From Devosia sp. (GTDB lineage: Bacteria > Pseudomonadota > Alphaproteobacteria > Rhizobiales > Devosiaceae): a DNA stretch of 64,000 nt. The DNA lies in assembly GCF_017744655.1 (NCBI RefSeq), contig NZ_JAGIAW010000002.1, positions 186,001 to 250,000 of the forward strand. The letters are read 5' to 3'. Every line of letters begins with the position of its first letter. The stretch's first letter is position 1. Positions 1 through 64,000 of this stretch are shown here, in pieces. A program made the position numbers and the translations under genes. Under the pieces are notes generated by a model that did no database searches, was not told where the DNA came from, and worked only from the letters and a program-made list of their open reading frames with translations.

Positions 1-554
1 AGGCCGAAGCGCTGCTCGACGAAGCCGGCTATCCGCGCGGCGCCGATGGCTTCCGCTTCAAGCTCTTCGTCGATCCGACCCAGCCCTCGGGCCCGCCCAA
101 GCAGACCGGCGAATATTTTGTCCAGGCCCTTGCCAAGGTCGGCATTCAGGTCGAGCTGCGCACGCAGGATTTTGCGACCTTCGTGAAGCGTATCTTCACC
201 GATCGCGATTTTGACATCGCCATCGAAGGCATGAGCAATCTCTACGACCCGACCGTCGGCATCCAGCGCCTCTACTGGTCGAAGAACTTCAAGGTCGGCC
301 TGCCGTTCTCCAACGGCTCCAAGTACGAAAACCCGGAAGTCGACCGTCTGCTCGAAACTGCTGCCGTCGAGATCGACCCGGCCAAGCGCCTGCAACTGTT
401 CAACGATTTCCAGCGCATCGTGGTCGAAGACCTGCCGACGCTCGATATCGTCACGCCCGCCTCGATCACCATTTCCGACAAGCGCGTGCAAAACCTGAAA
501 CTCGGCGCGGAGCACCTCTGGACCAACGGCGCGGATATCTACCTCGCTTCGTGA
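1..554 (+). CDS. ABC transporter substrate-binding protein, family 5 (C-terminal part, 5' truncated)
   Basis: Open from the left edge in frame 3 and ending at TGA 552-554; about 183 residues of the C-terminal third are visible. The reading frame continues upstream of the first in-frame ATG, so the start lies outside the window. The stretch has the layout of family-5 (peptide/opine/nickel type) periplasmic binding proteins: an AEALLDEAGYPRG helix-turn, an amphipathic domain II, then a C-terminal part with NPEVDRLLETAA and a DPAKRLQLFNDFQ helix typical of the last 100 residues. It would deliver a peptide-like ligand to a membrane permease pair. A strong terminator follows directly, so it is the last gene of its transcription unit; its permeases must lie to the left or elsewhere. 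The ligand cannot be told from this fragment. Confidence 0.9.
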   Translation, partial: AEALLDEAGYPRGADGFRFKLFVDPTQPSGPPKQTGEYFVQALAKVGIQVELRTQDFATFVKRIFTDRDFDIAIEGMSNLYDPTVGIQRLYWSKNFKVGLPFSNGSKYENPEVDRLLETAAVEIDPAKRLQLFNDFQRIVVEDLPTLDIVTPASITISDKRVQNLKLGAEHLWTNGADIYLAS

Positions 555-561
555 TCTTTTG

Positions 562-598
562 GCCTGCCGGATAAGTGTCCGGCAGGCTTATTGTTTTT
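562..598 (+). terminator. Rho-independent terminator after the binding-protein gene
   Basis: Perfect 10-bp stem GCCTGCCGGA (562-571) / TCCGGCAGGC (578-587), 6-base loop, then TTATTGTTTTT. It starts 8 bases after the stop codon of the binding protein. It also argues against the in-frame TTG at 591 as a start of the next gene, because that codon lies in the T-tract. Confidence 0.9.
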
Positions 599-614
599 AC
601 ATAAGGGCCTGCCG

Positions 615-1847
615 ATGACCGCTGCCGTTCAGAAACTTTCGTCGACCCAAGGTGGCCCCAACCGGGAAGAATTACTTGAGCGAATTCCGGGTCTTGTCGC
701 CGAAATCGCCAAGGGTGCGGCGCAGAGGGATCTGGATCGCGAACTGCCGTTCGAGGCGTTTCGGCTGTTCCGGGAGTCCGGGCTTGGCGCTTTGCGGGTG
801 CCGTTGGAACTGGGTGGGCCGGGTGGTTCGGTGCCGGATTATATCGAGTTGATCGCGGCCTTGGGATCGGCAGATTCCAATGTAGCTCATGCACTTAGGT
901 CGCATTTCAACTATGTCGAGAATCTGGTGCTGAGCGGCGCCGACCAGCGCGATGCGGGGGCTATCGAGCGGGTGCTGGAGGGCAAGCTGTTTGGTGGGGC
1001 ACATACCGAGCAGGGGACGGCGCGGCCGGGTGAGGTGACGACGAAAATCTCAAAGGTTGGAAGCACTTGGCGGCTCAATGGGCGCAAGTGGTATGCGACC
1101 GGAACGGCCTATGCCGACTATGCTTCGTTCAGTGCGGTCAATGAGGCGGGCGAGACGGTTGGTGTGCTGCTACCGGTTGATCGGGAGGGCATAAACATCC
1201 TCGACGATTGGGATGGCATGGGGCAGAAGTTGACCGCGAGTGGCGGCGTAGTGCTTGATAATGTTGAGGTTTTTGAGCACGAGTTTGCGCGCCGAAGTCT
1301 AGAAAATCAGGTCGGTCGGCACTGCTCGACACTGCGGCAATTGCATCTGGCGGCGAGTGCGGCGGGGGCGGTGCGGAACGTCTTGAGCGATGGGATCGAC
1401 TATGTGAGGAAGCAGGCGCGGTCGGCGGCGCATAGTCCGGCAGCGACGGCGCGGGAAGATCATTTCGTTCAACAGGTTATCGGCGAAATCGCGGCCAATT
1501 CGCTGGCGATCGACACGCTGATTGCCGAGGGTGCGAGGGCTTTGCAGCATACCGCAGATACGTTCGCAACGGGTGACGCGGAGGCTATCGAAACGTCACT
1601 TGTTGCTAGCACACTGGTAACGGCGAAAGCCCAATTGGTTATTGGTCAGTTGGGGCCGCGTACAGCTGAGCGCATGTTCGAACTCGGCGGCGGTTCAGCG
1701 ACCTCGCGAAAGTACAATTTCGACCGTCACTGGCGGAACATCCGGACGGTGCTCAACCACAATCCGCTGCTGCACAAGTCGCGCATTGTCGGCGATTACA
1801 TTCTCAATGGGACCACCACGCATCTGAAAGAGGGGAAGGTGTTTTAG
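615..1847 (+). CDS. Acyl-CoA dehydrogenase-fold flavin monooxygenase (DszC/SfnB-like)
   Basis: A 410-residue protein of the acyl-CoA dehydrogenase fold. The N-terminal helical domain (about 15-120) is followed by the beta-barrel domain (GAHTEQGTARPGE, LNGRKWYATG, about 125-230) and a C-terminal helical domain ending in ELGGGSATSRKYNFDRHWRN. The HWRNIRT-type ending and the missing acyl-CoA catalytic Glu pattern are typical of the DszC/SfnB branch, FMNH2-dependent monooxygenases that oxidise organosulfur or related compounds with a separate flavin reductase. No reductase is adjacent. ATG 615 is chosen because the upstream TTG (591) is inside a terminator. The stop codon touches the ATG of the next gene, so the two are co-translated. 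The substrate is unknown; sulfur scavenging is an inference from the family. Confidence 0.8.
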   Translation: MTAAVQKLSSTQGGPNREELLERIPGLVAEIAKGAAQRDLDRELPFEAFRLFRESGLGALRVPLELGGPGGSVPDYIELIAALGSADSNVAHALRSHFNYVENLVLSGADQRDAGAIERVLEGKLFGGAHTEQGTARPGEVTTKISKVGSTWRLNGRKWYATGTAYADYASFSAVNEAGETVGVLLPVDREGINILDDWDGMGQKLTASGGVVLDNVEVFEHEFARRSLENQVGRHCSTLRQLHLAASAAGAVRNVLSDGIDYVRKQARSAAHSPAATAREDHFVQQVIGEIAANSLAIDTLIAEGARALQHTADTFATGDAEAIETSLVASTLVTAKAQLVIGQLGPRTAERMFELGGGSATSRKYNFDRHWRNIRTVLNHNPLLHKSRIVGDYILNGTTTHLKEGKVF

Positions 1848-2693
1848 ATGCCGTCTTCCGATCTGTTTCTCATTACCGGTGCGACCGGCAAACTGGGCCG
1901 GGTGCTGACGCCAAAACTGATCGACGGTGGGCATCGGGTTCGCGTGTTGACGCGACGGCCAGAGGCGGCCAGGGAGCTTTTTGGCGATAAGGTCGAGATA
2001 TCGGAGGGCGATTTTTCGGTGCCCGCCTCATTGCCGGCGGCGTTGAACGGTGTGAGCCGGGTGCTGCTGCTCTCGCCGATCAGCGAGCGGCTGGCCGAGG
2101 ACCAGATTGCGCTGGTCGATGTCGCCAAAGCGGCAGGCGTGGCGCGGATCGTGAAAATTTCCGGGTCGGACTGGACGGTAGGGACGTCGTTCTCGGGCGA
2201 TGCGCATAAGAGGGTGGAAGATCATCTGGCGCAGTCGGGGCTCGACTATGTGGCGGTGCGGCCGAACGCATGGCTGCAGGTGTCGCTCGCCGCGGTGGCG
2301 GCGCAGATCAAGCGGGGTGAAGCCATTGCGGCGAGACATGGGGCCAAGGTGGGCTATGTTGATGTGCGTGATATTGCCGATGTTGCGATCAGCCAGCTCC
2401 TGGCGCCGAAAGTGGCGGCTGGTCCGCTGGTGATCACGGGGCCGGATTCGCTGTCTATTCCGGATATTGCGGGACTGGCGACGCGGATTACGGGGAAGCC
2501 AGTGGGTGTGTCGTCAGCGGTGGCCGGATTGCCCTCGGGCATTGAGGGCTTTGAGGCCGAGGTGGTGAAGCAGTTTTTTGTGGTGATTGCGCAGGGTGGT
2601 GCGGCGGGGCTCACCGATACTGTCGAGCGCGTGTTGGCGCGGAAGCCGCGGAGTGTTGAGGCGTATTTGGCGGAGGAACTGGGAGCGGCTTGA
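1848..2693 (+). CDS. NmrA-like NAD(P)-binding SDR family protein
   Basis: 281 residues beginning with an atypical-SDR Rossmann motif TGATGKLGR (about residues 9-17) after a short first strand (FLITGATG), followed by VRVLTRRPE and ISEGDFSVPASLPAAL. This is the NmrA/HSCARG/quinone-oxidoreductase-2 (YtfG-like) pattern, which lacks a classical YxxxK catalytic pair in many members. The pattern VRPNAWLQ in the middle is also typical. The start ATG directly follows the preceding TAG (zero spacing), so expression is probably coupled to the monooxygenase. It may supply reduced cofactor or reduce a product, but that is inference; it could equally be an NADPH-sensing protein. Palindromic repeats follow the gene. 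Confidence 0.8.
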   Translation: MPSSDLFLITGATGKLGRVLTPKLIDGGHRVRVLTRRPEAARELFGDKVEISEGDFSVPASLPAALNGVSRVLLLSPISERLAEDQIALVDVAKAAGVARIVKISGSDWTVGTSFSGDAHKRVEDHLAQSGLDYVAVRPNAWLQVSLAAVAAQIKRGEAIAARHGAKVGYVDVRDIADVAISQLLAPKVAAGPLVITGPDSLSIPDIAGLATRITGKPVGVSSAVAGLPSGIEGFEAEVVKQFFVVIAQGGAAGLTDTVERVLARKPRSVEAYLAEELGAA

Positions 2694-2712
2694 GAGGGCG
2701 GTTTGCGCCGAT

Positions 2713-2819
2713 ACCCCCACCCTCGTTCCCTTCCCAAAAAGGGGGAGGGAGGCGCAAGCCTCAGTCGTTCCGGCTCCTTGGTGTCCCTCCCCTTGTGGGG
2801 AGGGATTAAGGGTGGGGGT
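2713..2819. repeat. Intergenic palindromic repeat (REP-like) element 1
   Basis: First part of a 510-base gene-free stretch (2694-3203). Outer arms ACCCCCACCCT (2713-2723) and AGGGTGGGGGT (2809-2819) are perfect complements; inside are a CCCTTCCC/GGGGGAGGG pairing and a perfect hairpin TCCCTCCCC-TTGT-GGGGAGGGA (2784-2805). The layout (nested purine/pyrimidine-rich arms between genes) is that of intergenic repetitive elements common in this group. No coding signal is seen here. Confidence 0.7.
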
Positions 2820-2873
2820 GTTCGCGCGCACAGGCATCGTGGCTCCCGCACCCCCTCCCATCCTCCTCGCCTC

Positions 2874-2896
2874 AAATCGCTCCACTGGAGCGATTT
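2874..2896. repeat. Short perfect inverted repeat, 11-bp arms
   Basis: AAATCGCTCCA, one spacer base, TGGAGCGATTT: a perfect palindrome in the gene-free stretch between the NmrA gene and metN. Its position next to two other palindromic elements suggests part of a repeat cluster, not an operator. Confidence 0.6.
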
Positions 2897-2975
2897 GCCC
2901 TTCGGGACGGGTCGGAGCCCGTCAAGGGGAGGTGCCGCGCCGGTGGATGGGGATATGTCGAGTTCTCTTTCACCG

Positions 2976-3043
2976 TGTCATCCCCGCGAAAGCGGGGACC
3001 TCCGCTTCTGGAAATAGAGATTCCCGCTTTCGCGGGAATGACG
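2976..3043. repeat. Intergenic palindromic repeat (CCCGCGAAAGCGGG type)
   Basis: Two mutually complementary modules: TCATCCCCGCGAAAGCGGGG on the left and TTCCCGCTTTCGCGGGAATGA on the right (the right one here abbreviated to its core). Each is itself a small hairpin, and together they form a long stem. Elements of this sequence type occur many times in alpha- and other proteobacterial genomes. No gene is seen in it. Confidence 0.75.
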
Positions 3044-3162
3044 CCGGTGGTTGGATGACCCCCCGCCCACGAAAACCGGATTTTGCGCTCAATCCAGAAC
3101 CGGTGGACGAAAAACCCGGAATTCGTCCATTGTTTGGAAGTGTCTCCCTCGACTTTTTTAGT

Positions 3163-3193
3163 CTAAATGCCGACTAATTCCGTCGTCATTTAG
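3163..3193. promoter_or_regulatory. Inverted repeat just upstream of metN (possible operator or leader hairpin)
   Basis: CTAAATGCCGAC (3163-3174) and GTCGTCATTTAG (3182-3193) match as an inverted repeat at 11 of 12 positions with a 7-base spacer TAATTCC. It ends 10 bases before the metN start codon. It could be a repressor operator or an RNA hairpin hiding the weak translation start. I did not recognise a SAM riboswitch consensus here. Confidence 0.45.
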
Positions 3194-3203
3194 CGGACTG
3201 AAA

Positions 3204-4280
3204 TTGACCGATCACATCTCCAGCGGCGCGGCTTCAAGTGAAGCCATTATCCAACTTCGCGGGGTCGAGAAGACCTTTGCGGCACGCGGTGCCAATGCGC
3301 CCGTTACTGCACTTCATGAAATCAATCTCGATGTGCCGAGGGGCGCCATTCTTGGCGTTATCGGCCGTTCGGGTGCCGGCAAATCGACGCTGATCCGGCT
3401 GGTGAATGGGCTGGAACTGCCCAGTTCCGGTTCGGTGCGGGTCGATGGCGTCGAGATTTCAGCACTGGAAGAACGGGCGCTGCGTCAGGAGCGCCGCTCG
3501 ATTGGCATGATTTTCCAGCACTTTAACCTGCTGGCGCGGCGCACGGCCTTTGGCAATGTGGCGCTGCCGCTGGAAATTGCAGGTGTCTCCAAGGCGGAAA
3601 TCCGTAGGCGCGTTTTGCCGCTGCTTGATCTGGTGGGACTGTCGGACAAGGTCGATCGCTATCCGGCGGAACTCTCGGGCGGGCAGAAGCAGCGTGTCGG
3701 CATCGCCCGTGCGCTGGCGACCAATCCAAAGGTGCTGCTCTCGGATGAGGCGACATCGGCGCTTGATCCGGAAACCACCGAACAGATTCTGGCGCTGCTC
3801 AAGCAGGTCAATGCCGATCTCGGCGTGACCGTGCTGCTGATCACCCACGAAATGTCTGTCATCAAGACTGTGGCCGATCGGGTGGCGGTGATTGACGAAG
3901 GGCGCATCGTCGAAGAGGGCGCGACCTATGATGTGTTCACCGGGCCGCAGCATGCGACGACGCGCAATTTTGTTTCCAGCATTACCGGGACGCAATTGCC
4001 CGAGCATCTGGCCATGCGCCTGAGCGCAACGCCCGAGGCGGACAAGGAAGCGCTGGTGCAGCTTGTGTTCAAGGGGGAGGGCGCAGCGCAGCCGTGGCTT
4101 TCCGTGCTGACGCGAAAGCTGGATGCCGATCTCGGCATCGTGCAGGCCAAGGTGGACCACATTTCTGGCCGGCCTTTCGGCACGCTGGTGGTGAGCCTGC
4201 CTGACGTGGCCAAATTGCCCGCCCTTTTGGTGACCTCCAAGGAACTGGGTCTTGAAACGGAGGTGCTCGGCTATGCCTGA
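3204..4280 (+). CDS. metN: Methionine ABC transporter ATP-binding protein
   Basis: 358 residues. The ABC domain (about 15-260) has Walker [11 protein letters not shown]-loop MIFQHFNLL, signature [10 protein letters not shown] and Walker [15 protein letters not shown] with the H-loop THEM. The C-terminal extension from about 275 is the ferredoxin-like NIL domain that binds methionine and gives trans-inhibition in MetN of other bacteria. The unusual Ser in Walker B (LLSDEA) is common in MetN proteins. The start is TTG at 3204; the only other in-frame option before an upstream TAG (3159) is CTG at 3198, and the Shine-Dalgarno is weak. The gene overlaps metI by 8 bases. Powers D/L-methionine import with MetI and MetQ. 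Confidence 0.95.
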
Positions 4281-4947
4281 AGTCTTCTCGCCCCAAATCC
4301 TGAAGCTGCTCGTCGATTCCTTCGTGCAGACGCTCTACATGGTCGGCATTGCCGGCTTTATCGGCACGCTGATCGGCCTGCCGCTCGGCGTGTTCCTCGC
4401 GACGAGCCAGCGCGGTGAACTGTTTGCCGCGCCCGCCGTGAACGCAGTGCTTGGTCTGATCGTCAATGCGGCGCGCTCGACGCCGTTCATCATTCTCGTC
4501 GTCGCCATCATTCCGCTGACGCGGTTGATTACCGGCACGTCCATCGGCACCAGCGCGGCCATCGTGCCGCTGACCATTGCTTCGGCGCCCTTCATTGCGC
4601 GCGTCATCGAGGCGGCCATTCGTGGGGTGGATCAGGGGCTGATCGAAGCGGCGCGGTCGATGGGCGCGAGCCCGTTTCAGATCGTGCAGAAAGTTCTGCT
4701 GCCTGAGGCACTGCCGGCCATCACACTGGCGCTGACGCTGACCGTCGTCAGCCTCATCGGCTATTCGGCCATGGTGGGCGCCGTCGGCGGCGGTGGCCTC
4801 GGCGATCTCGGTATTCGTTTCGGTTATCAGCGCTTCATGCCCGACGTGATGTTGGCCGTGGTGCTGGTGCTGATCGTTCTCGTCCAGGGCGTCCAGAGCC
4901 TTGGCGACTCCCTTGCGCGGCGCTTCGACAAGCGCTCGCGCCACTAA
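4273..4947 (+). CDS. metI: Methionine ABC transporter permease
   Basis: 224 residues with five hydrophobic segments and the binding-protein-dependent permease EAA loop ([24 protein letters not shown], abbreviated here as EAARSMGAS...LPEALP), which docks on MetN. Family length is about 217. ATG 4273 is chosen because GGAGG lies about ten bases upstream inside metN and because it gives the usual MetI N-terminus; an in-frame TTG at 4252 lies deeper in metN and has no better signal. Translationally coupled to metN by overlap. Confidence 0.95.
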
Positions 4948-4975
4948 CTCCCCTCCCTCGAAAGGATTTTTATCC

Positions 4976-5761
4976 ATGTCGTTCAAGACTGTTATCGCTG
5001 GTGTTGCCCTTGGCCTCAGCCTAATCGCGGCGCCGGCCTATGCCGAAACCATCAAGATTGGCGCGACGCCCGGTCCGCACGCGCAGATCCTGGAAGCCGT
5101 GAAGCCGATCCTTGCTGCCCAGGGCATCGATCTCGAAATCCTCGAATTCTCGGATTATGTCATTCCGAACGAAGCTCTTGCTTCGGGCGAACTCAACGCC
5201 AATTCGTTCCAGCACCAGCCTTACCTCGACAACCAGGTGCGTGACCGCGGCTATGCCATCGAGTCCGTGGCAACGACCGTGAACTTCCCGATCGGCATCT
5301 ACTCGGACAAGTACGAGAACATTGCCGACCTGCCCGATGGCGCCAAGATTGGCATTCCAAACGACCCGACCAATGGCGGCCGCGTGTTGCTGTTGCTCGA
5401 AGACAACGGCCTGCTCGACCTCAAAGAAGGCGTTGGCACCGCAGCGAGCGTTGCTGACATCGTCGGCAACCCGAAGAACTTTGAGATCATCGAAGTCGAC
5501 GCTGCCCAGCTGCCGCGCGTTCTGCCCGACGTTGACGCCGCTGGCATCAACACGAACTTCGCCGAACAGGCTGGCCTTGATCCGGTCAACGACCCGATCC
5601 TGCGCGAAAGCCCGAAGGGTCCCTATGTGAACGTGATCGCGATCCGTACGGAAGACAAGGGTCAACCGTGGGTGAAGGCCCTGGTGGATGCGTACCACTC
5701 GGACGAAATCCGCACCTTCGTCGAGACGACCTTCAACGGCGCCGTTCTCGCGAGCTGGTAA
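4976..5761 (+). CDS. metQ: Methionine-binding protein of the NlpA/MetQ family
   Basis: 261 residues: signal peptide of about 23 residues ending APAYA|ET, then the NLPA domain with IKIGATPGPHAQILEAVKP, the conserved NANSFQHQPYLD segment and IGIPNDPTNGGRVLLLL. It captures methionine in the periplasm for MetNI. Many MetQ proteins are lipoproteins; no lipobox Cys is present here, so a soluble periplasmic protein released by signal peptidase I is expected. 28 bases after metI, with AAAGGA upstream, and closed by a hairpin at 5769. Confidence 0.95.
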   Translation: MSFKTVIAGVALGLSLIAAPAYAETIKIGATPGPHAQILEAVKPILAAQGIDLEILEFSDYVIPNEALASGELNANSFQHQPYLDNQVRDRGYAIESVATTVNFPIGIYSDKYENIADLPDGAKIGIPNDPTNGGRVLLLLEDNGLLDLKEGVGTAASVADIVGNPKNFEIIEVDAAQLPRVLPDVDAAGINTNFAEQAGLDPVNDPILRESPKGPYVNVIAIRTEDKGQPWVKALVDAYHSDEIRTFVETTFNGAVLASW

Positions 5762-5768
5762 AAGCAGA

Positions 5769-5802
5769 ACTCCTGGCGTGCATTGGACGCCGGGAGTTTC
5801 TT
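5769..5802. terminator. Terminator between convergent metQ and ABC operon
   Basis: ACTCCTGGCGT (5769-5779) pairs with ACGCCGGGAGT (5787-5797) with one G-U, followed by TTCTT. It sits in the 39-base gap between convergent stop codons and may act in both directions, although the T-tract is better on the plus strand. Confidence 0.75.
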
Positions 5803-6706
5803 ATTCCGGCATCGGTCGGATGAAGTGGTTTTTTGCGACTTCCCGCGTTTCGGGCTGCGGCAAAGCCGACTGCCGGCGGATGAACTCGATGCGGTTGAGT
5901 TCTTCGGAGAAGCGCGTGTCCGAGAAGCGGCGATCGGGGTCGGGGACCGCCGAAAGAAGAAGCCGCGTATAGGGGTGCTGGGGATTGGTCAGCACGCTCT
6001 CGGTGTCTCCCCATTCGACGATCTGGCCGGCATACATGACCATGATGTCCTCGGCGACATAGCGCGCCGTGGCGATGTCGTGGGTTATGTACAAGAGCGC
6101 CAGGCCCAGTTGGGCCTTCATGTCATTGAGCAGATTGAGAATGCCGAGGCGCACCGAGACGTCGAGCATCGAGGTCGGTTCGTCGGCGACGATGACCTGC
6201 GGATTGACCGCGAGGGCGCGGGCAATGCTGATGCGCTGGCGCTGGCCGCCCGAGAGTTCGTGCGGATACTTTGGCATCAAGAGCGCCGGGTCGAGTTTGA
6301 CGCGGGTGAGCAATTCCTCGATGGCGGCGGTACGCTCCTTGGCGTTCAGCTTGGGCTGATGGAGGCGCAGGGGGCGCTCGAGGTGATAGCGGATCGTGTG
6401 CGTGGGGTTTAGGGCCGCGAAGGGGTCCTGGAACACCATCTGCACCGAGGCGCGATAGGCTTTCAATGCCTTGGCATTGGCCTTGCCTAGGGGCGTGCCG
6501 CGGAAGAGCAGCTGGCCTTCGTCGGGCGTATATTCGCGCATGATGAGGCGGGCGGCGGTGGTCTTGCCGGAGCCGGATTCCCCGACCAGCGCCAGGGTGC
6601 GGCCGGGATGGAGGCCGAAGGAGACCGAGCGGGCGGCGTAGACGGGCTTGTCGGCGCGGCCGAAGGTTTTGCTGACATTGTCGAGGGCGAGGATGGCGTC
6701 GCTCAT
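5801..6706 (-). CDS. Oligopeptide-type ABC transporter ATP-binding protein (second ATPase)
   Basis: 301 residues, DppF/OppF-like. Walker A GESGSGKTT, Q-loop MVFQDPFAALNP, signature LSGGQRQRIS, Walker B VIVADEPTSMLDVS, H-loop YITHDIA. The C-terminal PYTRLLLSAVPDP segment is usual for the family, but there is no Cys-rich oligopeptide/HPY tail. Start ATG overlaps the stop of the first ATPase by four bases (ATGA). Last gene of a seven-gene minus-strand operon beginning with the GNAT gene. The close relative of this gene in the window is at 31057-31986. Substrate is set by the binding protein at 9622-11280. Confidence 0.92.
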   Translation of the reverse strand: MSDAILALDNVSKTFGRADKPVYAARSVSFGLHPGRTLALVGESGSGKTTAARLIMREYTPDEGQLLFRGTPLGKANAKALKAYRASVQMVFQDPFAALNPTHTIRYHLERPLRLHQPKLNAKERTAAIEELLTRVKLDPALLMPKYPHELSGGQRQRISIARALAVNPQVIVADEPTSMLDVSVRLGILNLLNDMKAQLGLALLYITHDIATARYVAEDIMVMYAGQIVEWGDTESVLTNPQHPYTRLLLSAVPDPDRRFSDTRFSEELNRIEFIRRQSALPQPETREVAKNHFIRPMPE

Positions 6707-7521
6707 GACTGGGCTCCCTCGCGGATCTGTTCGCCATGGAGTTTCGGCATCGAGGCCCAGAGGCGTTTTGTGTAGGCGTGCTGCGGCGTGCGGTAGATGG
6801 TCTGGGCGTCGTTGACTTCCACCAGCTCGCCTTCGAGCATGATGCCGATGCGGTCGCTGACCTGCACCATCAGGCCGAGATCGTGCGTGATGAAGAGGAC
6901 GGAGAAGCCGAGTTCTTTGCGCAAGACGTCGATGCGCTGCAGGATTTCGCGCTGCACCACCACGTCTAGGGCGGTGGTGGGCTCGTCCATGATGAGCAGC
7001 TTTGGATTGAGCGCGAGGCAGATGGCGATGACGATGCGCTGGCGCATACCGCCCGAGCACTGGTGCGGATAGGACGAGAGCCGGTCGGGCGAAATGTCGA
7101 CGAGCTTCAGGAGTTCGGCGGCGCGGGTGCGGGCTTCGGCACGGCTGATGCGGCTGTGGGCTTTGAGGACGTCATAGAACTGCGTTTCGATGGTCAGCAC
7201 CGGATTGAGCGAGTTCATGGCGCTCTGGAACACCATGGCGACCTCGCGCCAGCGGAAGCGGCGGAGTTCATCGTCGGTCAGGGCCAGCACGTCGCGGCCG
7301 CCAACGAGGATCTGGCTGCCCTTGCGGATGAGGGCAGGGGGGCGGTGGAGGCGGCTGACGGCGAAGGCGATGGTCGACTTGCCGCAACCGGATTCGCCGG
7401 CGAGGCCGAAGAATTCGCCTGGCGCGATGTCGAAGGAGACATCCTTGACGGCGTGGAAGTCCTTTTCGGCGCCGATATAGTCGATGTTGAGATTGCGGAT
7501 CGAGAGGACGGGATCGGTCAT
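6703..7521 (-). CDS. Oligopeptide-type ABC transporter ATP-binding protein (first ATPase)
   Basis: 272 residues, DppD/OppD-like, with Walker A GESGCGKST, the family's long VFQSAMNSLNPVLTI Q-loop region, signature [10 protein letters not shown], Walker [15 protein letters not shown] and H-loop FITHDLG. ATG 7521 follows a four-base overlap with the permease gene; the reading frame extends upstream through that gene but without family similarity. Pairs with the 5801-6706 product to drive the two permeases upstream. Closest relative in the window: 30261-31052. Confidence 0.92.
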   Translation of the reverse strand: MTDPVLSIRNLNIDYIGAEKDFHAVKDVSFDIAPGEFFGLAGESGCGKSTIAFAVSRLHRPPALIRKGSQILVGGRDVLALTDDELRRFRWREVAMVFQSAMNSLNPVLTIETQFYDVLKAHSRISRAEARTRAAELLKLVDISPDRLSSYPHQCSGGMRQRIVIAICLALNPKLLIMDEPTTALDVVVQREILQRIDVLRKELGFSVLFITHDLGLMVQVSDRIGIMLEGELVEVNDAQTIYRTPQHAYTKRLWASMPKLHGEQIREGAQS

Positions 7522-8405
7522 AGCTTGCCCTCTCCGATACGGACCATGCGGGTCCAGCGATTGAGCATGCCGCCGGTACGAAGACGTGGATTGGCGATTT
7601 CGTCGATGGCGAAGTTGATGAGTGCGAGGCCAAGGCCGAGGACGGCGAGGGCAAAGCATGGGGCGAGGAGGTCCCACCAGGCGCCGACCGAAAGGGCCGA
7701 AGCGTTCTGGGCATTGTAGAGCATGATGCCCCAGGAGACGGTGTTGGGATCGCCGAGACCGAGGAATTCGAGCGTCGCTTCGGTGATCACGGCGAAGATG
7801 ACGCTGCCGATGAAATTGATGCCGACGATGGAAATCAGGTTCGGGAAAATCTCGAAGGCCATGATGCGCCAGCTTGGTTCGCCCAGCATTTCGGCGGATT
7901 TGACATAGTCGCGCTGACGGATGGAGAGGGTTTCCGAGCGGGTGACGCGCACGCCCCAGGCCCAGGATGTGAGGCCGAGGATAACGGCGATCACCAGCGG
8001 GCTTGCCTGGCCGATAAAGGCGGCGAGGACGAGGAGCAGCGGCAGGTTCGGAACGACCAGCACCATATTGGTGAAGAAGTTGATGACCTCGTCGACGACG
8101 CCGCCCTTGTAGCCGGCAATTATGCCGAGGACGGTGCCGATGAGGGTGATGGCAAGGCCGGCGCCGAAGCCGACCGCGAGCGAGACGCGGGCGCCATAGA
8201 CGAGACGGGCGAAGACGTCGTGGCCGAGACGGGTCGTGCCCAGCCAATGCTCCCATGAGGGAGCCTGGTGTGGACGCCCGACGCGCTTCACCGGGCTATA
8301 CTCGGTGAGGAAGGGCGCGAAGATGGCGACGAGGACAACGATGAGAAGGATGGTGATGCCCACCATGGCCTTCTTGTTGCTGAGCAGCTGGCGGAAAATC
8401 GTCAT
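7518..8405 (-). CDS. Oligopeptide-type ABC transporter permease (DppC-like)
   Basis: 295 residues. Short cytoplasmic start, first membrane segment MVGITILLIVVLVAIFAPF, then GRPHQAPSWEHWLGTTRLGHDVFARLVYGARVSL (shortened: LGTTRLGHDVFAR), the DppC-family hallmark, followed by five membrane segments and the EAA loop around SAEMLGEPSWRIMAFEIFPN. Translationally coupled (ATGA) to the ATPase gene after it and 3 bases from the DppB-like gene before it. A paralogue with the same RVGRPHQ and LGTTRMGRDVF motifs lies at 29356-30264. Confidence 0.92.
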   Translation of the reverse strand: MTIFRQLLSNKKAMVGITILLIVVLVAIFAPFLTEYSPVKRVGRPHQAPSWEHWLGTTRLGHDVFARLVYGARVSLAVGFGAGLAITLIGTVLGIIAGYKGGVVDEVINFFTNMVLVVPNLPLLLVLAAFIGQASPLVIAVILGLTSWAWGVRVTRSETLSIRQRDYVKSAEMLGEPSWRIMAFEIFPNLISIVGINFIGSVIFAVITEATLEFLGLGDPNTVSWGIMLYNAQNASALSVGAWWDLLAPCFALAVLGLGLALINFAIDEIANPRLRTGGMLNRWTRMVRIGEGKL

Positions 8406-8408
8406 CGC

Positions 8409-9386
8409 TCAAGCCTTCTTCAAACGGGGGTCGAGCAGCACATAGCTGAGATCGACGGCGAAATTGGCGATGAGCATGGCGGCGGTCATGATCAGGAGCT
8501 GGCCCTGGATGACCGGATAATCGCGGGCGATGATGGCCTGGTAGAGCGTGTTGCCGAGGCCGGGATAGTTGAACACCACTTCGGTGACGAGCGAACCGCC
8601 GAGCACGGTTCCGAGCGCGATGGCAAGGCTCGAAACGGTGGGCAGCAGGGCGTTGCGCGCGGCGTACCAGAGCATGACGCGATTGTCGGCGAGGCCCTTG
8701 GCGCGGCCCATGACGATGTAGTCTTCGCCCAGCAGGTTGATCATGTTGTTGCGCATGGTGACGGCGAAGCCACCAGTAAGCACGATGACCATGGTCAGCA
8801 TGGGGAGGGTGCCGTGATGCAGCACGCTTGAAATATAGGTCCAGTTGAATCCCGGATCGAGCAGCGGATCGGCGGCATAGCCATTGGGGAACCAGCCGAG
8901 CTGATAGCCGAAAAGGAAGAGCATGATCAGCGAGACGACGACGGCCGGGACGGAGCTGGAAAAGATGGCGGTGAGCGAGACGATGGAGTCGAAGATCGTG
9001 CCGCGGCGCCAGGCTGCCATGACGCCGAGGAAGGTCCCGAGGCAGAAGCTGAAGAGCGTCGCGATGCCGACAAGGCCGAGGGTCCAGACGAGGGCGCGGC
9101 CCAAAAGCTCGGTGACGGGCAGGGGGAAGTACTTGATCGAGCGGCCGAGATCGCCAGTGAAGACACTCTGCAGATAGCGCAGGTATTGCTCGCCGAGCGG
9201 CGCATCGATGAAGCCGAAGGTGAGCTTCAGGGCGTTGAGATTTTCGAGGGAGAGTTCGGAGCCGGCGCTGGCGAACATGATCTGGATGGGATCACCCGGC
9301 ATCAGGCGCGGCAGGAAGAAATTTACGGTGGCCGCGGCGATGAAGGCCGCGAGATAGAAGGCGAGACGCCGGAGCAGGAAGGTCAT
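8409..9386 (-). CDS. Oligopeptide-type ABC transporter permease (DppB-like)
   Basis: 325 residues. N-terminal segment LRRLAFYLAAFIAAATVNFF followed by LPRLMPGDPIQ, the conserved DppB/OppB start, an FGFIDAPLGEQYLRYLQSVF periplasmic part, and further membrane segments with the GRAKGLADNRVMLWYAARNA EAA loop. ATG 9386 is chosen because the protein then begins right before its first membrane segment as in the paralogue at 28373-29350; an upstream in-frame start at 9425 would lie in a repeat element. It is separated from the binding-protein gene by 235 bases holding a hairpin and a 127-base palindrome, so its expression may be lower than that of the binding protein. Confidence 0.9.
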   Translation of the reverse strand: MTFLLRRLAFYLAAFIAAATVNFFLPRLMPGDPIQIMFASAGSELSLENLNALKLTFGFIDAPLGEQYLRYLQSVFTGDLGRSIKYFPLPVTELLGRALVWTLGLVGIATLFSFCLGTFLGVMAAWRRGTIFDSIVSLTAIFSSSVPAVVVSLIMLFLFGYQLGWFPNGYAADPLLDPGFNWTYISSVLHHGTLPMLTMVIVLTGGFAVTMRNNMINLLGEDYIVMGRAKGLADNRVMLWYAARNALLPTVSSLAIALGTVLGGSLVTEVVFNYPGLGNTLYQAIIARDYPVIQGQLLIMTAAMLIANFAVDLSYVLLDPRLKKA

Positions 9387-9414
9387 CGGTGCAAGGTTTC
9401 TCCCTGTGGGTCCA

Positions 9415-9541
9415 GTAGTCCTCATGGTGAGGTGCGGAGCGTAGCGAAGCCTCGAACCACGAGGGCGTGGCGTCGAAGCATCGGGGCACGACCTCGTCCT
9501 TCGAGGCTACGCTGCGCTCCGCACCTCAGGATGAGGTCTAC
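9415..9541. repeat. 127-base imperfect palindrome inside the ABC operon
   Basis: Arms of about 42 bases: left 9415-9456 (contains GAGGTGCGGAGCG) and right 9500-9541 (contains CGCTCCGCACCTC). They complement each other with only a few mismatches, including the outer GTAG/CTAC ends. It lies between the binding-protein gene and the first permease, all transcribed leftwards. It looks like a dispersed REP/MITE-like element; in RNA it would form a long hairpin. Confidence 0.8.
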
Positions 9542-9583
9542 TTTGGGCAAAGCGCAACGGGGCAGCGCGGCATTATAAGAGAC

Positions 9584-9612
9584 GGCGGGAGCGCAAGGGT
9601 AACGCTCCCGCC
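9584..9612 (-). terminator. Hairpin after the binding-protein gene (attenuator-like)
   Basis: Perfect 10-bp stem GGCGGGAGCG / CGCTCCCGCC with a 9-base loop, starting 10 bases after the binding-protein stop on the minus strand. The following bases (GTCTCTTATAAT) are only weakly T-rich, so partial termination or mRNA stabilisation is more likely than full termination. Confidence 0.55.
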
Positions 9613-9621
9613 TTGGCACGA

Positions 9622-11280
9622 TTACTGGGCGACTGGATCGAGATCGAGCAGCTGCAGCAGGCGGGCCGGGTTGGCGTTGGAAACGACGGGCGAGTACTTG
9701 GGGTTCTCGGCGTCGGCCCAGCCGGTGAAGCGGTTGGTATTGTATTCGTAGAAGGACGGGCTGTTGTAGACCGGGATGATCGGCATGGCTTCGGCCACGA
9801 TCAGCTGGAGCTGGTCCATGAGCGACTTCTGCTCGGCCGGGTCCTTGGACTGGGTGTACTGCTCAAGGAGGGTCATAACCTCGGCATTTTCCCAGTGCGG
9901 CGCAGTGAAGCGGCTCTTGCCGAAATCGCCCGGGTTGAACGAGCGGATATACGGGAAGTAGGGATTGGCCGCCGATGCCAGCGCGTTGAGCGTCATGGAA
10001 TAGGTGCCGTCGATCAGGTTCTGGGTCCAGACCGCAGCTTCCGGGGTCGACATTTTCACATTGAGACCGGCTTCGGTCAGGCTTTCGATGGAAATCTGGA
10101 CGGCATCGATCCAGTCGGTCCAGCCATTGGGAACCATGATGTCGATGGCGATCGGGGTGCCATCGGGATTGTCACGGAAACCATCGCCATCGGCGTCGAC
10201 ATAGCCATTCTCGTCGAGGAGGGCCACGGCGGCTTCGAGGTCGAACTTGCCGTATTGGCCGAACTGGGTTTCGACTTCGGGATTGGCGAAGGCCTTGTAG
10301 AGTTCGCCAAGGCTTGCCGGGTCTTCATTGACCAGCGGGTAGCCATAGCCGGCGATGTCGACGATGGTTTGGCGGTCGATGAGCATGGAGAGCGCGCGGC
10401 GGAAGTTCACATCGGTGAACGCCTTGCGGTTGTTCTCGTCCGGCGTGATCTGGCTGACCTGGAACGAGACGAGGCTCGATGGAGTGAACCAGTACTTGTG
10501 GTGCTCGGGATCCTTGGCAACGAAGGTGTTGTCGATATCGGGGATGAAGCTCGTGGCCCAATCGAGCGTACCGTCGGCAAGGGCCGCCAGAACCTGCGGA
10601 TTGTCGGCAAGCTGCGGCATGCGCAGGCAATCGACCTTGAGGTTCTCAGCGTCCCAATAATTGGGATTGCGGCACTGCTCGTAGACTTGCGGGGTGAAGC
10701 GCGTGATCTCGGTCATCGGGCCGGAGGCGACCGGGTTTTCGTTGGCGAAGGTCACAGGATCGGCAATGTCGGCCCAGATGTGCTCGGGCACGATCGGCAT
10801 GCCGACAATGGTATTGGCGATCAGCGAATTGGGTTCGTTGAGGCTGAACTTGACCGTGCGGTCATCGACCTTTTCGACGGAAGCGAGTTGGGCCGAAACC
10901 GAGATGAAATCGAGCGCCGGAAACTTCTTGATGTAGTCATAGGTGAAGACGACATCGTCGGCGGTGAGCGCTTCGCCATCGGACCATTTCAGGCCATCGC
11001 GCAGCACGAAGGTGATCGACTTGAGATCGTCGGCCAGCTCATAGCTTTCGGCGAGGCGGAAATTGGGTTCGTTGCCCTTGAGGCGGTTGAAGACGACCAG
11101 TGGCTCGTACATGAAATCGAGCGTGGTGTAGCGCGCCGAGGTCTGCCCGAACGGGTTAAAATTGCGCACGAAGGTCGTGGTCTGTTCCGAGCTCAAGGTG
11201 AGCACGTTCTGGGCGCTGGCGGGCACCGCCATGGCCAGGGTCGCAACCGAAACGGCCGCGATCAGCGTAGTTTTCAGCAT
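9622..11280 (-). CDS. ABC transporter substrate-binding protein, family 5 (cellobiose/chitobiose-binding type)
   Basis: 552 residues. Signal peptide of about 24 residues ending VPASAQ, then a full family-5 two-lobe protein: NFNPFG start, FMYEPLVVFN, LKWSDGEALTADDVVFTYDY, QCRNPNYWD, FRRALSMLIDRQ, VPNGWTDWIDAVQIS. The PNYWD and VPNGWTDW segments and the DADGDGFRD insertion resemble the subgroup that binds beta-linked oligosaccharides (cellobiose- and chitin-oligosaccharide-binding proteins) more than peptide binders; this is family knowledge, not proof. ATG 11280 has AAGGAGAG about 8 bases upstream. It follows a GH3 hexosaminidase gene, which supports a GlcNAc-oligosaccharide or muropeptide ligand. 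A clear paralogue is at 26658-28313. Confidence 0.88.
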   Translation of the reverse strand: MLKTTLIAAVSVATLAMAVPASAQNVLTLSSEQTTTFVRNFNPFGQTSARYTTLDFMYEPLVVFNRLKGNEPNFRLAESYELADDLKSITFVLRDGLKWSDGEALTADDVVFTYDYIKKFPALDFISVSAQLASVEKVDDRTVKFSLNEPNSLIANTIVGMPIVPEHIWADIADPVTFANENPVASGPMTEITRFTPQVYEQCRNPNYWDAENLKVDCLRMPQLADNPQVLAALADGTLDWATSFIPDIDNTFVAKDPEHHKYWFTPSSLVSFQVSQITPDENNRKAFTDVNFRRALSMLIDRQTIVDIAGYGYPLVNEDPASLGELYKAFANPEVETQFGQYGKFDLEAAVALLDENGYVDADGDGFRDNPDGTPIAIDIMVPNGWTDWIDAVQISIESLTEAGLNVKMSTPEAAVWTQNLIDGTYSMTLNALASAANPYFPYIRSFNPGDFGKSRFTAPHWENAEVMTLLEQYTQSKDPAEQKSLMDQLQLIVAEAMPIIPVYNSPSFYEYNTNRFTGWADAENPKYSPVVSNANPARLLQLLDLDPVAQ

Positions 11281-11311
11281 TATATGTCTCTCCTTTGAAT
11301 ACGGCCCTGCC

Positions 11312-12334
11312 TCAGGCAAGTCCGTTCTCCCTGAAAATGTCTTCCACCTCGGCATGGAGCGCCCTCACGTCCACACGAGACTTGCCGAGCCGCGACTGGG
11401 CCCGGTCGATACGCGCGAGGCTTTCGGCGGTGAGCGGACCTGCCGCCCTGGCCGCCGCCTCGCTGGCGTTGAGATCGCCCTGGCTATGGAGGGCAATGTC
11501 GTAGCCTGCATCGAGCGCAGCGCGCACGCGTTCCGGCCAGGTTCCCTTGAGCGCCTCCATAGTGAGGCAATCGGTAATAAGAACGCCGTCGTAGCCGATG
11601 TCGCGGCGGATAAGGTCGCAGACGGCGGCAGAGACGGAGGCTGGGTGGTCTTTGTCGATCTGGGTAAAGACCAGATGCGCCACCATGGCCCAGGGGGAAT
11701 CTTTTAGGGCGATGAAGGGGCGGAAATCGGTCTGGCGCAGATCGTCCACCTCGGCATCGACAACTGGGCAATCGAAATGCGGATCGACGGTGACGCGGCC
11801 GTAGCCGGGAATGTGCTTCATGATCGGCATGGAGCCGACTTCGAGCATGGCATCGATGACGATGCGGCCCATTTCGATGACGAGATCGGGATCGTCGCCA
11901 AAGGCGCGCTGGCCGATAACGTCATGCGTGCCCTTGCGGGCGAGATCGACGACGGGGGTCGTACCACTGCCGAGGCCGAGTTCTGACATCATCGAGCCCA
12001 TGGCGAAGGTCGAGAGGCGCATGGCGCGCTTGCCTGTTTCAAGGTCCTTGCGGGCGAGGGCGCCGAATTGGCCGAGGCTGCGGAACAGCGGCCAATTTCC
12101 ATTGTCGAGCCGCTGCACGCGGCCGCCTTCCTGGTCGATATAGACCGGGGCATCGTCGCGGCCGACGGCTTCCCTGAACTGGTGGACGAGGCGCTTGATC
12201 TGCTCGGGATTGTCGAGATTGCGCTTGAAGAGGAAGAGCCCAAAAGGATTGGCCTCGCGGAAAAAGGCGATCTCGTCGGCCGAGAGTTCATATCCCGGCA
12301 TGCCGACGAAAAGGGCGAGGGGCGTCGTAGTCAT
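11312..12334 (-). CDS. nagZ: Glycoside hydrolase family 3 beta-N-acetylhexosaminidase (NagZ-like)
   Basis: 340 residues without a signal peptide, so cytoplasmic. GH3/NagZ signatures: YIDQEGGRVQRL (D67), IGQRAFGDDP, KHIPGYG (residues 173-179), the general acid/base pair D184-x-H186 (VDPHFDCP) and the nucleophile region LITDCLTME with D255. NagZ cuts non-reducing GlcNAc from muropeptides or chito-oligosaccharides. The usual KHFPGHG reads KHIPGYG and SDDLSM reads TDCLTM, so this is a divergent, probably accessory copy; the housekeeping NagZ is normally elsewhere. It is placed between a GNAT gene (3 bases) and a binding-protein gene (31 bases) in one operon, pointing to hydrolysis of the imported oligosaccharide. 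Exact specificity is inference. Confidence 0.85.
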   Translation of the reverse strand: MTTTPLALFVGMPGYELSADEIAFFREANPFGLFLFKRNLDNPEQIKRLVHQFREAVGRDDAPVYIDQEGGRVQRLDNGNWPLFRSLGQFGALARKDLETGKRAMRLSTFAMGSMMSELGLGSGTTPVVDLARKGTHDVIGQRAFGDDPDLVIEMGRIVIDAMLEVGSMPIMKHIPGYGRVTVDPHFDCPVVDAEVDDLRQTDFRPFIALKDSPWAMVAHLVFTQIDKDHPASVSAAVCDLIRRDIGYDGVLITDCLTMEALKGTWPERVRAALDAGYDIALHSQGDLNASEAAARAAGPLTAESLARIDRAQSRLGKSRVDVRALHAEVEDIFRENGLA

Positions 12335-12337
12335 GGT

Positions 12338-12823
12338 CTAGTTCGCCTCGGGCTTCTTGATGCGCAGCAGGCCCTGGTAGATGTCTTCCTTGTCCGACGG
12401 GATGGGCATGGCGCCGGCCGCCTTGACGTAGAAATCGACGGGGCCCGCCGAGCCGATGACGGCATAGGCATAGCCATGCGCCTTCATGGCAGCGAGCGTG
12501 TGATAGAAGAGGGCGAGGCCGATATTCTTGCCGCGCTGGTCTTCGGAAACGCCGGTGGGGCCAAAAAAGCCGCGCGCCGTCGCGTCATAGCAGGCAAAGC
12601 CAACGAGCTGGCCATCGACGGTGGCGATGAGGCAACCGGGCGGCTGATGCGCCATGGCGGCGCTGACTTCGCTGACCCAATACTCGGAAAAATGGGTGCG
12701 GACCCAATCCCTAATGATGTGCTGCTCGGGCGGCAGGGCGACGCGAATAGTCGCCCCGACATCCTCGACGCGGGCGCGGAGGTCGTCGAGCTTGCGGCTA
12801 TAGAGATTGACGAGCAGGTCCAT
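12338..12823 (-). CDS. GNAT family N-acetyltransferase
   Basis: 161 residues with the GNAT core: strand LIATVDGQLVGFACYD, acetyl-CoA-binding motif A VSEDQRGKNIGLALF (Q/R-x-x-G-x-G/A, about residues 103-117) and a C-terminal strand with FYVKAAGA. First gene of the operon with the NagZ-like hydrolase and the oligosaccharide-type transporter, with GGGAGCGGC upstream of ATG 12823. It may acetylate an amino sugar or modify a muropeptide amine produced by the pathway; no substrate can be read from the sequence. Confidence 0.85.
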   Translation of the reverse strand: MDLLVNLYSRKLDDLRARVEDVGATIRVALPPEQHIIRDWVRTHFSEYWVSEVSAAMAHQPPGCLIATVDGQLVGFACYDATARGFFGPTGVSEDQRGKNIGLALFYHTLAAMKAHGYAYAVIGSAGPVDFYVKAAGAMPIPSDKEDIYQGLLRIKKPEAN

Positions 12824-12935
12824 GTCTTATGCCGCTCCCTATCGGCAGATTGAACGAGCCAGAAAGCGATTGGCTCCGGCCCTCCGCGATGGAGTGCCTC
12901 CACACACCGTTTCGTATCGTTGCAAGGGGATGCTA

Positions 12936-12981
12936 GGAGCGAATATTCCAAGTGTCAACGAAATTAGGAATATTATATTCC
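12936..12981. promoter_or_regulatory. GGAA-N7-TTCC palindromes upstream of the GNAT-nagZ-ABC operon, proximal pair
   Basis: GGAATATTATATTCC (12967-12981) is a perfect palindrome around one base. A degenerate copy GGAGCGAATATTCC precedes it at 12936-12949. Both lie in the AT-rich gap 12824-13189, which otherwise holds no gene. The GGAA-N6/7-TTCC form resembles operators of RpiR-family repressors such as rhizobial IolR. No RpiR gene is in the window. Confidence 0.6.
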
Positions 12982-13137
12982 TCAAATTTTCGCTCTGTGG
13001 ATGGGGCAGGACGCCCAGGGCGAATTAGCCCAGATATGGCGCGCATTTAGCCATTCTGGTGCAGCAAAATTCTGCCGCACGTGCTTTTTGGGTTGGGTGT
13101 GCGCTGTGTCGGGTCGCTGCGTCGGTGAATGTTGCTG

Positions 13138-13183
13138 GTAATATTGTATTCCAGTGAATGCGAGCAATGGAATGCAATATTCC
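13138..13183. promoter_or_regulatory. GGAA-N7-TTCC palindromes, distal pair
   Basis: GGAATGCAATATTCC (13169-13183) fits GGAA-N7-TTCC, and GTAATATTGTATTCC (13138-13152) is a one-mismatch version. They are inverted copies of each other with centres 31 bases apart, about three helical turns. They lie 315-360 bases upstream of the GNAT start and immediately downstream of the GreA/Rnk-like gene. Confidence 0.6.
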
Positions 13184-13189
13184 ACGTGA

Positions 13190-13573
13190 CTACCAGCCGT
13201 AGTCGAGCACGGTCAGCGTACGGATGCGGCCATCGTCGAGCCATTCGATGGACGAGTTCTTGCGCATGCCGATGAGGGCCGCGCCGACGGGTCCGAGGAT
13301 CGGCACATTGCCGCGCTCGCCGAAGGGGCGATTGGGGTAGGTGAGGCGGCCGAGTCGTACCTGGCCTTCGTCGTCGAGCCGGAACATGACGCGGTGGCCC
13401 ATGGAGACGCCGGCAGGGTCCCATGGATCGCAGACTTCCGCGCGTTTCAATTCACGCTCCAGATAGGCCGAGACATAGGGCATCGACTCGAACGAGCGCT
13501 CGGCCAGCACCATGACGCGGTTGTAATCGTCTGAATTGATGAGGATTTCGGGCAGAGGGAGGGAAGGGAACAC
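13190..13573 (-). CDS. GreA/GreB C-terminal-domain protein, Rnk-like (nucleoside diphosphate kinase regulator type)
   Basis: 127 residues with a short N-terminal helical part and a C-terminal FKBP-like Gre domain: FRLDDEGQVRLGRLTYPN and the hallmark GPVGAALIGMRKNSSIEW (about residues 93-110). The length and the lack of the long Gre coiled coil fit Rnk, which binds RNA polymerase near the secondary channel, not GreA proper. The start is GTG 13573; no ATG gives a family-like N-terminus. It stands alone, divergent from glutamate dehydrogenase. The end WLDDGRIRTLTVLDYGW is as in alphaproteobacterial homologues. Confidence 0.82.
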   Translation of the reverse strand: MFPSLPLPEILINSDDYNRVMVLAERSFESMPYVSAYLERELKRAEVCDPWDPAGVSMGHRVMFRLDDEGQVRLGRLTYPNRPFGERGNVPILGPVGAALIGMRKNSSIEWLDDGRIRTLTVLDYGW

Positions 13574-13753
13574 GGCGGATCGAACCGATATATCGAGATT
13601 TCAGGATACTCCGACCGCAGAAATGCACAGTCAATAGGCGGAGCGAATATATTCTCGCCAACAAGAGTCAGGATTGTTGACCTAAGCCTTCTGATATGGA
13701 AGTTGTATGCCGCATTTTTATGCACTGTGCACATTTCATGATCGCAAGGAACA

Positions 13754-15022
13754 ATGATGTCCGACGACACCCTGCTAGATCGCGCCCTTATCCGTCTCGA
13801 AGAGGCCGCCAACCACCTCAAGATCGATCAGGATGTCATCGAGAAACTCAAATATCCGCGCGAAACCACCAAGACGCGCCTGCTTATCCGCATGGACGAT
13901 GGCTCGCGCAAATCGTTCCTTGCCTGGCGCTGCCGCTATGACGATACGCGCGGGCCGACCAAGGGCGGCATCCGCTTCCACCCGGATTCGACGGTCGAGG
14001 AAGTCGAAACGCTGGCCTTCTGGATGACCTTCAAATGCGCGGTGATGAACCTGCCCTATGGCGGCGGCAAGGGCGCGGTGCGCGTCGATCCGCATCAGTT
14101 GTCGAAGTCCGAACTGGAGCGCCTGTCGCGCGCCTATGTGCAGGCCTTTGCCAACATCATCGGCCCTGACCGCGATATTCCGGCGCCGGATGTCTACACC
14201 AATGCCATGATCATGGGCTGGATGTCGGACGAATATAACCAGATCACCGGCGAGGTTTCCCCAGCTGTCATCACCGGCAAGCCGATTGCGCTGGGCGGTT
14301 CGCTCGGCCGCAATGACGCGACGGCGCGCGGTGGCTTCTATCTCGTGCGCAATCTTGCGGCCGAACTCGGGCTCGACAAGGACCATACGGTTGCCATCCA
14401 GGGCTTTGGCAATGCCGGGCAATATTATGCGCGGCTGAGCGCGGCCGACGGCAATTCGGTTGTTGCGGTGTCGGACTCGGCTGGTGCTATTTACCGCCCC
14501 GGCGGTCTCGATGTCGAAAAGCTGATCGCTGGCAAGGAAGCTGGCCGTCGCGTTGCCGACATGGCATCCGAACTCGGCGCCAAGGTGATCTCGGCCGATG
14601 AGCTGCTGTCGGTGGAGGTCGATCTGCTGGTGCCGGCGGCGCTGGAAGACATGATCACCAAGGACAATGCCGGGACGGTCAAGGCCAAGGTTGTGCTCGA
14701 ACTCGCCAATGGTCCGGTCACGCCCGATGGCGACAAGATCCTCAACGAAAAGGGCGTCATTGTCCTGCCCGATATTCTCGCCAATGCCGGCGGAGTTACG
14801 GTTTCCTATTTCGAATGGGTGCAGAACCGTCAGGGCTATTATTGGGACCTCGAAGAGATCCACGCGCGTCTCCTCAAGATCGTCGAACGCGAAGGTCGGG
14901 CGATCTGGGACATTGCCCAGTCTCGCAAGGTTTCGGTGCGGTCGGCGGCTTATATCCATGCGCTTGGCCGTCTCGCCAATGCCATCGAGGCCCACGGTAC
15001 GCAGCCGTTCTTTGCTGGCTAG
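13754..15022 (+). CDS. gdhA: Glutamate dehydrogenase (Glu/Leu/Phe/Val dehydrogenase family)
   Basis: 422 residues, the size of hexameric NAD(P)-dependent glutamate dehydrogenases of the archaeal/Bacillus type. Substrate-binding GPTKGGIRFHP (67-77) with Lys, catalytic Lys in PYGGGKG (K106), DIPAPDVYTN, and the dinucleotide-binding fold VAIQGFGNAGQYYA (about 213-226). The Asp-lacking end of the second strand (VVAVSDSAG) does not settle NAD versus NADP. It interconverts glutamate and 2-oxoglutarate plus ammonia. Two adjacent ATGs (13754, 13757) follow AAGGA. Monocistronic, closed by a terminator. Confidence 0.93.
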   Translation: MMSDDTLLDRALIRLEEAANHLKIDQDVIEKLKYPRETTKTRLLIRMDDGSRKSFLAWRCRYDDTRGPTKGGIRFHPDSTVEEVETLAFWMTFKCAVMNLPYGGGKGAVRVDPHQLSKSELERLSRAYVQAFANIIGPDRDIPAPDVYTNAMIMGWMSDEYNQITGEVSPAVITGKPIALGGSLGRNDATARGGFYLVRNLAAELGLDKDHTVAIQGFGNAGQYYARLSAADGNSVVAVSDSAGAIYRPGGLDVEKLIAGKEAGRRVADMASELGAKVISADELLSVEVDLLVPAALEDMITKDNAGTVKAKVVLELANGPVTPDGDKILNEKGVIVLPDILANAGGVTVSYFEWVQNRQGYYWDLEEIHARLLKIVEREGRAIWDIAQSRKVSVRSAAYIHALGRLANAIEAHGTQPFFAG

Positions 15023-15048
15023 TTCGGTCTGAAAGACCGGGTTTTCAG

Positions 15049-15081
15049 GGCGTCGCTGGGGGATCAGCGGCGCCTTTCTTT
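15049..15081 (+). terminator. Terminator after glutamate dehydrogenase
   Basis: GGCGTCGCTG (15049-15058) / CAGCGGCGCC (15065-15074), one G-U pair, loop GGGGAT, then TTTCTTT. The T-tract runs into the first T-rich repeat of the kdp control region. Confidence 0.85.
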
Positions 15082-15127
15082 ATGGCTGCTTTATGCGGCT
15101 TTATGCATTCCGTATGGAAACTTTACG
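15079..15127 (+). promoter_or_regulatory. T-rich direct repeats upstream of the kdp operon (candidate KdpE site)
   Basis: TTTATG occurs at 15079-15084, 15090-15095 and 15100-15105 (periods 11 and 10), and TTTACG at 15122-15127. E. coli KdpE binds two T-rich hexamers (TTTATA/TTTACA type) separated by 5 bases; the first two copies here have exactly that spacing. They lie 67-93 bases before the first small ORF of the operon. Confidence 0.55.
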
Positions 15128-15171
15128 CGCGACGGTATGAATGTGCGGGCCTCTCTTTCTGGAGGCTCGAC

Positions 15172-15255
15172 ATGTTCGATATCTTCTTTCTGGCGCTGGG
15201 GGTGGGCTTCTTCGTCCTGACCTTTGCCCTCGCCAAGCTGCTCGCGCGGGTCTAG
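15172..15255 (+). CDS. 27-residue membrane peptide preceding kdpF
   Basis: ATG 15172 to TAG 15255, with GGAGG 6 bases before the start. The peptide begins MFDIFFLALGVGFFVLTF and ends AKLLARV: one hydrophobic helix with a basic C-terminal end. It ends 4 bases before kdpF and is therefore in the kdp operon. Similar unnamed peptides of this size precede kdpF in other bacteria as far as I know. A subunit or regulator of the Kdp complex is possible, as is a leader peptide that opens the kdpF start. Too short for automated callers. Confidence 0.65.
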   Translation: MFDIFFLALGVGFFVLTFALAKLLARV

Positions 15256-15259
15256 CGCC

Positions 15260-15343
15260 ATGCTGCTCTGGCTCTGGGGGCTCGGCGCCCTCGCTATCGC
15301 CGTCTACATGGTCATCGCCCTGTTCCGGCCCGACAAACTTTAG
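15260..15343 (+). CDS. kdpF: K+-transporting ATPase small subunit KdpF
   Basis: 27 residues, starting MLLWLWGLGALAIAVYMV and ending ALFRPDKL. One membrane helix followed by the short charged tail (RPxKL/RPERF type) typical of KdpF, which stabilises the KdpABC complex. Lies 4 bases after the preceding small ORF and 15 before kdpA; identity rests on size, topology and position. Confidence 0.85.
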   Translation: MLLWLWGLGALAIAVYMVIALFRPDKL

Positions 15344-15358
15344 CGGAAACTCTTCAAA

Positions 15359-17068
15359 ATGAACTGGCAAGGATGGGCGGAAATCGCCCTGACCCTTGGT
15401 CTCGCCCTCGCTTTGGGCTGGCCCTTGGGCATCTTCATGTCGCGCGTCTGGAACAAGGAAAGCACCTGGCTCGACCCGGTGCTGAAACCCGTTGAGCGCG
15501 GCTTTTATGCGCTCGCTGGCATCGACCCCAACAAATCGCAGGGTTGGCTGGGCTATGGCGCCTCGCTGATCGCCTTCAACCTATTTGGCTTCGTGCTGCT
15601 TTACGCCATGCTGCGCCTGCAGGGCATTCTGCCCTTCAACCCGCAGGGTTTTGCCGGCGTCTCGCCGGACCTGGCGTTCAATACCGCGGTCAGCTTCGTC
15701 ACCAATACCAATTGGCAGAGCTATGGCGGCGAAACCACCATGAGCCACTTTACCCAGATGGTTGGGTTGACGACGCAGAACTTTGTGTCTGCGGCGACTG
15801 GGGCGGCTATTGCTGCGGCTCTGGCGCGGGCCTTTGCCGGCAATCGTGAAAGCGGGATCGGCAACTTCTGGGCCGATCTGGTGCGGACGACACTCTATGT
15901 GCTGCTGCCGCTCTCGATTGTTCTCGCCGTGGCCCTGATCGGCATGGGCGTGGTGCAGAATTTTGCGGCTTCGGTCAGCGTGACAACGCTCGATGGCGCG
16001 AGCCAGACCATTTCGGTGGCGCCGACCGCGAGCCAGCTGGCGATCAAGCAGCTGGGCATCAATGGCGGCGGTATCTTCAACGTCAACTCGGCGCATCCCT
16101 TCGAGAACCCGAGCCCGCTGACCAACCTGATCACGGCTATCGCGATCAACACGCTTGGCTGGGCTGCATTCTTCGCCTTTGGCCGTTCGGCTTTTGCGCG
16201 CAAGGAAATCCGTGCCCTCGCCACGGCCGGCATCCTGATCCTCGCGGCAGGCGCTGGAGTGATCTATGTCGCCGAAGCGCAGCCGGCTCCGGCTCTCGTT
16301 GCCGCGGGGATCGAAAACCCGATCAATATGGAAGGCAAGGAGACCCGCTTTGGTCTCGCCAGCACGGCCGCATGGGCGGCGCAGACGACGGGCGCATCCA
16401 ATGGCTCGGTCAATGGCATGCACGGCAGCCTGATGCCGCTCGGCGGTGGCATGTCGATGCTGCTGATGATGCTGGGTGAAATCCTGCCCGGTGGCATCGG
16501 TTCGGGCATTGCCATCATGGTGGTCATGGCCGTGCTCTCGGTCTTCGTGGCCGGGCTCATGGTCGGGCGCACGCCGGATTATCTGGGCAAGAAGATCGAG
16601 GCGCGCGAAATCCAGTTTGCCATGGTGGCGCTGCTGGTCGTGCCGCTCTCGACACTGGGCTTCTCGGCGCTGACCGTGGTCTGGCCAGATGGGCTTGCGA
16701 GCCTCTTCAATCCCGGCGCGCATGGGCTGAGCGAACTGCTCTATGCCTTCACTTCGGCCACGGCCAATAACGGTTCGGCCTTTGGCGGCATCTCGGCCAA
16801 CGTGCCGTGGTGGAACACCACGCTTGGCCTTGCCATGCTCCTCGGTCGCTTCATTCCGATCGTGGCTGTGCTCGCCATCGCCGGCAGCATGGTCGCCAAG
16901 CCCAAGCTGGCCCCGAGCACCGGCACCCTGCCTACGACGGGTGCGCTATTCATCGGTCTGCTTGTCGGCGTCATCATCATTCTGGGCGCGCTGCAATATT
17001 TCCCGGCGCTGGCCCTCGGCCCGATCGTCGAGCACTTCCAGGTGCTCGAAGCGGTCTCGGCAAACTGA
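15359..17068 (+). CDS. kdpA: Potassium-transporting ATPase potassium-binding subunit
   Basis: 569 residues, ten or so membrane segments, with the four selectivity-filter-like repeats of Kdp[39 protein letters not shown], and [12 protein letters not shown]. It is the channel-like subunit that selects K+ in the KdpFABC pump of the inner membrane. Normal family length (about 557-590). Followed by kdpB after 11 bases. Confidence 0.97.
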
Positions 17069-17079
17069 GGTCTCCTCAC

Positions 17080-19143
17080 ATGTCTACAATGGAATTTGGA
17101 ACTGAAGGCAAGGGAGGCGCCCGGCTTGCCGGTGGCCTCAATGTCGCGACGCTGGCCCGCGCTTTGGGCGATGCGTTCGTAAAGCTCGACCCGCGCAAAC
17201 TGTTCGGCAACCCGGTTATCCTCGCCACCGAACTCGTTGCGGTGCTCGCGACGATCTCGGCGGCGATTGCCATCGGCAGCGGGGCGAATGGCGCCTTTGC
17301 CGTCGCCATTGCGCTCTGGCTCTGGGCCACGGTGCTCTTCGCCAATTTCGCCGAGAGCATTGCCGAGGGCCGGGGCAAGGCTGCCGCCGACTCGCTACGG
17401 GCAACGCGCACCACGACCAAGGCCAAGCTGATCGTCGATGAAAAGCAGGGGCTTGTGGTGCCGACGCCAGCTCACGAGCTGGGCCTGGGTCAGGTCATTC
17501 TGGTCGAGGCTGGTGATGTCATTCCGGTCGATGGCGAGATCATCGAAGGCGTGGCCTCGGTCAACGAAGCGGCGATTACGGGCGAAAGCGCTCCGGTGAT
17601 CCGCGAATCCGGCGGCGACCGTTCGGCCGTGACTGGCGGCACGACGGTGGTGTCGGACTGGATCAAGGTGTGCGTCACCTCGCGTCCGGGTTCGACCTTC
17701 CTTGATCGCATGATCGCCATGGTGGAAGGCGCCGATCGGCGCAAGACGCCCAATGAGATTGCGCTGGCTGTGCTGCTGGCCGGCCTGACGCTGATCTTCC
17801 TGATTGCCGTCGTGACGCTGCTGGCCTTCGCCGCCTATTCGGGCATTGCGCTCGATCCGGTTGTGCTTGGGGCACTATTCGTCTGTCTGATCCCGACCAC
17901 CATTGGCGGGCTGCTCTCGGCTGTCGGCATTGCCGGCATGGATCGCCTGCTCAAGGTCAATGTGCTGGCGACTTCGGGTCGCGCCGTGGAAGCGGCCGGT
18001 GACGTCGATACGCTGCTGCTCGACAAGACGGGCACGATCACCTTCGGCAATCGCATGGCGACCGAAGTCATTCCGGCTCCGGGTATCAGGGAAGACCTGG
18101 CGCTGCGCGCTGCCGTGATGACCTCGCTTGGCGACGAAACGCCCGAAGGCCGTTCGATCATCGAACTGGCGCGCAACAAGGGTTTTATCACCGAAGTACC
18201 GGCCGACAGCGTGATCATTCCGTTCTCGGCATCGACCCGGCTTTCCGGCATCGATACCGAGGGCAAATCCTGGCGCAAGGGTGCGGTTGACGCGATCCTG
18301 AAGCTGACGGGGAAGACCGACACCGATGCGCCGGCCCAGTTCCGGCAGGTGGTGGATCGTATTGCCCGCAGCGGTGGAACGCCACTGGCCATTGCCGAGG
18401 GGAAGACGCTGATCGGCGTTATCCATCTCAAGGACGTGGTGAAACCAGGCGTTGCCGCTCGCTTTGCCGATCTTCGCAAGATGGGTCTGCGCACGGTGAT
18501 GATTACGGGCGACAACCCGGTCACGGCGGCGGCCATTGCGGCAGAGGCAGGCGTCGATGATTTCCTTGCGGAAGCGACGCCCGAGGACAAGCTGCGCCTG
18601 ATCCGCGAGGAGCAGGGCAAGGGGCGTCTGGTGGCAATGTGCGGCGACGGCGCGAATGACGCGCCGGCGCTGGCTCAGGCCGATGTTGGCGTGGCCATGC
18701 AGACGGGTGCCCAGGCGGCGCGCGAAGCGGGCAATATGGTCGATCTCGATAGCGATCCGACCAAGGTTATCGAGATCGTGGAGGTCGGCAAGCAGATGCT
18801 GATTACCCGTGGTGCGTTGACGACCTTCTCGATTGCCAATGACGTCGCGAAGTATTTTGCGATCATTCCCGCGCTGTTCGTGGTCGTGTTGCCGCAGTTG
18901 CAGGCGCTCAACGTCATGGGGCTGACGAGTCCGGAAAGCGCCATCCTCTCGGCGGTGATTTTCAACGCCCTGATCATTGTCACGCTCATTCCGCTCGCCC
19001 TGCGCGGGGTGAAATATCGGGCGGTGGGGGCCGGGGCGCTGCTGTCGCGCAACCTTCTTATTTACGGCCTCGGTGGTCTCGTCGCGCCGTTCATCGGCAT
19101 CAAGATCATCGACGTTGCCATCACCGCACTCGGTCTCGCATAA
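17080..19143 (+). CDS. kdpB: Potassium-transporting P-type ATPase, ATP-binding subunit
   Basis: 687 residues. P-type ATPase motifs: TGES (167-170; the Ser here is the inhibitory phosphorylation site in E. coli KdpB), phosphorylated Asp in DKTGTI (D315), MITGDNP, and [17 protein letters not shown]. It hydrolyses ATP to drive K+ transfer from KdpA. ATG 17080 is preceded by GAGG; ATG 17089 is an alternative. Sequence [12 protein letters not shown] at the start is longer than in E. coli but ordinary for the group. 12 bases before kdpC. Confidence 0.97.
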
Positions 19144-19155
19144 GGAGCAAAGAAA

Positions 19156-19740
19156 ATGCTGAACCAGGCAAGACCAGCCATTGTTTCCATGCTGCTGTTC
19201 TCCGTCATTCTCGGTGGTGCCTATCCGGCCGTCGTGACGGCGGCGGGCGGGGCACTGTTCCCGGCGCAGGCCGAGGGCTCGCTCGTGAAGAATGCGGCGG
19301 GCGAGGTTGTGGGCTCGAAACTCATCGGGCAGGTGACCACGGGGCCGGGCTATCTCTGGCCGCGTCCTTCTGCGGCGGGGGATGGCTACAATGCTGCGGG
19401 ATCGTCGGGCTCGAACCTCGGGCCGCTCAATCCGGTGCTGTTCGAGCGCGTGGCCGCGGATGCCGCGGCCGTTCGGGCCTATGCGCCGGAGGGGGCTATC
19501 CCGCCGGATGCGGTCACGACCTCGGGTTCGGGGCTCGATCCCGAGATATCGCCGGAGTTTGCGGCTTTGCAGGTGGATCGCATTGCCGCAGCGCGCGGTA
19601 TAGAACCCTCCTTGGTAGAGGCTCTCGTTGCGGCCAACACCGAGGCGCCGCTGCTGGGCTTTATCGGCCAGGCGCGCGTCAACGTGCTGATGACCAATCT
19701 GGCGCTCGACAGCGCCTATCCGCTCCAACCTGCTGAGTAG
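19156..19740 (+). CDS. kdpC: Potassium-transporting ATPase subunit C
   Basis: 194 residues: one N-terminal membrane helix (VSMLLFSVILGGAYPAVVTA), then a periplasmic domain with the family motifs GSKLIGQ, YLWPRPSA, SGSNLGPLNP, PPDAVTTSGSGLDPEISP and RGIEP. Stabilises KdpAB and raises apparent ATP affinity. Spaced 12 bases after kdpB and 6 before kdpD. Confidence 0.97.
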   Translation: MLNQARPAIVSMLLFSVILGGAYPAVVTAAGGALFPAQAEGSLVKNAAGEVVGSKLIGQVTTGPGYLWPRPSAAGDGYNAAGSSGSNLGPLNPVLFERVAADAAAVRAYAPEGAIPPDAVTTSGSGLDPEISPEFAALQVDRIAAARGIEPSLVEALVAANTEAPLLGFIGQARVNVLMTNLALDSAYPLQPAE

Positions 19741-19746
19741 TCCGAC

Positions 19747-22425
19747 GTGCAAGACATCCGGCGTCCAGATCCCGAAGCGCTCCTCGCCGAAACGCAGAAG
19801 GCGCATCGGGGAAAACTCAAGGTTTTCTTGGGCATGGCGCCGGGTGTCGGCAAAACCTACGAAATGCTGCGCCAGGCGCGACGGCGCAAGATGGACGGGC
19901 TCGATGTGGTGATCGGGCTCGTCGAGACGCATGGGCGCAAGGAGACGGAGAGCCTGCTTAGGGGTATGGACGTGCTGCCGCGGCGGCCGATCGAGCATCG
20001 GGGGCGGACGCTGCTTGAGTTCGATATCGATGCGGCGCTGTCGCGAAAACCCGAGCTGCTGATCGTCGACGAATATGCCCATACCAATGCTTCGGGCTCG
20101 CGGCACCCGAAGCGGTGGCAGGACGTCGAGGAATTGCTGGCGGCGGGGATCGATGTCTGGACGACACTGAACGTCCAGCATCTCGAAAGCCTCGTTGATG
20201 TGGTGTTGAAAATCACTGGCGTGCGGCAGCGCGAGACGGTGCCGGACGGGGCGCTGTCGCGGGCGGATGATATTGAAGTCATCGACATTACCCCGGCCGA
20301 ATTGCGCGAGCGCATGGCGGCGGGAAAGGTCTATGTTCCGGAAACGGCGCGGCTGGCGGCGGACAATTTCTTCAAGCCCGAAAACCTGACGGCACTGCGC
20401 GAACTGGCGCTGCGGCGCGCGGCGCAGACGGTGGATGATCAGCTCAACGCGGCAATGCGGGTCAAGGGGCTGGAGGGGCCCTGGGCGGCGGGGGACCGCA
20501 TTCTGGTTCTGGTGGCCGATGATGGCATGGCGAGTGCGCTTGTGCGGCAGGGCAGGCGGCTGTCCGATACGATGAAGGATGCGCCTTGGATCGTGGCGCA
20601 TATCACGCGCGGGCGGTCGGAAGACGGAGAAGCCGGGACGACCTCGAAGCTGACGGATGCGCTGAAATTGGCGGAGCAATTGGGCGCAACGACGGTGGTG
20701 CTCAACGGCGCTGATCTCGTGGCGGCCGCGCTCGCCTATGCCGGCCAGAACAATGTGACCCAGATTGTCATCGGCAAGGGGCGCGACAATCGCCTGCGCG
20801 AAATGTTCGGCCTGTCGCTGGCGGCCGAATTGTTGCGGGCGGCGCGGGGCGTGTCCATTCACGTCGTGACCGAGCCGGGCGAGAACCAGGTGCGGATGCG
20901 GCGGCCCTGGTTGCAAATCCTGCGGCGCGGCTGGGCGCCCTATGCCATCGGGTTAGGCTATGTCGGGGTGGCGACGGCGCTGGCCTATGTGCTCGATCTG
21001 CAGTTCGAGCGGGCGGATCTGGGCATGATTTTTCTTGCGGCCATTCTGGCGGCGGCTGTGGTGCATGGGCTGGCGCCGGGCATGGTGGCGGCGGTCTGCG
21101 CTTTTGCTATCTACAACGTGCTGTTCCTGAGCCCGCGCTACAGCTTTGCCATCGGCTCGCCGACTGACCTTCTCACCCTGATGGTCTTTCTCGCGGTGGC
21201 ACTGGCGACGGGCATCCTGGCCGGCCGTTCGCGCGACAGGGCGCGAGAGGCGCAGCGGCGGGCAAGCGATGTGACCTCGCTGCTGGTGGCAACGCGGGCC
21301 TTTTCGCGGGCGCCGACCAAGGCCGACGCTGCCCGCGCACTGGCCGAGCAGACGACGGCGGCGACGGGCGCGAAGTCGATCGTGCTATTGCCTGAAAATG
21401 GAGAACTGGTGATCGTGGCCGGGGCGCCGGAGGCGCAGGAACTGGGGCCGGGGGCCATGGCGGCGGCGCGCTGGACCTGGGAGCGGGGCGAACCGGCCGG
21501 GCACAATACGGGCACGCTGCCGCAGAGCAATTGGTCGTTCCGGCCGCTGCGGGGCGTGCAGAACCGGACGGGCGTGGTCGGCATCGAGCGGGTCGCGACG
21601 GTGCCGGGGTCGGATCAGGAAAAGCTGCTTACGGCGCTGGCGGATGGCGGTGGCATTGCCATCGAACGCGCGGAGTTCGCCCTGCACGCGGTGGAGGCCG
21701 AGACCTTGCGGCGCTCGGACCGGTTCAGGACGGCGCTGCTGAATTCAGTGAGCCATGATCTGCGGACGCCGCTGTCGACGGTGCTTGGATCGTCCTCGAC
21801 GTTGCTGGAGCTGGGCGACAAGCTGGCGCCGGCGGTGAAGCAGGACTTGCTGGAATCCATCCGCGAGGAAGGCGAGCGGCTCAATCACTATATTCGCAAT
21901 CTGCTCGACATGACCCGGCTTGAGGGCGGCGGGGTGACGCTGCGGCTGGAGGACAGCGATATAGAGGCCGTGCTACGCACCGCCACGGCGCGGTTGAGCC
22001 GGCGGCTGGGCGAGCATTCGATCACCTATGATTTCCCGGCGGAATTGCCCAAGGTGATGATCGATCCCGGCCTGCTGGAGCAGGCGGTGGTGAACATTCT
22101 CGAAAACGCGATTGCCTATTCGCCGGACAATACCGAAATCAGTATAGCGGCCTATGAGGACCGCAGGAAGGTCATCATCAGCATCGAGGATGAGGGCAAG
22201 GGTATTCCCACCGATGAGCTGGAGCGCGTCTTCGACAAGTTCCGGCGGCTCGAAGAACCGACCGATCGCAGCAAGGGCGTGGGGCTGGGGCTGTCCATCA
22301 CCAAGGGATTCATTGAAGCCATGGGGGGCACCATTGTGGCCGCCAGCCCCATTCATGGCGACAAGGGCACGCGCATGCTGATCGCTCTCAACAAGTCGGA
22401 CGCCGACGTCTGGAAAGACAAGTGA
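19747..22425 (+). CDS. kdpD: Sensor histidine kinase KdpD
   Basis: 892 residues. N-terminal KdpD domain with an intact Walker A GMAPGVGKT (29-37) and DEYAHTNASGSRH, a universal-stress-protein-like domain (about 245-370), four membrane segments (about 395-495), GAF-like domain, HisKA with SHDLRTPLST (His670) and a full HATPase (NILENAIAYSP, DEGKGIP, GVGLGL). It senses low K+ or ionic strength and phosphorylates KdpE. Starts at GTG 19747, 6 bases after kdpC; overlaps the kdpE start by 4 bases. Confidence 0.96.
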   Translation: MQDIRRPDPEALLAETQKAHRGKLKVFLGMAPGVGKTYEMLRQARRRKMDGLDVVIGLVETHGRKETESLLRGMDVLPRRPIEHRGRTLLEFDIDAALSRKPELLIVDEYAHTNASGSRHPKRWQDVEELLAAGIDVWTTLNVQHLESLVDVVLKITGVRQRETVPDGALSRADDIEVIDITPAELRERMAAGKVYVPETARLAADNFFKPENLTALRELALRRAAQTVDDQLNAAMRVKGLEGPWAAGDRILVLVADDGMASALVRQGRRLSDTMKDAPWIVAHITRGRSEDGEAGTTSKLTDALKLAEQLGATTVVLNGADLVAAALAYAGQNNVTQIVIGKGRDNRLREMFGLSLAAELLRAARGVSIHVVTEPGENQVRMRRPWLQILRRGWAPYAIGLGYVGVATALAYVLDLQFERADLGMIFLAAILAAAVVHGLAPGMVAAVCAFAIYNVLFLSPRYSFAIGSPTDLLTLMVFLAVALATGILAGRSRDRAREAQRRASDVTSLLVATRAFSRAPTKADAARALAEQTTAATGAKSIVLLPENGELVIVAGAPEAQELGPGAMAAARWTWERGEPAGHNTGTLPQSNWSFRPLRGVQNRTGVVGIERVATVPGSDQEKLLTALADGGGIAIERAEFALHAVEAETLRRSDRFRTALLNSVSHDLRTPLSTVLGSSSTLLELGDKLAPAVKQDLLESIREEGERLNHYIRNLLDMTRLEGGGVTLRLEDSDIEAVLRTATARLSRRLGEHSITYDFPAELPKVMIDPGLLEQAVVNILENAIAYSPDNTEISIAAYEDRRKVIISIEDEGKGIPTDELERVFDKFRRLEEPTDRSKGVGLGLSITKGFIEAMGGTIVAASPIHGDKGTRMLIALNKSDADVWKDK

Positions 22426-23117
22426 ACCAACCGCTCGCACGCATTCTTGTCATCGACGATGAGCCGCAAATCCATCGCTTCCTCGGGCCGGCGCTGGAGG
22501 CGGCGGGCTACCACCATCGGCGTGCCGATAACGGTACGCAGGGGCTGCGGGAAATTGCGCAGTGGAGTCCCGACGTGGTGATCCTCGATCTCGGCCTGCC
22601 CGACATGGACGGCAAGGATGTGTTGACGCGGGCGCGGGCCTTTTATGAAGGACCGATCCTGATCCTGTCGGCGCGCGACAAGGAAGGCGAGAAGATTGAG
22701 GCCTTTGAGAGCGGCGCCAATGACTATGTCGAAAAGCCCTTTGGGATTGGCGAGCTTTTGGCGCGTATCAAGGTGGCGCTCCGTCCGCGGGCGGTGGCGC
22801 AGCCGGCGGCAACCAAGGTGCGGTTTGGCGATGTCGCGGTTGATCTCGATATGCGCTACGTGACCCGCAACGGCGAGGCGGTGCATCTGCCGCCCAAGGA
22901 ATATGCGCTGCTGACGCGGCTGATTTCGGGCCATGGCAAGGTGCTTACGCACAAGGAGCTGCTGGTGGCCGTTTGGGGGGCGGCGCATACCGAGGATACG
23001 CAATATCTGCGCGTCGCCATTGGGCAATTGCGCCAGAAGCTGGAGGCCGATCCAGCCTCGCCCAGCCATATCGTGACCGAACCGGGTATTGGCTATCGGT
23101 TGAAGCGCGAGGGCTAG
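22422..23117 (+). CDS. kdpE: DNA-binding response regulator KdpE
   Basis: 231 residues: receiver domain with acidic pocket DDE (12-14), phospho-acceptor Asp56 (VILDLGLPD) and Lys105 (YVEKPF), then an OmpR-type winged helix ending HIVTEPGIGYRLK. Activates the kdp operon; candidate sites are at 15079-15127. GTG 22422 overlaps the kdpD stop (GTGA). Its own stop overlaps, tail to tail, the stop of the hybrid kinase on the other strand (shared CTA/TAG at 23114-23117), leaving no terminator between them. Confidence 0.96.
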   Translation: MNQPLARILVIDDEPQIHRFLGPALEAAGYHHRRADNGTQGLREIAQWSPDVVILDLGLPDMDGKDVLTRARAFYEGPILILSARDKEGEKIEAFESGANDYVEKPFGIGELLARIKVALRPRAVAQPAATKVRFGDVAVDLDMRYVTRNGEAVHLPPKEYALLTRLISGHGKVLTHKELLVAVWGAAHTEDTQYLRVAIGQLRQKLEADPASPSHIVTEPGIGYRLKREG

Positions 23118-26100
23118 GTGCGGTCCGCTTCGAGCGAGGCTTTGACCATGCGCTTGAGACTGGAAACGTGGCCGGAGAGGGGCTCGGTGGTTTCCGGCTG
23201 CAGGGAAGCCACTTGCGCAAGCACATATTCGCCGGTGCCGATGACGTCGCGCCAGCGGGGACGGTCGGGGAGGGTTTCGACCAGCAGGTACTTGTCGAGC
23301 GTGCGCGCTTGCAATGAGGAGCGGTCGAGACTCACGCGCCAGATACCGCTTTCCTCGGCAAGGTCGAATTTGGATTTGCCGGTCGCCTTGCGCCAGAGGT
23401 TGAGGCTCTCTGTCATCACCGCCACGATCATTTCGCGGTAAAGTTCCCGGTCCGACGGGGTCTCTTCGATAGCCGCAAGGTCGGGGCCGACCGTGTCGAG
23501 GACGTCGCGAATGGAGCGGTTTACGAGCTCCGCCCGCTGCCGGAGTGGCGCGGTGTCGTGGTCGATGATGAGGGCAAGGCCGCCGCCTTGCTGGGGTTCG
23601 ATGTCAAAACCCTGGATGATGACCTTGTGGTCCGGCGCGCCAAAGGTCGTGTTCGTGAGATTGGCCTGGCCGTCGGTTTCGATCTCGCTGCGCATATTGT
23701 CGAGGAAGCCGGGATCGAGAAGGTCGCCGAGGAGCGTCTGGCCGGTTTCGATGCGGCCGCCGGAAAGCTGCATGGCTTGCTGGTTGGCATAGATGATACG
23801 CCCCGCCTCGTTGGCGCAGACAAGGCCGACAGAGACTGTGTCGAGGAGGCGCGACATGCGTTGCTGGGAAAGGCGTAGCGCGTCTTCCACGCGGACGCGG
23901 CGGTCGATTTCCTGCTTGAGTTCGGCGTTTTCGCGCGCCTGCATCTGGGCGTGGGTGGCCGAAAGGAGGGTGGCGATGCGGGCCAGGAGTTCGTCTTTGA
24001 CGAAGGGCTTGCACACATAGTCGTTGGCGCCGCTTTCAAAACCGGCGAGGAGATCGCGGGTGCGGCTGCGGGCGGTGAGCATGATGATGGGCAATTCATG
24101 CAGCGAAAAACGCTCGCGCAGTTTTCGGGCGACGTCGAGGCCGCTGAGGCCGGGCATCATCACATCGAGAATGACGAGATCGGGCTTTTGGCGGGCGACG
24201 GCGTCGAGGGCTTCCGTGCCATTGCGGGCGGCCTCGAAACGGTAGCCGAGCGGCTGGAGCACATTGCGCAGGACCTGGATGTTGACCGGCTCGTCGTCGA
24301 CGACGAGGAGATGCGGCCCATCCTTGGCGGCAAAAGGCGCGTCGGGCATGAGGGGCAGGTCGATGTAGCCGGTGCCTGGCTCCGCGAGGAGTTCCACGGC
24401 GTTCAGTTCCGAGCCGGGAGGGGCGACGGGGAGGACGAGACGGAAGACAGAGCCTTCGCCCAGCGTGCTGGTCGCCGAGAGTTTGCCATGCATGGCGTGG
24501 GCGAGCTGGCGGGCAATGGTGAGGCCGAGGCCAGACCCTTCGATCTCGTTGCCACTGGCGCGTTCGAGTGGCTGGAACACGCGTTCGAGACTGTCGGCAG
24601 CGATGCCGATACCGGTATCGCTGATCGAGATTTCGATTTCGTGGCCGACACGCCGGGCGCTGACCGAGACCGTGCCGCTGCCGGTATATTTGATGGCATT
24701 GCCGACGAGGTTGTAGAGGATCTGTTCGAGCCGCACCGGGTCGGCTTCGAGATAGGGCAAGTCGTCTTCCAGCTCGACCTTGATGCTGACAGGCTCGCCC
24801 CAGACCATGGTCTGCGCCACCGAGAGCACGTTACGGATCGAGGTCGGAAGGTGGACGGCGTGGATGTCGAGATTCATCCGGCCCTGGCGGATGCGGTAGA
24901 GATCGAGCAGATCGTCGACGAGGCGGGAGAGGCGCCGCGCGGAGAAGGTGATGAGTTCGAGCTGGCTGCGCTGCAAGGCGGTGAGATCGCCGGCAGCGCC
25001 GGTCGCCAGCGTGCCTGAAATGCCGATGATGCCATTGAGCGGGGTGCGCAATTCGTGGCTGGTATTGGCGACGAAAGCGTCCTTCTGGCGGTCAGCTTCT
25101 TCCAGCTCGGCGTTCTTTTCGGCGATGACGCGGACTTGCTGTTCCAGTTCCTGGTTTTTCTGGCCGATCAAGGTGAGCTGGTCGCGCACTGCCATGCGCA
25201 TGCGGCTGAAACTGGTGGTGAGGCGCGCCAGCTCATCCGGGCCTGAGATTTTCGGCACATCGAGATCAAGCTGCCCTGCGGCGATGGCTTCGGCAGCGTC
25301 GGCCAATTTGCCGAGCGAGGCCGAGATGGTGCGCGAGAGCATGAGGGCGATGAGGAAGATCAGCGGCAGGCTGATGGCGGCGATCAGGGCTACGAACTGG
25401 GTGAGGGATTCGGTCTTGGCGAAGGCGAGACGGGTGGGCGTTTCGGCCGAGAGGTGCCAAGGCGTGGCGCCGAAGGGCAGGACGGTCCAGGCGGCAAGAG
25501 CGGGCTCGCCGCCGGCGCCGCTATCGAGAATGTCGGCGCCGCGTTCGGAGCCGCGGGAAATGCTGGCGAGGCGCTTGTCGCCGGGGTGCAGGGCTCCGTC
25601 GGGCGGGCCGGAGATCAGGGCGCCGCTGCTGCTGGTGAGGAACAATTGCCCCGTCGCCTGATTGCCGAACTGGCCTTGCACGACGGCGTCGACGGCATCG
25701 GCGGGCAGGCGGAAGACGGCAAGGCCGCGGGTGCGGCTGTGAAAGTCGATACGCACGGCGACATAGGCGGAAAAGGCATTGGTGACGGGGTCGCGGCGGA
25801 AATCGAGGAGGGCGAGGCGGTCTTCGCCATCGCCTTCGAGCAGCGTTTCCGTCAATTGCCCGAGCGGCGTATTCCTCAGCGTCATGTCGAGATCGGCGCC
25901 GAGATAGCCGTCCTTTTCGACCGAATAGATGACGCGGGCGGCGCTGTTGATCAGGTAGAGATTGTCGAATTCGGAGGTGCGCACAAAACTCGCGAAATCT
26001 TCGTGGAAGCGGTTGTGCGCATTGGCATATTCAAGCGCAGTGCGGAGGAGGGGACCGCCCATTTCGGCCGGCTGGCCCACGCCGCCTTCGTTGAGCGCGA

Positions 26101-26437
26101 ACACTTCCTGCAACACGCGCTGGGCCTTGTCGGGCGAGGCGTCGATCATGCGGAAGGCGTAGGAAAAGCCGTAAAATTCGCCGACCGAATAGCGCACCGT
26201 GTTGGATTTGGTGAGCGTTTCCGCCTGGCGCAGGGAGAAGGCGAGGTATTGCTCGATCTCGGCATGCTTGGCGTCGCGCACGAACTGCAACTGCGCGAAA
26301 GTCTCGTCGCGCAGGCTCGACGTCAGCGTGGTGATCAGCGCCCAAAAGGTGAGGGACAGCGGCACCGCCATGACGCCGAGAAAGATCAGGAACAGCCGTC
26401 CCCGAAAGTTGGACGGCCAGAGCGCCGGCAGCTTCAT
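23114..26437 (-). CDS. Hybrid sensor histidine kinase/response regulator with PAS and an unknown C-terminal domain
   Basis: 1107 residues. Domains in order: membrane segment 15-38; periplasmic sensor about 40-345, Cache-like in length; membrane segment 347-368; HAMP about 370-422; coiled coil 422-452; HisKA with SHELRTPLNG (His461); HATPase (NLVGNAIKYTG, DTGIGI, GSGLGLT); receiver about 708-825 with DDE, Asp758 and Lys810; coiled coil 825-862; PAS about 863-960; and a final 130-residue domain with LWRKATGKSKFDLAEES, WRVSLD, ARTLDKYLL and PRWRDVIGTGEYVL. The last part matches no domain I can name. There is no separate output regulator or HPt protein nearby. Divergent from the binding-protein gene at 26658, sharing a 220-base control region, so it may sense or control that substrate; this is inference. 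Confidence 0.9.
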   Translation of the reverse strand: MKLPALWPSNFRGRLFLIFLGVMAVPLSLTFWALITTLTSSLRDETFAQLQFVRDAKHAEIEQYLAFSLRQAETLTKSNTVRYSVGEFYGFSYAFRMIDASPDKAQRVLQEVFALNEGGVGQPAEMGGPLLRTALEYANAHNRFHEDFASFVRTSEFDNLYLINSAARVIYSVEKDGYLGADLDMTLRNTPLGQLTETLLEGDGEDRLALLDFRRDPVTNAFSAYVAVRIDFHSRTRGLAVFRLPADAVDAVVQGQFGNQATGQLFLTSSSGALISGPPDGALHPGDKRLASISRGSERGADILDSGAGGEPALAAWTVLPFGATPWHLSAETPTRLAFAKTESLTQFVALIAAISLPLIFLIALMLSRTISASLGKLADAAEAIAAGQLDLDVPKISGPDELARLTTSFSRMRMAVRDQLTLIGQKNQELEQQVRVIAEKNAELEEADRQKDAFVANTSHELRTPLNGIIGISGTLATGAAGDLTALQRSQLELITFSARRLSRLVDDLLDLYRIRQGRMNLDIHAVHLPTSIRNVLSVAQTMVWGEPVSIKVELEDDLPYLEADPVRLEQILYNLVGNAIKYTGSGTVSVSARRVGHEIEISISDTGIGIAADSLERVFQPLERASGNEIEGSGLGLTIARQLAHAMHGKLSATSTLGEGSVFRLVLPVAPPGSELNAVELLAEPGTGYIDLPLMPDAPFAAKDGPHLLVVDDEPVNIQVLRNVLQPLGYRFEAARNGTEALDAVARQKPDLVILDVMMPGLSGLDVARKLRERFSLHELPIIMLTARSRTRDLLAGFESGANDYVCKPFVKDELLARIATLLSATHAQMQARENAELKQEIDRRVRVEDALRLSQQRMSRLLDTVSVGLVCANEAGRIIYANQQAMQLSGGRIETGQTLLGDLLDPGFLDNMRSEIETDGQANLTNTTFGAPDHKVIIQGFDIEPQQGGGLALIIDHDTAPLRQRAELVNRSIRDVLDTVGPDLAAIEETPSDRELYREMIVAVMTESLNLWRKATGKSKFDLAEESGIWRVSLDRSSLQARTLDKYLLVETLPDRPRWRDVIGTGEYVLAQVASLQPETTEPLSGHVSSLKRMVKASLEADRT

Positions 26438-26514
26438 GTCTTCTCCTCCGGGCCTGCCGCCTCACCTCCCCGATGAGACCACTTCAAACCAGACTCCTGC
26501 CGCCGCGCTGAGTT

Positions 26515-26551
26515 TTTGCCGATTTTTCCGGCAAATTTGACGATTTTGACG
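26515..26551. promoter_or_regulatory. Inverted and direct repeats between the hybrid kinase and the second ABC operon
   Basis: TTTGCCG (26515-26521) and CGGCAAA (26529-26535) form a perfect inverted repeat with a 7-base spacer. Directly after, TTTGACG occurs at 26536-26542 and 26545-26551 as a 9-base-period direct repeat. Their place in the divergent gap 26438-26657 suggests a regulator site. A small hairpin ATCCGGC/GCCGGAT (26610-26629) lies in the leader of the plus-strand operon. Confidence 0.4.
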
Positions 26552-26657
26552 CGGTGACTCCATCACCACTCTAGTGCCAATTAGATACCAATCGCAACTC
26601 ATGCGGTGGATCCGGCCTCGACGCCGGATGCGGAGGATCATTTTGGGAGGACTTCAG

Positions 26658-28313
26658 ATGTCTCTGAAGAAGACGACGCTCGTGCTATTGGCCGCCACGG
26701 TTGGCCTGCCTGTTTCGCACGCGCAGGAAGCCATTCTGACGGCGGTGCCGCAGCAGCTGACGGCCTGGGTTGAAAATTACAACCCGATGAATGCCACCAC
26801 GGTTCTGCCGACGGTGCTGGACTTCATGTATGAGCCGCTGGTCGTGTTCAACGCTATCAAGGGTGGCGAGGCGAACTATCGCCTGGCGTCCGCATATGAA
26901 TATTCCGACGACGGACTCTCGCTGACCTTTACCATGCGCGATGGCGCAAAATGGTCAGATGGCGAGCCGCTGACGGCAAAGGATGTGGCCTTCACATTCA
27001 ATATGATCAAGGAATTCCCCGCTCTCGACCTGCGCGCCGTCTGGCCCAAGCTCGAAAGCGTCGAAGCCAGTGACGACAAGACCGTCACCTTCAAGTTCAA
27101 GCAGGTCGATGCGGGCCTGATCTACCAGATCGTGCAGACCTATGTGGTGCCCGAGCACGTCTGGGCTGATGTGGCCGACCCCGTCACCTTCACCAATCCC
27201 GCTCCGGTCGGTTCGGGTCCGCTGACGGAAATCCGCCGCTTCACGCCGCAGGAATATATCCAGTGCCGCAACCCAAACTATTGGGACAATGCGGAGCTGG
27301 AAGTCGACTGCATGCGCATGCCGCAGGTGTCGAACAATGACCAGGTGCTGACCATGGCCGCCAATGGCGAGCTCGACTGGTTCGGCTCCTTCCTGCCCGA
27401 TATCGAACGCACCTATCTGGCCGGCGATCCGGATCACCGCGGCTATTGGTTCCCGGCCGGTTCGCCGGTCTATTTCTCGCTCAACATGGAAAGCGAGGAT
27501 CCGGGCCTCAAGGAAGCCTTCAGCGACGTCGACTTCCGCCGCGCCTTCTCGATGGCCATGGACCGTCAGGCCATGGTTGATATTGCCGGCTATGGCTACC
27601 CGACCGCCAACGAATATGCCTCCGGCCTCGGCCAGGCCTATGACGTGTGGAACAATGTCGAGGCCGAAGCCGAGTTCGGGCACTTCGCCCGGTTCGATAT
27701 CGAAGCCGCCAAGACGCTGCTTGCCGATGCCGGCTATGCCGACAAGGATGGTGACGGTTTCCTCGAAACCCCGACCGGCCTGCCGATTGCCTTTGAAATC
27801 ATCGTGCCCAATGGCTGGACCGACTGGGTGAACACGGTGCAGCTCGCCATCGAAGGCCTTGCCGAAGTGGGCATCAATGCCGCGATGGCAACGCCGGAAA
27901 GCCCGGCCTGGACCGATGCGCTGATCTCGGGCAAGTACGAAGCCGCGCTCAATGCCGTCGCTACCGGCGTCAGCCCGCACTTCTTCCTCGACTCCTCGCT
28001 GCACTCGCGCAACGTCGGGCAGAACCGCTTCGCCTCCTCGCGTTATGCCAATCCCGAACTCGATGCGGCGCTCGATGCCTTCAATGCCACGACCGACGCG
28101 GCCGAGCAGGGCGAAGCGATGAAGAAGGTTCTGGCCCTGATCGCCGCCGACATGCCGCTGATCAACGTGTTCAACAACCCGCTCTGGTACGAATACAACA
28201 CGACCCGCTTCACCGGCTTCTTCAATGCCGACAATCCGGTCGCTCGTCCGGTGGTTTATGCCGGCGTGCCGGAACGCCTGCTGCACCTCCTGGCACTCTC
28301 CCCAGTCAAGTAA
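26658..28313 (+). CDS. ABC transporter substrate-binding protein, family 5 (paralogue of the 9622-11280 protein)
   Basis: 551 residues with a signal peptide of about 24 residues (cleavage near SHAQ|EA). Shares with the other binding protein FMYEPLVVFN, KWSDGEPLTAKDVAFTFN, QCRNPNYWD, MDRQAMVDIAGYGYP and VPNGWTDW, so both probably bind related beta-linked oligosaccharides or glycopeptides; family 5 alone would also allow peptides. DKDGDGFLE repeats the Ca2+-loop-like insertion. ATG 26658 has GGGAGG 7 bases upstream; longer in-frame starts lack the signal-peptide pattern. An attenuator-like hairpin follows. No hydrolase gene accompanies this operon. Confidence 0.88.
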   Translation: MSLKKTTLVLLAATVGLPVSHAQEAILTAVPQQLTAWVENYNPMNATTVLPTVLDFMYEPLVVFNAIKGGEANYRLASAYEYSDDGLSLTFTMRDGAKWSDGEPLTAKDVAFTFNMIKEFPALDLRAVWPKLESVEASDDKTVTFKFKQVDAGLIYQIVQTYVVPEHVWADVADPVTFTNPAPVGSGPLTEIRRFTPQEYIQCRNPNYWDNAELEVDCMRMPQVSNNDQVLTMAANGELDWFGSFLPDIERTYLAGDPDHRGYWFPAGSPVYFSLNMESEDPGLKEAFSDVDFRRAFSMAMDRQAMVDIAGYGYPTANEYASGLGQAYDVWNNVEAEAEFGHFARFDIEAAKTLLADAGYADKDGDGFLETPTGLPIAFEIIVPNGWTDWVNTVQLAIEGLAEVGINAAMATPESPAWTDALISGKYEAALNAVATGVSPHFFLDSSLHSRNVGQNRFASSRYANPELDAALDAFNATTDAAEQGEAMKKVLALIAADMPLINVFNNPLWYEYNTTRFTGFFNADNPVARPVVYAGVPERLLHLLALSPVK

Positions 28314-28326
28314 TCCCTTGAAGAAA

Positions 28327-28362
28327 GGCGGCGCGGCTTCGGCTGCGCCGTCTTGCTCTTTT
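28327..28362 (+). terminator. Attenuator-like hairpin between binding protein and permease
   Basis: GGCGGCGCGGC (28327-28337) pairs with GCTGCGCCGTC (28342-28352) through 11 pairs including two G-U, with a TTCG tetraloop and tail TTGCTCTTTT. It lies inside the operon 14 bases after the binding-protein stop, so partial termination would favour binding-protein synthesis. Confidence 0.75.
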
Positions 28363-28372
28363 GGAGAGTGCG

Positions 28373-29350
28373 ATGAATTTCGTTATCCGCCGGATAGCCT
28401 TCTATCTTGTGGCCTTCCTCGTGGCCGCCACGATCAATTTCGCCCTGCCGCGCCTGATGCCGGGCAATCCCATCGACGTCATGTTCGCCCAGCAGAACAG
28501 CACCCTGACGCCGGAAGCGCGCGATGCGCTGGTCGCGACATTTGGTTTTGCCTCGGGGCCGCTGCACCTGCAGTTTCTCGACTATATGAAGTCGGTCTTT
28601 ACCGGCGACCTCGGCTATTCCATCCGCTTCTATCCGCAGAAGGTGAACCAGGTTCTGGCCTATGCGCTGCCCTGGACGCTGCTTTTGGCGGGGACCGCGA
28701 CGCTAATGGCTTTCTGTGTCGGCTCGATCATCGGCACCTTCGCCGCATGGCGCCGCGGGGGCATGCTCGATGCGGTGGTGACACCGGTTTCGCTGGCCTT
28801 GCAGGCGACCCCGGCAGTGGTGATTGCCCTGACCGCACTCTTCATTTTTGGCGTGGCACTGAAATGGCTGCCGACGGGCTACGCCTTTGCACCCGCGCTC
28901 GACCCTGCCTGGAGTTGGGAATTCTTCGGCAGCGTGGCGCTGCATGGGCTGATGCCCATTTGCTCGCTGATGGTGGTTTTCGTCGGCGGCTATCTCGTCA
29001 CCATGCGCAACAACATGATCGGCCAATTGGGCGAGGATCACGTCACTATGGGGCTCGCCAAGGGCCTGTCGGACCGGCGCGTGCAGCTCAATTATGCCGC
29101 CCGCAATGCGCTGCTGCCTTCGGTGACCTCGCTCGGCCTGACGCTGGGTGCGATCCTCGGCGGTTCGCTCGTGACGGAGGTGGTGTTCAACTATCCCGGC
29201 CTTGGGCAGACGCTCTATATCGGCATCGTCACGCGCGACTATCCGCTCATTCAGGGGCAGTTGCTGATCATGACCTTTGCCACCCTGCTCGCGAACCTCG
29301 CGGTCGATCTTCTCTACGTCTTCTTCGATCCACGCCTGCGGAAGGCCTGA
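28373..29350 (+). CDS. Oligopeptide-type ABC transporter permease (DppB-like), second operon
   Basis: 325 residues, the same length as the paralogue at 8409-9386. N-terminal IRRIAFYLVAFLVAATINF, then LPRLMPGNPIDVMF; EAA loop GLAKGLSDRRVQLNYAARNA; end FDPRLRKA. ATG 28373 follows TGGAGAG; an in-frame start 12 bases earlier (28361) would overlap the hairpin tail and is less likely. Six membrane segments. Forms the channel with the 29356-30264 product. Confidence 0.92.
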   Translation: MNFVIRRIAFYLVAFLVAATINFALPRLMPGNPIDVMFAQQNSTLTPEARDALVATFGFASGPLHLQFLDYMKSVFTGDLGYSIRFYPQKVNQVLAYALPWTLLLAGTATLMAFCVGSIIGTFAAWRRGGMLDAVVTPVSLALQATPAVVIALTALFIFGVALKWLPTGYAFAPALDPAWSWEFFGSVALHGLMPICSLMVVFVGGYLVTMRNNMIGQLGEDHVTMGLAKGLSDRRVQLNYAARNALLPSVTSLGLTLGAILGGSLVTEVVFNYPGLGQTLYIGIVTRDYPLIQGQLLIMTFATLLANLAVDLLYVFFDPRLRKA

Positions 29351-29355
29351 GACCC

Positions 29356-30264
29356 ATGTTCGAGACACTCAAAGTTTTCCTGCGCAACAAGAAGGCCCTG
29401 ATCGGCCTGATTATTGTGCTGCTCTATGTCGCCGTTGCCATTTTCGGGCCTATGTTGCTCAATCTCGACCCGATGCAGCGCGTCGGCCGGCCGCATCAGC
29501 CGCCTAATGCCGATGAACTGCTCGGCACCACCCGCATGGGACGCGATGTCTTCGCCCAGCTCATCTATGGCACGCGCACCTCGCTGGCCGTGGGCTTCTT
29601 CGCCGGCATCATCATCGTGCTGATCGGTACCGTGCTCGGCATTGCCGCCGGCTATTTTGGTGGCTGGATCGACGAGGTCATCTCGTTTTTCACCAATGTA
29701 GTACTGGTGATTCCGCAATTGCCGCTGCTGCTGGTCATTGCCGCCTTCATGGGGCAGACCAATCCGGCCGTCATCGCCATCATTATCGGCATGACCTCCT
29801 GGGCTTGGGGCGCACGCGTTACCCGTTCGCAGACCCTGACGCTGCGGAATCGGGAATATATTCTTGCATCCGAATTGATCGGCGAGCGGCCGACGCGGAT
29901 GATCTTTGTCGAGCTGCTGCCTAACCTCCTGTCGATCATCGGCTTCAATTTCATCGGCTCGGTGACCTATACGATCATCACCCAGGCAACGCTGGAATTT
30001 TTGGGCCTCGGCAATCCCATGTCGGTGTCTTGGGGCACCATGCTTTACCATGCGCAAAATGCGTCGGCGATCAGCGTGGGCGCCTGGTGGGAAGTGCTGG
30101 TGCCGGCGCTGGCCGTGGCCGGTATCGGTGTTGGCTTGTCGCTGCTGAACTTTGGCGTCGATGAAATCTCCAACCCGCGGCTACGCACGCTCGGGACTGT
30201 GGCTGCAGCCATCAAGGCGCAGAAGAAGCTCGACCAGCAGCGTCTCGCGGAGGTCAAGCCATGA
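29356..30264 (+). CDS. Oligopeptide-type ABC transporter permease (DppC-like), second operon
   Basis: 302 residues. FLRNKKALIGLIIVLLYVAV first segment, RVGRPHQPPN and LGTTRMGRDVFAQL as in the paralogue at 7518-8405, a SFFTNVVLVIPQLPLLL segment and EAA loop ASELIGERPTRMIFVELLPN. ATG 29356 is 5 bases after the previous stop. Overlaps the next gene by 4 bases (ATGA). Confidence 0.92.
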   Translation: MFETLKVFLRNKKALIGLIIVLLYVAVAIFGPMLLNLDPMQRVGRPHQPPNADELLGTTRMGRDVFAQLIYGTRTSLAVGFFAGIIIVLIGTVLGIAAGYFGGWIDEVISFFTNVVLVIPQLPLLLVIAAFMGQTNPAVIAIIIGMTSWAWGARVTRSQTLTLRNREYILASELIGERPTRMIFVELLPNLLSIIGFNFIGSVTYTIITQATLEFLGLGNPMSVSWGTMLYHAQNASAISVGAWWEVLVPALAVAGIGVGLSLLNFGVDEISNPRLRTLGTVAAAIKAQKKLDQQRLAEVKP

Positions 30265-31052
30265 CCGACAAACTACTCGATGTGCGCGGGCTGAAAGTCG
30301 ATTTTCTGACGGCCAAGGGACTTTTCACGGCTGTGAAGGGCGTCGACTTTTCCATCGGTCGCGGCGAGGTGCTGGGGCTGGCGGGGGAGTCGGGTTCGGG
30401 CAAGAGCACGATCGCTCTGGCGCTGATGCGTTTGCATCGTCCGCCGGCCATTATTTCCGAGGGCTCGATCAGCCTTGATGGCGAGGATGTGCTCGCCATG
30501 ACGCCGGAGCGGCTGCGCAAGTGGCGCTGGTCGAGTGTCTCCATGGTGTTCCAGAGCGCCATGAACTCGCTCAATCCGGTGCTGACGATCTTTGAACAGT
30601 TCCGCGACGTGATTGTGCGCCACACTGGCGTTTCGACGGCGGAGGCACGGGCCCGGGCCAGCGAACTGCTGGCGCTGATCGGCATTCCGCAGAGCCGGCT
30701 CGACGATTATCCGCACCAGCTTTCGGGCGGCATGCGGCAGCGCGTGGTGCTCGCCATTGCGCTGGCGCTCGAACCGAAACTGATCATCATGGACGAGCCG
30801 ACAACGGCGCTCGACGTGGTGGTGCAGCGCGAAATCCTGCAGGAAATCGTCGAACTCAAGCGCAAGTTCGGGTTCTCGATCCTCTTCATCACCCACGACC
30901 TGGCGCTGATGGGGCAATTCGCCGACCGCATCGCCATCATGCTCGAGGGCAAGTTGGTGGAGGTGGCGCCTTCGGCCGAACTCATCGCCAATCCGCAACA
31001 TGACTATACCAGGCGGCTCTGGTCCTCCATGCCGCTGCTGACGAGGGCTTGA
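30261..31052 (+). CDS. Oligopeptide-type ABC transporter ATP-binding protein (first ATPase), second operon
   Basis: 263 residues, DppD-like: Walker [25 protein letters not shown], signature LSGGMRQRVV, Walker [16 protein letters not shown]-loop FITHDLA. Ends soon after the PQHDYTRRLWSSMPL segment, without a Cys-rich tail, as in its paralogue at 6703-7521. Translationally coupled to the permease gene. Confidence 0.92.
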   Translation: MTDKLLDVRGLKVDFLTAKGLFTAVKGVDFSIGRGEVLGLAGESGSGKSTIALALMRLHRPPAIISEGSISLDGEDVLAMTPERLRKWRWSSVSMVFQSAMNSLNPVLTIFEQFRDVIVRHTGVSTAEARARASELLALIGIPQSRLDDYPHQLSGGMRQRVVLAIALALEPKLIIMDEPTTALDVVVQREILQEIVELKRKFGFSILFITHDLALMGQFADRIAIMLEGKLVEVAPSAELIANPQHDYTRRLWSSMPLLTRA

Positions 31053-31056
31053 AACC

Positions 31057-31986
31057 ATGCAGCAGGTTTCAGAACTGCTTCGGATCGAAGGCGCGACCAA
31101 GATCTTCCACATGAAGCCCATGCTGGGCGCGGCCCATGAAGTGGTGGCGCTCAACAATATCTCGCTCTCCATCCGGCCGGGCAAAGCGCTGGCCGTGGTG
31201 GGGGAAAGCGGATCGGGCAAATCGACGCTCGGCCGGGCCGTGGCGCGGCTCTTCCAACTCTCCTCGGGCACGATTGCCTTCAAGGGGCGGGATATTGCCG
31301 GCATGCGCTCGCGTGCCGACAAGCTCGACTATCTGCGCAGCGTGCAGATGGTGTTTCAGGACCCGTTCTCGGCGCTCAATCCGGCGCATACGATCCGGCA
31401 TCATCTCGAGCGGCCGTTGATGCTGCACAAGAAGCTGCGGGGCGAGGCACTCGATAGTGCAGTGCAGGAGGTCTGCGCCGATGTGGAGCTTGATCCCTCG
31501 GTGACGCTCGAAAAATATCCGCATGAGCTTTCGGGCGGGCAGCGTCAGCGCGTCAATCTGGCCCGGGCCCTGGCCGTGGGCGCGGAGCTGATCATTGCCG
31601 ACGAGCCGACTTCGATGCTCGACGTGTCGATCCGCCGCTCGGTGCTCGACCTGATGCGGCGGATGAAGGAGACGCGCTCGATCACCTTCCTCTACATCAC
31701 CCATGACATCGCGACGGCGCAGTTCATCGCCGATGACATTGCCATCATGTATGCGGGACAGGTCGTGGAATGGGGGGCGCCGAACCTAGTGATTTCCAAT
31801 CCGCAGCATCCCTATACAAAACTGCTGCTCTCGGCCGTGCCGGACCCTGCAATTAAGCTCGATGGCACGGGTGCAAAATCTTTCGCGAGCGAAGCCCAGG
31901 CGGTGCGGGCGCTGGCGCGAAAAGCTTCGCCGGAAGTCGTGGAAGTGCAGCCGGGCCATTTCGTGCGCAAGTTCGACGCTGTCTAG
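31057..31986 (+). CDS. Oligopeptide-type ABC transporter ATP-binding protein (second ATPase), second operon
   Basis: 309 residues, DppF-like: Walker [33 protein letters not shown], signature LSGGQRQRVN, Walker B LIIADEPTSMLDVS, H-loop YITHDIA; C-terminal PYTKLLLSAVPDP. Matches the 5801-6706 product closely, including the unusual PAHTIRHHLERPL segment. Last gene of the second operon, followed by a strong bidirectional hairpin. Confidence 0.92.
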   Translation: MQQVSELLRIEGATKIFHMKPMLGAAHEVVALNNISLSIRPGKALAVVGESGSGKSTLGRAVARLFQLSSGTIAFKGRDIAGMRSRADKLDYLRSVQMVFQDPFSALNPAHTIRHHLERPLMLHKKLRGEALDSAVQEVCADVELDPSVTLEKYPHELSGGQRQRVNLARALAVGAELIIADEPTSMLDVSIRRSVLDLMRRMKETRSITFLYITHDIATAQFIADDIAIMYAGQVVEWGAPNLVISNPQHPYTKLLLSAVPDPAIKLDGTGAKSFASEAQAVRALARKASPEVVEVQPGHFVRKFDAV

Positions 31987-32009
31987 GCTGGGCCGTCATT
32001 CTTTCTCCG

Positions 32010-32041
32010 AGACCGGCGCATGTTAGCGCCGGTCTTGGGTT
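32010..32041. terminator. Terminator between convergent ABC operon and alpha/beta hydrolase gene
   Basis: Perfect 10-bp stem AGACCGGCGC (32010-32019) / GCGCCGGTCT (32026-32035), loop ATGTTA, followed by TGGGTTT. It is 24 bases after one stop codon and 14 bases beyond the other, so it can serve both. Confidence 0.8.
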
Positions 32042-32048
32042 TGGCCTG

Positions 32049-32897
32049 TCAGGCCTTGCCGAGGGCGCGGCGAAGGAAGTCGCGGACCGTCTGCTGGAAT
32101 TTCGGGGCTTCTTCGACCTGCGGAGCGTGGCCCGAATTTTCGAAGATGACCAGTTCCGAGCCGGGAATAAGGCGATGGATGGTTTCGGAAGCAGCGACCG
32201 GGGTGATCCAATCGTGGCGACCCACGGTGATCAGTGTCGGGACCTTGATCCCGGGCAGATGCGGCTTGAGGTCGTAGTTTTCCTGGTTCACGGCGAAGGC
32301 AAAATTGTGCGTCGCATAGTGATAGGGCGTGTTGGCGACGCGCGCATGCACCTTGTCCATGTCGAGGTCATGGTCGTAGAGCGGCAGGATATGCGCCCAG
32401 GCGGCCTTGAGGTCTTCGTTGTCTCGGGTCGTGCCGGCCATGATGCGGTTGAAGAGGTCGAGATCGACCTCGATGCGCGGCGAGGCGAGGGCATTGGCGC
32501 GCGAGAGTTCGCGGTGTGCGTTGTCGGCCGAGGTGTCGCGCAGCACCATTGCGAGGACGCGGTCGGGATAGCGGATGGCATATTCCATCGAGATAAAACC
32601 GCCATAGGACCCGCCGGCCATGATGATCTTTTCGGCGCCGATCCATTCGCGGATGGCATCGACGTCGGCCGCCCATTGTTCATGGGTGAAGGGGGCTTTG
32701 TCTTCGGACGCGCCGCTGCCGCGGGCGTCGAAGACGACGACGCGATATTCGTCGGAGAAGGGGCCGAAGGAGGCCTTGGGTTCGGCATGGCTGCCAAGGC
32801 CAGGGGCGCCGTGGTGAACGATCATCGCCGGCTTGTTCTTGTCGTCGCCGCCCAGAACTTCGATGTTCAGGCGCGCGCCATTGATGGTGACGTCCAT
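32049..32897 (-). CDS. Alpha/beta hydrolase, proline iminopeptidase-like
   Basis: 282 residues. Oxyanion segment HHGAPGLGSH (28-37), DARGSGAS, nucleophile elbow GGSYGG with Ser97, and acid/base residues in GRHDWITP (Asp229) and NSGHAPQ (His257). The HGAPG and GGSYGG motifs fit the S33/proline iminopeptidase branch, enzymes that release N-terminal residues or hydrolyse small amides. Cytoplasmic, no signal peptide. Last gene of the operon binding protein - permeases - M24 protein - this gene; 32 bases separate it from the M24 gene. Likely processes the imported compound; the substrate cannot be read. Confidence 0.85.
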   Translation of the reverse strand: MDVTINGARLNIEVLGGDDKNKPAMIVHHGAPGLGSHAEPKASFGPFSDEYRVVVFDARGSGASEDKAPFTHEQWAADVDAIREWIGAEKIIMAGGSYGGFISMEYAIRYPDRVLAMVLRDTSADNAHRELSRANALASPRIEVDLDLFNRIMAGTTRDNEDLKAAWAHILPLYDHDLDMDKVHARVANTPYHYATHNFAFAVNQENYDLKPHLPGIKVPTLITVGRHDWITPVAASETIHRLIPGSELVIFENSGHAPQVEEAPKFQQTVRDFLRRALGKA

Positions 32898-32929
32898 TCC
32901 AGTCTCCTCTTAGTCGTGAAATCCAGCGA

Positions 32930-34093
32930 TCAGCCGATGATGCATTCGTCGATGGTGCGCGGATGGCTGGTCAGCCGCTCCGGCCCCGTCTCGGTGATCA
33001 GCACCGTGTCGGAAATGCGATAGCCGCCATGGCCGGGGATATAGAGGCCCGGTTCGGACGAGACGATCATGCCCGGCTGCAGCGGGCTGTCGTCGCCATC
33101 GGCGATCCACGGCGGCTCATGCAGCCAAATGCCGATGCCGTGGCCCTGGCGGTGGCGCAGATATTGCGCCATGCCGGCCTCGCGAATGACATCGAGACAG
33201 ATGCGATTGGCTTCCGAGCAGGGGCGGCCGGCGATCAGTGCATCTGTGCCGATGGCCTGGGCGCGGGTAGCGACTTCGAAATAGCGACGCTGCTCGGCCG
33301 TGGGCTCGCCCATGACGAAGGTGCGTTCGCTCTCGGCAAAGCGGCCGCCAACGGCGCAGCCGAGTGAGAGGATGAAGGTTTCGCCGGGCTTGACCCGTTC
33401 TGCCGAGGGCAGGCCATGGGGAAGGGCGGCATTCTTGCCGGTATAGACGAGACCGCCGGCCAGCATCTGGCCGACGACGACGTCTTCGTGTTCGGCATAC
33501 ATGGTCTTGGTGCCGAAACTGGTGACGTGGCGGGCGAGTTCGGCCTCGCTGGGGAGTGGCGTGCCGGCGGCAAGGGCGTCGCAGATAAGCCGGAGGCCCG
33601 CGTCTACCATGGCGTCGGAAATGCGTGCCGCTTCGCGGTGAAGGGCGATCTCTTCGGGGAATTTGATGAGCCGCGCGTCCTCGACGATTTCGGACATGAC
33701 CCAGGTGGCATTGGGCGCAAACTGCTCGAACTTTCTGACCCGGCCAACAGGCGTCGTCGGCGAATAGGCGATGCGGCCGGTGGGGTTCAGTTTTGACAGC
33801 AGGATCGAGAAGGCGTCCTCGATGCCGGGATATTCGGGATAGACGACGAATTCGGCAGCGGTGTTCTGCTTCTCGGCGTGGTCGGCTTCGAGCGCCGGGA
33901 CGAGAAGAATGCAGTCCTTTTCCGTCAGCCAGATCGCGGCAGGTCGTTCATTGGGGAAATGGAAGAAGCCGCTGAGATAGGCGACGTGGTGGTGGTCGTC
34001 GACCAGGAGGCCGTCAAACCCCTGGGCGGCCATGCGGGCGCGCAGTCCATCCTGAATGCGCGCATAGGTGTCGCGCGAAAGGCGTTGCTTCAC
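32930..34093 (-). CDS. M24 (creatinase/aminopeptidase P fold) hydrolase lacking canonical metal ligands
   Basis: 387 residues: N-terminal creatinase domain (1-145) and C-terminal pita-bread domain. Of the five usual dinuclear-metal ligands of M24 peptidases, only the His of GHGIG (His318) and the Glu of SSEPGLY (Glu347) are kept. The LIDxG Asp reads LSLG (Ser243), the DITRT Asp reads ESERT (Glu254 or Ser255), and the RIED Glu reads RISD (Ser361). The His of PHGLP (His226) is kept, as in creatinase, the metal-independent member that hydrolyses a guanidino/ureido C-N bond. So a metal-free amidohydrolase is more likely than an Xaa-Pro peptidase. Starts 4 bases after the permease stop, in a transporter operon controlled with hydantoinase genes. 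Confidence 0.82.
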   Translation of the reverse strand: MKQRLSRDTYARIQDGLRARMAAQGFDGLLVDDHHHVAYLSGFFHFPNERPAAIWLTEKDCILLVPALEADHAEKQNTAAEFVVYPEYPGIEDAFSILLSKLNPTGRIAYSPTTPVGRVRKFEQFAPNATWVMSEIVEDARLIKFPEEIALHREAARISDAMVDAGLRLICDALAAGTPLPSEAELARHVTSFGTKTMYAEHEDVVVGQMLAGGLVYTGKNAALPHGLPSAERVKPGETFILSLGCAVGGRFAESERTFVMGEPTAEQRRYFEVATRAQAIGTDALIAGRPCSEANRICLDVIREAGMAQYLRHRQGHGIGIWLHEPPWIADGDDSPLQPGMIVSSEPGLYIPGHGGYRISDTVLITETGPERLTSHPRTIDECIIG

Positions 34094-34096
34094 GGC

Positions 34097-34984
34097 TCAG
34101 TTCTCCCGGGTTTTTGGATTGCGGGCGTCGTTGTAGGCGATCGACATCAGGGTCGAAGAGACGACCAGAAGAAGAATGGCCAGCGAGGGGAAGAGCGTGC
34201 ACCACCATGCGACGGTGAGTGCGCCGGAGCGCTGGGCATTGAAGAGGATCTTGCCCCAGGACCAGCTTTCCGGATCGCCAAGGCCGAGGAAGGAGAGGCC
34301 AGCTTCGGACATCACGGCGCGCGAGGCGGTGAGCACCACTGAAACGACGATGATCGGCGCAACGGCGGGCAGCAGGTGGCGGGTCATGATCCAGAAATGC
34401 GAGCCGCCAATGGTGCGGGCCGCATCGACATAGGGGAGGCGGGTGACCGACAGCGCCTGCGAGCGGACGATGCGGGTCACCTCGGGCCACGAGAAGAGCG
34501 CGATGACGACGACCAGCGTTGTGACCGAAGGGCCGACGAGCGCTGCCACGAGGATCATCAGCGGCAGCACGGGCAAGGCGAGGGAGACGTCGACCATCAT
34601 GGAGATCGGCGCATCGAGGCGTTTGGCATAGGCGGCGAGGATGCCCAAAGCCACGCCGATGAGAATGGCGAGGAAGGACGAGGCGAAGCCGATGATCATG
34701 CTGATGCGGGTGCCCCAGATGACCTGGGCCAGCACGTCACGGCCGAGATCGTCGGTGCCGAAGGGATGGGCGGCGGAGGGTGGCATCAGGATTTCGATGC
34801 CGTAGCCGCTGGGGAATTCTGCCAGCAGCGGGGCAAGGAGGGCGATGAGCACCATGATCAGGATGACGGCGGCCGAACCCATGCCGAGCGGATTGCGCCG
34901 GAAGGCACGCCAGGTGCGCTGAGCGGGCTTGAGGTCGGCTGGGGCCAGGGTGGGCGCCGTCGTAGAAGTATTGGTCATGGTCAT
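34097..34984 (-). CDS. Dipeptide-type ABC transporter permease (DppC-like), third system
   Basis: 295 residues. A Thr/Ala/Pro-rich leader of about 30 residues, first membrane segment from about 40 (GSAAVILIMVLIALLAPLL), AHPFGTDDLGRDVLAQVIWG, five further segments and EAA loop AARTIGGSHFWIMTRHLLPA. This LGTDxxGRD form differs from the LGTTRxGxD of the other two systems, so it is another subfamily. ATG 34984 overlaps the preceding stop by one base (minus strand TGATG); ATG 34978 is possible. Followed by the M24 gene. Confidence 0.92.
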   Translation of the reverse strand: MTMTNTSTTAPTLAPADLKPAQRTWRAFRRNPLGMGSAAVILIMVLIALLAPLLAEFPSGYGIEILMPPSAAHPFGTDDLGRDVLAQVIWGTRISMIIGFASSFLAILIGVALGILAAYAKRLDAPISMMVDVSLALPVLPLMILVAALVGPSVTTLVVVIALFSWPEVTRIVRSQALSVTRLPYVDAARTIGGSHFWIMTRHLLPAVAPIIVVSVVLTASRAVMSEAGLSFLGLGDPESWSWGKILFNAQRSGALTVAWWCTLFPSLAILLLVVSSTLMSIAYNDARNPKTREN

Positions 34985-35943
34985 CAGGCGCGCACCCGCG
35001 GGTCCAAGAGCCCGTAGGCGATGTCGGTGAGGAGATTGGCAATGACCACCGTGGCGGCGAGCAGCACGAAGGCGCCCTGCAGCACAGGGAAATCGAGCTG
35101 GCCCACGGCCTCGTAAATGGCGCGGCCGACGCCGGGATAGGCGTAGATGGTTTCGGTGAGCACGGCGCCGCCGACGAGGAACCCGATCTGCAGGCCGATC
35201 AGGGTCGTGGTGGGGAGGAGCGCGTTGCGCAGGGCGTGCTTCCAGATGACCTTGTTTTCGCGCGTGCCCTTGGCGCGGGCGAGGTCGCAATATTCTTCGC
35301 CCAGAGCTTCGATCAGGGTGGCGCGCAGGGTCAGCACATAGGAGGCGAGTTGCGCCAGAACGAGCGTAAAGCTGGGCAGGATCAGGTGGTGCACGACCGA
35401 GAGATAATAGGAAACACCCGTTAGCCCCGATTTGACGGCCCCGCCTATGGGGAACCAGCCGAGCATGAGGCCGAGGGTGTAAAGGAGCAGAATACCGAGC
35501 GAGGGAACGAAGAGCGATTGGCCGACGACGCCGGTGATCTGGACGACCTGATCGACCCAACCGCGGGCACGGGTAGCCGCCAGGACGCCAAGCGGCACGC
35601 CGAGGATCACCGTGAGAAGAAGCGCCGACCCTGTAAGAAGGAGCGTCCACGGGAGACGCTCCATCAAGACTTGGCTCACCGGCTGGCTGCGCAGGAACGA
35701 GACGCCCAGATTGCCCTGAACGAGCTCGCGCAGATAGGCGAAGTACTGGACCGCCAGAGGGCGGTCCAGTCCGTACAGCTCAAGCTGCGTCTGACGGATT
35801 TCCTCGGTCATGCCTGGGCCGGCGACAGCCAGCACCGGGTCACCCGGCAAAAGCCGGACGAGGAAGAAAGTAACCGTCACGGCGAACCAGAAGGTCACCA
35901 ATCCACGTATCAAACGTTGCAGAAAGTAGCCGGTGAGATGCAC
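34984..35943 (-). CDS. Dipeptide-type ABC transporter permease (DppB-like), third system
   Basis: 319 residues. Starts YFLQRLIRGLVTFWFAVTVT, then VRLLPGDPVLAVAGPGMTEE and the family periplasmic segment YGLDRPLAVQYFAYL, with EAA loop DLARAKGTRENKVIWKHALRN and end GLLDPRVRA. Six membrane segments. 20 bases after the binding-protein gene. Couples with the DppC-like protein; the two ATPases are encoded divergently at 37671-39645. Confidence 0.92.
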   Translation of the reverse strand: MHLTGYFLQRLIRGLVTFWFAVTVTFFLVRLLPGDPVLAVAGPGMTEEIRQTQLELYGLDRPLAVQYFAYLRELVQGNLGVSFLRSQPVSQVLMERLPWTLLLTGSALLLTVILGVPLGVLAATRARGWVDQVVQITGVVGQSLFVPSLGILLLYTLGLMLGWFPIGGAVKSGLTGVSYYLSVVHHLILPSFTLVLAQLASYVLTLRATLIEALGEEYCDLARAKGTRENKVIWKHALRNALLPTTTLIGLQIGFLVGGAVLTETIYAYPGVGRAIYEAVGQLDFPVLQGAFVLLAATVVIANLLTDIAYGLLDPRVRA

Positions 35944-35963
35944 GTTATCAGGTCTCTACTGGA

Positions 35964-37577
35964 TCAGTTCTTGGGCTTGACCGAAGCCAGCGACAGCGGA
36001 TTGACCAGCGAGAGCAGGTCGGAAGGCTGGATCACGAAACCTTCCCACTTGTCGCTGTTATAGGCGAACTGGAAGGTCTGGTAGTAGAGCACGTTGTCGT
36101 AGACCTTTTCCGAGATCAGCTTTGCAGCTGCCTGGACAGGAACCTTGACGGCTTCCGGCGTGGTTGCAGCCTGGGCTTCGTCGATCAGCTTTTCGAGGTC
36201 GGGGTCCGAGATCGAAGCGTAGTTGATGAAGCCGCCGGTGCGGTAGGCAAGGCCGAGATAGGCGGCCGGCTCTTCCATCACCGCCCAGTTGCCGGCGTAG
36301 ATGTCAAAGTCCTTCTCGCGGCCACGGGCCAGGTACGTGTTGCGCTCGAGACCGGTCAGGTTGATCTTGATGCCGGCCTTGGCAGCGCCGTCTTTCATGA
36401 TCTGGGCCCAGTTGGCGATATCTGCCGCGCTCTGTTCGTAAAGGAGATCGAATTCGATCCCGTCGAAGAAGCCGTCGCCATTGGCGTCGGTATAGCCGGC
36501 ATCGGTCAGGATCTTCTTGGAAAGCTCCGGATCGAAGGCATATTCCTTAGCTTCCGGATCGGCCCAGTAGCTCAGGACCGGCGACACGGCCGAGGAATTG
36601 GTCGAGGTTGCAAGGCCCTGCATGGCGATGGTGCGGATGGCTTCGTAGTCCACGGCATGAGCCAAAGCCTGGCGCACTTCGAGCTTGGAGAGCACTTCGT
36701 CGGTCATGTTGTAGAGCACGTGCGACCAGCCGAGCGATGGCGCCTGGGCGATCGTAATGCCCGGCTGACCCTGCAGCGTGCGGGCAATCGGGGCCGGCAG
36801 CGAGTTGGCGATGAGATCGAGGTCACCGGCGCGGAGGGCGAGGGCCTGGGCGTTCACATCGGGGAACACGCGGAATTCGACTTCATCGACGGTCGCCTTG
36901 CCCGCTTCAACGAGCGGGTAATTGTCGACGGCGGTCAGCAGGTAGTTCTGGCCGGCATTGACTTCGGTCAGGATGAAGGGACCAGCGCTCACCCAATCCT
37001 TGTCATTGGCGAAGGCTGCGACCTGGCCGACTTCGGGGAAGGCGTGCTTGGGAACGATCGGCATCCAGAAGCCGATATTGGTCAGGAAGGTCGAGTCCGG
37101 ACGGCTGAGCGTGAATTCGACGCGGGTCGGCGACACTGCCGTGGCGCTGACGAAGGAAGGAATGAGGCCTGCCGTCACGCCGATCTTTTCGGTGGTGACT
37201 GCGGTGACGGTGAAGACGATGTCGTCAGCCGTGAAGGGCGTGCCGTCGTTCCAGGTCATGTCGCCGCGGATGTCCATCCAGGCGGTCAGGCCGTCCTCGG
37301 AATAGCCCCATTCGGTGGCGACGTAGGGATCCTTGGAGCCCTTGTCCGTCATCTGCATCAGACGCGGATACATCAGGTTCGTGACCCAGGTATCCGAACG
37401 GCTATTGCCGACGAGCGGGTTGAAATTGACGACGTCGGCGGTGGTGCCGATGACGATACGGCTGGCTGCGTCCTGCGCTGAAGCAGGGCTCAGGCTGGCC
37501 ATCCCCATGGCCATAACGACCCCGCCCATCAGGACGGAACGACGGGTCAAAGCATTCCTAACATTGCGGATCATCAT
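35964..37577 (-). CDS. ABC transporter substrate-binding protein, family 5, third system (Tat-like signal)
   Basis: 537 residues. N-terminus with LTRRSVLMGG followed by a hydrophobic stretch and SPASAQ: a twin-arginine pair in a T-R-R-x-V-L context suggests Tat export, though Sec cannot be excluded. Mature part: VVNFNPLVGNSRSDTWV, DMTWNDGTPFTADDIVFT, WMPIVPKHAF, FRVFPDVNAQALALRAGDLDL, and a DANGDGFFDG loop. These are peptide-binding-type motifs, clearly different from the two oligosaccharide-type paralogues. First gene of the operon; two ATGs (37577, 37574). The operator-like palindrome at 37635-37647 lies 58 bases upstream. Confidence 0.88.
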   Translation of the reverse strand: MMIRNVRNALTRRSVLMGGVVMAMGMASLSPASAQDAASRIVIGTTADVVNFNPLVGNSRSDTWVTNLMYPRLMQMTDKGSKDPYVATEWGYSEDGLTAWMDIRGDMTWNDGTPFTADDIVFTVTAVTTEKIGVTAGLIPSFVSATAVSPTRVEFTLSRPDSTFLTNIGFWMPIVPKHAFPEVGQVAAFANDKDWVSAGPFILTEVNAGQNYLLTAVDNYPLVEAGKATVDEVEFRVFPDVNAQALALRAGDLDLIANSLPAPIARTLQGQPGITIAQAPSLGWSHVLYNMTDEVLSKLEVRQALAHAVDYEAIRTIAMQGLATSTNSSAVSPVLSYWADPEAKEYAFDPELSKKILTDAGYTDANGDGFFDGIEFDLLYEQSAADIANWAQIMKDGAAKAGIKINLTGLERNTYLARGREKDFDIYAGNWAVMEEPAAYLGLAYRTGGFINYASISDPDLEKLIDEAQAATTPEAVKVPVQAAAKLISEKVYDNVLYYQTFQFAYNSDKWEGFVIQPSDLLSLVNPLSLASVKPKN

Positions 37578-37634
37578 GGTCTCGCTGTTGAATTGGCACC
37601 CAAGTGTTGCGATGCGCTCAAAGCCGTGTCAAGG

Positions 37635-37647
37635 ATTGTCGTACAAT
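37635..37647. promoter_or_regulatory. Candidate GntR/FCD operator in the divergent transporter promoter
   Basis: ATTGTCGTACAAT, in which TTGT-CGT-ACAA fits the TNGTNNNACNA operator consensus of FCD-type GntR regulators. It lies between the binding-protein gene (minus) and the first ATPase gene (plus), 24 bases from the latter's start. Identical copies occur twice at 45815-45844 beside the GntR gene. Confidence 0.75.
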
Positions 37648-37670
37648 TTCTGAGCGAGGTAGTGTCACTG

Positions 37671-38669
37671 ATGACGAAACAGGCAGACGAGCGCCCAGTG
37701 CTTTCGGTGTCAGGGCTCGATGTCAGCTTCAGCACCATGCGCGGTGACGTGAAAGCGGTCAGCGATGTGTCGTTTGACCTCAAGCGCGGCGAAGTGCTGG
37801 CGCTGGTTGGAGAATCCGGCTCGGGAAAATCGGTTTCGACCCGTGCCGTGATGGGCATTGTCCGCGGTAATGCGACGATCAATGCGCGGCGCATGGAGCT
37901 GGCGGGGCATGACCTGCTGACTGCTGACGAGGAGCAGAAACGCAAGCTGCGCGGGCGTGTGATTAGCCTGGTGTTCCAGGATGCGCTCTCGGCGCTCAAC
38001 CCGGTTCTGTCGATCGGCGACCAGCTTGGCGAGCTTTATCGCACCCATCTCAACGTCTCGAAAAAGGAGGCGCGGGAGCGCTCGATCGAGCTGTTGCGCT
38101 CGGTGCATCTGGCCTCGGCCGACAAGCGCATCGACGACTATCCGCACCAGTTTTCCGGCGGCATGCGGCAGCGCATTCTCATCGCCTCGGCCATTGCGCT
38201 GAAGCCCGAAGTGCTGATTGCAGACGAGCCGACGACGGCGCTTGATGTAACCGTCCAGGCCCAGATTCTGGACCTTTTGGACGAGCTGCGCGACGAATTG
38301 GGCATGGCCATCCTGCTCATTACCCACGACCTTGGCGTCGTGGCGCGCATGGCTGAAAGAGTGGCCGTGATGTATGCCGGGCGGCTGGTGGAAACCGGTA
38401 GTGTCGACGACATTTTCCGGGCGCCTTCGCACCCCTATACGGCTGCGTTGATGGCTTCGGCGCCACGGATCGAGACGGTGGAAAAGCTCGAGCCGATCAA
38501 GGGTTCGCCACCCAATCTGATTGCGCCACCACCGGGCTGCGCCTTCAATCCGCGCTGCACGCATCTGGGCGAATTGTGCACCAAGGTTCGCCCGGAACTT
38601 ATCGGAGATCTTCCGGGGCGTAGCCGCGCCTGTCACTATCCGCTGGTGGAGACCGCCCATGTCGGCTGA
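37671..38669 (+). CDS. Dipeptide-type ABC transporter ATP-binding protein (DppD-like), third system
   Basis: 332 residues. Walker [10 protein letters not shown] (final Thr/Ser position Ser then Val), [16 protein letters not shown], signature [10 protein letters not shown], Walker [16 protein letters not shown]-loop LITHDLG, and a C-terminal oligopeptide/HPY tail [19 protein letters not shown] with Cys residues that in some homologues bind Fe-S. ATG 37671 is chosen over an upstream start because it follows the operator and a GAGGT sequence and gives the family N-terminus. Overlaps the next gene by 11 bases. Confidence 0.92.
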
Positions 38670-39645
38670 ACCGATCCTTGAAGCCCGTGGCCTCTCCAAG
38701 ACTTTTCGTGCCGGTGGCGCCGTGTTCGGCAAGCCGTTCCAGGCTGTTAAAGACGTTAGTTTGGCCGTTATGCCGGGTGAAACGCTGGCCGTTGTGGGCG
38801 AGTCTGGCTGTGGCAAGTCCACTTTGGCGCGCATGCTGGTGGGGCTGGAAACGCCCGACGAAGGCGAAATCCTCTTCCGTGGCGCTCCGATCAAGCGGGA
38901 TCGCGCACTGCGCCGGCAAGTGCAGATGGTGTTTCAGGACCCCTATCTGTCGCTCAATCCGCGCCGCACCGTGCTCGATATCGTGGCCGAACCGCTCGAC
39001 GTGCATGGGCTCGCCAAGGGCGCGGCGCGCACTGCACGGGTTGAAGAACTTTTGACGGCAGTGGGTCTCGATCCCGCCGCGTCGAGCCGTTTTCCACATG
39101 AATTTTCAGGCGGGCAGCGTCAGCGTATCGGTATTGCCCGTGCATTGGCGGCCGAGCCCTCGGTTCTGGTCTGCGACGAGCCGGTTTCGGCGCTCGACGT
39201 GTCGGTTCAGGCGCAGGTGGTGAACCTGCTGATCGACCTGCAGAAGCGACTCGGCATTGCGATCATCTTCATTGCCCACGATCTCGCCGTGGTGCGCGCC
39301 ATCTCCCATCGGGTGATGGTGATGTATCTCGGCCGTGCGGTTGAAGAGGGCGGTGCCGATCGTGTGCTGGTGACGCCAAATCACCCCTATACCGTGGCAC
39401 TGCGTGGCTCGGCCCTGGAGCCTGATCCTGCGCGGGCCCGTCTCGCGCGTGGCAAGGCGACGCGTGGCGAGCCACCCAATCCGGTCAATCCGCCGCCCGG
39501 TTGCCGGTTTAATCCGCGCTGCCCGCGGGTGACGGACGAGTGCCGCACGAATGAGCCGCAAATGAAGCGGCATACCGATGCGGCGGGCCTCAGCGGAGTT
39601 GCCTGCTACCATCCAGTGCAAGAAGCGGAAGCACTCAGCGCCTAG
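38659..39645 (+). CDS. Dipeptide-type ABC transporter ATP-binding protein (DppF-like), third system
   Basis: 328 residues. Walker A GESGCGKST, MVFQDPYLSLNPRRTV, signature FSGGQRQRIG, Walker B VLVCDEPVSALDVS, H-loop FIAHDLA, and a tail with NPPPGCRFNPRCPRVTDEC. The tail distinguishes this pair from the ATPases of the other two systems, which lack it. ATG 38659 lies inside the end of the preceding gene. Followed by a strong terminator. Confidence 0.92.
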   Translation: MSAEPILEARGLSKTFRAGGAVFGKPFQAVKDVSLAVMPGETLAVVGESGCGKSTLARMLVGLETPDEGEILFRGAPIKRDRALRRQVQMVFQDPYLSLNPRRTVLDIVAEPLDVHGLAKGAARTARVEELLTAVGLDPAASSRFPHEFSGGQRQRIGIARALAAEPSVLVCDEPVSALDVSVQAQVVNLLIDLQKRLGIAIIFIAHDLAVVRAISHRVMVMYLGRAVEEGGADRVLVTPNHPYTVALRGSALEPDPARARLARGKATRGEPPNPVNPPPGCRFNPRCPRVTDECRTNEPQMKRHTDAAGLSGVACYHPVQEAEALSA

Positions 39646-39652
39646 AAAACAG

Positions 39653-39685
39653 AAAAGGCGGCCGGAGCGATCCGGCTGCCTTTTT
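39653..39685. terminator. Bidirectional terminator between ATPase gene and M20 peptidase gene
   Basis: AAAAGGCGGCCGGA (39653-39666) / TCCGGCTGCC plus TTTTT (39671-39685), loop GCGA. A-rich on the left and T-rich on the right, so it can terminate on both strands in the 55-base gap between convergent genes. Confidence 0.88.
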
Positions 39686-39700
39686 CATGCGTGAAATGGT

Positions 39701-41062
39701 TCAGACCCGGCCGAGCCGGTCGAGAAGCGCGGCGCCGGTGCGGATGCCTTTGAGGAACAGGTCGATTTCCATGTTCTCGTTGGGCGCGTGGTTGGCTTCG
39801 TCGGCATTGGCATAGGGCATGACGAACGCCGGGACGCCGAGCACCTTGGTGAAGACATAGTCTGGGAGGCTGCCGCCGGCCGATGGATAGACCAGCGGCT
39901 GCTCGTTGCGGGCTTCGACAATGGCTTCCTGGATGAGCTTGCCCCAGGGATCGTCCAGCGGCGTGCGTGAGGGCAGCATGGAGCCATAGGTGATCACTTC
40001 CACTTCGGGCGCATGCTTGGCGACGTGGGCTTTGACGCAGGCATAGACGTGTTCGGGCGTCATGGCTTCGACGAGGCGGATGTCGCATTTGGCGACGGCC
40101 TCGCAGGGGAGGACCGACTTGGTGCCCGGCCCGCCATAGCCGCCGTGAAGGCCATTGATGGTCAGCGTCGGATGGAACATCAACCGGTCCCAGAACGGAC
40201 GATCGGCGGGTTCATCGAGACGCGTCAGGCCCATATTGGCCATGTATTCCGCCAGATCGAGCGGCAGCGCCTTGGTCGCGGCGATATCGGCTTCGGTCGG
40301 CGGAATGATCTGGTCGTGAAGGCCATCGATGGTGATGCGGCCATCGGGTGTCTTCATGGTCGAAAGCAGATGCACCAGCGTCCAGATGGCGTTGGGCATG
40401 ACGCCGCCATAGTTGCCCGAATGGGCATCGCGGGCAGCGGTGCGGACGCGCAGCTCGAACGAGGTCATGCCGCGCACGCCATAGGTCAGCGTCGAATTGC
40501 CGGATTCGTGCAGGGGACCATCGGCGGTGACCACGAAGTCGGCCTTGAGCCGATCCTTATAGTCCCTGACAAAGTCGGCGATCTGCGGCGAGCCGATCTC
40601 TTCCTCGCCTTCGAGGAGGAAGATCACGTTGCAGGGCAAGGTGCCATGCACCTTGAGGTGCGCCTCGATGGCCATGATCTGCGCAAAGTGCTGGCCCTTG
40701 TTGTCGCCAACGCCGCGGGCATAGATGCGCCCGTTGCGAATGGTCGGCTCGAAGGGCGGGCTTTCCCACAATTCCAGCGGATCGGGCGGCTGCACGTCGT
40801 AGTGGCCGTAGAGCAGCACCGTGGGCTTTGCCGGATCGACATTGTAGCGGGCGAGGACGAAGGGATGGCCCTTGGTCGGGATCGCCTCGACTTCCATGCC
40901 TAGGTCGCCCAGCATTTTCACGAGAAGTTCTGAGACTTCGCGGATGCCGATATTGTGGGCGCTGATGGATGGGTTGCGCACATAGTCGATCAGGCGGGCG
41001 ATATATTCGTCGTGCCGGGCTTCGATATGGGAGAAGACCGGGCTCAGCGTGGGCGAGGTCAT
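39701..41062 (-). CDS. M20 family dipeptidase
   Basis: 453 residues without a signal peptide. M20A/M20F layout with all metal ligands: His87 (GHYDVQPP), Asp120 (GVGDNKG), catalytic/ligand Glu pair in EGEEEIGS (E153-E155), Asp181 (TADGP) and His425 (NHAPNE); a dimerisation lid domain lies between about 200 and 320. The family hydrolyses dipeptides or N-carbamoyl/acyl amino acids in the cytoplasm. ATG overlaps the hydantoinase A stop (ATGA), so it is translationally coupled to it: an M20 enzyme with HyuAB is the classical pairing in which a ring is opened and the N-carbamoyl product is hydrolysed. A true dipeptidase role remains possible. Confidence 0.9.
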   Translation of the reverse strand: MTSPTLSPVFSHIEARHDEYIARLIDYVRNPSISAHNIGIREVSELLVKMLGDLGMEVEAIPTKGHPFVLARYNVDPAKPTVLLYGHYDVQPPDPLELWESPPFEPTIRNGRIYARGVGDNKGQHFAQIMAIEAHLKVHGTLPCNVIFLLEGEEEIGSPQIADFVRDYKDRLKADFVVTADGPLHESGNSTLTYGVRGMTSFELRVRTAARDAHSGNYGGVMPNAIWTLVHLLSTMKTPDGRITIDGLHDQIIPPTEADIAATKALPLDLAEYMANMGLTRLDEPADRPFWDRLMFHPTLTINGLHGGYGGPGTKSVLPCEAVAKCDIRLVEAMTPEHVYACVKAHVAKHAPEVEVITYGSMLPSRTPLDDPWGKLIQEAIVEARNEQPLVYPSAGGSLPDYVFTKVLGVPAFVMPYANADEANHAPNENMEIDLFLKGIRTGAALLDRLGRV

Positions 41063-43104
41063 GCTGCTTCCTTGGTGAGGATGATACCGCCCGAGGCATG
41101 CACCTTGCCCTGCCAGCCGGCGGCGACGAAGGTCGTGGTGTCGAGCTGGGTCAGGATGACGGGACCGGCAAAGGTCGCACCGGCGCCGAGTTTTGCGCGA
41201 TCGAGAACGGGTACATCGACCTGCTTGCCATTGATGCTGACGGCCGTGTGTTCTTCCGGCGCCGGCGTTGTGCCGGGCGCGAGTTCCACAGCGGGCGGCA
41301 CGGCGGCAAGGCCCCTCGCATGAACGCGCAGGGTGACGAGTTCGATCTGCGCGCCGAGATTGAAGCCGTAGAGCGCCTTGTGGGCGGTCTGGAAATTGGC
41401 TTCGACTTCAGCACGATTGGCGGCATAGGCGACGGCGATTTCGCCACCCTGTCCCGCATAGCGCATCAGCGCCACGCGTTCGATGACACGGGCTTCGGCG
41501 CCAACATCTTCCTCATCGAGCCAGGCTTTTGCCTGCTCTTCGAGTTCGGCAATGATCGGCTCGGTCGCCGTCGGGTCCATGGCGCCGGGAATGGCCATGG
41601 CGCGAGAGAATTCCGACTTGAGATCGGCGGCGAGGAGGCCATCAGCGCAGAGCACGCCGGGGGCAGGGGTAATCAACACCCTCTTGATACCGAGAAGATC
41701 CGCGAGGGCGCAGCCATGAAGGGGGCCGGCGCCGCCAAAGGGCACGAGGGTGAAATCACGCGGATCGTGGCCGCGTTCGACCGAGACGACGCGCATGGCG
41801 CCGACCATGTGGTTGTCGGCAATGGCGAGAATGCCGCGGGCGGCGGTTTCGAGATCGAGCCCGAGTGGTTCGGCAATGGTCATCACCGCGCGCTTGGCCG
41901 CTTCGACATCGAGCACCATGCTGCCGCCGAGGAGGCGGGCCGGCAACTGGCCGAGGGCGACATGGGCGTCGGTGACGGTCGGCTCGGTGCCACCATGGCC
42001 GTAGCAGGCCGGACCCGGACGGGCGCCGGCGCTTTCGGGGCCGACAGTAAGAGCGCCGTCCTTGATGCGGGCGAGCGAGCCGCCGCCAGCGCCGATGGTG
42101 ATCATGTCGACCATGGGTAGGGCCAGCGGCCATTCGCCGACCGCGCCGTGCTGAGTGAGGCCGATCTGGCCGCCCTTGATGAGGCAGATATCGGCCGACG
42201 TGCCGCCGATATCATTGGTGATGATGTCTTCGATGCCGCAGGCGGCAGCCGCGGCGCGGGCGCCGACGACGCCGGCAGCGGGGCCGGAAAGAGCGGTGAG
42301 GGCCGGGGCGACGCGGATTTTCGGGGCGCCGGCAACGCCGCCATTGGATTGCATCAGCATCAACGGCGGGGTTGCGCCCTCGTCGTCGAGGCGTTTTTCG
42401 AGGTTTTTCACATAGGTGGTGACGCCCGGCATGACCGTGGCGTTGAGCACGGTGGTGAGGCTGCGCTCATATTCGCGCACCACGGGCAGCACGTCGCTGG
42501 AGACGGTGACGGCGAGACCCGGCAGTTCCTCACGCAGGATTTCGGCGACGCGCCGCTCATGCGCCGGATTGGCATAGGCATGGATGAGGCAGACGGCGAC
42601 GGCCTGCACGTTCATGCCTCGGATCTTTTCGGCGGCGGCGCGAACGGTCGCTTCATCGAGCGCTTCGAGCACGGCGCCGCCAGCAGCGATGCGTTCGTCG
42701 ATCTCGACAATGCGGCTCGATGGCACCGGGGGAACCGGCTTGACCCAGGTATAGAGGTTCGCCTTGCGCGGAATGTCCTGACGGCCGATCGCCAGCACGT
42801 GGCGGAAGCCGCGCGTGGTGACGAGCGCAGTGCGCGCGCCCTTGCCTTCAAGGATCATATTGGTGGCAACGGTCGTGCCGTGCAGCACCTGATCTAGATC
42901 GGCAGCCGAAGCACCGGCCTGCTGCAGGGCAAGGCGGATGCCGTTGAGGAAGGCTTCCGATGGATCGGAAGGGATGGATGGAGTCTTGGCGCGCCAGGAG
43001 CGGCCGGCGCCGTCGACCAGCGCGACGTCGGTAAAGGTGCCACCGATATCAACGGCAACGGCGAGATTGGTTGGGTTTTCCGTGGCCATATCAGGCGAGC
43101 TCAT
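41059..43104 (-). CDS. hyuA: Hydantoinase/oxoprolinase subunit A (ATP-binding)
   Basis: 681 residues. N-terminal ATPase fold with VDIGGTFTDVALVD, LHGTTVATNMILEGKGA, EIDERI, and the glycine-rich NDIGGTSADICLI and GAGGGSLARI segments of the HyuA/5-oxoprolinase A family. With HyuB it opens hydantoin-type or 5-oxoproline-type rings at the cost of ATP. ATG 43104 is taken (14-base overlap with hyuB); ATG 43089, directly after the hyuB stop, is an equally good start. Overlaps the M20 gene. N-methylhydantoin, hydantoin, 5-oxoproline or acetone-like substrates occur in the family, so the substrate is open. Confidence 0.92.
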   Translation of the reverse strand: MSSPDMATENPTNLAVAVDIGGTFTDVALVDGAGRSWRAKTPSIPSDPSEAFLNGIRLALQQAGASAADLDQVLHGTTVATNMILEGKGARTALVTTRGFRHVLAIGRQDIPRKANLYTWVKPVPPVPSSRIVEIDERIAAGGAVLEALDEATVRAAAEKIRGMNVQAVAVCLIHAYANPAHERRVAEILREELPGLAVTVSSDVLPVVREYERSLTTVLNATVMPGVTTYVKNLEKRLDDEGATPPLMLMQSNGGVAGAPKIRVAPALTALSGPAAGVVGARAAAAACGIEDIITNDIGGTSADICLIKGGQIGLTQHGAVGEWPLALPMVDMITIGAGGGSLARIKDGALTVGPESAGARPGPACYGHGGTEPTVTDAHVALGQLPARLLGGSMVLDVEAAKRAVMTIAEPLGLDLETAARGILAIADNHMVGAMRVVSVERGHDPRDFTLVPFGGAGPLHGCALADLLGIKRVLITPAPGVLCADGLLAADLKSEFSRAMAIPGAMDPTATEPIIAELEEQAKAWLDEEDVGAEARVIERVALMRYAGQGGEIAVAYAANRAEVEANFQTAHKALYGFNLGAQIELVTLRVHARGLAAVPPAVELAPGTTPAPEEHTAVSINGKQVDVPVLDRAKLGAGATFAGPVILTQLDTTTFVAAGWQGKVHASGGIILTKEAA

Positions 43105-44920
43105 CGATATAGGTATTGCGGTGGAAGGGTTTGATGGCCGGACGGTCGGCGCGCAGCTTTGCTGTGGCTTCGACGTCGAGCTGATCGTCTGAAATCATGA
43201 CGCCATAGAAGGTTTTTGCTGCTTCAGCGGTGACGAAACCGCCGCGGACGTCTTCGAGCACGCGTTCGGCCGGGCGATCATAGGGGTGGCCCATGCCGCC
43301 GCCGCCGCCGGTGCGGATGCGCAGGATATCGCCCTTCTTGAGGGCGGTGCCGTCCGAGAGCGGCGGGATCTTGCGCTCTTCGGGCGTGCCGGGATTGACG
43401 ACGATTGAGCCGCCGCCGCCGGACATGCCGCCGGCATAGCCCCAGGGTGGGTTCTTGACGCCGTCGATGCGGATGGCGAGGAGCGCTTCATCGGCGAGGA
43501 TTTCATATTCGCGGATGATGCCGGTGCCGCCACGGAAGCGGCCGGGGCCGCCGGAATCGGGCACGACGCCATATTGGCGCAGGCGGATCGGATAGCCGCC
43601 TTCGAGGAATTCGACGGGATAGTTTTCCTGCGCCACGAAATAGACCGCGTCGATGCCATCGGCAAAGTCGCGGGCGCCATAGCCGACGCCGATGCCGTCA
43701 GCGAGGAGGAACGGCTTTGGCGTGCCGGTTTCTTTGCCGAAGGTTCCGCGCATGATGGTGACGACATAGGCCGAATGCGCCGCCGGGGCGCCACCCTTGC
43801 CGCGGTTGACGAGGCCGTTGAGCACGGCAAGCATGCGCATCATGGTGAGGCCACGCATGCCGAGCGGAGCGGGGAAACGCGGCTGGACGATGGAGCCTTC
43901 GCGCAGGCGCACTTCATCGATGGCGAGCGGGCCACCGGCATTGACCACCTGGCTGGGGTCGCCGCCGAGGAAATAGAGCCCCAGCGCCATGCCGGGCACG
44001 CCCTTGTTCATGATCAGGTTGACCGGGCCGGGCGCCTGGTCGTCGCTTTCGGTCGCATCGAAAATGAAGCGATCTTCGCCATTGGCGCCCTTTTCGCGGG
44101 TGATGGCGAAGCGCAGGCTGAACGGACCATTGCCGTGGCCGTCGCTGTCGATCTGGTCGGAGAACTTGTAGGTGCCGTAATCAAAAGTTTCGGCGAGGCG
44201 GCGGCGCACGAGGGTGCGCGTGCGGTCGAGGAGTTGGGCGAGAGCGTCGGAAACCGTATCGGCGCCGTGGCGTGCGACGACTTCGGCAACGCGAGTGACG
44301 CCGAGCTTCACCGAGGCCATGAGCGCGGACATGTCGCCTTCGCTCTGGGCCGGGAAGCGCGAATTGCGGTGGAAGATGGCGAGGGTTGCTTCGTTGACGA
44401 CGCCGGCATCGATCAGCTTGGTCGGCGGGATGATGATGCCTTCCTGATAGATGGAGGTAGCATCGGGGCTGATCGAGCCGGGGTGCAGGCCGCCGATATC
44501 GGCAAAGTGGGCCCAGCTCATCACGAAGGCGCAGAGGCGGGTGCCATGGAAGACCGGCGCCAGCAGCACCTGGTCGTTCGAATGGGTCACGGCGCCCTTC
44601 GAGCCATAGCAGTCATTGTACCAGTAGAGATCGCCCGGCTTCATGGTTTCGCGCGGAAAATGCTCGAAGACTGGCGAGGTGAGATCACCGAAGATCGGGA
44701 CCATCGAACCCACAGCCATGACGCCGCGCTCGTCGAAGAGGGCAGTATAAAAGTCTTTCTTTTCGCGGATGAAGGCGGAAATGGCCGTGCGCTCGATCAG
44801 CGCTTCCATTTCGCGCTGGGTGGCCATGATCGCCCCGCGGATGATCTCCAACGTCACCGGATCGCAAATGGGGGCAGTATCCGGCGCCAGGGCCGGCATG
44901 GCGGATGAGAGCGGTGTCAT
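43091..44920 (-). CDS. hyuB: Hydantoinase/oxoprolinase subunit B
   Basis: 609 residues. Family motifs: DPVTLEIIRGAIMATQREME at the start, FDERGVMAVGSMVPIFG, WYNDCYGSKGAVTHSNDQVL, AHFADIGGLHPGS, and the C-terminal GGPGRFRGGTGIIREY and RTGGGGGMGHPYDRP. ATG 44920 has GGAAGG upstream. A longer open frame into the GntR gene has no homology and is discarded. It follows the regulator gene by 52 bases in the order gntR-hyuB-hyuA-M20, all one transcription unit. Confidence 0.92.
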   Translation of the reverse strand: MTPLSSAMPALAPDTAPICDPVTLEIIRGAIMATQREMEALIERTAISAFIREKKDFYTALFDERGVMAVGSMVPIFGDLTSPVFEHFPRETMKPGDLYWYNDCYGSKGAVTHSNDQVLLAPVFHGTRLCAFVMSWAHFADIGGLHPGSISPDATSIYQEGIIIPPTKLIDAGVVNEATLAIFHRNSRFPAQSEGDMSALMASVKLGVTRVAEVVARHGADTVSDALAQLLDRTRTLVRRRLAETFDYGTYKFSDQIDSDGHGNGPFSLRFAITREKGANGEDRFIFDATESDDQAPGPVNLIMNKGVPGMALGLYFLGGDPSQVVNAGGPLAIDEVRLREGSIVQPRFPAPLGMRGLTMMRMLAVLNGLVNRGKGGAPAAHSAYVVTIMRGTFGKETGTPKPFLLADGIGVGYGARDFADGIDAVYFVAQENYPVEFLEGGYPIRLRQYGVVPDSGGPGRFRGGTGIIREYEILADEALLAIRIDGVKNPPWGYAGGMSGGGGSIVVNPGTPEERKIPPLSDGTALKKGDILRIRTGGGGGMGHPYDRPAERVLEDVRGGFVTAEAAKTFYGVMISDDQLDVEATAKLRADRPAIKPFHRNTYIDELA

Positions 44921-44972
44921 CAAAAGCCTTCCAGAGAGAAAAGAAGAGAAAGTATCGGGAGCGTGCGCGGCA

Positions 44973-45692
44973 CTATTCATCCCGGTCCATATGGCGGAGC
45001 ACGGCGTCGGCGGAGCGACGCACATAGATCCGAGTGGCTCGCTCGGCGGCGGCGATGTCGCGGGCGGTGATGCCAGCGATAATGGCGCGCACGCCCTCCA
45101 TGCCGGTTTCGAGCTGGCCCGGCTCGTCCATGGCGTAGATGCGGAGCATGTTGACGCGCGAGCGGAGCTGATCGAGCATTTCAGCAGCGATCTGGTTATC
45201 CGCGACATCGGTCATGAAGCGCAGGAATTTCGACATGGTTTCTGCCATGCCAACCTTGTCGCCGTTCGAACCGGCTTCGAGGAGCCGACGGCCGAAATCC
45301 TGGGCTGCGGCAATATCTTCGTCCGTGGCGCAGGCAAGAAAGCTGCGCACGGTGATGGCTTCAAGCTCGGTGCGGATTTCGTAGATTTCGTGGACGTGTT
45401 TTCGCGTCAGCCGGGCAACGCGGAGGCCACTGTGCGGGATGACATTGACCAGCTTTTCCGCTTCGAGCCGGCGCGCGACTTCGCGCACCACAGTGCGGCT
45501 GATGCCGAAGGCTTCGCAGAGTTCGCGTTCGGTCAGGCGTGTATCCGGAGCGATGCGACCTTCCATGATGGCGGTGCGGACGGAATCAAAAACCCGATCG
45601 CGGGCGAGCTGGCGCGTTTGCGTGCTCTCCTCCGCCAGCTCATCGGCCATGTGCGATGCATCAACCTGAAAGATTCTACGCAAGTCGCTCAT
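44973..45692 (-). CDS. GntR family (FCD subfamily) transcriptional regulator
   Basis: 239 residues. N-terminal winged helix (about 30-95): VFDSVRTAIMEGRIAPDTRL, TERELCEAFGISRTVVREVARRLEAE (shown in part: FGISRTVVREVARRLEAE), LVNVIPHSGLRVARL. C-terminal all-helical FCD ligand domain with EIYEIRTELEA. The FCD group senses small carboxylates and binds TNGTNNNACNA sites; two perfect fits lie just upstream at 45815-45844 and a third in the transporter promoter at 37635. ATG 45692 is used; a TTG at 45710 would add six residues. It is probably the autoregulated repressor of this locus. Confidence 0.9.
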   Translation of the reverse strand: MSDLRRIFQVDASHMADELAEESTQTRQLARDRVFDSVRTAIMEGRIAPDTRLTERELCEAFGISRTVVREVARRLEAEKLVNVIPHSGLRVARLTRKHVHEIYEIRTELEAITVRSFLACATDEDIAAAQDFGRRLLEAGSNGDKVGMAETMSKFLRFMTDVADNQIAAEMLDQLRSRVNMLRIYAMDEPGQLETGMEGVRAIIAGITARDIAAAERATRIYVRRSADAVLRHMDRDE

Positions 45693-45814
45693 TAGTATCG
45701 GTCGCCCCAAGGGAAAATGGGTGGGTCATCCTGCATTTGGCCGTCTTGGTCAAATCGGTGCGACGGCGTGTTGGAATGACTGTAACGAGGGTGTTTCGCA
45801 AAGCCTAGCGGAAA

Positions 45815-45844
45815 ATTGTCGTACAATCCGGATTGTCGTACAAT
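45815..45844. promoter_or_regulatory. Tandem GntR/FCD operators between the regulator and the M28 gene
   Basis: ATTGTCGTACAAT at 45815-45827 and again at 45832-45844, centre-to-centre 17 bases. The gap 45711-45892 is the divergent promoter region for the gntR-hyuBA-M20 operon and the M28-like gene. Confidence 0.8.
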
Positions 45845-45892
45845 TTATCTTGGGGCATCGTGGGCCGTCACTTTTTGTAGAGAGGGTTCAGC

Positions 45893-47617
45893 ATGCTCGA
45901 CACGGCCATCAAAAACGCCATCGCCCAGGTCAATGCCGACGCGGCATGGCCACTGGTGGAAGCCTTTTCCACCATGCCGCGCTGGAAGCCGGAAGACGTC
46001 GAAGCCTCAGCCCACGACATCGCACGGCGCCTTGGAGAGCTTGGCGTCCCGGTCGAAATGCTCGAAGCCTCGCTCTATCTCTCCATTCCATATGAGGCAT
46101 CGGTCGAAGCCAATGGCAAGACCTATGCCTCCAAGCCTCCCGCCTATTCGCTGAGCTGCCCGGAAGGCATGAGCGGCGTGCTGCACCATGTGCCGGGAGC
46201 ACTAGCCGCCAGCGTCGGCAGCTTTTACGAGAAGAACCGGGACGAAGCCGCGGCCGCCGAAGAGCGTATTCGCGGCAAGATCGTGCTGACGGATGGCTTT
46301 GCCTCGCCCAACAAGGTGCTCGAATTTCAGGAGAAGGGCGCTATCGGCGTTATCGCCGTCAATCCGGGCGTCGACCGGCACTGGGGTATCTGTTCGTCGG
46401 TCTGGGGTTCGCCCGATCTCGATGGTCTGCCGCGCAAGCCGGTGATCCCGGTTGCCGTCGTCAACAATCCCGACGGACAGGAACTGATCGCGCTGGCCAA
46501 GGCTGGTGGTAGCGTCACCATCAAGACCCGGCTCGAAGAGGGCTGGTTCAAGTCCATCGTGCCGGTGGTCAATGTGCCCGGCACGGTCGAGCCGGAAAAG
46601 TTCGTGCTGCTCGCCGGGCACTACGACAGTTGGGACGTGGGCGTAGGCGACAATGCCACCGGCGACGCCGCCATGCTCGAAATCGCTCGCGTGCTCTGGC
46701 ACAACCGTGGCGATCTCCGCCGCTCGGTGCGCATCGCCTGGTGGCCGGGCCACTCTACTGGCCGCTATGCCGGCTCGGCCTGGTATGCCGATGCCTTCGC
46801 GCTCGATCTCGACGAGAACTGCGTCGCCCAGGTCAATTGCGACAGCCCTGGCTGCCGTTGGGCCGACGTCTATGAAAATGTCGCGGTGATGAGCGAGGCC
46901 AATGGCCTTTGCACCGATGTCATCCGCGAGGTTGCTGATCTGCCGTTCCATGGCGAACGTCCGCTGCGCGCCGGCGACTATTCCTTCAACAATATCGGGC
47001 TTTCGAGCTTCTTCATGCTGTCTTCGACCATGACAGTCGAGAAGCGCAAGGAGATGAACTATTACACGGTCGGCGGTTGCGGCGGGAACATTGCCTGGCA
47101 CACCGAAAACGATCTGATGGACATTGCCGACCGCGACATTCTCATTCGCGACATCAAGGTCTATCTCGCCGGCATCATGGCGGTGGCCAATGCACCGGTC
47201 TTGCCGTTTGACTGGCGCGAGACCTCAGCCGAGTTCAAAGCCACATTGGAAAAATACCAGAAGGCGGCGGGTGCCGATGCCGCCTTGCTCGATCCCGTCG
47301 CTTCTGAACTTGCCGGCCTAAGCGCTTCGCTCGACGCTTTCTATGCCGGTATTGCGGACGGCACGGTGGCAGAGGCCCGGGCCAATGCGGCGATCCAGCA
47401 GCTCGCCCGCATCCTCGTGCCGCTCAACTATACGCGTGGCCCACGCTTTACCCACGATCCAGCCCTGCCGGTGCCTGGGCTCCCCACGCTTTCCGTGGCG
47501 AGCGAGCTTGGGACGCATGGGCCGGAAACCATCGGTTTTGCCCGTACCCAGCTTATGCGTGGTGCCAATCGTACCGCTGCGGCGCTGCGCCAGGCCGCGC
47601 GCCTGCTGGCAATCTGA
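45893..47617 (+). CDS. M28-like metallopeptidase-fold hydrolase with PA domain (altered active site)
   Basis: 574 residues, no signal peptide. An inserted PA domain (about 120-215: RIRGKIVLTDGFASPNKVLE, GAIGVIAVNPG) precedes the M28 core: His243 in AGHYDSW, Asp253 in GVGDNATG, Asp317 in NCDSPG, His403 in AWHTEND. The canonical Glu-Glu pair (general base and second-metal ligand) is replaced: WWPGHSTGRYAGS with Gly286-His287. His could still bind metal, but peptidase chemistry would differ. It is preceded by two operators of the neighbouring regulator and has GAGAGGG before ATG 45893. It likely handles the same compound class as the HyuAB/M20 enzymes. Confidence 0.85.
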   Translation: MLDTAIKNAIAQVNADAAWPLVEAFSTMPRWKPEDVEASAHDIARRLGELGVPVEMLEASLYLSIPYEASVEANGKTYASKPPAYSLSCPEGMSGVLHHVPGALAASVGSFYEKNRDEAAAAEERIRGKIVLTDGFASPNKVLEFQEKGAIGVIAVNPGVDRHWGICSSVWGSPDLDGLPRKPVIPVAVVNNPDGQELIALAKAGGSVTIKTRLEEGWFKSIVPVVNVPGTVEPEKFVLLAGHYDSWDVGVGDNATGDAAMLEIARVLWHNRGDLRRSVRIAWWPGHSTGRYAGSAWYADAFALDLDENCVAQVNCDSPGCRWADVYENVAVMSEANGLCTDVIREVADLPFHGERPLRAGDYSFNNIGLSSFFMLSSTMTVEKRKEMNYYTVGGCGGNIAWHTENDLMDIADRDILIRDIKVYLAGIMAVANAPVLPFDWRETSAEFKATLEKYQKAAGADAALLDPVASELAGLSASLDAFYAGIADGTVAEARANAAIQQLARILVPLNYTRGPRFTHDPALPVPGLPTLSVASELGTHGPETIGFARTQLMRGANRTAAALRQAARLLAI

Positions 47618-47623
47618 AGCAAG

Positions 47624-47661
47624 GACTTGGCTGGGCATGCGCCCGGCCAAGTCTATTTGTT
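47624..47661 (+). terminator. Terminator after the M28-like gene
   Basis: GACTTGGCTGGGC (47624-47636) / GCCCGGCCAAGTC (47641-47653), 13 pairs with one G-U, ATGC loop, then TATTTGTT. Confidence 0.85.
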
Positions 47662-47748
47662 GCCACGGCTGGGCAGGATGGGGCAGCCGTTGTAAATGGT
47701 TCGTCCCTTGTCGGCCCTGAGGCCCGACCTACCACTCCTGGACGTATC

Positions 47749-48774
47749 ATGACCTATCGCGCTGCCCCCGGTCGCTACGAGACCATGCAATATCGCCATG
47801 CCGGTCGCTCCGGCCTGAAACTGCCCATCATCAGCCTCGGCCTCTGGCAGAATTTTGGTGGCGCGCGGGACTATCCTTCGGCCTTCGAAATGCTCGGTGC
47901 CGCCTTCGATGCAGGGATCACCCACTTCGATCTCGCCAATAATTACGGTCCACCTCCCGGCTCAGCCGAAGAATTGTTCGGGCAGGTGATGGCACGCGAT
48001 TTCAGGCCCTATCGCGATGAGCTGATCATTTCGTCCAAGGCCGGCTATCAGATGTGGGACGGCCCCTATGGCGAATGGGGGAGCCGCAAGAATCTAATCG
48101 CTTCCGCCGATCAGTCGCTGAAGCGCCTCGGCCTCGACTATGTCGACGTCTTCTATTCGCACCGCTTCGATCCCAAGACGCCGCTCGAAGAAACCATGGG
48201 CGCGCTGGCAACGCTCGTCGCTCAAGGCAAGACGCTCTATGTCGGCATTTCCAATTATCCGGAAGCCGAGACGCGCGCGGCCCATGCCATTCTTAGAAAT
48301 CTCGGCGTGCCCTGCATCCTGCATCAGCCGAGCTATTCCATCCTCAATCGCTGGATCGAGGACGACAAGACGGTCGATGCCTGCGGCGAATTGGGCATCG
48401 GCATGATCGCCTTTTCACCCCTGGCGCAGGGCGTGCTGTCGGGCAAATACAATAGCGGCGATACCGAAGGTGCTCGCGGCACGAGCAACAATCCGTTCCT
48501 CAAGGCCGACCGGATCAAGCCCGAAACGCTCGATGCCGTGGGCAAGCTTGCGGCTATCGCCAGGGCGCGCGGCCAGACCCTGCCGCAAATGGCACTAGCC
48601 TGGGTGCTGCGCCGGCCCGAACTGACCTCGGCGCTCATCGGCATCCGGACCCTGGGGCAATTGCAGGACAATCTCGGTGTGCTCAACAATCTGAGCTTTG
48701 CGACGGAAGAAATCGCCGCCATCGATGCAGCGACGGCCAATGGACTGACGCCGGGGCATCCCCGCTGGTGGTAA
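47749..48774 (+). CDS. gpr: Aldo/keto reductase, YghZ/Gpr type (L-glyceraldehyde 3-phosphate reductase-like)
   Basis: 341 residues, (beta/alpha)8 AKR fold of family AKR14 type. Catalytic tetrad visible: Asp61 (FDLANNYG), Tyr66, Lys97 (SSKAGY), His138 (YSHRFD). NADPH-binding end: SPLAQGVLSGKY and ALIGIRTLGQLQDNL. The GPPPGSAEELFG insert and YQMWDGPYGEWGSRKN segment are the marks of YghZ, which reduces L-glyceraldehyde 3-phosphate and methylglyoxal-like aldehydes. Monocistronic, 131 bases after the M28 gene and separated from it by a terminator. Confidence 0.9.
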   Translation: MTYRAAPGRYETMQYRHAGRSGLKLPIISLGLWQNFGGARDYPSAFEMLGAAFDAGITHFDLANNYGPPPGSAEELFGQVMARDFRPYRDELIISSKAGYQMWDGPYGEWGSRKNLIASADQSLKRLGLDYVDVFYSHRFDPKTPLEETMGALATLVAQGKTLYVGISNYPEAETRAAHAILRNLGVPCILHQPSYSILNRWIEDDKTVDACGELGIGMIAFSPLAQGVLSGKYNSGDTEGARGTSNNPFLKADRIKPETLDAVGKLAAIARARGQTLPQMALAWVLRRPELTSALIGIRTLGQLQDNLGVLNNLSFATEEIAAIDAATANGLTPGHPRWW

Positions 48775-48829
48775 AACGCCACTGGTGTGTCCGCGAGCCT
48801 GGGCTTTTGGACACACCGCATGGTCGACA

Positions 48830-49606
48830 TCACGGCCGCCCCACGAGAAGGCGAAGCGAGCCTTCGAAGAAGGGCTGTGAGCGCAACTGGCCATGCTGGC
48901 GGTCCCATCGGCCCGATTGCAGGTCGTCCGAAAGGTGTTTTGCGAAGCGCTCGCCTACGGATGGATCGACAAAACTCCAGGCCGAATTGGCGAGGCGGGC
49001 GCCGGGATCGAGGAGGCTTTCGGGCCGGCCGTAATAGGCTTCGCTGAAACCATCGGTGCAGGCGAGCGGGATGGGCACTGGCAGGATGTCGACGGAGCCG
49101 CCGAGGCCCGCGGCGATCGCATCCATGGATGGATAGCGGCTGGCTTCGACGGAGATCGCTTCGGGCGCATAGTCATTGAGCCAGAAGGTGTCGAGCCGCG
49201 CGGGATCACATGTCAGGACTAAAACGGGACCGCTGGTGACGCGGCGCATTTCGGCGAGGCCGGCCTGGAGGTCCTTCCACTGGTGCACGGTGAATGTCGC
49301 CATGCTGGCGTCGAACGTACCATCGGCAAAGGGCAGGTTTTCGGCGGCGCCGTCGATCGCCTGGCTCAGATGCGCCGGACGCTGGGCGCGCATGGATTCG
49401 GAGGGTTCGACGGCCGTTACCTCTCTGTCAGTGGGTTCATAGGAACCGGCGCCGGCACCGACATTGAGCACTGTGCGGGCATTGCCGAGAGCCTTGAGAA
49501 TGAAACCGGCGATATGTGGATCGGGCTGGCGATAGCGGCGGTAATTCGTGCCGATGACGCCGTAATTGGCGTCGCCGGCGCTGCCATCCTGGTGGCGGGC
49601 TGACAT
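48830..49606 (-). CDS. Class I SAM-dependent methyltransferase
   Basis: 258 residues. Methyltransf_11-type motif I VLNVGAGAGSYE (about 42-53), motif II around VTAVEPSESM, and motif IV with LPFADGTFDASMATFTVHQW. ATG 49606 has AAAGGAAA upstream; the frame continues further upstream into the LysR gene region but without homology. Divergent from a LysR regulator gene (100-base gap), which suggests it is that regulator's target. The methyl acceptor is unknown. Confidence 0.88.
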   Translation of the reverse strand: MSARHQDGSAGDANYGVIGTNYRRYRQPDPHIAGFILKALGNARTVLNVGAGAGSYEPTDREVTAVEPSESMRAQRPAHLSQAIDGAAENLPFADGTFDASMATFTVHQWKDLQAGLAEMRRVTSGPVLVLTCDPARLDTFWLNDYAPEAISVEASRYPSMDAIAAGLGGSVDILPVPIPLACTDGFSEAYYGRPESLLDPGARLANSAWSFVDPSVGERFAKHLSDDLQSGRWDRQHGQLRSQPFFEGSLRLLVGRP

Positions 49607-49706
49607 GGGCTTGTTTCCTTTCGTCACAATGTGCCTGAAGGAAAGCATTGGTTTTGGCGGTTGGAAAACGATAAGTCTGAACAGTCGATGTTCGGAAAAT
49701 GCACAA

Positions 49707-50591
49707 ATGCGTCGTCTGCCATCTCTCAATGCGCTCAGGGCTTTCGAAGCCGCCGGCCGGCATGGCCGCATGACGCTGGCGGCCGAAGAACTGCATGTGA
49801 CGCACAGCGCCATCAGCCGGCAGGTGCAGCATCTGGAAGATCTTTTGGGCGTGGCGCTGTTTGCCGGTCCGAAGAACAGGATGCAGCTTACTGGGGCAGG
49901 GGCGACCCTGCTGGCGGGGCTAAGTCTTGCCTTCGATCAGATGGATCTGGCGGTGCGCTCGGTGGCGGATACGGCGGAGGGGCCGCTCGATGTGTCGTGC
50001 CCCGGCACTTTCACCATGCGCTGGCTGATCCCGCGGCTCTATCGGTTCAGCGATACCTATCCCGATATCGAAGTGCGGTTGTCAGCATCGAGCCAGGCGG
50101 TCGATTTTCAGCGCGATGCCTTCGATGTCGCCATTCGGGCGGCGCCCGGGTCCTGGCCCTTGGATGCCGAGGTCATCGAGCTTTTTCCCGAGCGGATCGG
50201 GCCGGTGATTTCGCCAAAACTCTATGATCGACATGGCGGAAATCTCGAAAAATTCACGCTGCTGCATACGCGCAGCCGACGGCATGCCTGGCAGGTCTGG
50301 GGAAGCCAGGCCGGGGCGGCGGTGACGGACGAAGAGGGCGTCGAATATGAGCATTTTTACTTCATGATCGAGGCCGCGCTGTCGGGGTTGGGCATCTGCA
50401 TTGCGCCCTGGCCGATGGTATCAGACGATCTTGCCTCCGGCCGGTTGGTCGCGCCCTATGGCTTCGTAGGCAGTGGCCAGAGCTATGTCGTCGTCCGGCG
50501 CAATCGGCAGCATCGCAAGTCGCAGTTCTTTTGCGATTGGTTGGTGGAAGAGGCGCGGCAGTTCGAGAGCCTAGCCCTGCCGTCGGCGTAA
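49707..50591 (+). CDS. LysR family transcriptional regulator (GcvA-like)
   Basis: 294 residues. N-terminal winged helix-turn-helix LPSLNALRAFEAAGRHGRMT and AAEELHVTHSAISRQVQHLE (residues about 4-48), as in GcvA/AmpR-type LysR proteins, then the periplasmic-binding-like effector domain (FTMRWLIPRLYRF, FDVAIRAAPGSW, GLGICIAPWPMV). ATG 49707 gives the family N-terminus; earlier in-frame starts lie in or before the divergent methyltransferase promoter. Its 3' end overlaps the Nudix gene on the other strand by 21 bases. Confidence 0.9.
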   Translation: MRRLPSLNALRAFEAAGRHGRMTLAAEELHVTHSAISRQVQHLEDLLGVALFAGPKNRMQLTGAGATLLAGLSLAFDQMDLAVRSVADTAEGPLDVSCPGTFTMRWLIPRLYRFSDTYPDIEVRLSASSQAVDFQRDAFDVAIRAAPGSWPLDAEVIELFPERIGPVISPKLYDRHGGNLEKFTLLHTRSRRHAWQVWGSQAGAAVTDEEGVEYEHFYFMIEAALSGLGICIAPWPMVSDDLASGRLVAPYGFVGSGQSYVVVRRNRQHRKSQFFCDWLVEEARQFESLALPSA

Positions 50592-50993
50592 GAGGGCAGG
50601 GAGGATATGGTCGCTGGTAAGGAGAGCGAGGGCGATGTCGCCTGGTGCCTCGGGATCGATCCAGCGCAGCTCTTCGATTTCGGCCTGAACGGCAAGGTGC
50701 TCATTGCTGCGGCACCAGAACACGTCGGCGAAGACCCGCGCATTAGGCTCATTGGCGGCGGTGGCGGAGAAGCGGCCGAGCGGTTCGAGGGGGCCTTTGA
50801 GGCGAGCGCCAAGCTCCTCTTCCACTTCGCGCAGGACCGCATCGGCCGCGGCTTCACCCGGTTCGAGCTTTCCGCCCGGCTGCATGAAGGTCGAGGTGCC
50901 GCGCTTGCGGACCAGCGCGATCTTGCCGTCGGCCCGTTCGATGACGCAGGCAGCGATGTGGATTTCCCGCCGTGGGTTTTCGACCTGTGGCAT
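50571..50993 (-). CDS. NUDIX hydrolase
   Basis: 140 residues with a complete Nudix box at 41-63 (Gly41, Glu47, Arg55-Glu56, Glu59-Glu60, Gly62), i.e. GKLEPGE...REVEEELGA. MutT-like small proteins of this kind hydrolyse nucleoside diphosphate derivatives in the cytoplasm. Convergent overlap of 21 bases with the LysR gene. It stands alone; the substrate is not predictable. Confidence 0.92.
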   Translation of the reverse strand: MPQVENPRREIHIAACVIERADGKIALVRKRGTSTFMQPGGKLEPGEAAADAVLREVEEELGARLKGPLEPLGRFSATAANEPNARVFADVFWCRSNEHLAVQAEIEELRWIDPEAPGDIALALLTSDHILPALLRRRQG

Positions 50994-51029
50994 CGGGTCT
51001 ATCTATCTTCTTAAAATGGAGGTGTGCCT

Positions 51030-51236
51030 ATGAAGATCAGTGCCCGGAACCAGCTCAAGGGTAAAGTCGTGGAAGTGGTGAAGGGCGCGACCACGGCTCA
51101 TGTCCGCATCGACATTGGCGGCTCGGTCGTGACGGCCTCCATCACCAATCAGGCGGTCGACGAGCTGGGGCTTGAGGTTGGCAGAGAGGCCTATGCGGTC
51201 GTCAAGGCGTCCGATGTCATGGTGGCCGTGGACTGA
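51030..51236 (+). CDS. Molbindin-like TOBE/Mop-domain protein
   Basis: 68 residues covering a single Mop domain: MKISARNQLKGKVVEVVKG, TTAHVRIDIGG, VTASITNQAVDELGL, YAVVKASDVMVAVD. Such proteins form hexamers that store molybdate or act as molybdenum-pterin binding proteins. ATG 51030 has GGAGG with 7-base spacing; the GTG at 51024 would sit too close to it. Closed by a perfect hairpin. No molybdate transporter genes are nearby. Confidence 0.92.
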   Translation: MKISARNQLKGKVVEVVKGATTAHVRIDIGGSVVTASITNQAVDELGLEVGREAYAVVKASDVMVAVD

Positions 51237-51246
51237 GGACCCTTTC

Positions 51247-51278
51247 GCACGAGCAGGTGAGCCTGCTCGTGCCTTTTG
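51247..51278 (+). terminator. Terminator after the Mop-domain gene
   Basis: Perfect 11-bp stem GCACGAGCAGG (51247-51257) / CCTGCTCGTGC (51262-51272), TGAG loop, then CTTTTGC. Good for the plus strand; on the minus strand no T-tract follows. Confidence 0.85.
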
Positions 51279-51296
51279 CTGCCCTTTTGGCGGGGC

Positions 51297-52091
51297 TCAG
51301 CCTTCGTTGGCCATTGTTTTCTTGAACTGGGCCAGATGCTTGGACTGCGCGTCGATCATCTTTTCGCGGTACTGGCCATAGATGATGTCGGTGTCGTGCA
51401 GGGTGACGCCCGGAATGGTGGGCGAAGCGAAGACCGGCAGCTCGATACCCTTGTCGGCAAGCTTCTGCGCCGTCCGCGACACCAGTTCGTGCATCATGAT
51501 CATGGCAAGGACGGTCGAGGAACCCGAAACCGGACGACTCCAGCCCTTGATGTCGACGATGGCGTCTTCCACCGGCGCGCCGGTGTCGATGACGATGTCG
51601 GAAGCATGCGGCAGGCGTTTTCCGGAGCTATGGGTCGCCGGCTTGCTGGCATTGGATTTGGCCGTGATGGCGATCACGGTGAGGCCTCGTTCCTTAGCGT
51701 AGAGGGCAGTGTCGATGCCCGAGGCATTGCTGCCCGAATGGCCGAAGATGACGATGGTGTCGCCGGGATTGAGCGGCTGATGATCGAGGAACTTTTCGGC
51801 ATATTTTTCGGTGCGTTCGAGCCAAAGCAGTTCACGCACGCCGCCAGCGCCCAGAATATTGTGCCACATGACGCGCGGGTCGGTCAGCGGATTGAAGCCG
51901 AGGTAGGAACCGTAGCGCGGGTAGGTTTCCTGCACGGGCAGAACGGAGTGGCCCGAGCCGTAGAGATGGACGAGGCCGCCATTGGCGAGGGTCTCGCTCA
52001 TGGCCTTGGACGCGGCTTCGAATGCGGCTTCGTTTTCGCCGGCAGTTTTCTCGGCGATGGCCGCGAGCTTGGAAATGTAGAGAGTGGACAT
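51297..52091 (-). CDS. SIS domain sugar-phosphate-binding protein (UPF0309-like)
   Basis: 264 residues. SIS fold with LVHLYGSGHSVLPVQE (phosphate loop after strand 1), GDTIVIFGHSGSNASGID with the SGSNxS motif, VIAITAKS, and DIVIDTGAPVEDA. Members of this group are predicted to bind or isomerise amino-sugar phosphates. ATG 52091 has GAAAGG upstream; a longer open frame into the GntR gene is discarded. Last gene of the sugar operon, 19 bases after the GntR gene. Probably works on the phosphorylated product of the ROK kinase; this is inference from context. Confidence 0.86.
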   Translation of the reverse strand: MSTLYISKLAAIAEKTAGENEAAFEAASKAMSETLANGGLVHLYGSGHSVLPVQETYPRYGSYLGFNPLTDPRVMWHNILGAGGVRELLWLERTEKYAEKFLDHQPLNPGDTIVIFGHSGSNASGIDTALYAKERGLTVIAITAKSNASKPATHSSGKRLPHASDIVIDTGAPVEDAIVDIKGWSRPVSGSSTVLAMIMMHELVSRTAQKLADKGIELPVFASPTIPGVTLHDTDIIYGQYREKMIDAQSKHLAQFKKTMANEG

Positions 52092-52110
52092 GGGGTCTGG
52101 CCTTTCAAAA

Positions 52111-52860
52111 CTAGACGTAAAGGGTTGAGCGGATTTCGTAGCGGTCGGCCCGCATGGTGGAGACCGCAAATTCAAAGGGGCTGCGTTGGTCGAAGGTGAT
52201 GCGCTCGACCTCGAAGGCCGGGGTGCCGACGGGCAGTTCGAGATCGGCGGCATCGCCTGATGCGACGGCGCCGACGCGATAGACTTCCTTGGCCTTGACC
52301 GGGACAATGCCGGCATTGTCCTTGAGCCAGCGATAGAGCGAGGTTACGTCCGAGGCGTATTCAAAGAGGCCGGGCACACGGGCGGACGGCAGGTGCGTGG
52401 TCTGGATGCCGATGGGCTGGCCATTGCCGAGACGCAGGCGGCGGAGCTGCACGACGCTGTCGCCCTCGGCGATTTCGAGTGCCTCGGCAATTTCGCTTGT
52501 CGCGGAAATGACCTGCGCGAGGAGGAGGCGCGTGCCCGGCGAAACGGCAAGGGTCTGCATTTCATCGGTGAAACTGGTGAGGCCGCGGACGCCGGCCACC
52601 ATGGTTGCGGAGCGCACGAAAGTGCCGCGGCCATGCTCACGGCGGAGCATGCCGGCCTCTTCGAGATTCCGTAGCGCATGACGCAGGGTGATGCGGGAAA
52701 TGCCGAGCATTTCGCAGAGGCGATCCTCATTGGGGATTTGCAGGCCCGGAGCCCATTCGCCCTGGTCGATGAGGTCGCGCAGCGCCATTTCCGCCTGGTG
52801 CCATAGCGGTTCCGGACGGCGCCGGTCGGGGCGCACCAGGCCCGCAGGTTCGTCGCTCAT
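52111..52860 (-). CDS. GntR family (HutC/UTRA) transcriptional regulator
   Basis: 249 residues. GntR winged helix (about 18-85: PLWHQAEMALRDLIDQGEW, NEDRLCEMLGISRITLRHALR in part, GTFV) and a UTRA ligand domain (about 105-245) with IGIQTTHLPSARVPGL and AFEVERITFD. UTRA regulators sense sugar phosphates or amino-sugar phosphates. It sits in the operon between the ROK kinase (1-base overlap, TAATG) and the SIS gene, and is likely its repressor; candidate operators are at 56888-56904. Confidence 0.9.
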   Translation of the reverse strand: MSDEPAGLVRPDRRRPEPLWHQAEMALRDLIDQGEWAPGLQIPNEDRLCEMLGISRITLRHALRNLEEAGMLRREHGRGTFVRSATMVAGVRGLTSFTDEMQTLAVSPGTRLLLAQVISATSEIAEALEIAEGDSVVQLRRLRLGNGQPIGIQTTHLPSARVPGLFEYASDVTSLYRWLKDNAGIVPVKAKEVYRVGAVASGDAADLELPVGTPAFEVERITFDQRSPFEFAVSTMRADRYEIRSTLYV

Positions 52861-53732
52861 TATGTCCTCCTCCAGTTCCGGCCGAGTGCCCCGGCATAGG
52901 CTGCGCCGACCAGCCCGGCCCGGGCGCCGTGCTGCGCCGGCAACAGGGCAACGCCGCGCAGGTGTGGCGGCAGACGCCGGTCGACGGTTTTCCGCAGCAG
53001 CGGTTCGATGACGTCAAAAGCCTCGGCGACGCCGCCGGCGATGATGATGGCAGCCGGATCGAGCAGCGCAACGGCCGAGCCAGCGGCTGCGCCCAGCGCA
53101 TCCATGGGCCGGGCCAGCAGCGCGAATGCTGCGGTATCGCCGGAGCGAGCGGCAGCGATGAGATCATGGCCTCTAGCGAGGCCGACTGTTTGTGCCAACT
53201 GATCAAGCGCCCTTCCGGCCGCCTGACGTTCGAGCCAGCCGCTGACATCTTCGCCTGGGTCAGCGAGATCGGCGGTGGCCCAGCCGAATGAACAGGCGCC
53301 GCCGGCGTGACCGGCAATGATCGTGCCGGAGGCGAGTACGGCCGAGCCGATGCCGGTGCCGATGGCGAGGAGGACAGCATCAGAAAGCCCTTTCGCAGCG
53401 CCGGCACGAACTTCGGCGAGAAGGCTCAATTGCGCGTCATTGCCGAGACCGATGGAGATGCCGGGCAGAGCTTGAGCGAGATCGAGCCCGTCGAGATAAG
53501 GCAGGTTCGGCACCCAGCGGCAGACCGTGCCTTGGGCGAGGCCTGGTATGCCTAAGCCAAGAGCGCTGGCCTTATGCTTGGCGAGCAGGGCGCGAACGAG
53601 ATCCAGAAAGTCAGCGCACGATTGGGGCGCGGCGACATCTTCGACAAGCGTCACGTTGGCCGGGTCGGCGCTATCGGCAAGACCAATGCGGCAGCGCGTG
53701 CCGCCGAGATCGATGGCAAGAACCGCGCTCAT
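52860..53732 (-). CDS. ROK family sugar kinase-like protein without the zinc motif
   Basis: 290 residues. Actin/hexokinase fold: phosphate-1 loop AIDLGGTRCRIGLAD (6-20), catalytic Asp in GLGNDAQLS, and AIGTGIGSAVLASGTIIAGH. The CxCGxxGCxE zinc-binding motif expected soon after the GH is absent: the segment reads GGACSFGWATADLADPGED. It is therefore a divergent ROK protein, perhaps still a kinase for a hexose or amino sugar. ATG 53732 overlaps the permease stop by 4 bases; it belongs to the sugar ABC operon. Confidence 0.84.
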   Translation of the reverse strand: MSAVLAIDLGGTRCRIGLADSADPANVTLVEDVAAPQSCADFLDLVRALLAKHKASALGLGIPGLAQGTVCRWVPNLPYLDGLDLAQALPGISIGLGNDAQLSLLAEVRAGAAKGLSDAVLLAIGTGIGSAVLASGTIIAGHAGGACSFGWATADLADPGEDVSGWLERQAAGRALDQLAQTVGLARGHDLIAAARSGDTAAFALLARPMDALGAAAGSAVALLDPAAIIIAGGVAEAFDVIEPLLRKTVDRRLPPHLRGVALLPAQHGARAGLVGAAYAGALGRNWRRT

Positions 53733-54586
53733 CCCTTCACCCCCGTGGCGACGATGGAATCGACGAAAAAGCGCTGGAGGAAGACGAAGAGGATGACCGG
53801 CGGCAGCACGGCGAGGGTCGCCCCGGCCATGACGAGGCCGGTATTCATGGCGCCGCGATTGTAGCTCAGGAGCCGGCTGAGCGAGATGACGATGGGATAT
53901 TGATCCGTATTGCCCTGCAACACGGTCAGCGGCCAGAGATAGCTGTTCCAGTGGTAGACGAAGGCGAAGAGAGTCAGTGCCGCGATGGCTGGGAGGACCG
54001 AGGGCGCAACGATCTTGAAAAGGATCAGGAACTCGGAGGCGCCATCCACGCGGGCGGCATCGATGAGGTCGTCGGGCACGCCCTTTATATACTGGCGCAT
54101 GAGGAAAATGCCGAAGGCATTGGCGAGATTGGGCACGACCACACCAAGCAGATTGGCATTGAGCCCGAGATAGCCGGTGAGCCGATAGAGCGGGATCAGC
54201 GTCACGATGGGCGGCAGGAACATGGTGGCGATCAGGACCGCAAAGAGCCAATCGCGCCCCTTGAAGCGATATTTGGCAAAGGCATAGCCGGCCATGAGGC
54301 TGGTGACCACGATGGCAACGGTGGTCACGATGGCAATGAAAGCCGAATTGACGAAGGAGCGGCCAAGGTTGACGACGTCGGCAACCTCGGTAAAGGCGTC
54401 GAGACTGGGCGAGCCGGGCCACCAGACGGGCGGCACCTGCATGCTTTCTTCGGGCGTCTTAAGGCTCGACAGCACCATCCAGACCAGCGGGAAGGCGGCG
54501 GCCACGGCAATGGCGAGGATGACGAGGGTCAGGGCGGTGCGCCGCCAGGTGCGGGGATGGCGCCTATAGGGTCGCATAGCGCTCAT
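53729..54586 (-). CDS. Sugar ABC transporter permease (CUT1, MalG-type)
   Basis: 285 residues, six membrane segments. N-terminal segment ALTLVILAIAVAAAFPLVWM, then SLKTPEES typical of MalG-type proteins, and the EAA loop AARVDGASEFLILFKIVAPS. The short RRHPRTWRR start is cytoplasmic. ATG 54586 overlaps the MalF-type gene by 4 bases; ATG 54577 is possible. Co-functions with the MalF-type partner. Confidence 0.93.
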   Translation of the reverse strand: MSAMRPYRRHPRTWRRTALTLVILAIAVAAAFPLVWMVLSSLKTPEESMQVPPVWWPGSPSLDAFTEVADVVNLGRSFVNSAFIAIVTTVAIVVTSLMAGYAFAKYRFKGRDWLFAVLIATMFLPPIVTLIPLYRLTGYLGLNANLLGVVVPNLANAFGIFLMRQYIKGVPDDLIDAARVDGASEFLILFKIVAPSVLPAIAALTLFAFVYHWNSYLWPLTVLQGNTDQYPIVISLSRLLSYNRGAMNTGLVMAGATLAVLPPVILFVFLQRFFVDSIVATGVKG

Positions 54587-55476
54587 CGTTGTTCTCCCCG
54601 GTCGCGCAACAGGGTGAACAAGAGGACGATCACCACGATCAGCGACAGCATGAGCGTGACGGCCATGGCCGAGCCGAGCCCGCCCTGGGCGCGTTCAATG
54701 CCGACGCGGCGGATATGGTAGGTCATGACATTGGTGGAATTGACCGGGCCGCCCTGGGTGATCAGCGCCACAGGTTCGAACACCTGCACGGCATTGATGA
54801 CGGCGATCACGGCCGAGAACAGCAAGGTATTGCGCAGGAGCGGCAGCGTTATCCTCCAGAACTGCATCCAGGCTGAGGCACCATCGACCAGCGCGGCTTC
54901 ATAGAGCGAGCGCGGAATTTGCGTCAGGCCGGCGACGGCGAGCACGGTGAAATAGCCCACCTGCTGCCAGACATTGAGGATGACAATGGAGACCAGCGCC
55001 GTCCTTGGCGAGGAGAGCCAAGTCTGCGGCGGGACGCCGACCCAGCCGAGCATCTGGTTGATCGGCCCTTCGGTCGGCGAATAGAGCTTTGACCAGACGA
55101 GCGCCACGGCGATCATCGGCACCATGTAGCTTGAAAAGAGCACGGTGCGCAGCAGGATGCCGCCGGAGGCAAAGGTCTGGTGAACGAGAAGGCCGAGCAT
55201 TACGGAGAGCGGCAGGATCAGTGCCACCGAGAGCGCGGTATAGATCGCGGTATTGCCAAAGGCGGCACGGAAGTCGCGGCCGATGGATGTCGGCCCCAGG
55301 AGGTCGGCAAAATTGGCAAGACCCACGAAGCTGGCGGTTTCAAAACCCGTTTGCGTCGACCATTGCGTGAATGAGAGGCCAATGGTCAGCACCATGGGCA
55401 CGAGGACGAAAATGGCAATGAGCCCCGTGGCGGGCGCGAGCATGCCGATGGTCGAGCGGGTCTGGCGGCCTGTCAT
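54583..55476 (-). CDS. Sugar ABC transporter permease (CUT1, MalF-type)
   Basis: 297 residues, six membrane segments: LAPATGLIAIFVLVPMVLT first, LSFTQWS, then EAA loop EAALVDGASAWMQFWRITLP and MTYHIRRVGIERAQGGLGSA. 66 bases after the binding-protein gene. No ATP-binding protein gene occurs anywhere in this operon, so a shared MsmK/UgpC-type ATPase encoded elsewhere must energise it. Confidence 0.93.
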   Translation of the reverse strand: MTGRQTRSTIGMLAPATGLIAIFVLVPMVLTIGLSFTQWSTQTGFETASFVGLANFADLLGPTSIGRDFRAAFGNTAIYTALSVALILPLSVMLGLLVHQTFASGGILLRTVLFSSYMVPMIAVALVWSKLYSPTEGPINQMLGWVGVPPQTWLSSPRTALVSIVILNVWQQVGYFTVLAVAGLTQIPRSLYEAALVDGASAWMQFWRITLPLLRNTLLFSAVIAVINAVQVFEPVALITQGGPVNSTNVMTYHIRRVGIERAQGGLGSAMAVTLMLSLIVVIVLLFTLLRDRGEQR

Positions 55477-55542
55477 CCGGAAAATCTGCCTGGGGTAGGA
55501 AATGCGGGCGGGGCATGCGGCCCCGCCCGCCTAAATGGATGA

Positions 55543-56832
55543 CTATTTGGCGTTGCGTTCGAGGATTTCCGTGGCGTCTGCCTGGGCATTGGCCTGGGCA
55601 TCGGCGGCGGTCACCTGGCCGAACTGCAGCGCTTCAAGCGTCTGCTGCAGGGATTCGGAGAATTCCTGGCCGCCCAGCACCACCGGGAAGGGTTTTGCGT
55701 CGGACAGGGTTTCCGTATAGCCGAGGAGGAACGGATCGCTCGAAAGACGGTCGCCAAAGGCGGCAACGTCCGAAGTCCGCGAGGGCAGGATACCCATGGA
55801 CATCAGGATATCGCCCATGGCAGAGGCGCCGTTTTCGCCTGAATCCGGCCCATTGAGCCAGGAGAGGAATTTCCAGGCGGCTTCCTGTTCTTCGGGCGCT
55901 GCCTGGGCGTTGACCACGGTCATCCAGGAGTAGGAAATCGAGCGCGCCGTGTCGCCCGAGGGGCCGACCGGAATGGGCGCGGTGGCGATATCGGCAAAGG
56001 CATCGCCCATGCCGGCCTTGAGGGCGGATTCCCACCAATTGGCCATGATGATCATGCCGGTCTTGCCCGAGACAAAATTGTCGAGGAAAGGCCCGGTTGT
56101 ATTGGCGTCGGCTGTCGCCATGGCAGGGTCGGAAAAGCCCGAGGTGACGAGCTTTTCATAAAGCTCGAAGGTTTCCTTGGCCGCCTGGCTATCGAGCACC
56201 GGCTTGCCATCGACGATCAGGTCGCCGCCATTGGACACGAGCAGCGAGGCAAAGGGATGCAGCACGCCCGCGGCCCAGGAATTGATCAGCCCAAAACCCT
56301 GCTGGCCCTTTGAGGCATCGGTCAGCTTTTCGGCAGCGGCGAGGAACTCGTCCCAGGTTTTGGGCGCCTCGGCAATGCCGGCTTCCTCGAAGAGGCGCTT
56401 GTTGTAGTTGAGCGCATAGACGTCGATTTCATTGGGAATCCCATAGAGCGAACCGCCGACCGAGGCGGCGCTGACGACGCCAGTCGGCCAATTGGCTGTA
56501 GTATCGCTGGCAACGGCTTCTGGCGCGGCGCTGACGAGGCTATCGCGCACCAAGTCCGGCAGCCAGGCATCATAAATGCCGGCAATGGTCGCGCCACCGG
56601 CGCCGCCGCCCGAAGTGCGGAGCGTCGTCAGCAGATCGCCAAAGGGCACGGCGCGGACGGTGATGGTGTCGCCGGCATTGGCGGCTTCATATTTATCGAT
56701 GGCGGCGTCGAGCAGCGCCACCGTATCCGGCCCCCAATGCGTCAGAAACGAAATCTCGGCTGCCTGCGTCCCCACGCTCGTCGCCATCAGCGCGCCGATT
56801 GTGGCCAGGTGCCATCCCTTGCATGCTTTCAT
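55543..56832 (-). CDS. Sugar ABC transporter substrate-binding protein, family 1
   Basis: 429 residues. Signal peptide (MKACKGWHLATIGALMATS, cleavage near TQAA|EI), then a family-1 fold: ISFLTHWGPDTVALLDAAID, YGIPNEIDVYALNYNKRLFEEAG, PKTWDEFLAAAEKL, KTGMIIMANWWES, and KFLSWLNGPDSGENGASAM. Periplasmic capture of a mono- or oligosaccharide. ATG 56832 follows GGGAGAAC; upstream in-frame codons give no signal peptide. First gene of the six-gene operon. Confidence 0.92.
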   Translation of the reverse strand: MKACKGWHLATIGALMATSVGTQAAEISFLTHWGPDTVALLDAAIDKYEAANAGDTITVRAVPFGDLLTTLRTSGGGAGGATIAGIYDAWLPDLVRDSLVSAAPEAVASDTTANWPTGVVSAASVGGSLYGIPNEIDVYALNYNKRLFEEAGIAEAPKTWDEFLAAAEKLTDASKGQQGFGLINSWAAGVLHPFASLLVSNGGDLIVDGKPVLDSQAAKETFELYEKLVTSGFSDPAMATADANTTGPFLDNFVSGKTGMIIMANWWESALKAGMGDAFADIATAPIPVGPSGDTARSISYSWMTVVNAQAAPEEQEAAWKFLSWLNGPDSGENGASAMGDILMSMGILPSRTSDVAAFGDRLSSDPFLLGYTETLSDAKPFPVVLGGQEFSESLQQTLEALQFGQVTAADAQANAQADATEILERNAK

Positions 56833-56887
56833 TGTCGTTCTCCCATCCTCATGCCAGCGGCTTCTCCAAACCGCTGCACGAAGTAGT

Positions 56888-56904
56888 GTTATGACGTTAT
56901 AACG
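56888..56904. promoter_or_regulatory. Palindrome upstream of the sugar ABC operon
   Basis: GTTATGACGTTATAAC (56888-56903) has 5-bp inverted arms, and within it CGTTATAACG (56895-56904) is a perfect palindrome; TTATGACG/TTATAACG also form a tandem near-repeat. It lies 56 bases before the binding-protein start and is the best operator candidate for the GntR/UTRA protein of the operon. The rest of the gap 56833-57051 shows nothing I can name. Confidence 0.5.
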
Positions 56905-57051
56905 ACTCTTGCAAGGCGAAGTTGCGGATTGGGCACGCATGGCCGAAGCGGCAGGGACGCGAGGGGTATTTTGCAGGGAGGGGGGAGCAGGCGGCCATGC
57001 TATGGCTAGGGCAGCGGCACCCCTGAGGGAAGTGCCGCGCCGGGCACGAGC

Positions 57052-57900
57052 TCAGGCCCCGAGGGTAAAATTGTCGATCAGGCGCGTATTGCCGAGATAG
57101 GCCGCCAGGGCGAGGAGGCAACCGTCGGCGCCGATTGTCCTAAGCGGAGCGAGACTCCCGCGGTCACGGACTTCCCAATATTGAACCTCGATACCAGGTT
57201 CTTGGGCCAAGATGGCACGGCCGATGGTTTCCAGCTTTGCGGCATCGCGCTCGCCGGACTCGTAGGCCTCTGAGGCGGCAAGGAGGCTCTGATAGAGCAG
57301 CGAGGCAATGGCGCGTTGGGCGGGGTCGAGATAGACGTTGCGCGAACTCATCGCCAATCCGTCCTCTTCCCGCACAATGGCGCCGCGGACGATTTCGACG
57401 GGGACGTTGAGATCGCGCACCATGCGCTCGATCACGGCGCATTGCTGCGCATCCTTCTGCCCAAAGAAGGCAAAGTGCGGCTGGGTCAGGTTGAAAAGTT
57501 TTAGCACCACCGTGGCGACGCCGCGGAAATGGCCGGGGCGCAGGGCGCCGCAGAGGGGCAGGGAGACCGCCTCTTCGACAACATAAGTGGAGTTGTCGGC
57601 GGGATAGACTTCGGTGTGTTCGGGCAGGAACAGTGCATCGACGCCGGCTGCCTCGAGCAGGGCAATATCCCTCTCGATCGGCCGGGGATAGCGCGCGAGG
57701 TCTTCCTTGGGCCCGAACTGCAGAGGATTGACGAAAATGCTGGCAATGACCGTGTCGCAATGCGTGCGGGCGAGGTCCATGAGGCTGATATGACCCTCAT
57801 GGAGGGCACCCATGGTGGGCACGAGGCCAAGCTGGGTGCCGGCCGGCAGCGCATTGCGCCAGGCCCGCAATTCGGAAATCGTGCGAAGGATCTTTGTCAT
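57052..57900 (-). CDS. panC: Pantoate--beta-alanine ligase
   Basis: 282 residues. Class I synthetase-like fold with PTMGALHEGHISL (HIGH-type motif HEGH at 34-37), FVNPLQFGP, GHFRGVATVVLKLFN, FFGQKDAQQ and MSSRN (KMSKS-type). Condenses pantoate and beta-alanine with ATP to pantothenate, the precursor of coenzyme A. ATG 57900 is used; a TTG directly before it is unnecessary. Last gene of the block, 20 bases after panB. Confidence 0.96.
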   Translation of the reverse strand: MTKILRTISELRAWRNALPAGTQLGLVPTMGALHEGHISLMDLARTHCDTVIASIFVNPLQFGPKEDLARYPRPIERDIALLEAAGVDALFLPEHTEVYPADNSTYVVEEAVSLPLCGALRPGHFRGVATVVLKLFNLTQPHFAFFGQKDAQQCAVIERMVRDLNVPVEIVRGAIVREEDGLAMSSRNVYLDPAQRAIASLLYQSLLAASEAYESGERDAAKLETIGRAILAQEPGIEVQYWEVRDRGSLAPLRTIGADGCLLALAAYLGNTRLIDNFTLGA

Positions 57901-57920
57901 CAAGGGGTGGTCCAGATAGG

Positions 57921-58733
57921 TCAGGCGGCGCCGGCGCGCTTTTGCAGGGCCGAGGCCTTGGTTTCGGCGACATAGTCGGCGACGGCCGTCCGCACCAGCC
58001 CGGCGGCATCCGCCCGTGGCTTGGCAAAGCTCGGGGCAGGGCGTGTGTTCAGCCCGATGAGGTCGTTGATCACCAGCACTTGGCCGGCGCAGCCAGGGCC
58101 GGAGCCGATGCCGATGGTGGGGATGGTTAGTTCATTCGTGATCGCGGTGGCGACGTCGGGGACGATACATTCGAGCACGATGGCAAAGGCACCGGCTTCT
58201 TCGAGGGCGCGGGCTTCTTGCGAGAGACGTTCGGCGGATTCTGCCGCCTTTCCATGGGTGTAATAGCCACCCAATTGGTGGACGGCCTGGGGCATGAGCC
58301 CGATATGGGCCATGACGGGGATGCCGTAGTCGGTCAGCCGCTTGATGACGGGCACCATAGGCAGGCCGCCTTCGATCTTGACCGCCTGCACACCCGAATG
58401 CTGGAGAATGTCCACTGCGCTGCGAAGTGCGGTTTCCGGATCGGTGGTCGTGCCGAAGGGCATGTCGCAGACCACGAGTGCGCGTTCGGTGCTGCGCGCG
58501 ACGGCCGCCGCATGGCGGATCATGTCGGCAAGGGTCACTTTCAGCGTAGTTTCGTGGCCGAGCACGACATTGCCGAGGCTGTCGCCGACAAGGATAATGT
58601 CCACGCCGGATTGATCGACCAGGGTCGCCATGACGCTGTCATAGGCGGTCAGCATGGCGATGGGTTCGGCGCGCTGGCGCAGGCGACCGATATCGCGTGT
58701 GGTCAATCGCTTGGTTGCTGACGGGACTGACAT
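57921..58733 (-). CDS. panB: 3-methyl-2-oxobutanoate hydroxymethyltransferase
   Basis: 270 residues. TIM-barrel with PIAMLTAYD, VDIILVGDSLGNVVLGH, DMPFG, VKIEGG and PVMAHIGLMPQ, and the LECI/TIGIGSGPGCAGQVLVIND segments. Makes ketopantoate from 2-oxoisovalerate and methylene-THF. ATG 58733 has GTGGAG 6-11 bases upstream; a GTG at 58745 is part of that site. It is followed by panC and is 92 bases downstream of nadC. Confidence 0.96.
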   Translation of the reverse strand: MSVPSATKRLTTRDIGRLRQRAEPIAMLTAYDSVMATLVDQSGVDIILVGDSLGNVVLGHETTLKVTLADMIRHAAAVARSTERALVVCDMPFGTTTDPETALRSAVDILQHSGVQAVKIEGGLPMVPVIKRLTDYGIPVMAHIGLMPQAVHQLGGYYTHGKAAESAERLSQEARALEEAGAFAIVLECIVPDVATAITNELTIPTIGIGSGPGCAGQVLVINDLIGLNTRPAPSFAKPRADAAGLVRTAVADYVAETKASALQKRAGAA

Positions 58734-58779
58734 CGTGGTCTCCACGGCTAATCTTCGAACCTGCGCCCTTGGACGCGAC

Positions 58780-58803
58780 GCGTTGATACTCGGACATCAA
58801 CGC
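58780..58803. promoter_or_regulatory. Inverted repeat between nadC and panB
   Basis: GCGTTGAT (58780-58787) and ATCAACGC (58796-58803), a perfect 8-bp inverted repeat with an 8-base spacer, in the 92-base gap. It has no T-tract on either strand, so it may be an operator or an mRNA hairpin rather than a terminator. Confidence 0.35.
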
Positions 58804-58825
58804 CTATCCCAGCCCTATATAGGTA

Positions 58826-59695
58826 TTAGGGGGCCGCTATGTCCAAACCGAGGTCGAGAATGGGCGCGCTATGGGTGAGCCAGCCGGCCGAAATGATGTC
58901 GACGCCCGTCGCGGCTATGGCCGGCGCGGTCTTGGCGGTGATGCGGCCGGAGGCTTCCTTGATGGCGCTTTTGCCGGTGCGGCGCACGGCTTCTGTCAGG
59001 GTCGGAATGTCCATGTTGTCGAGGAGCACGGCGTCGACGCCGACGGACAGGGCTTCGTCGAGTTGCTCGAGCCGATCGACTTCCACCTCGATTTTGACCA
59101 GATGGCCCGCTGCGGCGCGGGCGCGTTCGATGGCGGTGCGCACGCCGCCGGCTATGGCGATGTGATTGTCCTTGATCAGGATGGCATCATCGAGCCCGAA
59201 GCGGTGATTGGCTCCGCCCCCGGCCCGCACGGCAGCCTTTTCGAGCGCCCGCAGGCCGGGCGTGGTTTTGCGCGTGCAGGCGATCCTGGCGTGGCCATGG
59301 GGGCGCACGGCTTCGACGAGGTCAGCAGTCGCGGTGGCGATGCCGGAGAGGCGGCAAAGGAGATTGAGCGCGACGCGTTCAGCGCCGAGAATGGCGCGGG
59401 CGGGGCCGGAGACGGTTAGGACAGTGTCGCCGGAAGCAACTCTGCTGCCATCGGGCCGATGCACGGAAATCGCGATGGAGGTGTCCATGAGAGCGAAGGC
59501 GAGGGCGGCAAGATCCACGCCGCTGACCACGCCGGGGTCACGGGCGACGATGGCGCAATTGGCCGTGGCTTCGATGGGGATGACGGCATCGCTGGTGATG
59601 TCGCCGGTGCGGCCGAAATCTTCGAGCAGGGCCGCGCGAACGATCGGCTCGTTGATGAGGCGCGGCAGGGTCAGGGACGAAAAAGTCTCGTTCAT
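58826..59695 (-). CDS. nadC: Nicotinate-nucleotide pyrophosphorylase (carboxylating)
   Basis: 289 residues. LLEDFGRTGDITSDAVIP at the N-terminus, ERVALNLLCRLSGIAT, TRKTTPGLRALEKAAVRAGGG (shown in part), ILIKDNHIA and the barrel end VLLDNMDIPTL; these are the QAPRTase quinolinate- and PRPP-binding motifs. Converts quinolinate and PRPP to nicotinate mononucleotide. Overlaps nadB by 4 bases. Confidence 0.96.
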   Translation of the reverse strand: MNETFSSLTLPRLINEPIVRAALLEDFGRTGDITSDAVIPIEATANCAIVARDPGVVSGVDLAALAFALMDTSIAISVHRPDGSRVASGDTVLTVSGPARAILGAERVALNLLCRLSGIATATADLVEAVRPHGHARIACTRKTTPGLRALEKAAVRAGGGANHRFGLDDAILIKDNHIAIAGGVRTAIERARAAAGHLVKIEVEVDRLEQLDEALSVGVDAVLLDNMDIPTLTEAVRRTGKSAIKEASGRITAKTAPAIAATGVDIISAGWLTHSAPILDLGLDIAAP

Positions 59696-61242
59696 GCAAA
59701 GGGTTCCATGGCTTCGATCCGGCTTTCAGCCAGTTCCCTGGCGCTGTTGAGGGCTTCCATCAGCGTTATTTCGGTGTGGCGGGGAGTGTTCGACGTCCGG
59801 GGATGATCGGCCCGCTGATGTGCGCCGCGGCTTTCGTGGCGGCGCTCGGCCGAAACGGCGATGAGCAGAGCTGTGAGTGTTGCGTCCGGCGCGTTCTCGT
59901 TCAGGGCGAACCAGAAGTTCCGTATGACGCGTTGCAGGCCTGCGGCATCGCGGACCACGCCGACGTCGCAATCCATCTGCCGACGCAAATTGGCCGGGGC
60001 TTGTCCCATGGATGGGGTTCTTCGATTTGGCTCCAGGCGCGTTGCCTCAGCGGCAGCGCTGCCCTTGATGTCCTCGGCAATCCAGGCGGATTGAACTGCG
60101 GCTTCGAGAAGCGAATTGCTGGCGAGCCGATTGGCACCATGGAGGCCCGTGGAGGCGACTTCGCCACAGGCCCAGAGGCCCGGCACGGTCGTTCGTCCGG
60201 AGGCATCCACCTTGACGCCGCCCATATGGTAGTGCGCGGCCGGTCTGATTGGGATGGGCTGTTTGGCCGGGTCGAGGCCGGCCGATGCACAGAGAGCGGA
60301 AAAGCCAGGGAAGCGCGTATGGACCGCTTGGCCGAGGGTGGGGCGGGTATCGAGGAAGATTTGTTCCCCGGCGACAATCTGCCCGAAGACGGCATTGGCG
60401 ACGATATCGCGCGGCGCCAGTTCGGCGCCGGGCACGGTTTCCATGAATCGCTCGCAGCTTGCATTGACGAGAATAGCGCCTTCGCCGCGCAAGGCTTCGG
60501 TGGCCAGCGGCATCGGGTCCTGGCCGATGGCGATGGCGGTCGGATGGAACTGCACGAATTCAAGGTCGCGCAACACCGCGCCCGCACGGGCGGCAAGGGC
60601 GAGGCCCGTGCCGATGGCGGTGACGGGATTGGTCGTGTGAGTGTAGAGGCCGCCGACACCGCCGGTCGCCAGCACCACGCCGCGGCCGGGCAGAAGCTCT
60701 GCGTCGCATGCCTGCCGTCCGCCAGCGGGCAGATAGGTGACCCCACCAACATCGCCATTTGCAGTTATGGCCAGGTCGAGCACTCTTCCTTGGAGAAGGG
60801 TGATCGATGGTGTGTTGCGCACGGCCTCGATGAGACCGTCGATGACGCGCCGGCCTGTCCGGTCACCGCCGGCATGGACGATGCGGCGGCGCGAATGGGC
60901 GGCCTCGAGGCCAAGGGCGATTTCGGCTCCGTCGCTCGCGCGATCAAATCCGATGCCCTGTTCCAAGAGCCAGGCGATGGCGGCTGGGCCCGCTTCGGTA
61001 ATGCGTTGGGTCATCGCCGGATCGCCGAGCCCGGCGGCAGCGGCGAGCGCATCATCGGTGTGAAGCTGCGGGGTATCGTCGTGGCCGATTGCAGCGGCAA
61101 TGCCTCCCTGCGCGAGGGCCGTAGCCGCATTGGTGCCGAGCGGAGAGGCGGTGATCAGGACAACCGGGAGCGGTGCGAGGCGCAGGGCTGTGGCGAGGCC
61201 GGCTATGCCGCCACCAATGACGATGACTGGATTCTGGCGCAT
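59692..61242 (-). CDS. nadB: L-aspartate oxidase
   Basis: 516 residues. FAD-binding start VIGGGIAGLATALRLA, AQGGIAAA, HTDDALAAAAGLGD, RRIVHAGGDRTGR, the PTLGQAVHTRFP and HYHMGGVKVDASGRT region, and C-terminal RRHESRGAHQRADHP. Oxidises aspartate to iminosuccinate for NadA. 10 bases after nadA and overlapping nadC by 4, so nadABC is one transcription unit. Confidence 0.96.
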   Translation of the reverse strand: MRQNPVIVIGGGIAGLATALRLAPLPVVLITASPLGTNAATALAQGGIAAAIGHDDTPQLHTDDALAAAAGLGDPAMTQRITEAGPAAIAWLLEQGIGFDRASDGAEIALGLEAAHSRRRIVHAGGDRTGRRVIDGLIEAVRNTPSITLLQGRVLDLAITANGDVGGVTYLPAGGRQACDAELLPGRGVVLATGGVGGLYTHTTNPVTAIGTGLALAARAGAVLRDLEFVQFHPTAIAIGQDPMPLATEALRGEGAILVNASCERFMETVPGAELAPRDIVANAVFGQIVAGEQIFLDTRPTLGQAVHTRFPGFSALCASAGLDPAKQPIPIRPAAHYHMGGVKVDASGRTTVPGLWACGEVASTGLHGANRLASNSLLEAAVQSAWIAEDIKGSAAAEATRLEPNRRTPSMGQAPANLRRQMDCDVGVVRDAAGLQRVIRNFWFALNENAPDATLTALLIAVSAERRHESRGAHQRADHPRTSNTPRHTEITLMEALNSARELAESRIEAMEPFA

Positions 61243-61252
61243 ATCGATGGCC

Positions 61253-62248
61253 TCAGACGACCGCCAACATGCGCTCGACCGCGGCGCGTGCCCGGTCGGC
61301 CAGGAGCGGATCGATATGGACCTCGTGCTGCTCTTCTTCGAGCGCCGCGCGAATATTGCCCAGGGTGATGCGCTTCATATGCGGGCAGAGATTGCACGGT
61401 TTTACGAATTCGACGTCGCGGAACTGCTGGGCGAGGTTGTCGCCCATGGAGCATTCGGTCACGAGCGCCACGCGCTGCGGGCGCTTGTCGGCGACAAAGT
61501 CAGCCATCATCGCTGTGGAGCCGGAGAAATCGGCTTCGGCAACCACTTCGGGCGGGCATTCGGGATGGGTCATCACGGTGACGCCGGGATAACTTTCGCG
61601 CACGGCGCGGATGTCATCGGGCGTGAAGAGTTCATGCACTTCGCAATGGCCGGCCCAGGTGATCACTTCGATTTCGGGTGCCTGCGCCGCGATATTGCGG
61701 GCCAAAAATTCGTCGGGCAGCATGATGACGCGATCGACGCCCAGCGATCGGACGATCTTCAGCGCATTGCCCGACGTGCAGCAGATATCGGACTCGGCCT
61801 TCACGGCGGCCGAGGTGTTCACATAGGTGATGACAGGCACGCCGGGGTGGCGGCGGCGCAGTTCGCGCACGTCTGCCGCAGTGATGGATTCCGCGAGCGA
61901 GCAGCCGGCGCGGCTATCGGGAATGAAGACGCGCTTGTCCGGATTGAGCAGTTTCGAGGTCTCGGCCATGAAGTGCACGCCGGCCATGACGATGATATCG
62001 GCATCGGTCGCCGCGGCTTCGCGCGCCAGGGCGAGACTGTCGCCGACGATATCGGCGACCGTGTGGAAGATTTCCGGGGCTTGGTAATTGTGAGCGAGAA
62101 TGGTGGCGTTCTTCTCGCGCTTGAGACGCAGGATCGCCTCGACATCGACGGCCAGAAGCGGCCATTCGAAGGCAGGCACATGGTGCCGCACCCGCTCATA
62201 GACGAGGGGTAATGGCATGATGCCAGAAGTGGATTCCGAGACCTGCAA
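61253..62248 (-). CDS. nadA: Quinolinate synthase
   Basis: 331 residues. [28 protein letters not shown] (in part), three [4Fe-4S] cysteines in [18 protein letters not shown] and CNLCPHMK, and HCEVHELF. Condenses iminosuccinate and dihydroxyacetone phosphate to quinolinate. Start chosen is TTG 62248 because GGAGG precedes it by 7 bases; ATG 62218 would give 321 residues but has no Shine-Dalgarno. The predicted -10 box sits so close that the transcript may begin at or just before the TTG. Confidence 0.94.
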
Positions 62249-62261
62249 CGCACTACCTCCA

Positions 62262-62291
62262 AATATACTCAATTTGAGTATTAGGGGTCAA
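62262..62291 (-). promoter_or_regulatory. nadA promoter with embedded NadQ-type operator
   Basis: On the minus strand: -35 TTGACC (62286-62291), 18-base spacer, -10 TATATT (62262-62267). The 17-base palindrome ATACTCAATTTGAGTAT (62265-62281, plus-strand reading) has perfect 8-bp arms and fills the spacer up to the -10 box, an ideal place for a repressor. The neighbouring nadQ product is the obvious binder. Confidence 0.8.
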
Positions 62292-62317
62292 AACAAAACC
62301 GGCGTCTCTGCGCCGGT
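62290..62317 (-). terminator. Terminator of nadQ
   Basis: On the minus strand ACCGGCG (62317-62311), loop, CGCCGGT (62304-62298), then TTTTGTTT. It lies 40 bases after the nadQ stop and its T-tract runs into the -35 box of the nadA promoter. Confidence 0.8.
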
Positions 62318-62323
62318 AAGGTT

Positions 62324-62340
62324 ATGCTAGGACTGAGTAT
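62324..62340. promoter_or_regulatory. Second, imperfect NadQ-like site
   Basis: ATGCTAGGACTGAGTAT keeps the right half TGAGTAT of the nadA operator and a degenerate left half (ATxCT). It lies 43 bases from the main site, between nadQ and its terminator. Confidence 0.4.
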
Positions 62341-62356
62341 AAGGTCACGTCAAGCG

Positions 62357-63334
62357 CTAATTCGCGGGGCGCTTCGTGCTCGATAGCCTGAGGCCCGGGG
62401 AGGGGCGCTCCAGCAGAACCTCGCGGCGGAAGCGGACCAGGCGGGCGGGCCGGCCACCGGTCTCGGTCTGGAGTTCGCCCGTTTCCTCCACCAATCCCTG
62501 CGTTTCGACCAGGCGGCGGAAATTCTGCTTGTGCAGCCGTATGCCGGAGAGGCCCTCGACGGTGCGCTGCAGATCGAGCAGCGTAAAACTTTCGGGCATG
62601 AGCTCAAAGATGACCGGGCGATACTTGATCTTGCCGCGCAACCGACCAAGCGCAGTGGCGAGGATGCGCCGGTGGTCGAGGCCCATCGGGTGGTCGACCA
62701 TCGCGGTAAGGGGGGGGGATTCCCCGTCGCGCCGGGCTTCCCGCACAAAGCCCGCTTCATAGAGGAGTTCGTAGCGATCGAGCACCAGCTCGTCGCTCCA
62801 GCTATCGGTTCCGAGGCCGAAAGCCAGGGCCGCTCGCTTTTCCCGCAGGGTACCGGTGTCTCCTGAGTCCTTCACCCAGGTCTTGAGATAGGTTTCGATG
62901 GTTTCCAGCACGGCGGGCCGGCCATCGCGCCAGTCTTCCCAGGGCAGATAGGTGTAGACATTCTGCCAGCGGGCGCCGCTGCGGGCGGAGGCGCGCAAGG
63001 CGCGGACGAGGGCGAGATAGGCAATGGAAAGCGACCTGCCGCCGCGACCGGGCATGTCGATGCGGTCGGTGTCGCCGAACGTATAGAGCTGCTCCACATA
63101 GCCAAGGTGGAGGTCCGTCTGCTGCTCGACCCAGGCCCGAAGGCCTGCTTCGAGCGTTCGATGTCCGGACTGCAGCGGACCGGCGGGAAGGGTGTCGACC
63201 GGCACATCGGGACGCACCAGCACCATGGGCTCATCCACACTGGCGGCAATGATGACGGCGCTGAGTTCGGCAACGAGGGCAAGGCCTTCAACGTCAGATG
63301 CAGCACTGCTTCTATCGGCTTGGGATGAAGGCAT
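62357..63334 (-). CDS. nadQ: NadQ-type transcriptional regulator of NAD synthesis (Nudix-fold plus winged helix)
   Basis: 325 residues. N-terminal and central part (about 20-225) has the COG4111/NrtR-like Nudix fold without a working Nudix box: RTLEAGLRAWVEQQT replaces it, with GYVEQLYTFGD, RSLSIAYLALV and YLPWEDWRDGRP. C-terminal winged helix (about 225-325): FTLLDLQRTVEGLSG, HKQNFRRLVE, GRPARLVRFRREVL. This architecture is known as NadQ, the alphaproteobacterial repressor of nadABC. ATG 63334 is used; an upstream GTG (63349) has no better signal. It is directly upstream of nadA, whose promoter carries a matching palindrome. Confidence 0.9.
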   Translation of the reverse strand: MPSSQADRSSAASDVEGLALVAELSAVIIAASVDEPMVLVRPDVPVDTLPAGPLQSGHRTLEAGLRAWVEQQTDLHLGYVEQLYTFGDTDRIDMPGRGGRSLSIAYLALVRALRASARSGARWQNVYTYLPWEDWRDGRPAVLETIETYLKTWVKDSGDTGTLREKRAALAFGLGTDSWSDELVLDRYELLYEAGFVREARRDGESPPLTAMVDHPMGLDHRRILATALGRLRGKIKYRPVIFELMPESFTLLDLQRTVEGLSGIRLHKQNFRRLVETQGLVEETGELQTETGGRPARLVRFRREVLLERPSPGLRLSSTKRPAN

Positions 63335-63479
63335 TTTTCCAACTTGCACGGTGTGGGTGCACTATCATGGAGAAGTCACGATGGGGCAAGTTTCGCCGAT
63401 CAAGGCGTGCACGCCTTTTCCGACCGGTGTATGACAAAACCGCTTCATTCTTGCGACCCCAGCTCATCTCCCCAGGACC

Positions 63480-64000
63480 ATGGCCAAAGACGATACCCTC
63501 GCCAACCAGATCGCCAGGATATTGGCCGATCGGATCATTTCTGGAGCGCTCGAACCGGGTACGCCATTGCGGCAGGATCACGTTGCCGAGGAATTCGGCG
63601 CAAGCCACGTGCCGGTGCGCGAAGCCTTCAGGCGGCTCGAGGCGCAGGGGCTGGCGGTGAGCGTGCCGCGACGCGGGGTGCGGGTGGCCGGCTTTTCGCG
63701 CGCGGAAGTGCGGGAAGTGGCTGAAATGCGGGCCGCGCTGGAGGTTCTGGCGCTGCAAAACGCCGCGCCGCATCTGACGCGCGCCATTCTCGATGAGGCC
63801 GAAGAGATCAACAACGAGGGCGACAATGCCCCCGATGTTCAGGCTTGGGAGCAGGCCAATCGCAGGTTTCATCGCACACTGCTCGCGCCCTGTGGCATGC
63901 CGAGGCTGCTGAAGGCCATCGACGATCTGCAGGCCGCAAGTGCTCGCTTCCTGTTTTCGGGATGGAGCGCCGAATGGGAGGCGCCGACCGACCGTGACCA
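63480..64000 (+). CDS. GntR family (FCD) transcriptional regulator, 3' truncated by the window
   Basis: ATG 63480, with AGGA 4 bases upstream, open through the right edge; about 173 residues visible. Winged helix at about 5-70: IARILADRIISGALEPGTPL, LRQDHVAEEFGASHVPVREA, RRLEAQGLAVSVPRRGVRV; then the start of an FCD domain (EVAEMRAALEVLALQNAAPH, NRRFHRTLLAPC). Divergent from nadQ across 145 bases. No NadQ palindrome is seen in that gap. The ligand and targets are outside the window. Confidence 0.88.
   Translation, partial: MAKDDTLANQIARILADRIISGALEPGTPLRQDHVAEEFGASHVPVREAFRRLEAQGLAVSVPRRGVRVAGFSRAEVREVAEMRAALEVLALQNAAPHLTRAILDEAEEINNEGDNAPDVQAWEQANRRFHRTLLAPCGMPRLLKAIDDLQAASARFLFSGWSAEWEAPTDRD

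Follow-up and report, generated by a model that had tools for sequence, protein, structure and literature searches.

Devosia is a soil bacterium, and the 64,000-nucleotide stretch of Devosia DNA analysed here (the window) contains a run of peptidase, hydantoinase-like and transporter genes around a gene, gntR, for a regulator of the GntR/FCD type. Which of these genes are controlled together, and through what sequence? The first-pass annotation had proposed a local regulon of at least ten genes, linked by a 13-mer, ATTGTCGTACAAT, standing once in the divergent transporter promoter and twice in the promoter between gntR and an M28 peptidase gene. The local-regulon reading is supported by the comparisons below, and its count of genes proved right, the conserved unit being predicted to comprise 12 genes in four transcription units.

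Genes and candidate operators of the cluster

Two divergent spacers appear to head all four units. On the reverse strand, the first is followed by genes for a substrate-binding protein, SBP (SBP_bac_5; 35964..37577; PF00496, 8.8e-72), permease 1 (34984..35943; BPD_transp_1), permease 2 (34097..34948; OppC_N, BPD_transp_1), an M24 Xaa-Pro dipeptidase/creatinase-like protein (32930..34093; PF00557, PF01321) and a proline-iminopeptidase-like alpha/beta hydrolase (32049..32897; PF00561), whose best NCBIfam match, TIGR01250, falls under its cut-off. On the forward strand, two ATPases of an oligo/dipeptide-type ABC transporter are encoded (37671..38669 and 38653..39645; PF00005 and PF08352 in each). 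The second spacer separates reverse-strand gntR (44973..45692), hyuB (43091..44920), hyuA (41059..43104) and an M20 dipeptidase-like metallopeptidase gene (39701..41062; PF01546, PF07687; NCBIfam PRK09104, 347.9 bits, above a cut-off of 327) from the forward-strand gene for an M28 peptidase with a PA domain (45893..47617; PF04389, PF02225). The products of the overlapping genes hyuA (PF01968, PF05378) and hyuB (PF02538, 2.3e-128 on 43091-44908; start ATG 44920 picked by eye in an open frame) belong to the hydantoinase/oxoprolinase family, with Hydantoinase_A, Hydant_A_N and Hydantoinase_B all matched, and are predicted to form an ATP-dependent enzyme of this type.

Terminator-like stem-loops lie after M20 (39661..39676, reverse strand) and directly after M28 (47623..47654, forward strand, 14 pairs), such matches not being enriched overall (14 found vs 11.3 expected). 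An aldo-keto reductase gene at 47749, probably outside the conserved unit, was rejected as a member: the stem-loop after M28 precedes it, and it adjoins the cluster in one of nine other genomes (G074). Also rejected was a second ABC transporter (26574-31986), which has no site; it adjoins the cluster in G084, the 6.4 kb that follow the cluster in G027 lack it, and only diverged ABC genes come next in G098 and G064.

Exact copies of ATTGTCGTACAAT occupy the three places claimed for it and no others in the window: O1 (37635-37647), in the spacer from which the SBP operon and the ATPase genes diverge, its 11-bp core being 58 bp from one flanking start codon and 24 bp from the other, and O2 (45815-45827) and O3 (45832-45844), with centres 17 bp apart in the gntR/M28 spacer. 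They are also the only exact copies in the Devosia genome itself (4,412,235 bases, 14 contigs). The pattern TTGTNNNACAA picks out the same three sites alone in the window, against 0.13 expected, and three or more were reached in none of 100 shuffles. The 11-mer TTGTCGTACAA has one extra genomic copy, at C11:47913, about 150 bp upstream of a response-regulator-like ORF; its outer bases differ, the outer A and T being absent.

A wider search with ATTGTNNNACAAT, allowing at most one mismatch, found 32 places in the genome, each reported for both strands. The reversed pattern gave 40, so that no distant targets stand out. A perfect ATTGTNNNACAAT with centre GTC, at the start of an ORF taken by eye to be LuxR-like (C13:100019), was rejected as more likely another regulator's site. 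The stretch read from G064 has one further TTGTNNNACAA, with centre GCC, away from cluster genes (L088:4471).

Conservation of the sites and co-occurrence with gntR

Seventy-five genomes of the genus were scanned. The 13-mer is present in all eight that have an orthologue of the GntR/FCD regulator (23 matches) and in one of the 67 that have none (Fisher 5e-10, not corrected for kinship). Rather than being scattered, 23 of the 24 genus-wide matches thus fall in orthologue-bearing genomes, at the gntR cluster; the 13-mer of G061 was rejected as a regulatory site, being inside a coding sequence taken by eye for ispG. Among 397 genomes sampled from the order, two with a close orthologue have three matches each and five others one each, the reversed 13-mer serving as control (8 matches in 8 genomes).

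This distribution bears on whether another FCD paralogue binds the sites, the adjoining gntR being a passenger. The Devosia genome does encode 18 further matches to the regulator at E<=0.001, and the TNGTNNNACNA core is common to the subfamily in the portion of PMC2230225 drawn on here. However, the 13-mer tracks this particular orthologue in all eight genus genomes, in D. enhydra and in Pararhodobacter, whereas other genus genomes with up to 27 such matches (G003, G018) have no 13-mer, and we regard a paralogue as very unlikely.

The sites recur at the same places upstream of the orthologues in all ten orthologue-bearing genomes compared (Pararhodobacter included), as the first-pass annotation would predict. 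The core TTGT(ACG|CGT)ACAA is retained at 29/29 cluster sites and the full 13-mer at 28/29; O1 is retained wherever the transporter was seen to adjoin the cluster, in nine of the compared genomes, and the O2 core and O3 in all ten, with an O2-O3 spacing of 17 or 18 bp. Pararhodobacter has just the tandem pair and no other 13-mer, and no transporter was found within the stretch read. In D. enhydra and G027 one member of the pair is inverted with unaltered half-sites, as expected for a symmetric dimer. The D. riboflavina locus (L036) carries the same gene set over the part read.

The half-sites of the gntR/M28 pair stand out, since the spacer around them is poorly conserved: in six genomes, 19/20 half-site columns are invariant against 20/107 other ungapped columns (p = 6e-11), and the spacers are 49-59% identical pairwise, except for the window and L038 (79%). 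The footprint of O1 is weaker (p = 0.008) because the SBP/ATPase spacer is conserved along its whole length, with 49/83 ungapped columns outside the half-sites invariant. That overall conservation, and the adjacency of two of the three copies, are what might be expected if the repeats reflected chance or a copied spacer sequence with no regulatory role; yet only 0.13 cores are expected in the window, the half-sites persist although the gntR/M28 spacers have mostly diverged, and the own-genome and genus scans together with the footprint already contradict this explanation, which we consider extremely improbable.

Beyond close orthologues, the core persists in looser form. In six of seven loci of distant relatives (35-45% identity), TTGTNNNACAA occurs with other centres (7 sites vs 0.33 expected), kilobases away from gntR in L103 and L104; the strict site is absent from L099. 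Since sites are also in excess of chance around less similar regulators (22 control loci at <=34% identity, 2 strict sites vs 0.34 expected, the controls being about 2.5-3.6 kb each and thus shorter than the 19-25 kb of the distant loci), the core is to some degree a family trait. Among 28 loci without a close orthologue (L007-L034), three have a strict site (L007, L029, L033).

The regulator and its promoter context

The gntR product (239 aa) combines an N-terminal GntR winged helix-turn-helix (PF00392, 7e-18; 64.5 bits vs a cut-off of 27) with a C-terminal FCD domain (PF07729, 2.2e-15; 57.6 bits vs 24.3), so that an FCD gene does adjoin the sites, as had been claimed. Its start is most likely ATG 45692, in agreement with the annotated gene limits, since the orthologues align from that Met. 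The structure model is all helical from residue 88 onward, with six C-terminal helices, a number that is VanR-type, and its C-terminal fold matches the PdhR domain 5tpm_B (138 columns, TM 0.84 by target, rmsd 2.0). How the two domains sit relative to each other cannot be read from the model, because the whole-chain fold matches listed have rmsd values of 11-17 A.

The regulator resembles the VanR-like branch of the FadR (FCD) subfamily (AlkR/VanR 9isw, PmiR, McbR/YncC, Atu1419), with which it shares the two-domain architecture and TNGTNNNACNA-type sites beside its own gene. Its best PDB matches are 9isw, the GntR protein 7u5q, PmiR 7xp0/7xp1 and McbR 4p9f by fold, and 7xp0, 7u5q, 3c7j and 4p9f by sequence, although the regulator shares only 14-25% identity with the fold matches listed. 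The FCD metal site, Asp/Asn plus three His, is found in many members but is not obligatory. Read by hand from an alignment to 7xp0, the usual ligands are replaced here by M153, L157, V201 and Y223; McbR seems to lack most of them too. No His occupies any of the four places in ten orthologues (L037 ends at residue 223), and the G027 orthologue has a His one residue past the second. ATTGTCGTACAAT fits TNGTNNNACNA, the consensus of the FadR subfamily in the portion of PMC2230225 drawn on here, which bears out the annotated resemblance to FCD operators; judged by sequence, an operator of this type thus lies near its own gntR gene.

A 16.9-kb scan (31900-48800) returned a single promoter-like match, TTGTCG-17-TACAAT, directed toward M28 and spanning both O2 and O3 (45816..45844, forward strand); this sigma-70-like match is not significant by itself, as shuffles would give 3.6. 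For SBP, ATPase and gntR, the same scan found no promoter. A -35-like TTGACA toward SBP, without a clear -10, lies 2 bp downstream of O1 (37627..37632, reverse strand) and is invariant in five aligned genomes. A sigma-54 promoter at SBP was also considered by eye, as TTGACACGGCTTTG resembles a -24 box, and was rejected because the -12 part varies between genomes.

O1 thus ends just upstream of a conserved TTGACA, a position that could also suit activation. The same regulator and sites might then activate at least one unit, such as SBP from O1, rather than repress all of them; FCD regulators can activate, examples being CitO (in the excerpt of PMC4746285) and GntR1/2 at ptsG (in that of PMC2230225). 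Against this, O2 and O3 overlie the promoter-like hexamers toward M28, where a repressor would be placed, and activation seems unlikely.

Proposed control and related systems

Since sites beside the regulator gene recur at the neighbouring transporter genes, one protein probably switches this peptide- or lactam-using cluster on and off jointly. On sequence evidence, we think it highly likely that the gntR product binds all three sites and through them controls the conserved cluster of 12 genes, most likely by autoregulated repression. We infer that it would bind ATTGT-N3-ACAAT as a dimer: at O2 and O3, across the likely M28 promoter and in front of a putative gntR-hyuB-hyuA-M20 operon, and at O1, between the predicted SBP-permease-permease-M24-hydrolase operon and the ATPase genes. 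Lacking inducer, the regulator would most likely cover the promoters, that of gntR included. Binding of a small molecule to the FCD domain may then release the regulator; this ligand would stem from what the transporter imports, and is probably a peptide, a lactam, a cyclic dipeptide or a product of one of these.

Comparable layouts are described, in the sections of PMC4494728 (Suvorova et al. 2015) drawn on here, for FadR-subfamily divergons, where constant-spacing site pairs led to an inference of joint control. Two features given there weigh against the proposal: of 100 double-site divergons, 71 keep their sites separate instead of sharing them, and shared pairs are usually placed near mid-spacer. 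Like the double-site divergons, the Devosia cluster has a close pair, 17-18 bp apart, flanked by the regulator gene and a divergent structural gene, as well as one site in another divergent spacer; unlike the mid-spacer pairs, O2-O3 are displaced toward M28, at 0.64-0.73 of the spacer.

The enzyme finds a parallel in the Pseudomonas jessenii caprolactamase CapAB, according to excerpts of PMC6061476 and PMC8453981 an ATP-dependent two-subunit enzyme with an adjoining CsiR-like regulator; CapB has an Asp-His-Asp-His metal tetrad (excerpt of PMC8453981), also seen by eye in hyuB (KDF, THSND, AHFADIGG). Both clusters place a two-subunit hydantoinase/oxoprolinase-type enzyme next to a regulator, but M20, M28 and M24 peptidases and a dipeptide-type ABC transporter set the Devosia cluster apart, and hyuA and hyuB fall far below the caprolactamase NCBIfam equivalog cut-off (504.5 and 223.3 bits vs 1000 each). 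Among the matches listed for oxoprolinase-type cyclic-dipeptide hydrolases, titles and abstract openings describe no such cluster (PMC3852281, by its opening, concerns diketopiperazines), and a literature search joining GntR/FadR-subfamily TTGT operators with hydantoin returned nothing.

The regulatory arrangement is well supported as an ordinary kind of bacterial gene control. A more specific reading, which we offer tentatively and rate as unlikely, is of a regulator branch in Devosia, Pararhodobacter and, more distantly, other Alphaproteobacteria, whose metal-less FCD pocket would sense a cyclic dipeptide or lactam and which would control peptidases and an ATP-dependent enzyme opening that ring, via operators doubling as -35/-10 elements. 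An anonymous run of Devosia genes thus becomes a defined unit of regulation for which a switch sequence is predicted, and the switch offers a direct handle on the substrate: whatever compound frees the 30-bp tandem operator of the regulator would indicate what the hydantoinase-type enzyme and the peptidases act on.

Operator copies and their conservation

The first-pass annotation had placed three copies of the 13-mer ATTGTCGTACAAT in this region, a count that was borne out: the motif occurs at 37635-37647 (O1), between the substrate-binding protein gene (SBP, 35964-37577, minus strand) and ATPase 1 (37671-38669, plus strand), and at 45815-45827 and 45832-45844 (O2 and O3), between the GntR/FCD regulator gene (gntR, 44973-45692, minus strand) and M28 (45893-47617, plus strand), and nowhere else in the window. 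The pattern TTGTNNNACAA matches the same three places only, versus 0.13 expected, a count of three being reached in 0 of 100 shuffles. Across the whole genome (G000), the exact 13-mer is confined to these places; its inner 11-mer has one extra occurrence, with differing outer bases, ∼150 bp upstream of a response-regulator-like ORF. A perfect ATTGTGTCACAAT at C13:100019-100031 of this genome (L105:6020-6032), at the start of an ORF judged LuxR-like by eye, is likely to be the site of a different regulator.

Sites were compared in ten genomes: G000, G084 (locus L035), G074 (L036, D. riboflavina), G098, G096 (L037), G065 (L038, D. equisanguinis), D. enhydra (L039), G027, G064 and Pararhodobacter (L040). 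Loci L035, L036 and L038 were equated with G084, G074 and G065 on matching site positions, and L037 with G096 on its coordinates. In all ten, the gntR/M28 spacer contains two sites; their spacing is 18 bp in D. enhydra and Pararhodobacter and 17 bp in the other eight. The SBP/ATPase 1 spacer contains one site in nine, the transporter not being found within the stretch read of Pararhodobacter L040. TTGT(ACG|CGT)ACAA is present in 29/29 sites and the full 13-mer in 28, the exception being a site in G064 with an outer A replaced by C. Two genomes, D. enhydra and G027, have one of the paired sites inverted, with half-sites unaltered. Every site (29/29) has ACG or its complement, CGT, as its three-base centre, despite free site orientation, and this centre may matter for binding. 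Among six genomes, 19 of the 20 half-site columns in the gntR/M28 spacer are invariant, versus 20/107 of the remaining ungapped columns (p = 6e-11); over the full spacer, 14 of the 15 genome pairs share 49-59% identity, and the window and L038 share 79%. For the SBP/ATPase spacer, compared in five genomes, half-site columns are invariant in 10/10 cases versus 49/83 others (p = 0.008), a weaker case because this spacer is conserved throughout.

The regulator and its association with the motif

GntR orthologues, defined by matches at E <= 1e-50, were found in 8 of 75 genus genomes searched. All eight contain the 13-mer (23 matches in total), compared with one of the 67 orthologue-less genomes (G061, with a single match within coding sequence resembling ispG), an association with Fisher p = 5e-10, uncorrected for kinship; the reversed pattern, used as a control, gave one match across the 75. 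In 397 genomes of the order, the 13-mer was found in seven (three matches each in G000 and G027, one in each of five others), and the reversed control in eight, with one match apiece. An equal-sized order draw yielded the regulator (E <= 1e-45) in three genomes, G000, G027 and G347, the last having a 45% identical protein and lacking the 13-mer, while among 385 class genomes it was found in G000 and G783 (40% identity) only. Two further carriers are not in the genus list: D. enhydra, whose regulator is 76% identical, possesses three 13-mers, and Pararhodobacter sp. CCB-MM2 (63%) possesses two, all at the cluster.

Seven more distant loci, with regulators 35-45% identical, were also read (Methylobacterium currus and Acuticoccus plasmids, G347, G783, G059, G010 and G040). 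TTGTNNNACAA is present in six of these (7 sites versus 0.33 expected), with the centres CTG, ATG, CAG and CAT. In M. currus the site separates gntR from a divergent gene run including hyuB, hyuA and M20. It is located ∼280 bp upstream of the matched part of gntR in G347, ∼12 bp 5' of the probable ATG start of an M28 gene pointing away from another ORF in G783 and G059, and kilobases from gntR in G010 and G040; Acuticoccus has a near match only, flanked by M28 and a divergent M20 gene. Since 22 shorter control loci, with regulators <=34% identical, also exceed chance (2 sites versus 0.34 expected), the excess is partly a family trait. We read the half-sites as a probable property of the branch, and the ACG centre as one of the close orthologues.

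The gntR product matches PF00392 and PF07729 well above both cut-offs. Its AlphaFold model (six sequences; mean pLDDT 83.9, pTM 0.62) combines a winged helix with an FCD bundle of helices; its top PDB matches are GntR/FCD regulators, AlkR/VanR first, and over 138 columns it superposes on the PdhR C-terminal domain at 2.0 A. Metal ligands in many FCD domains are Asp or Asn plus three His, according to passages of PMC7797058 and PMC7674646, whereas the corresponding places here are M153, L157, V201 and Y223 (hand alignment to 7xp0). None of the ten orthologues has His at these four places, although G027 has one at the residue adjoining 157; because the ligands are replaced, a metal-held effector would be less likely. 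According to Suvorova et al. (PMC4494728), a Gly at position 59 of the HTH is linked to a G/C pair within the TKGT box, giving TGGT sites. This position, mapped by hand, is seemingly Ser, Arg or Val here and the site is TTGT, which seems to agree with that link.

Gene cluster, mode of control and possible substrate

Comparison of 18 window genes with orthologous loci by tblastn delimited a conserved unit of 12 genes, in four predicted transcription units: an operon of alpha/beta hydrolase, M24, two permeases and SBP; two ATPases; gntR, hyuB, hyuA and M20; and M28. All 12 are present in G000, G084, G098, G065, G027 and G064; G074 has 11, D. enhydra nine and G096 fewer, in each case as far as the stretch or contig extends, and the stretch read of Pararhodobacter has M28, gntR, hyuB, hyuA and M20 only. 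Intra-operon gaps are <=35 bp, with some overlaps, except between gntR and hyuB (52 bp, given a hyuB start at ATG 44920). A 14-pair stem-loop lies directly 3' of M28 and a shorter one 3' of M20 (such matches are not enriched overall). From these gaps and stem-loops it follows that two divergent spacers, containing O1 and O2-O3, head all four units.

The aldo-keto reductase gene at 47749 was rejected as a member, as it lies beyond the stem-loop and adjoins the cluster in G074 only, among the other genomes compared. Also rejected was a second peptide-type ABC transporter operon (26574-31986), which has no operator site; it abuts the cluster convergently, and adjoins it in G084 but is not at that place in G027. 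The 51297-56940 region resembles a separately regulated amino-sugar cluster: it encodes a SIS-domain protein and a GntR/UTRA regulator together with, as judged by eye, sugar ABC transporter genes and a ROK-kinase-like ORF. In Pararhodobacter, a second, diverged HyuA/M20/M28 set (L040:2-7243; 38%, 29% and 50% identical to the window proteins) sits beside the orthologous set, which retains the tandem operator.

A promoter-like TTGTCG-17-TACAAT directed toward M28 (45816-45844) is contained in O2 and O3. It is the sole such match in 16.9 kb, fewer than the 3.6 that chance alone predicts, and what counts is therefore where it lies. With the regulator bound, both promoter boxes would be covered. 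In D. enhydra, the inverted pair member turns TACAAT into GACAAT in the M28 direction. Toward SBP, a TTGACA invariant in five genomes starts 2 bp past O1, with no clear -10 after it in the promoter scan, which revealed no promoter toward the ATPases or gntR within the 16.9 kb. Among FadR-subfamily double-site divergons that include the regulator gene, 29/100 have pairs of near-constant spacing, interpreted as common to both operons and located mid-spacer, and 71/100 have separate sites (PMC4494728); the window pair resembles the former in its constant spacing but lies toward M28. While activation of SBP by the regulator from O1 is conceivable, repression with autoregulation is the likeliest mode of control.

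By family match, hyuAB is of the ATP-dependent hydantoinase/oxoprolinase/caprolactamase kind. The metal tetrad of CapB, as described in part of PMC8453981, is visible by eye in hyuB, yet both proteins score far under the caprolactamase cut-offs. According to PMC6061476, P. jessenii caprolactamase genes lie beside a CsiR-like regulator; the regulator studied here gives a weak match to the CsiR model, with 43.8 bits against a cut-off of 218. The neighbours of hyuAB are a dipeptide-type ABC transporter, an Xaa-Pro-type M24, a proline-iminopeptidase-like hydrolase, an M20 dipeptidase-like enzyme and M28. Given these and the hyuAB kind, it is reasonable, though no more than a guess, to propose a cyclic dipeptide, lactam or pyroglutamyl-type peptide as the substrate.

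The initial proposal, in which three ATTGTCGTACAAT copies place the transporter, hydantoinase, M20 and M28 genes under a single GntR/FCD regulator, is right in what it observes and, as far as computation goes, in its interpretation; on the same footing, the cluster would constitute a clean and well-conserved example of a familiar type of local regulon, with predicted binding by its regulator.
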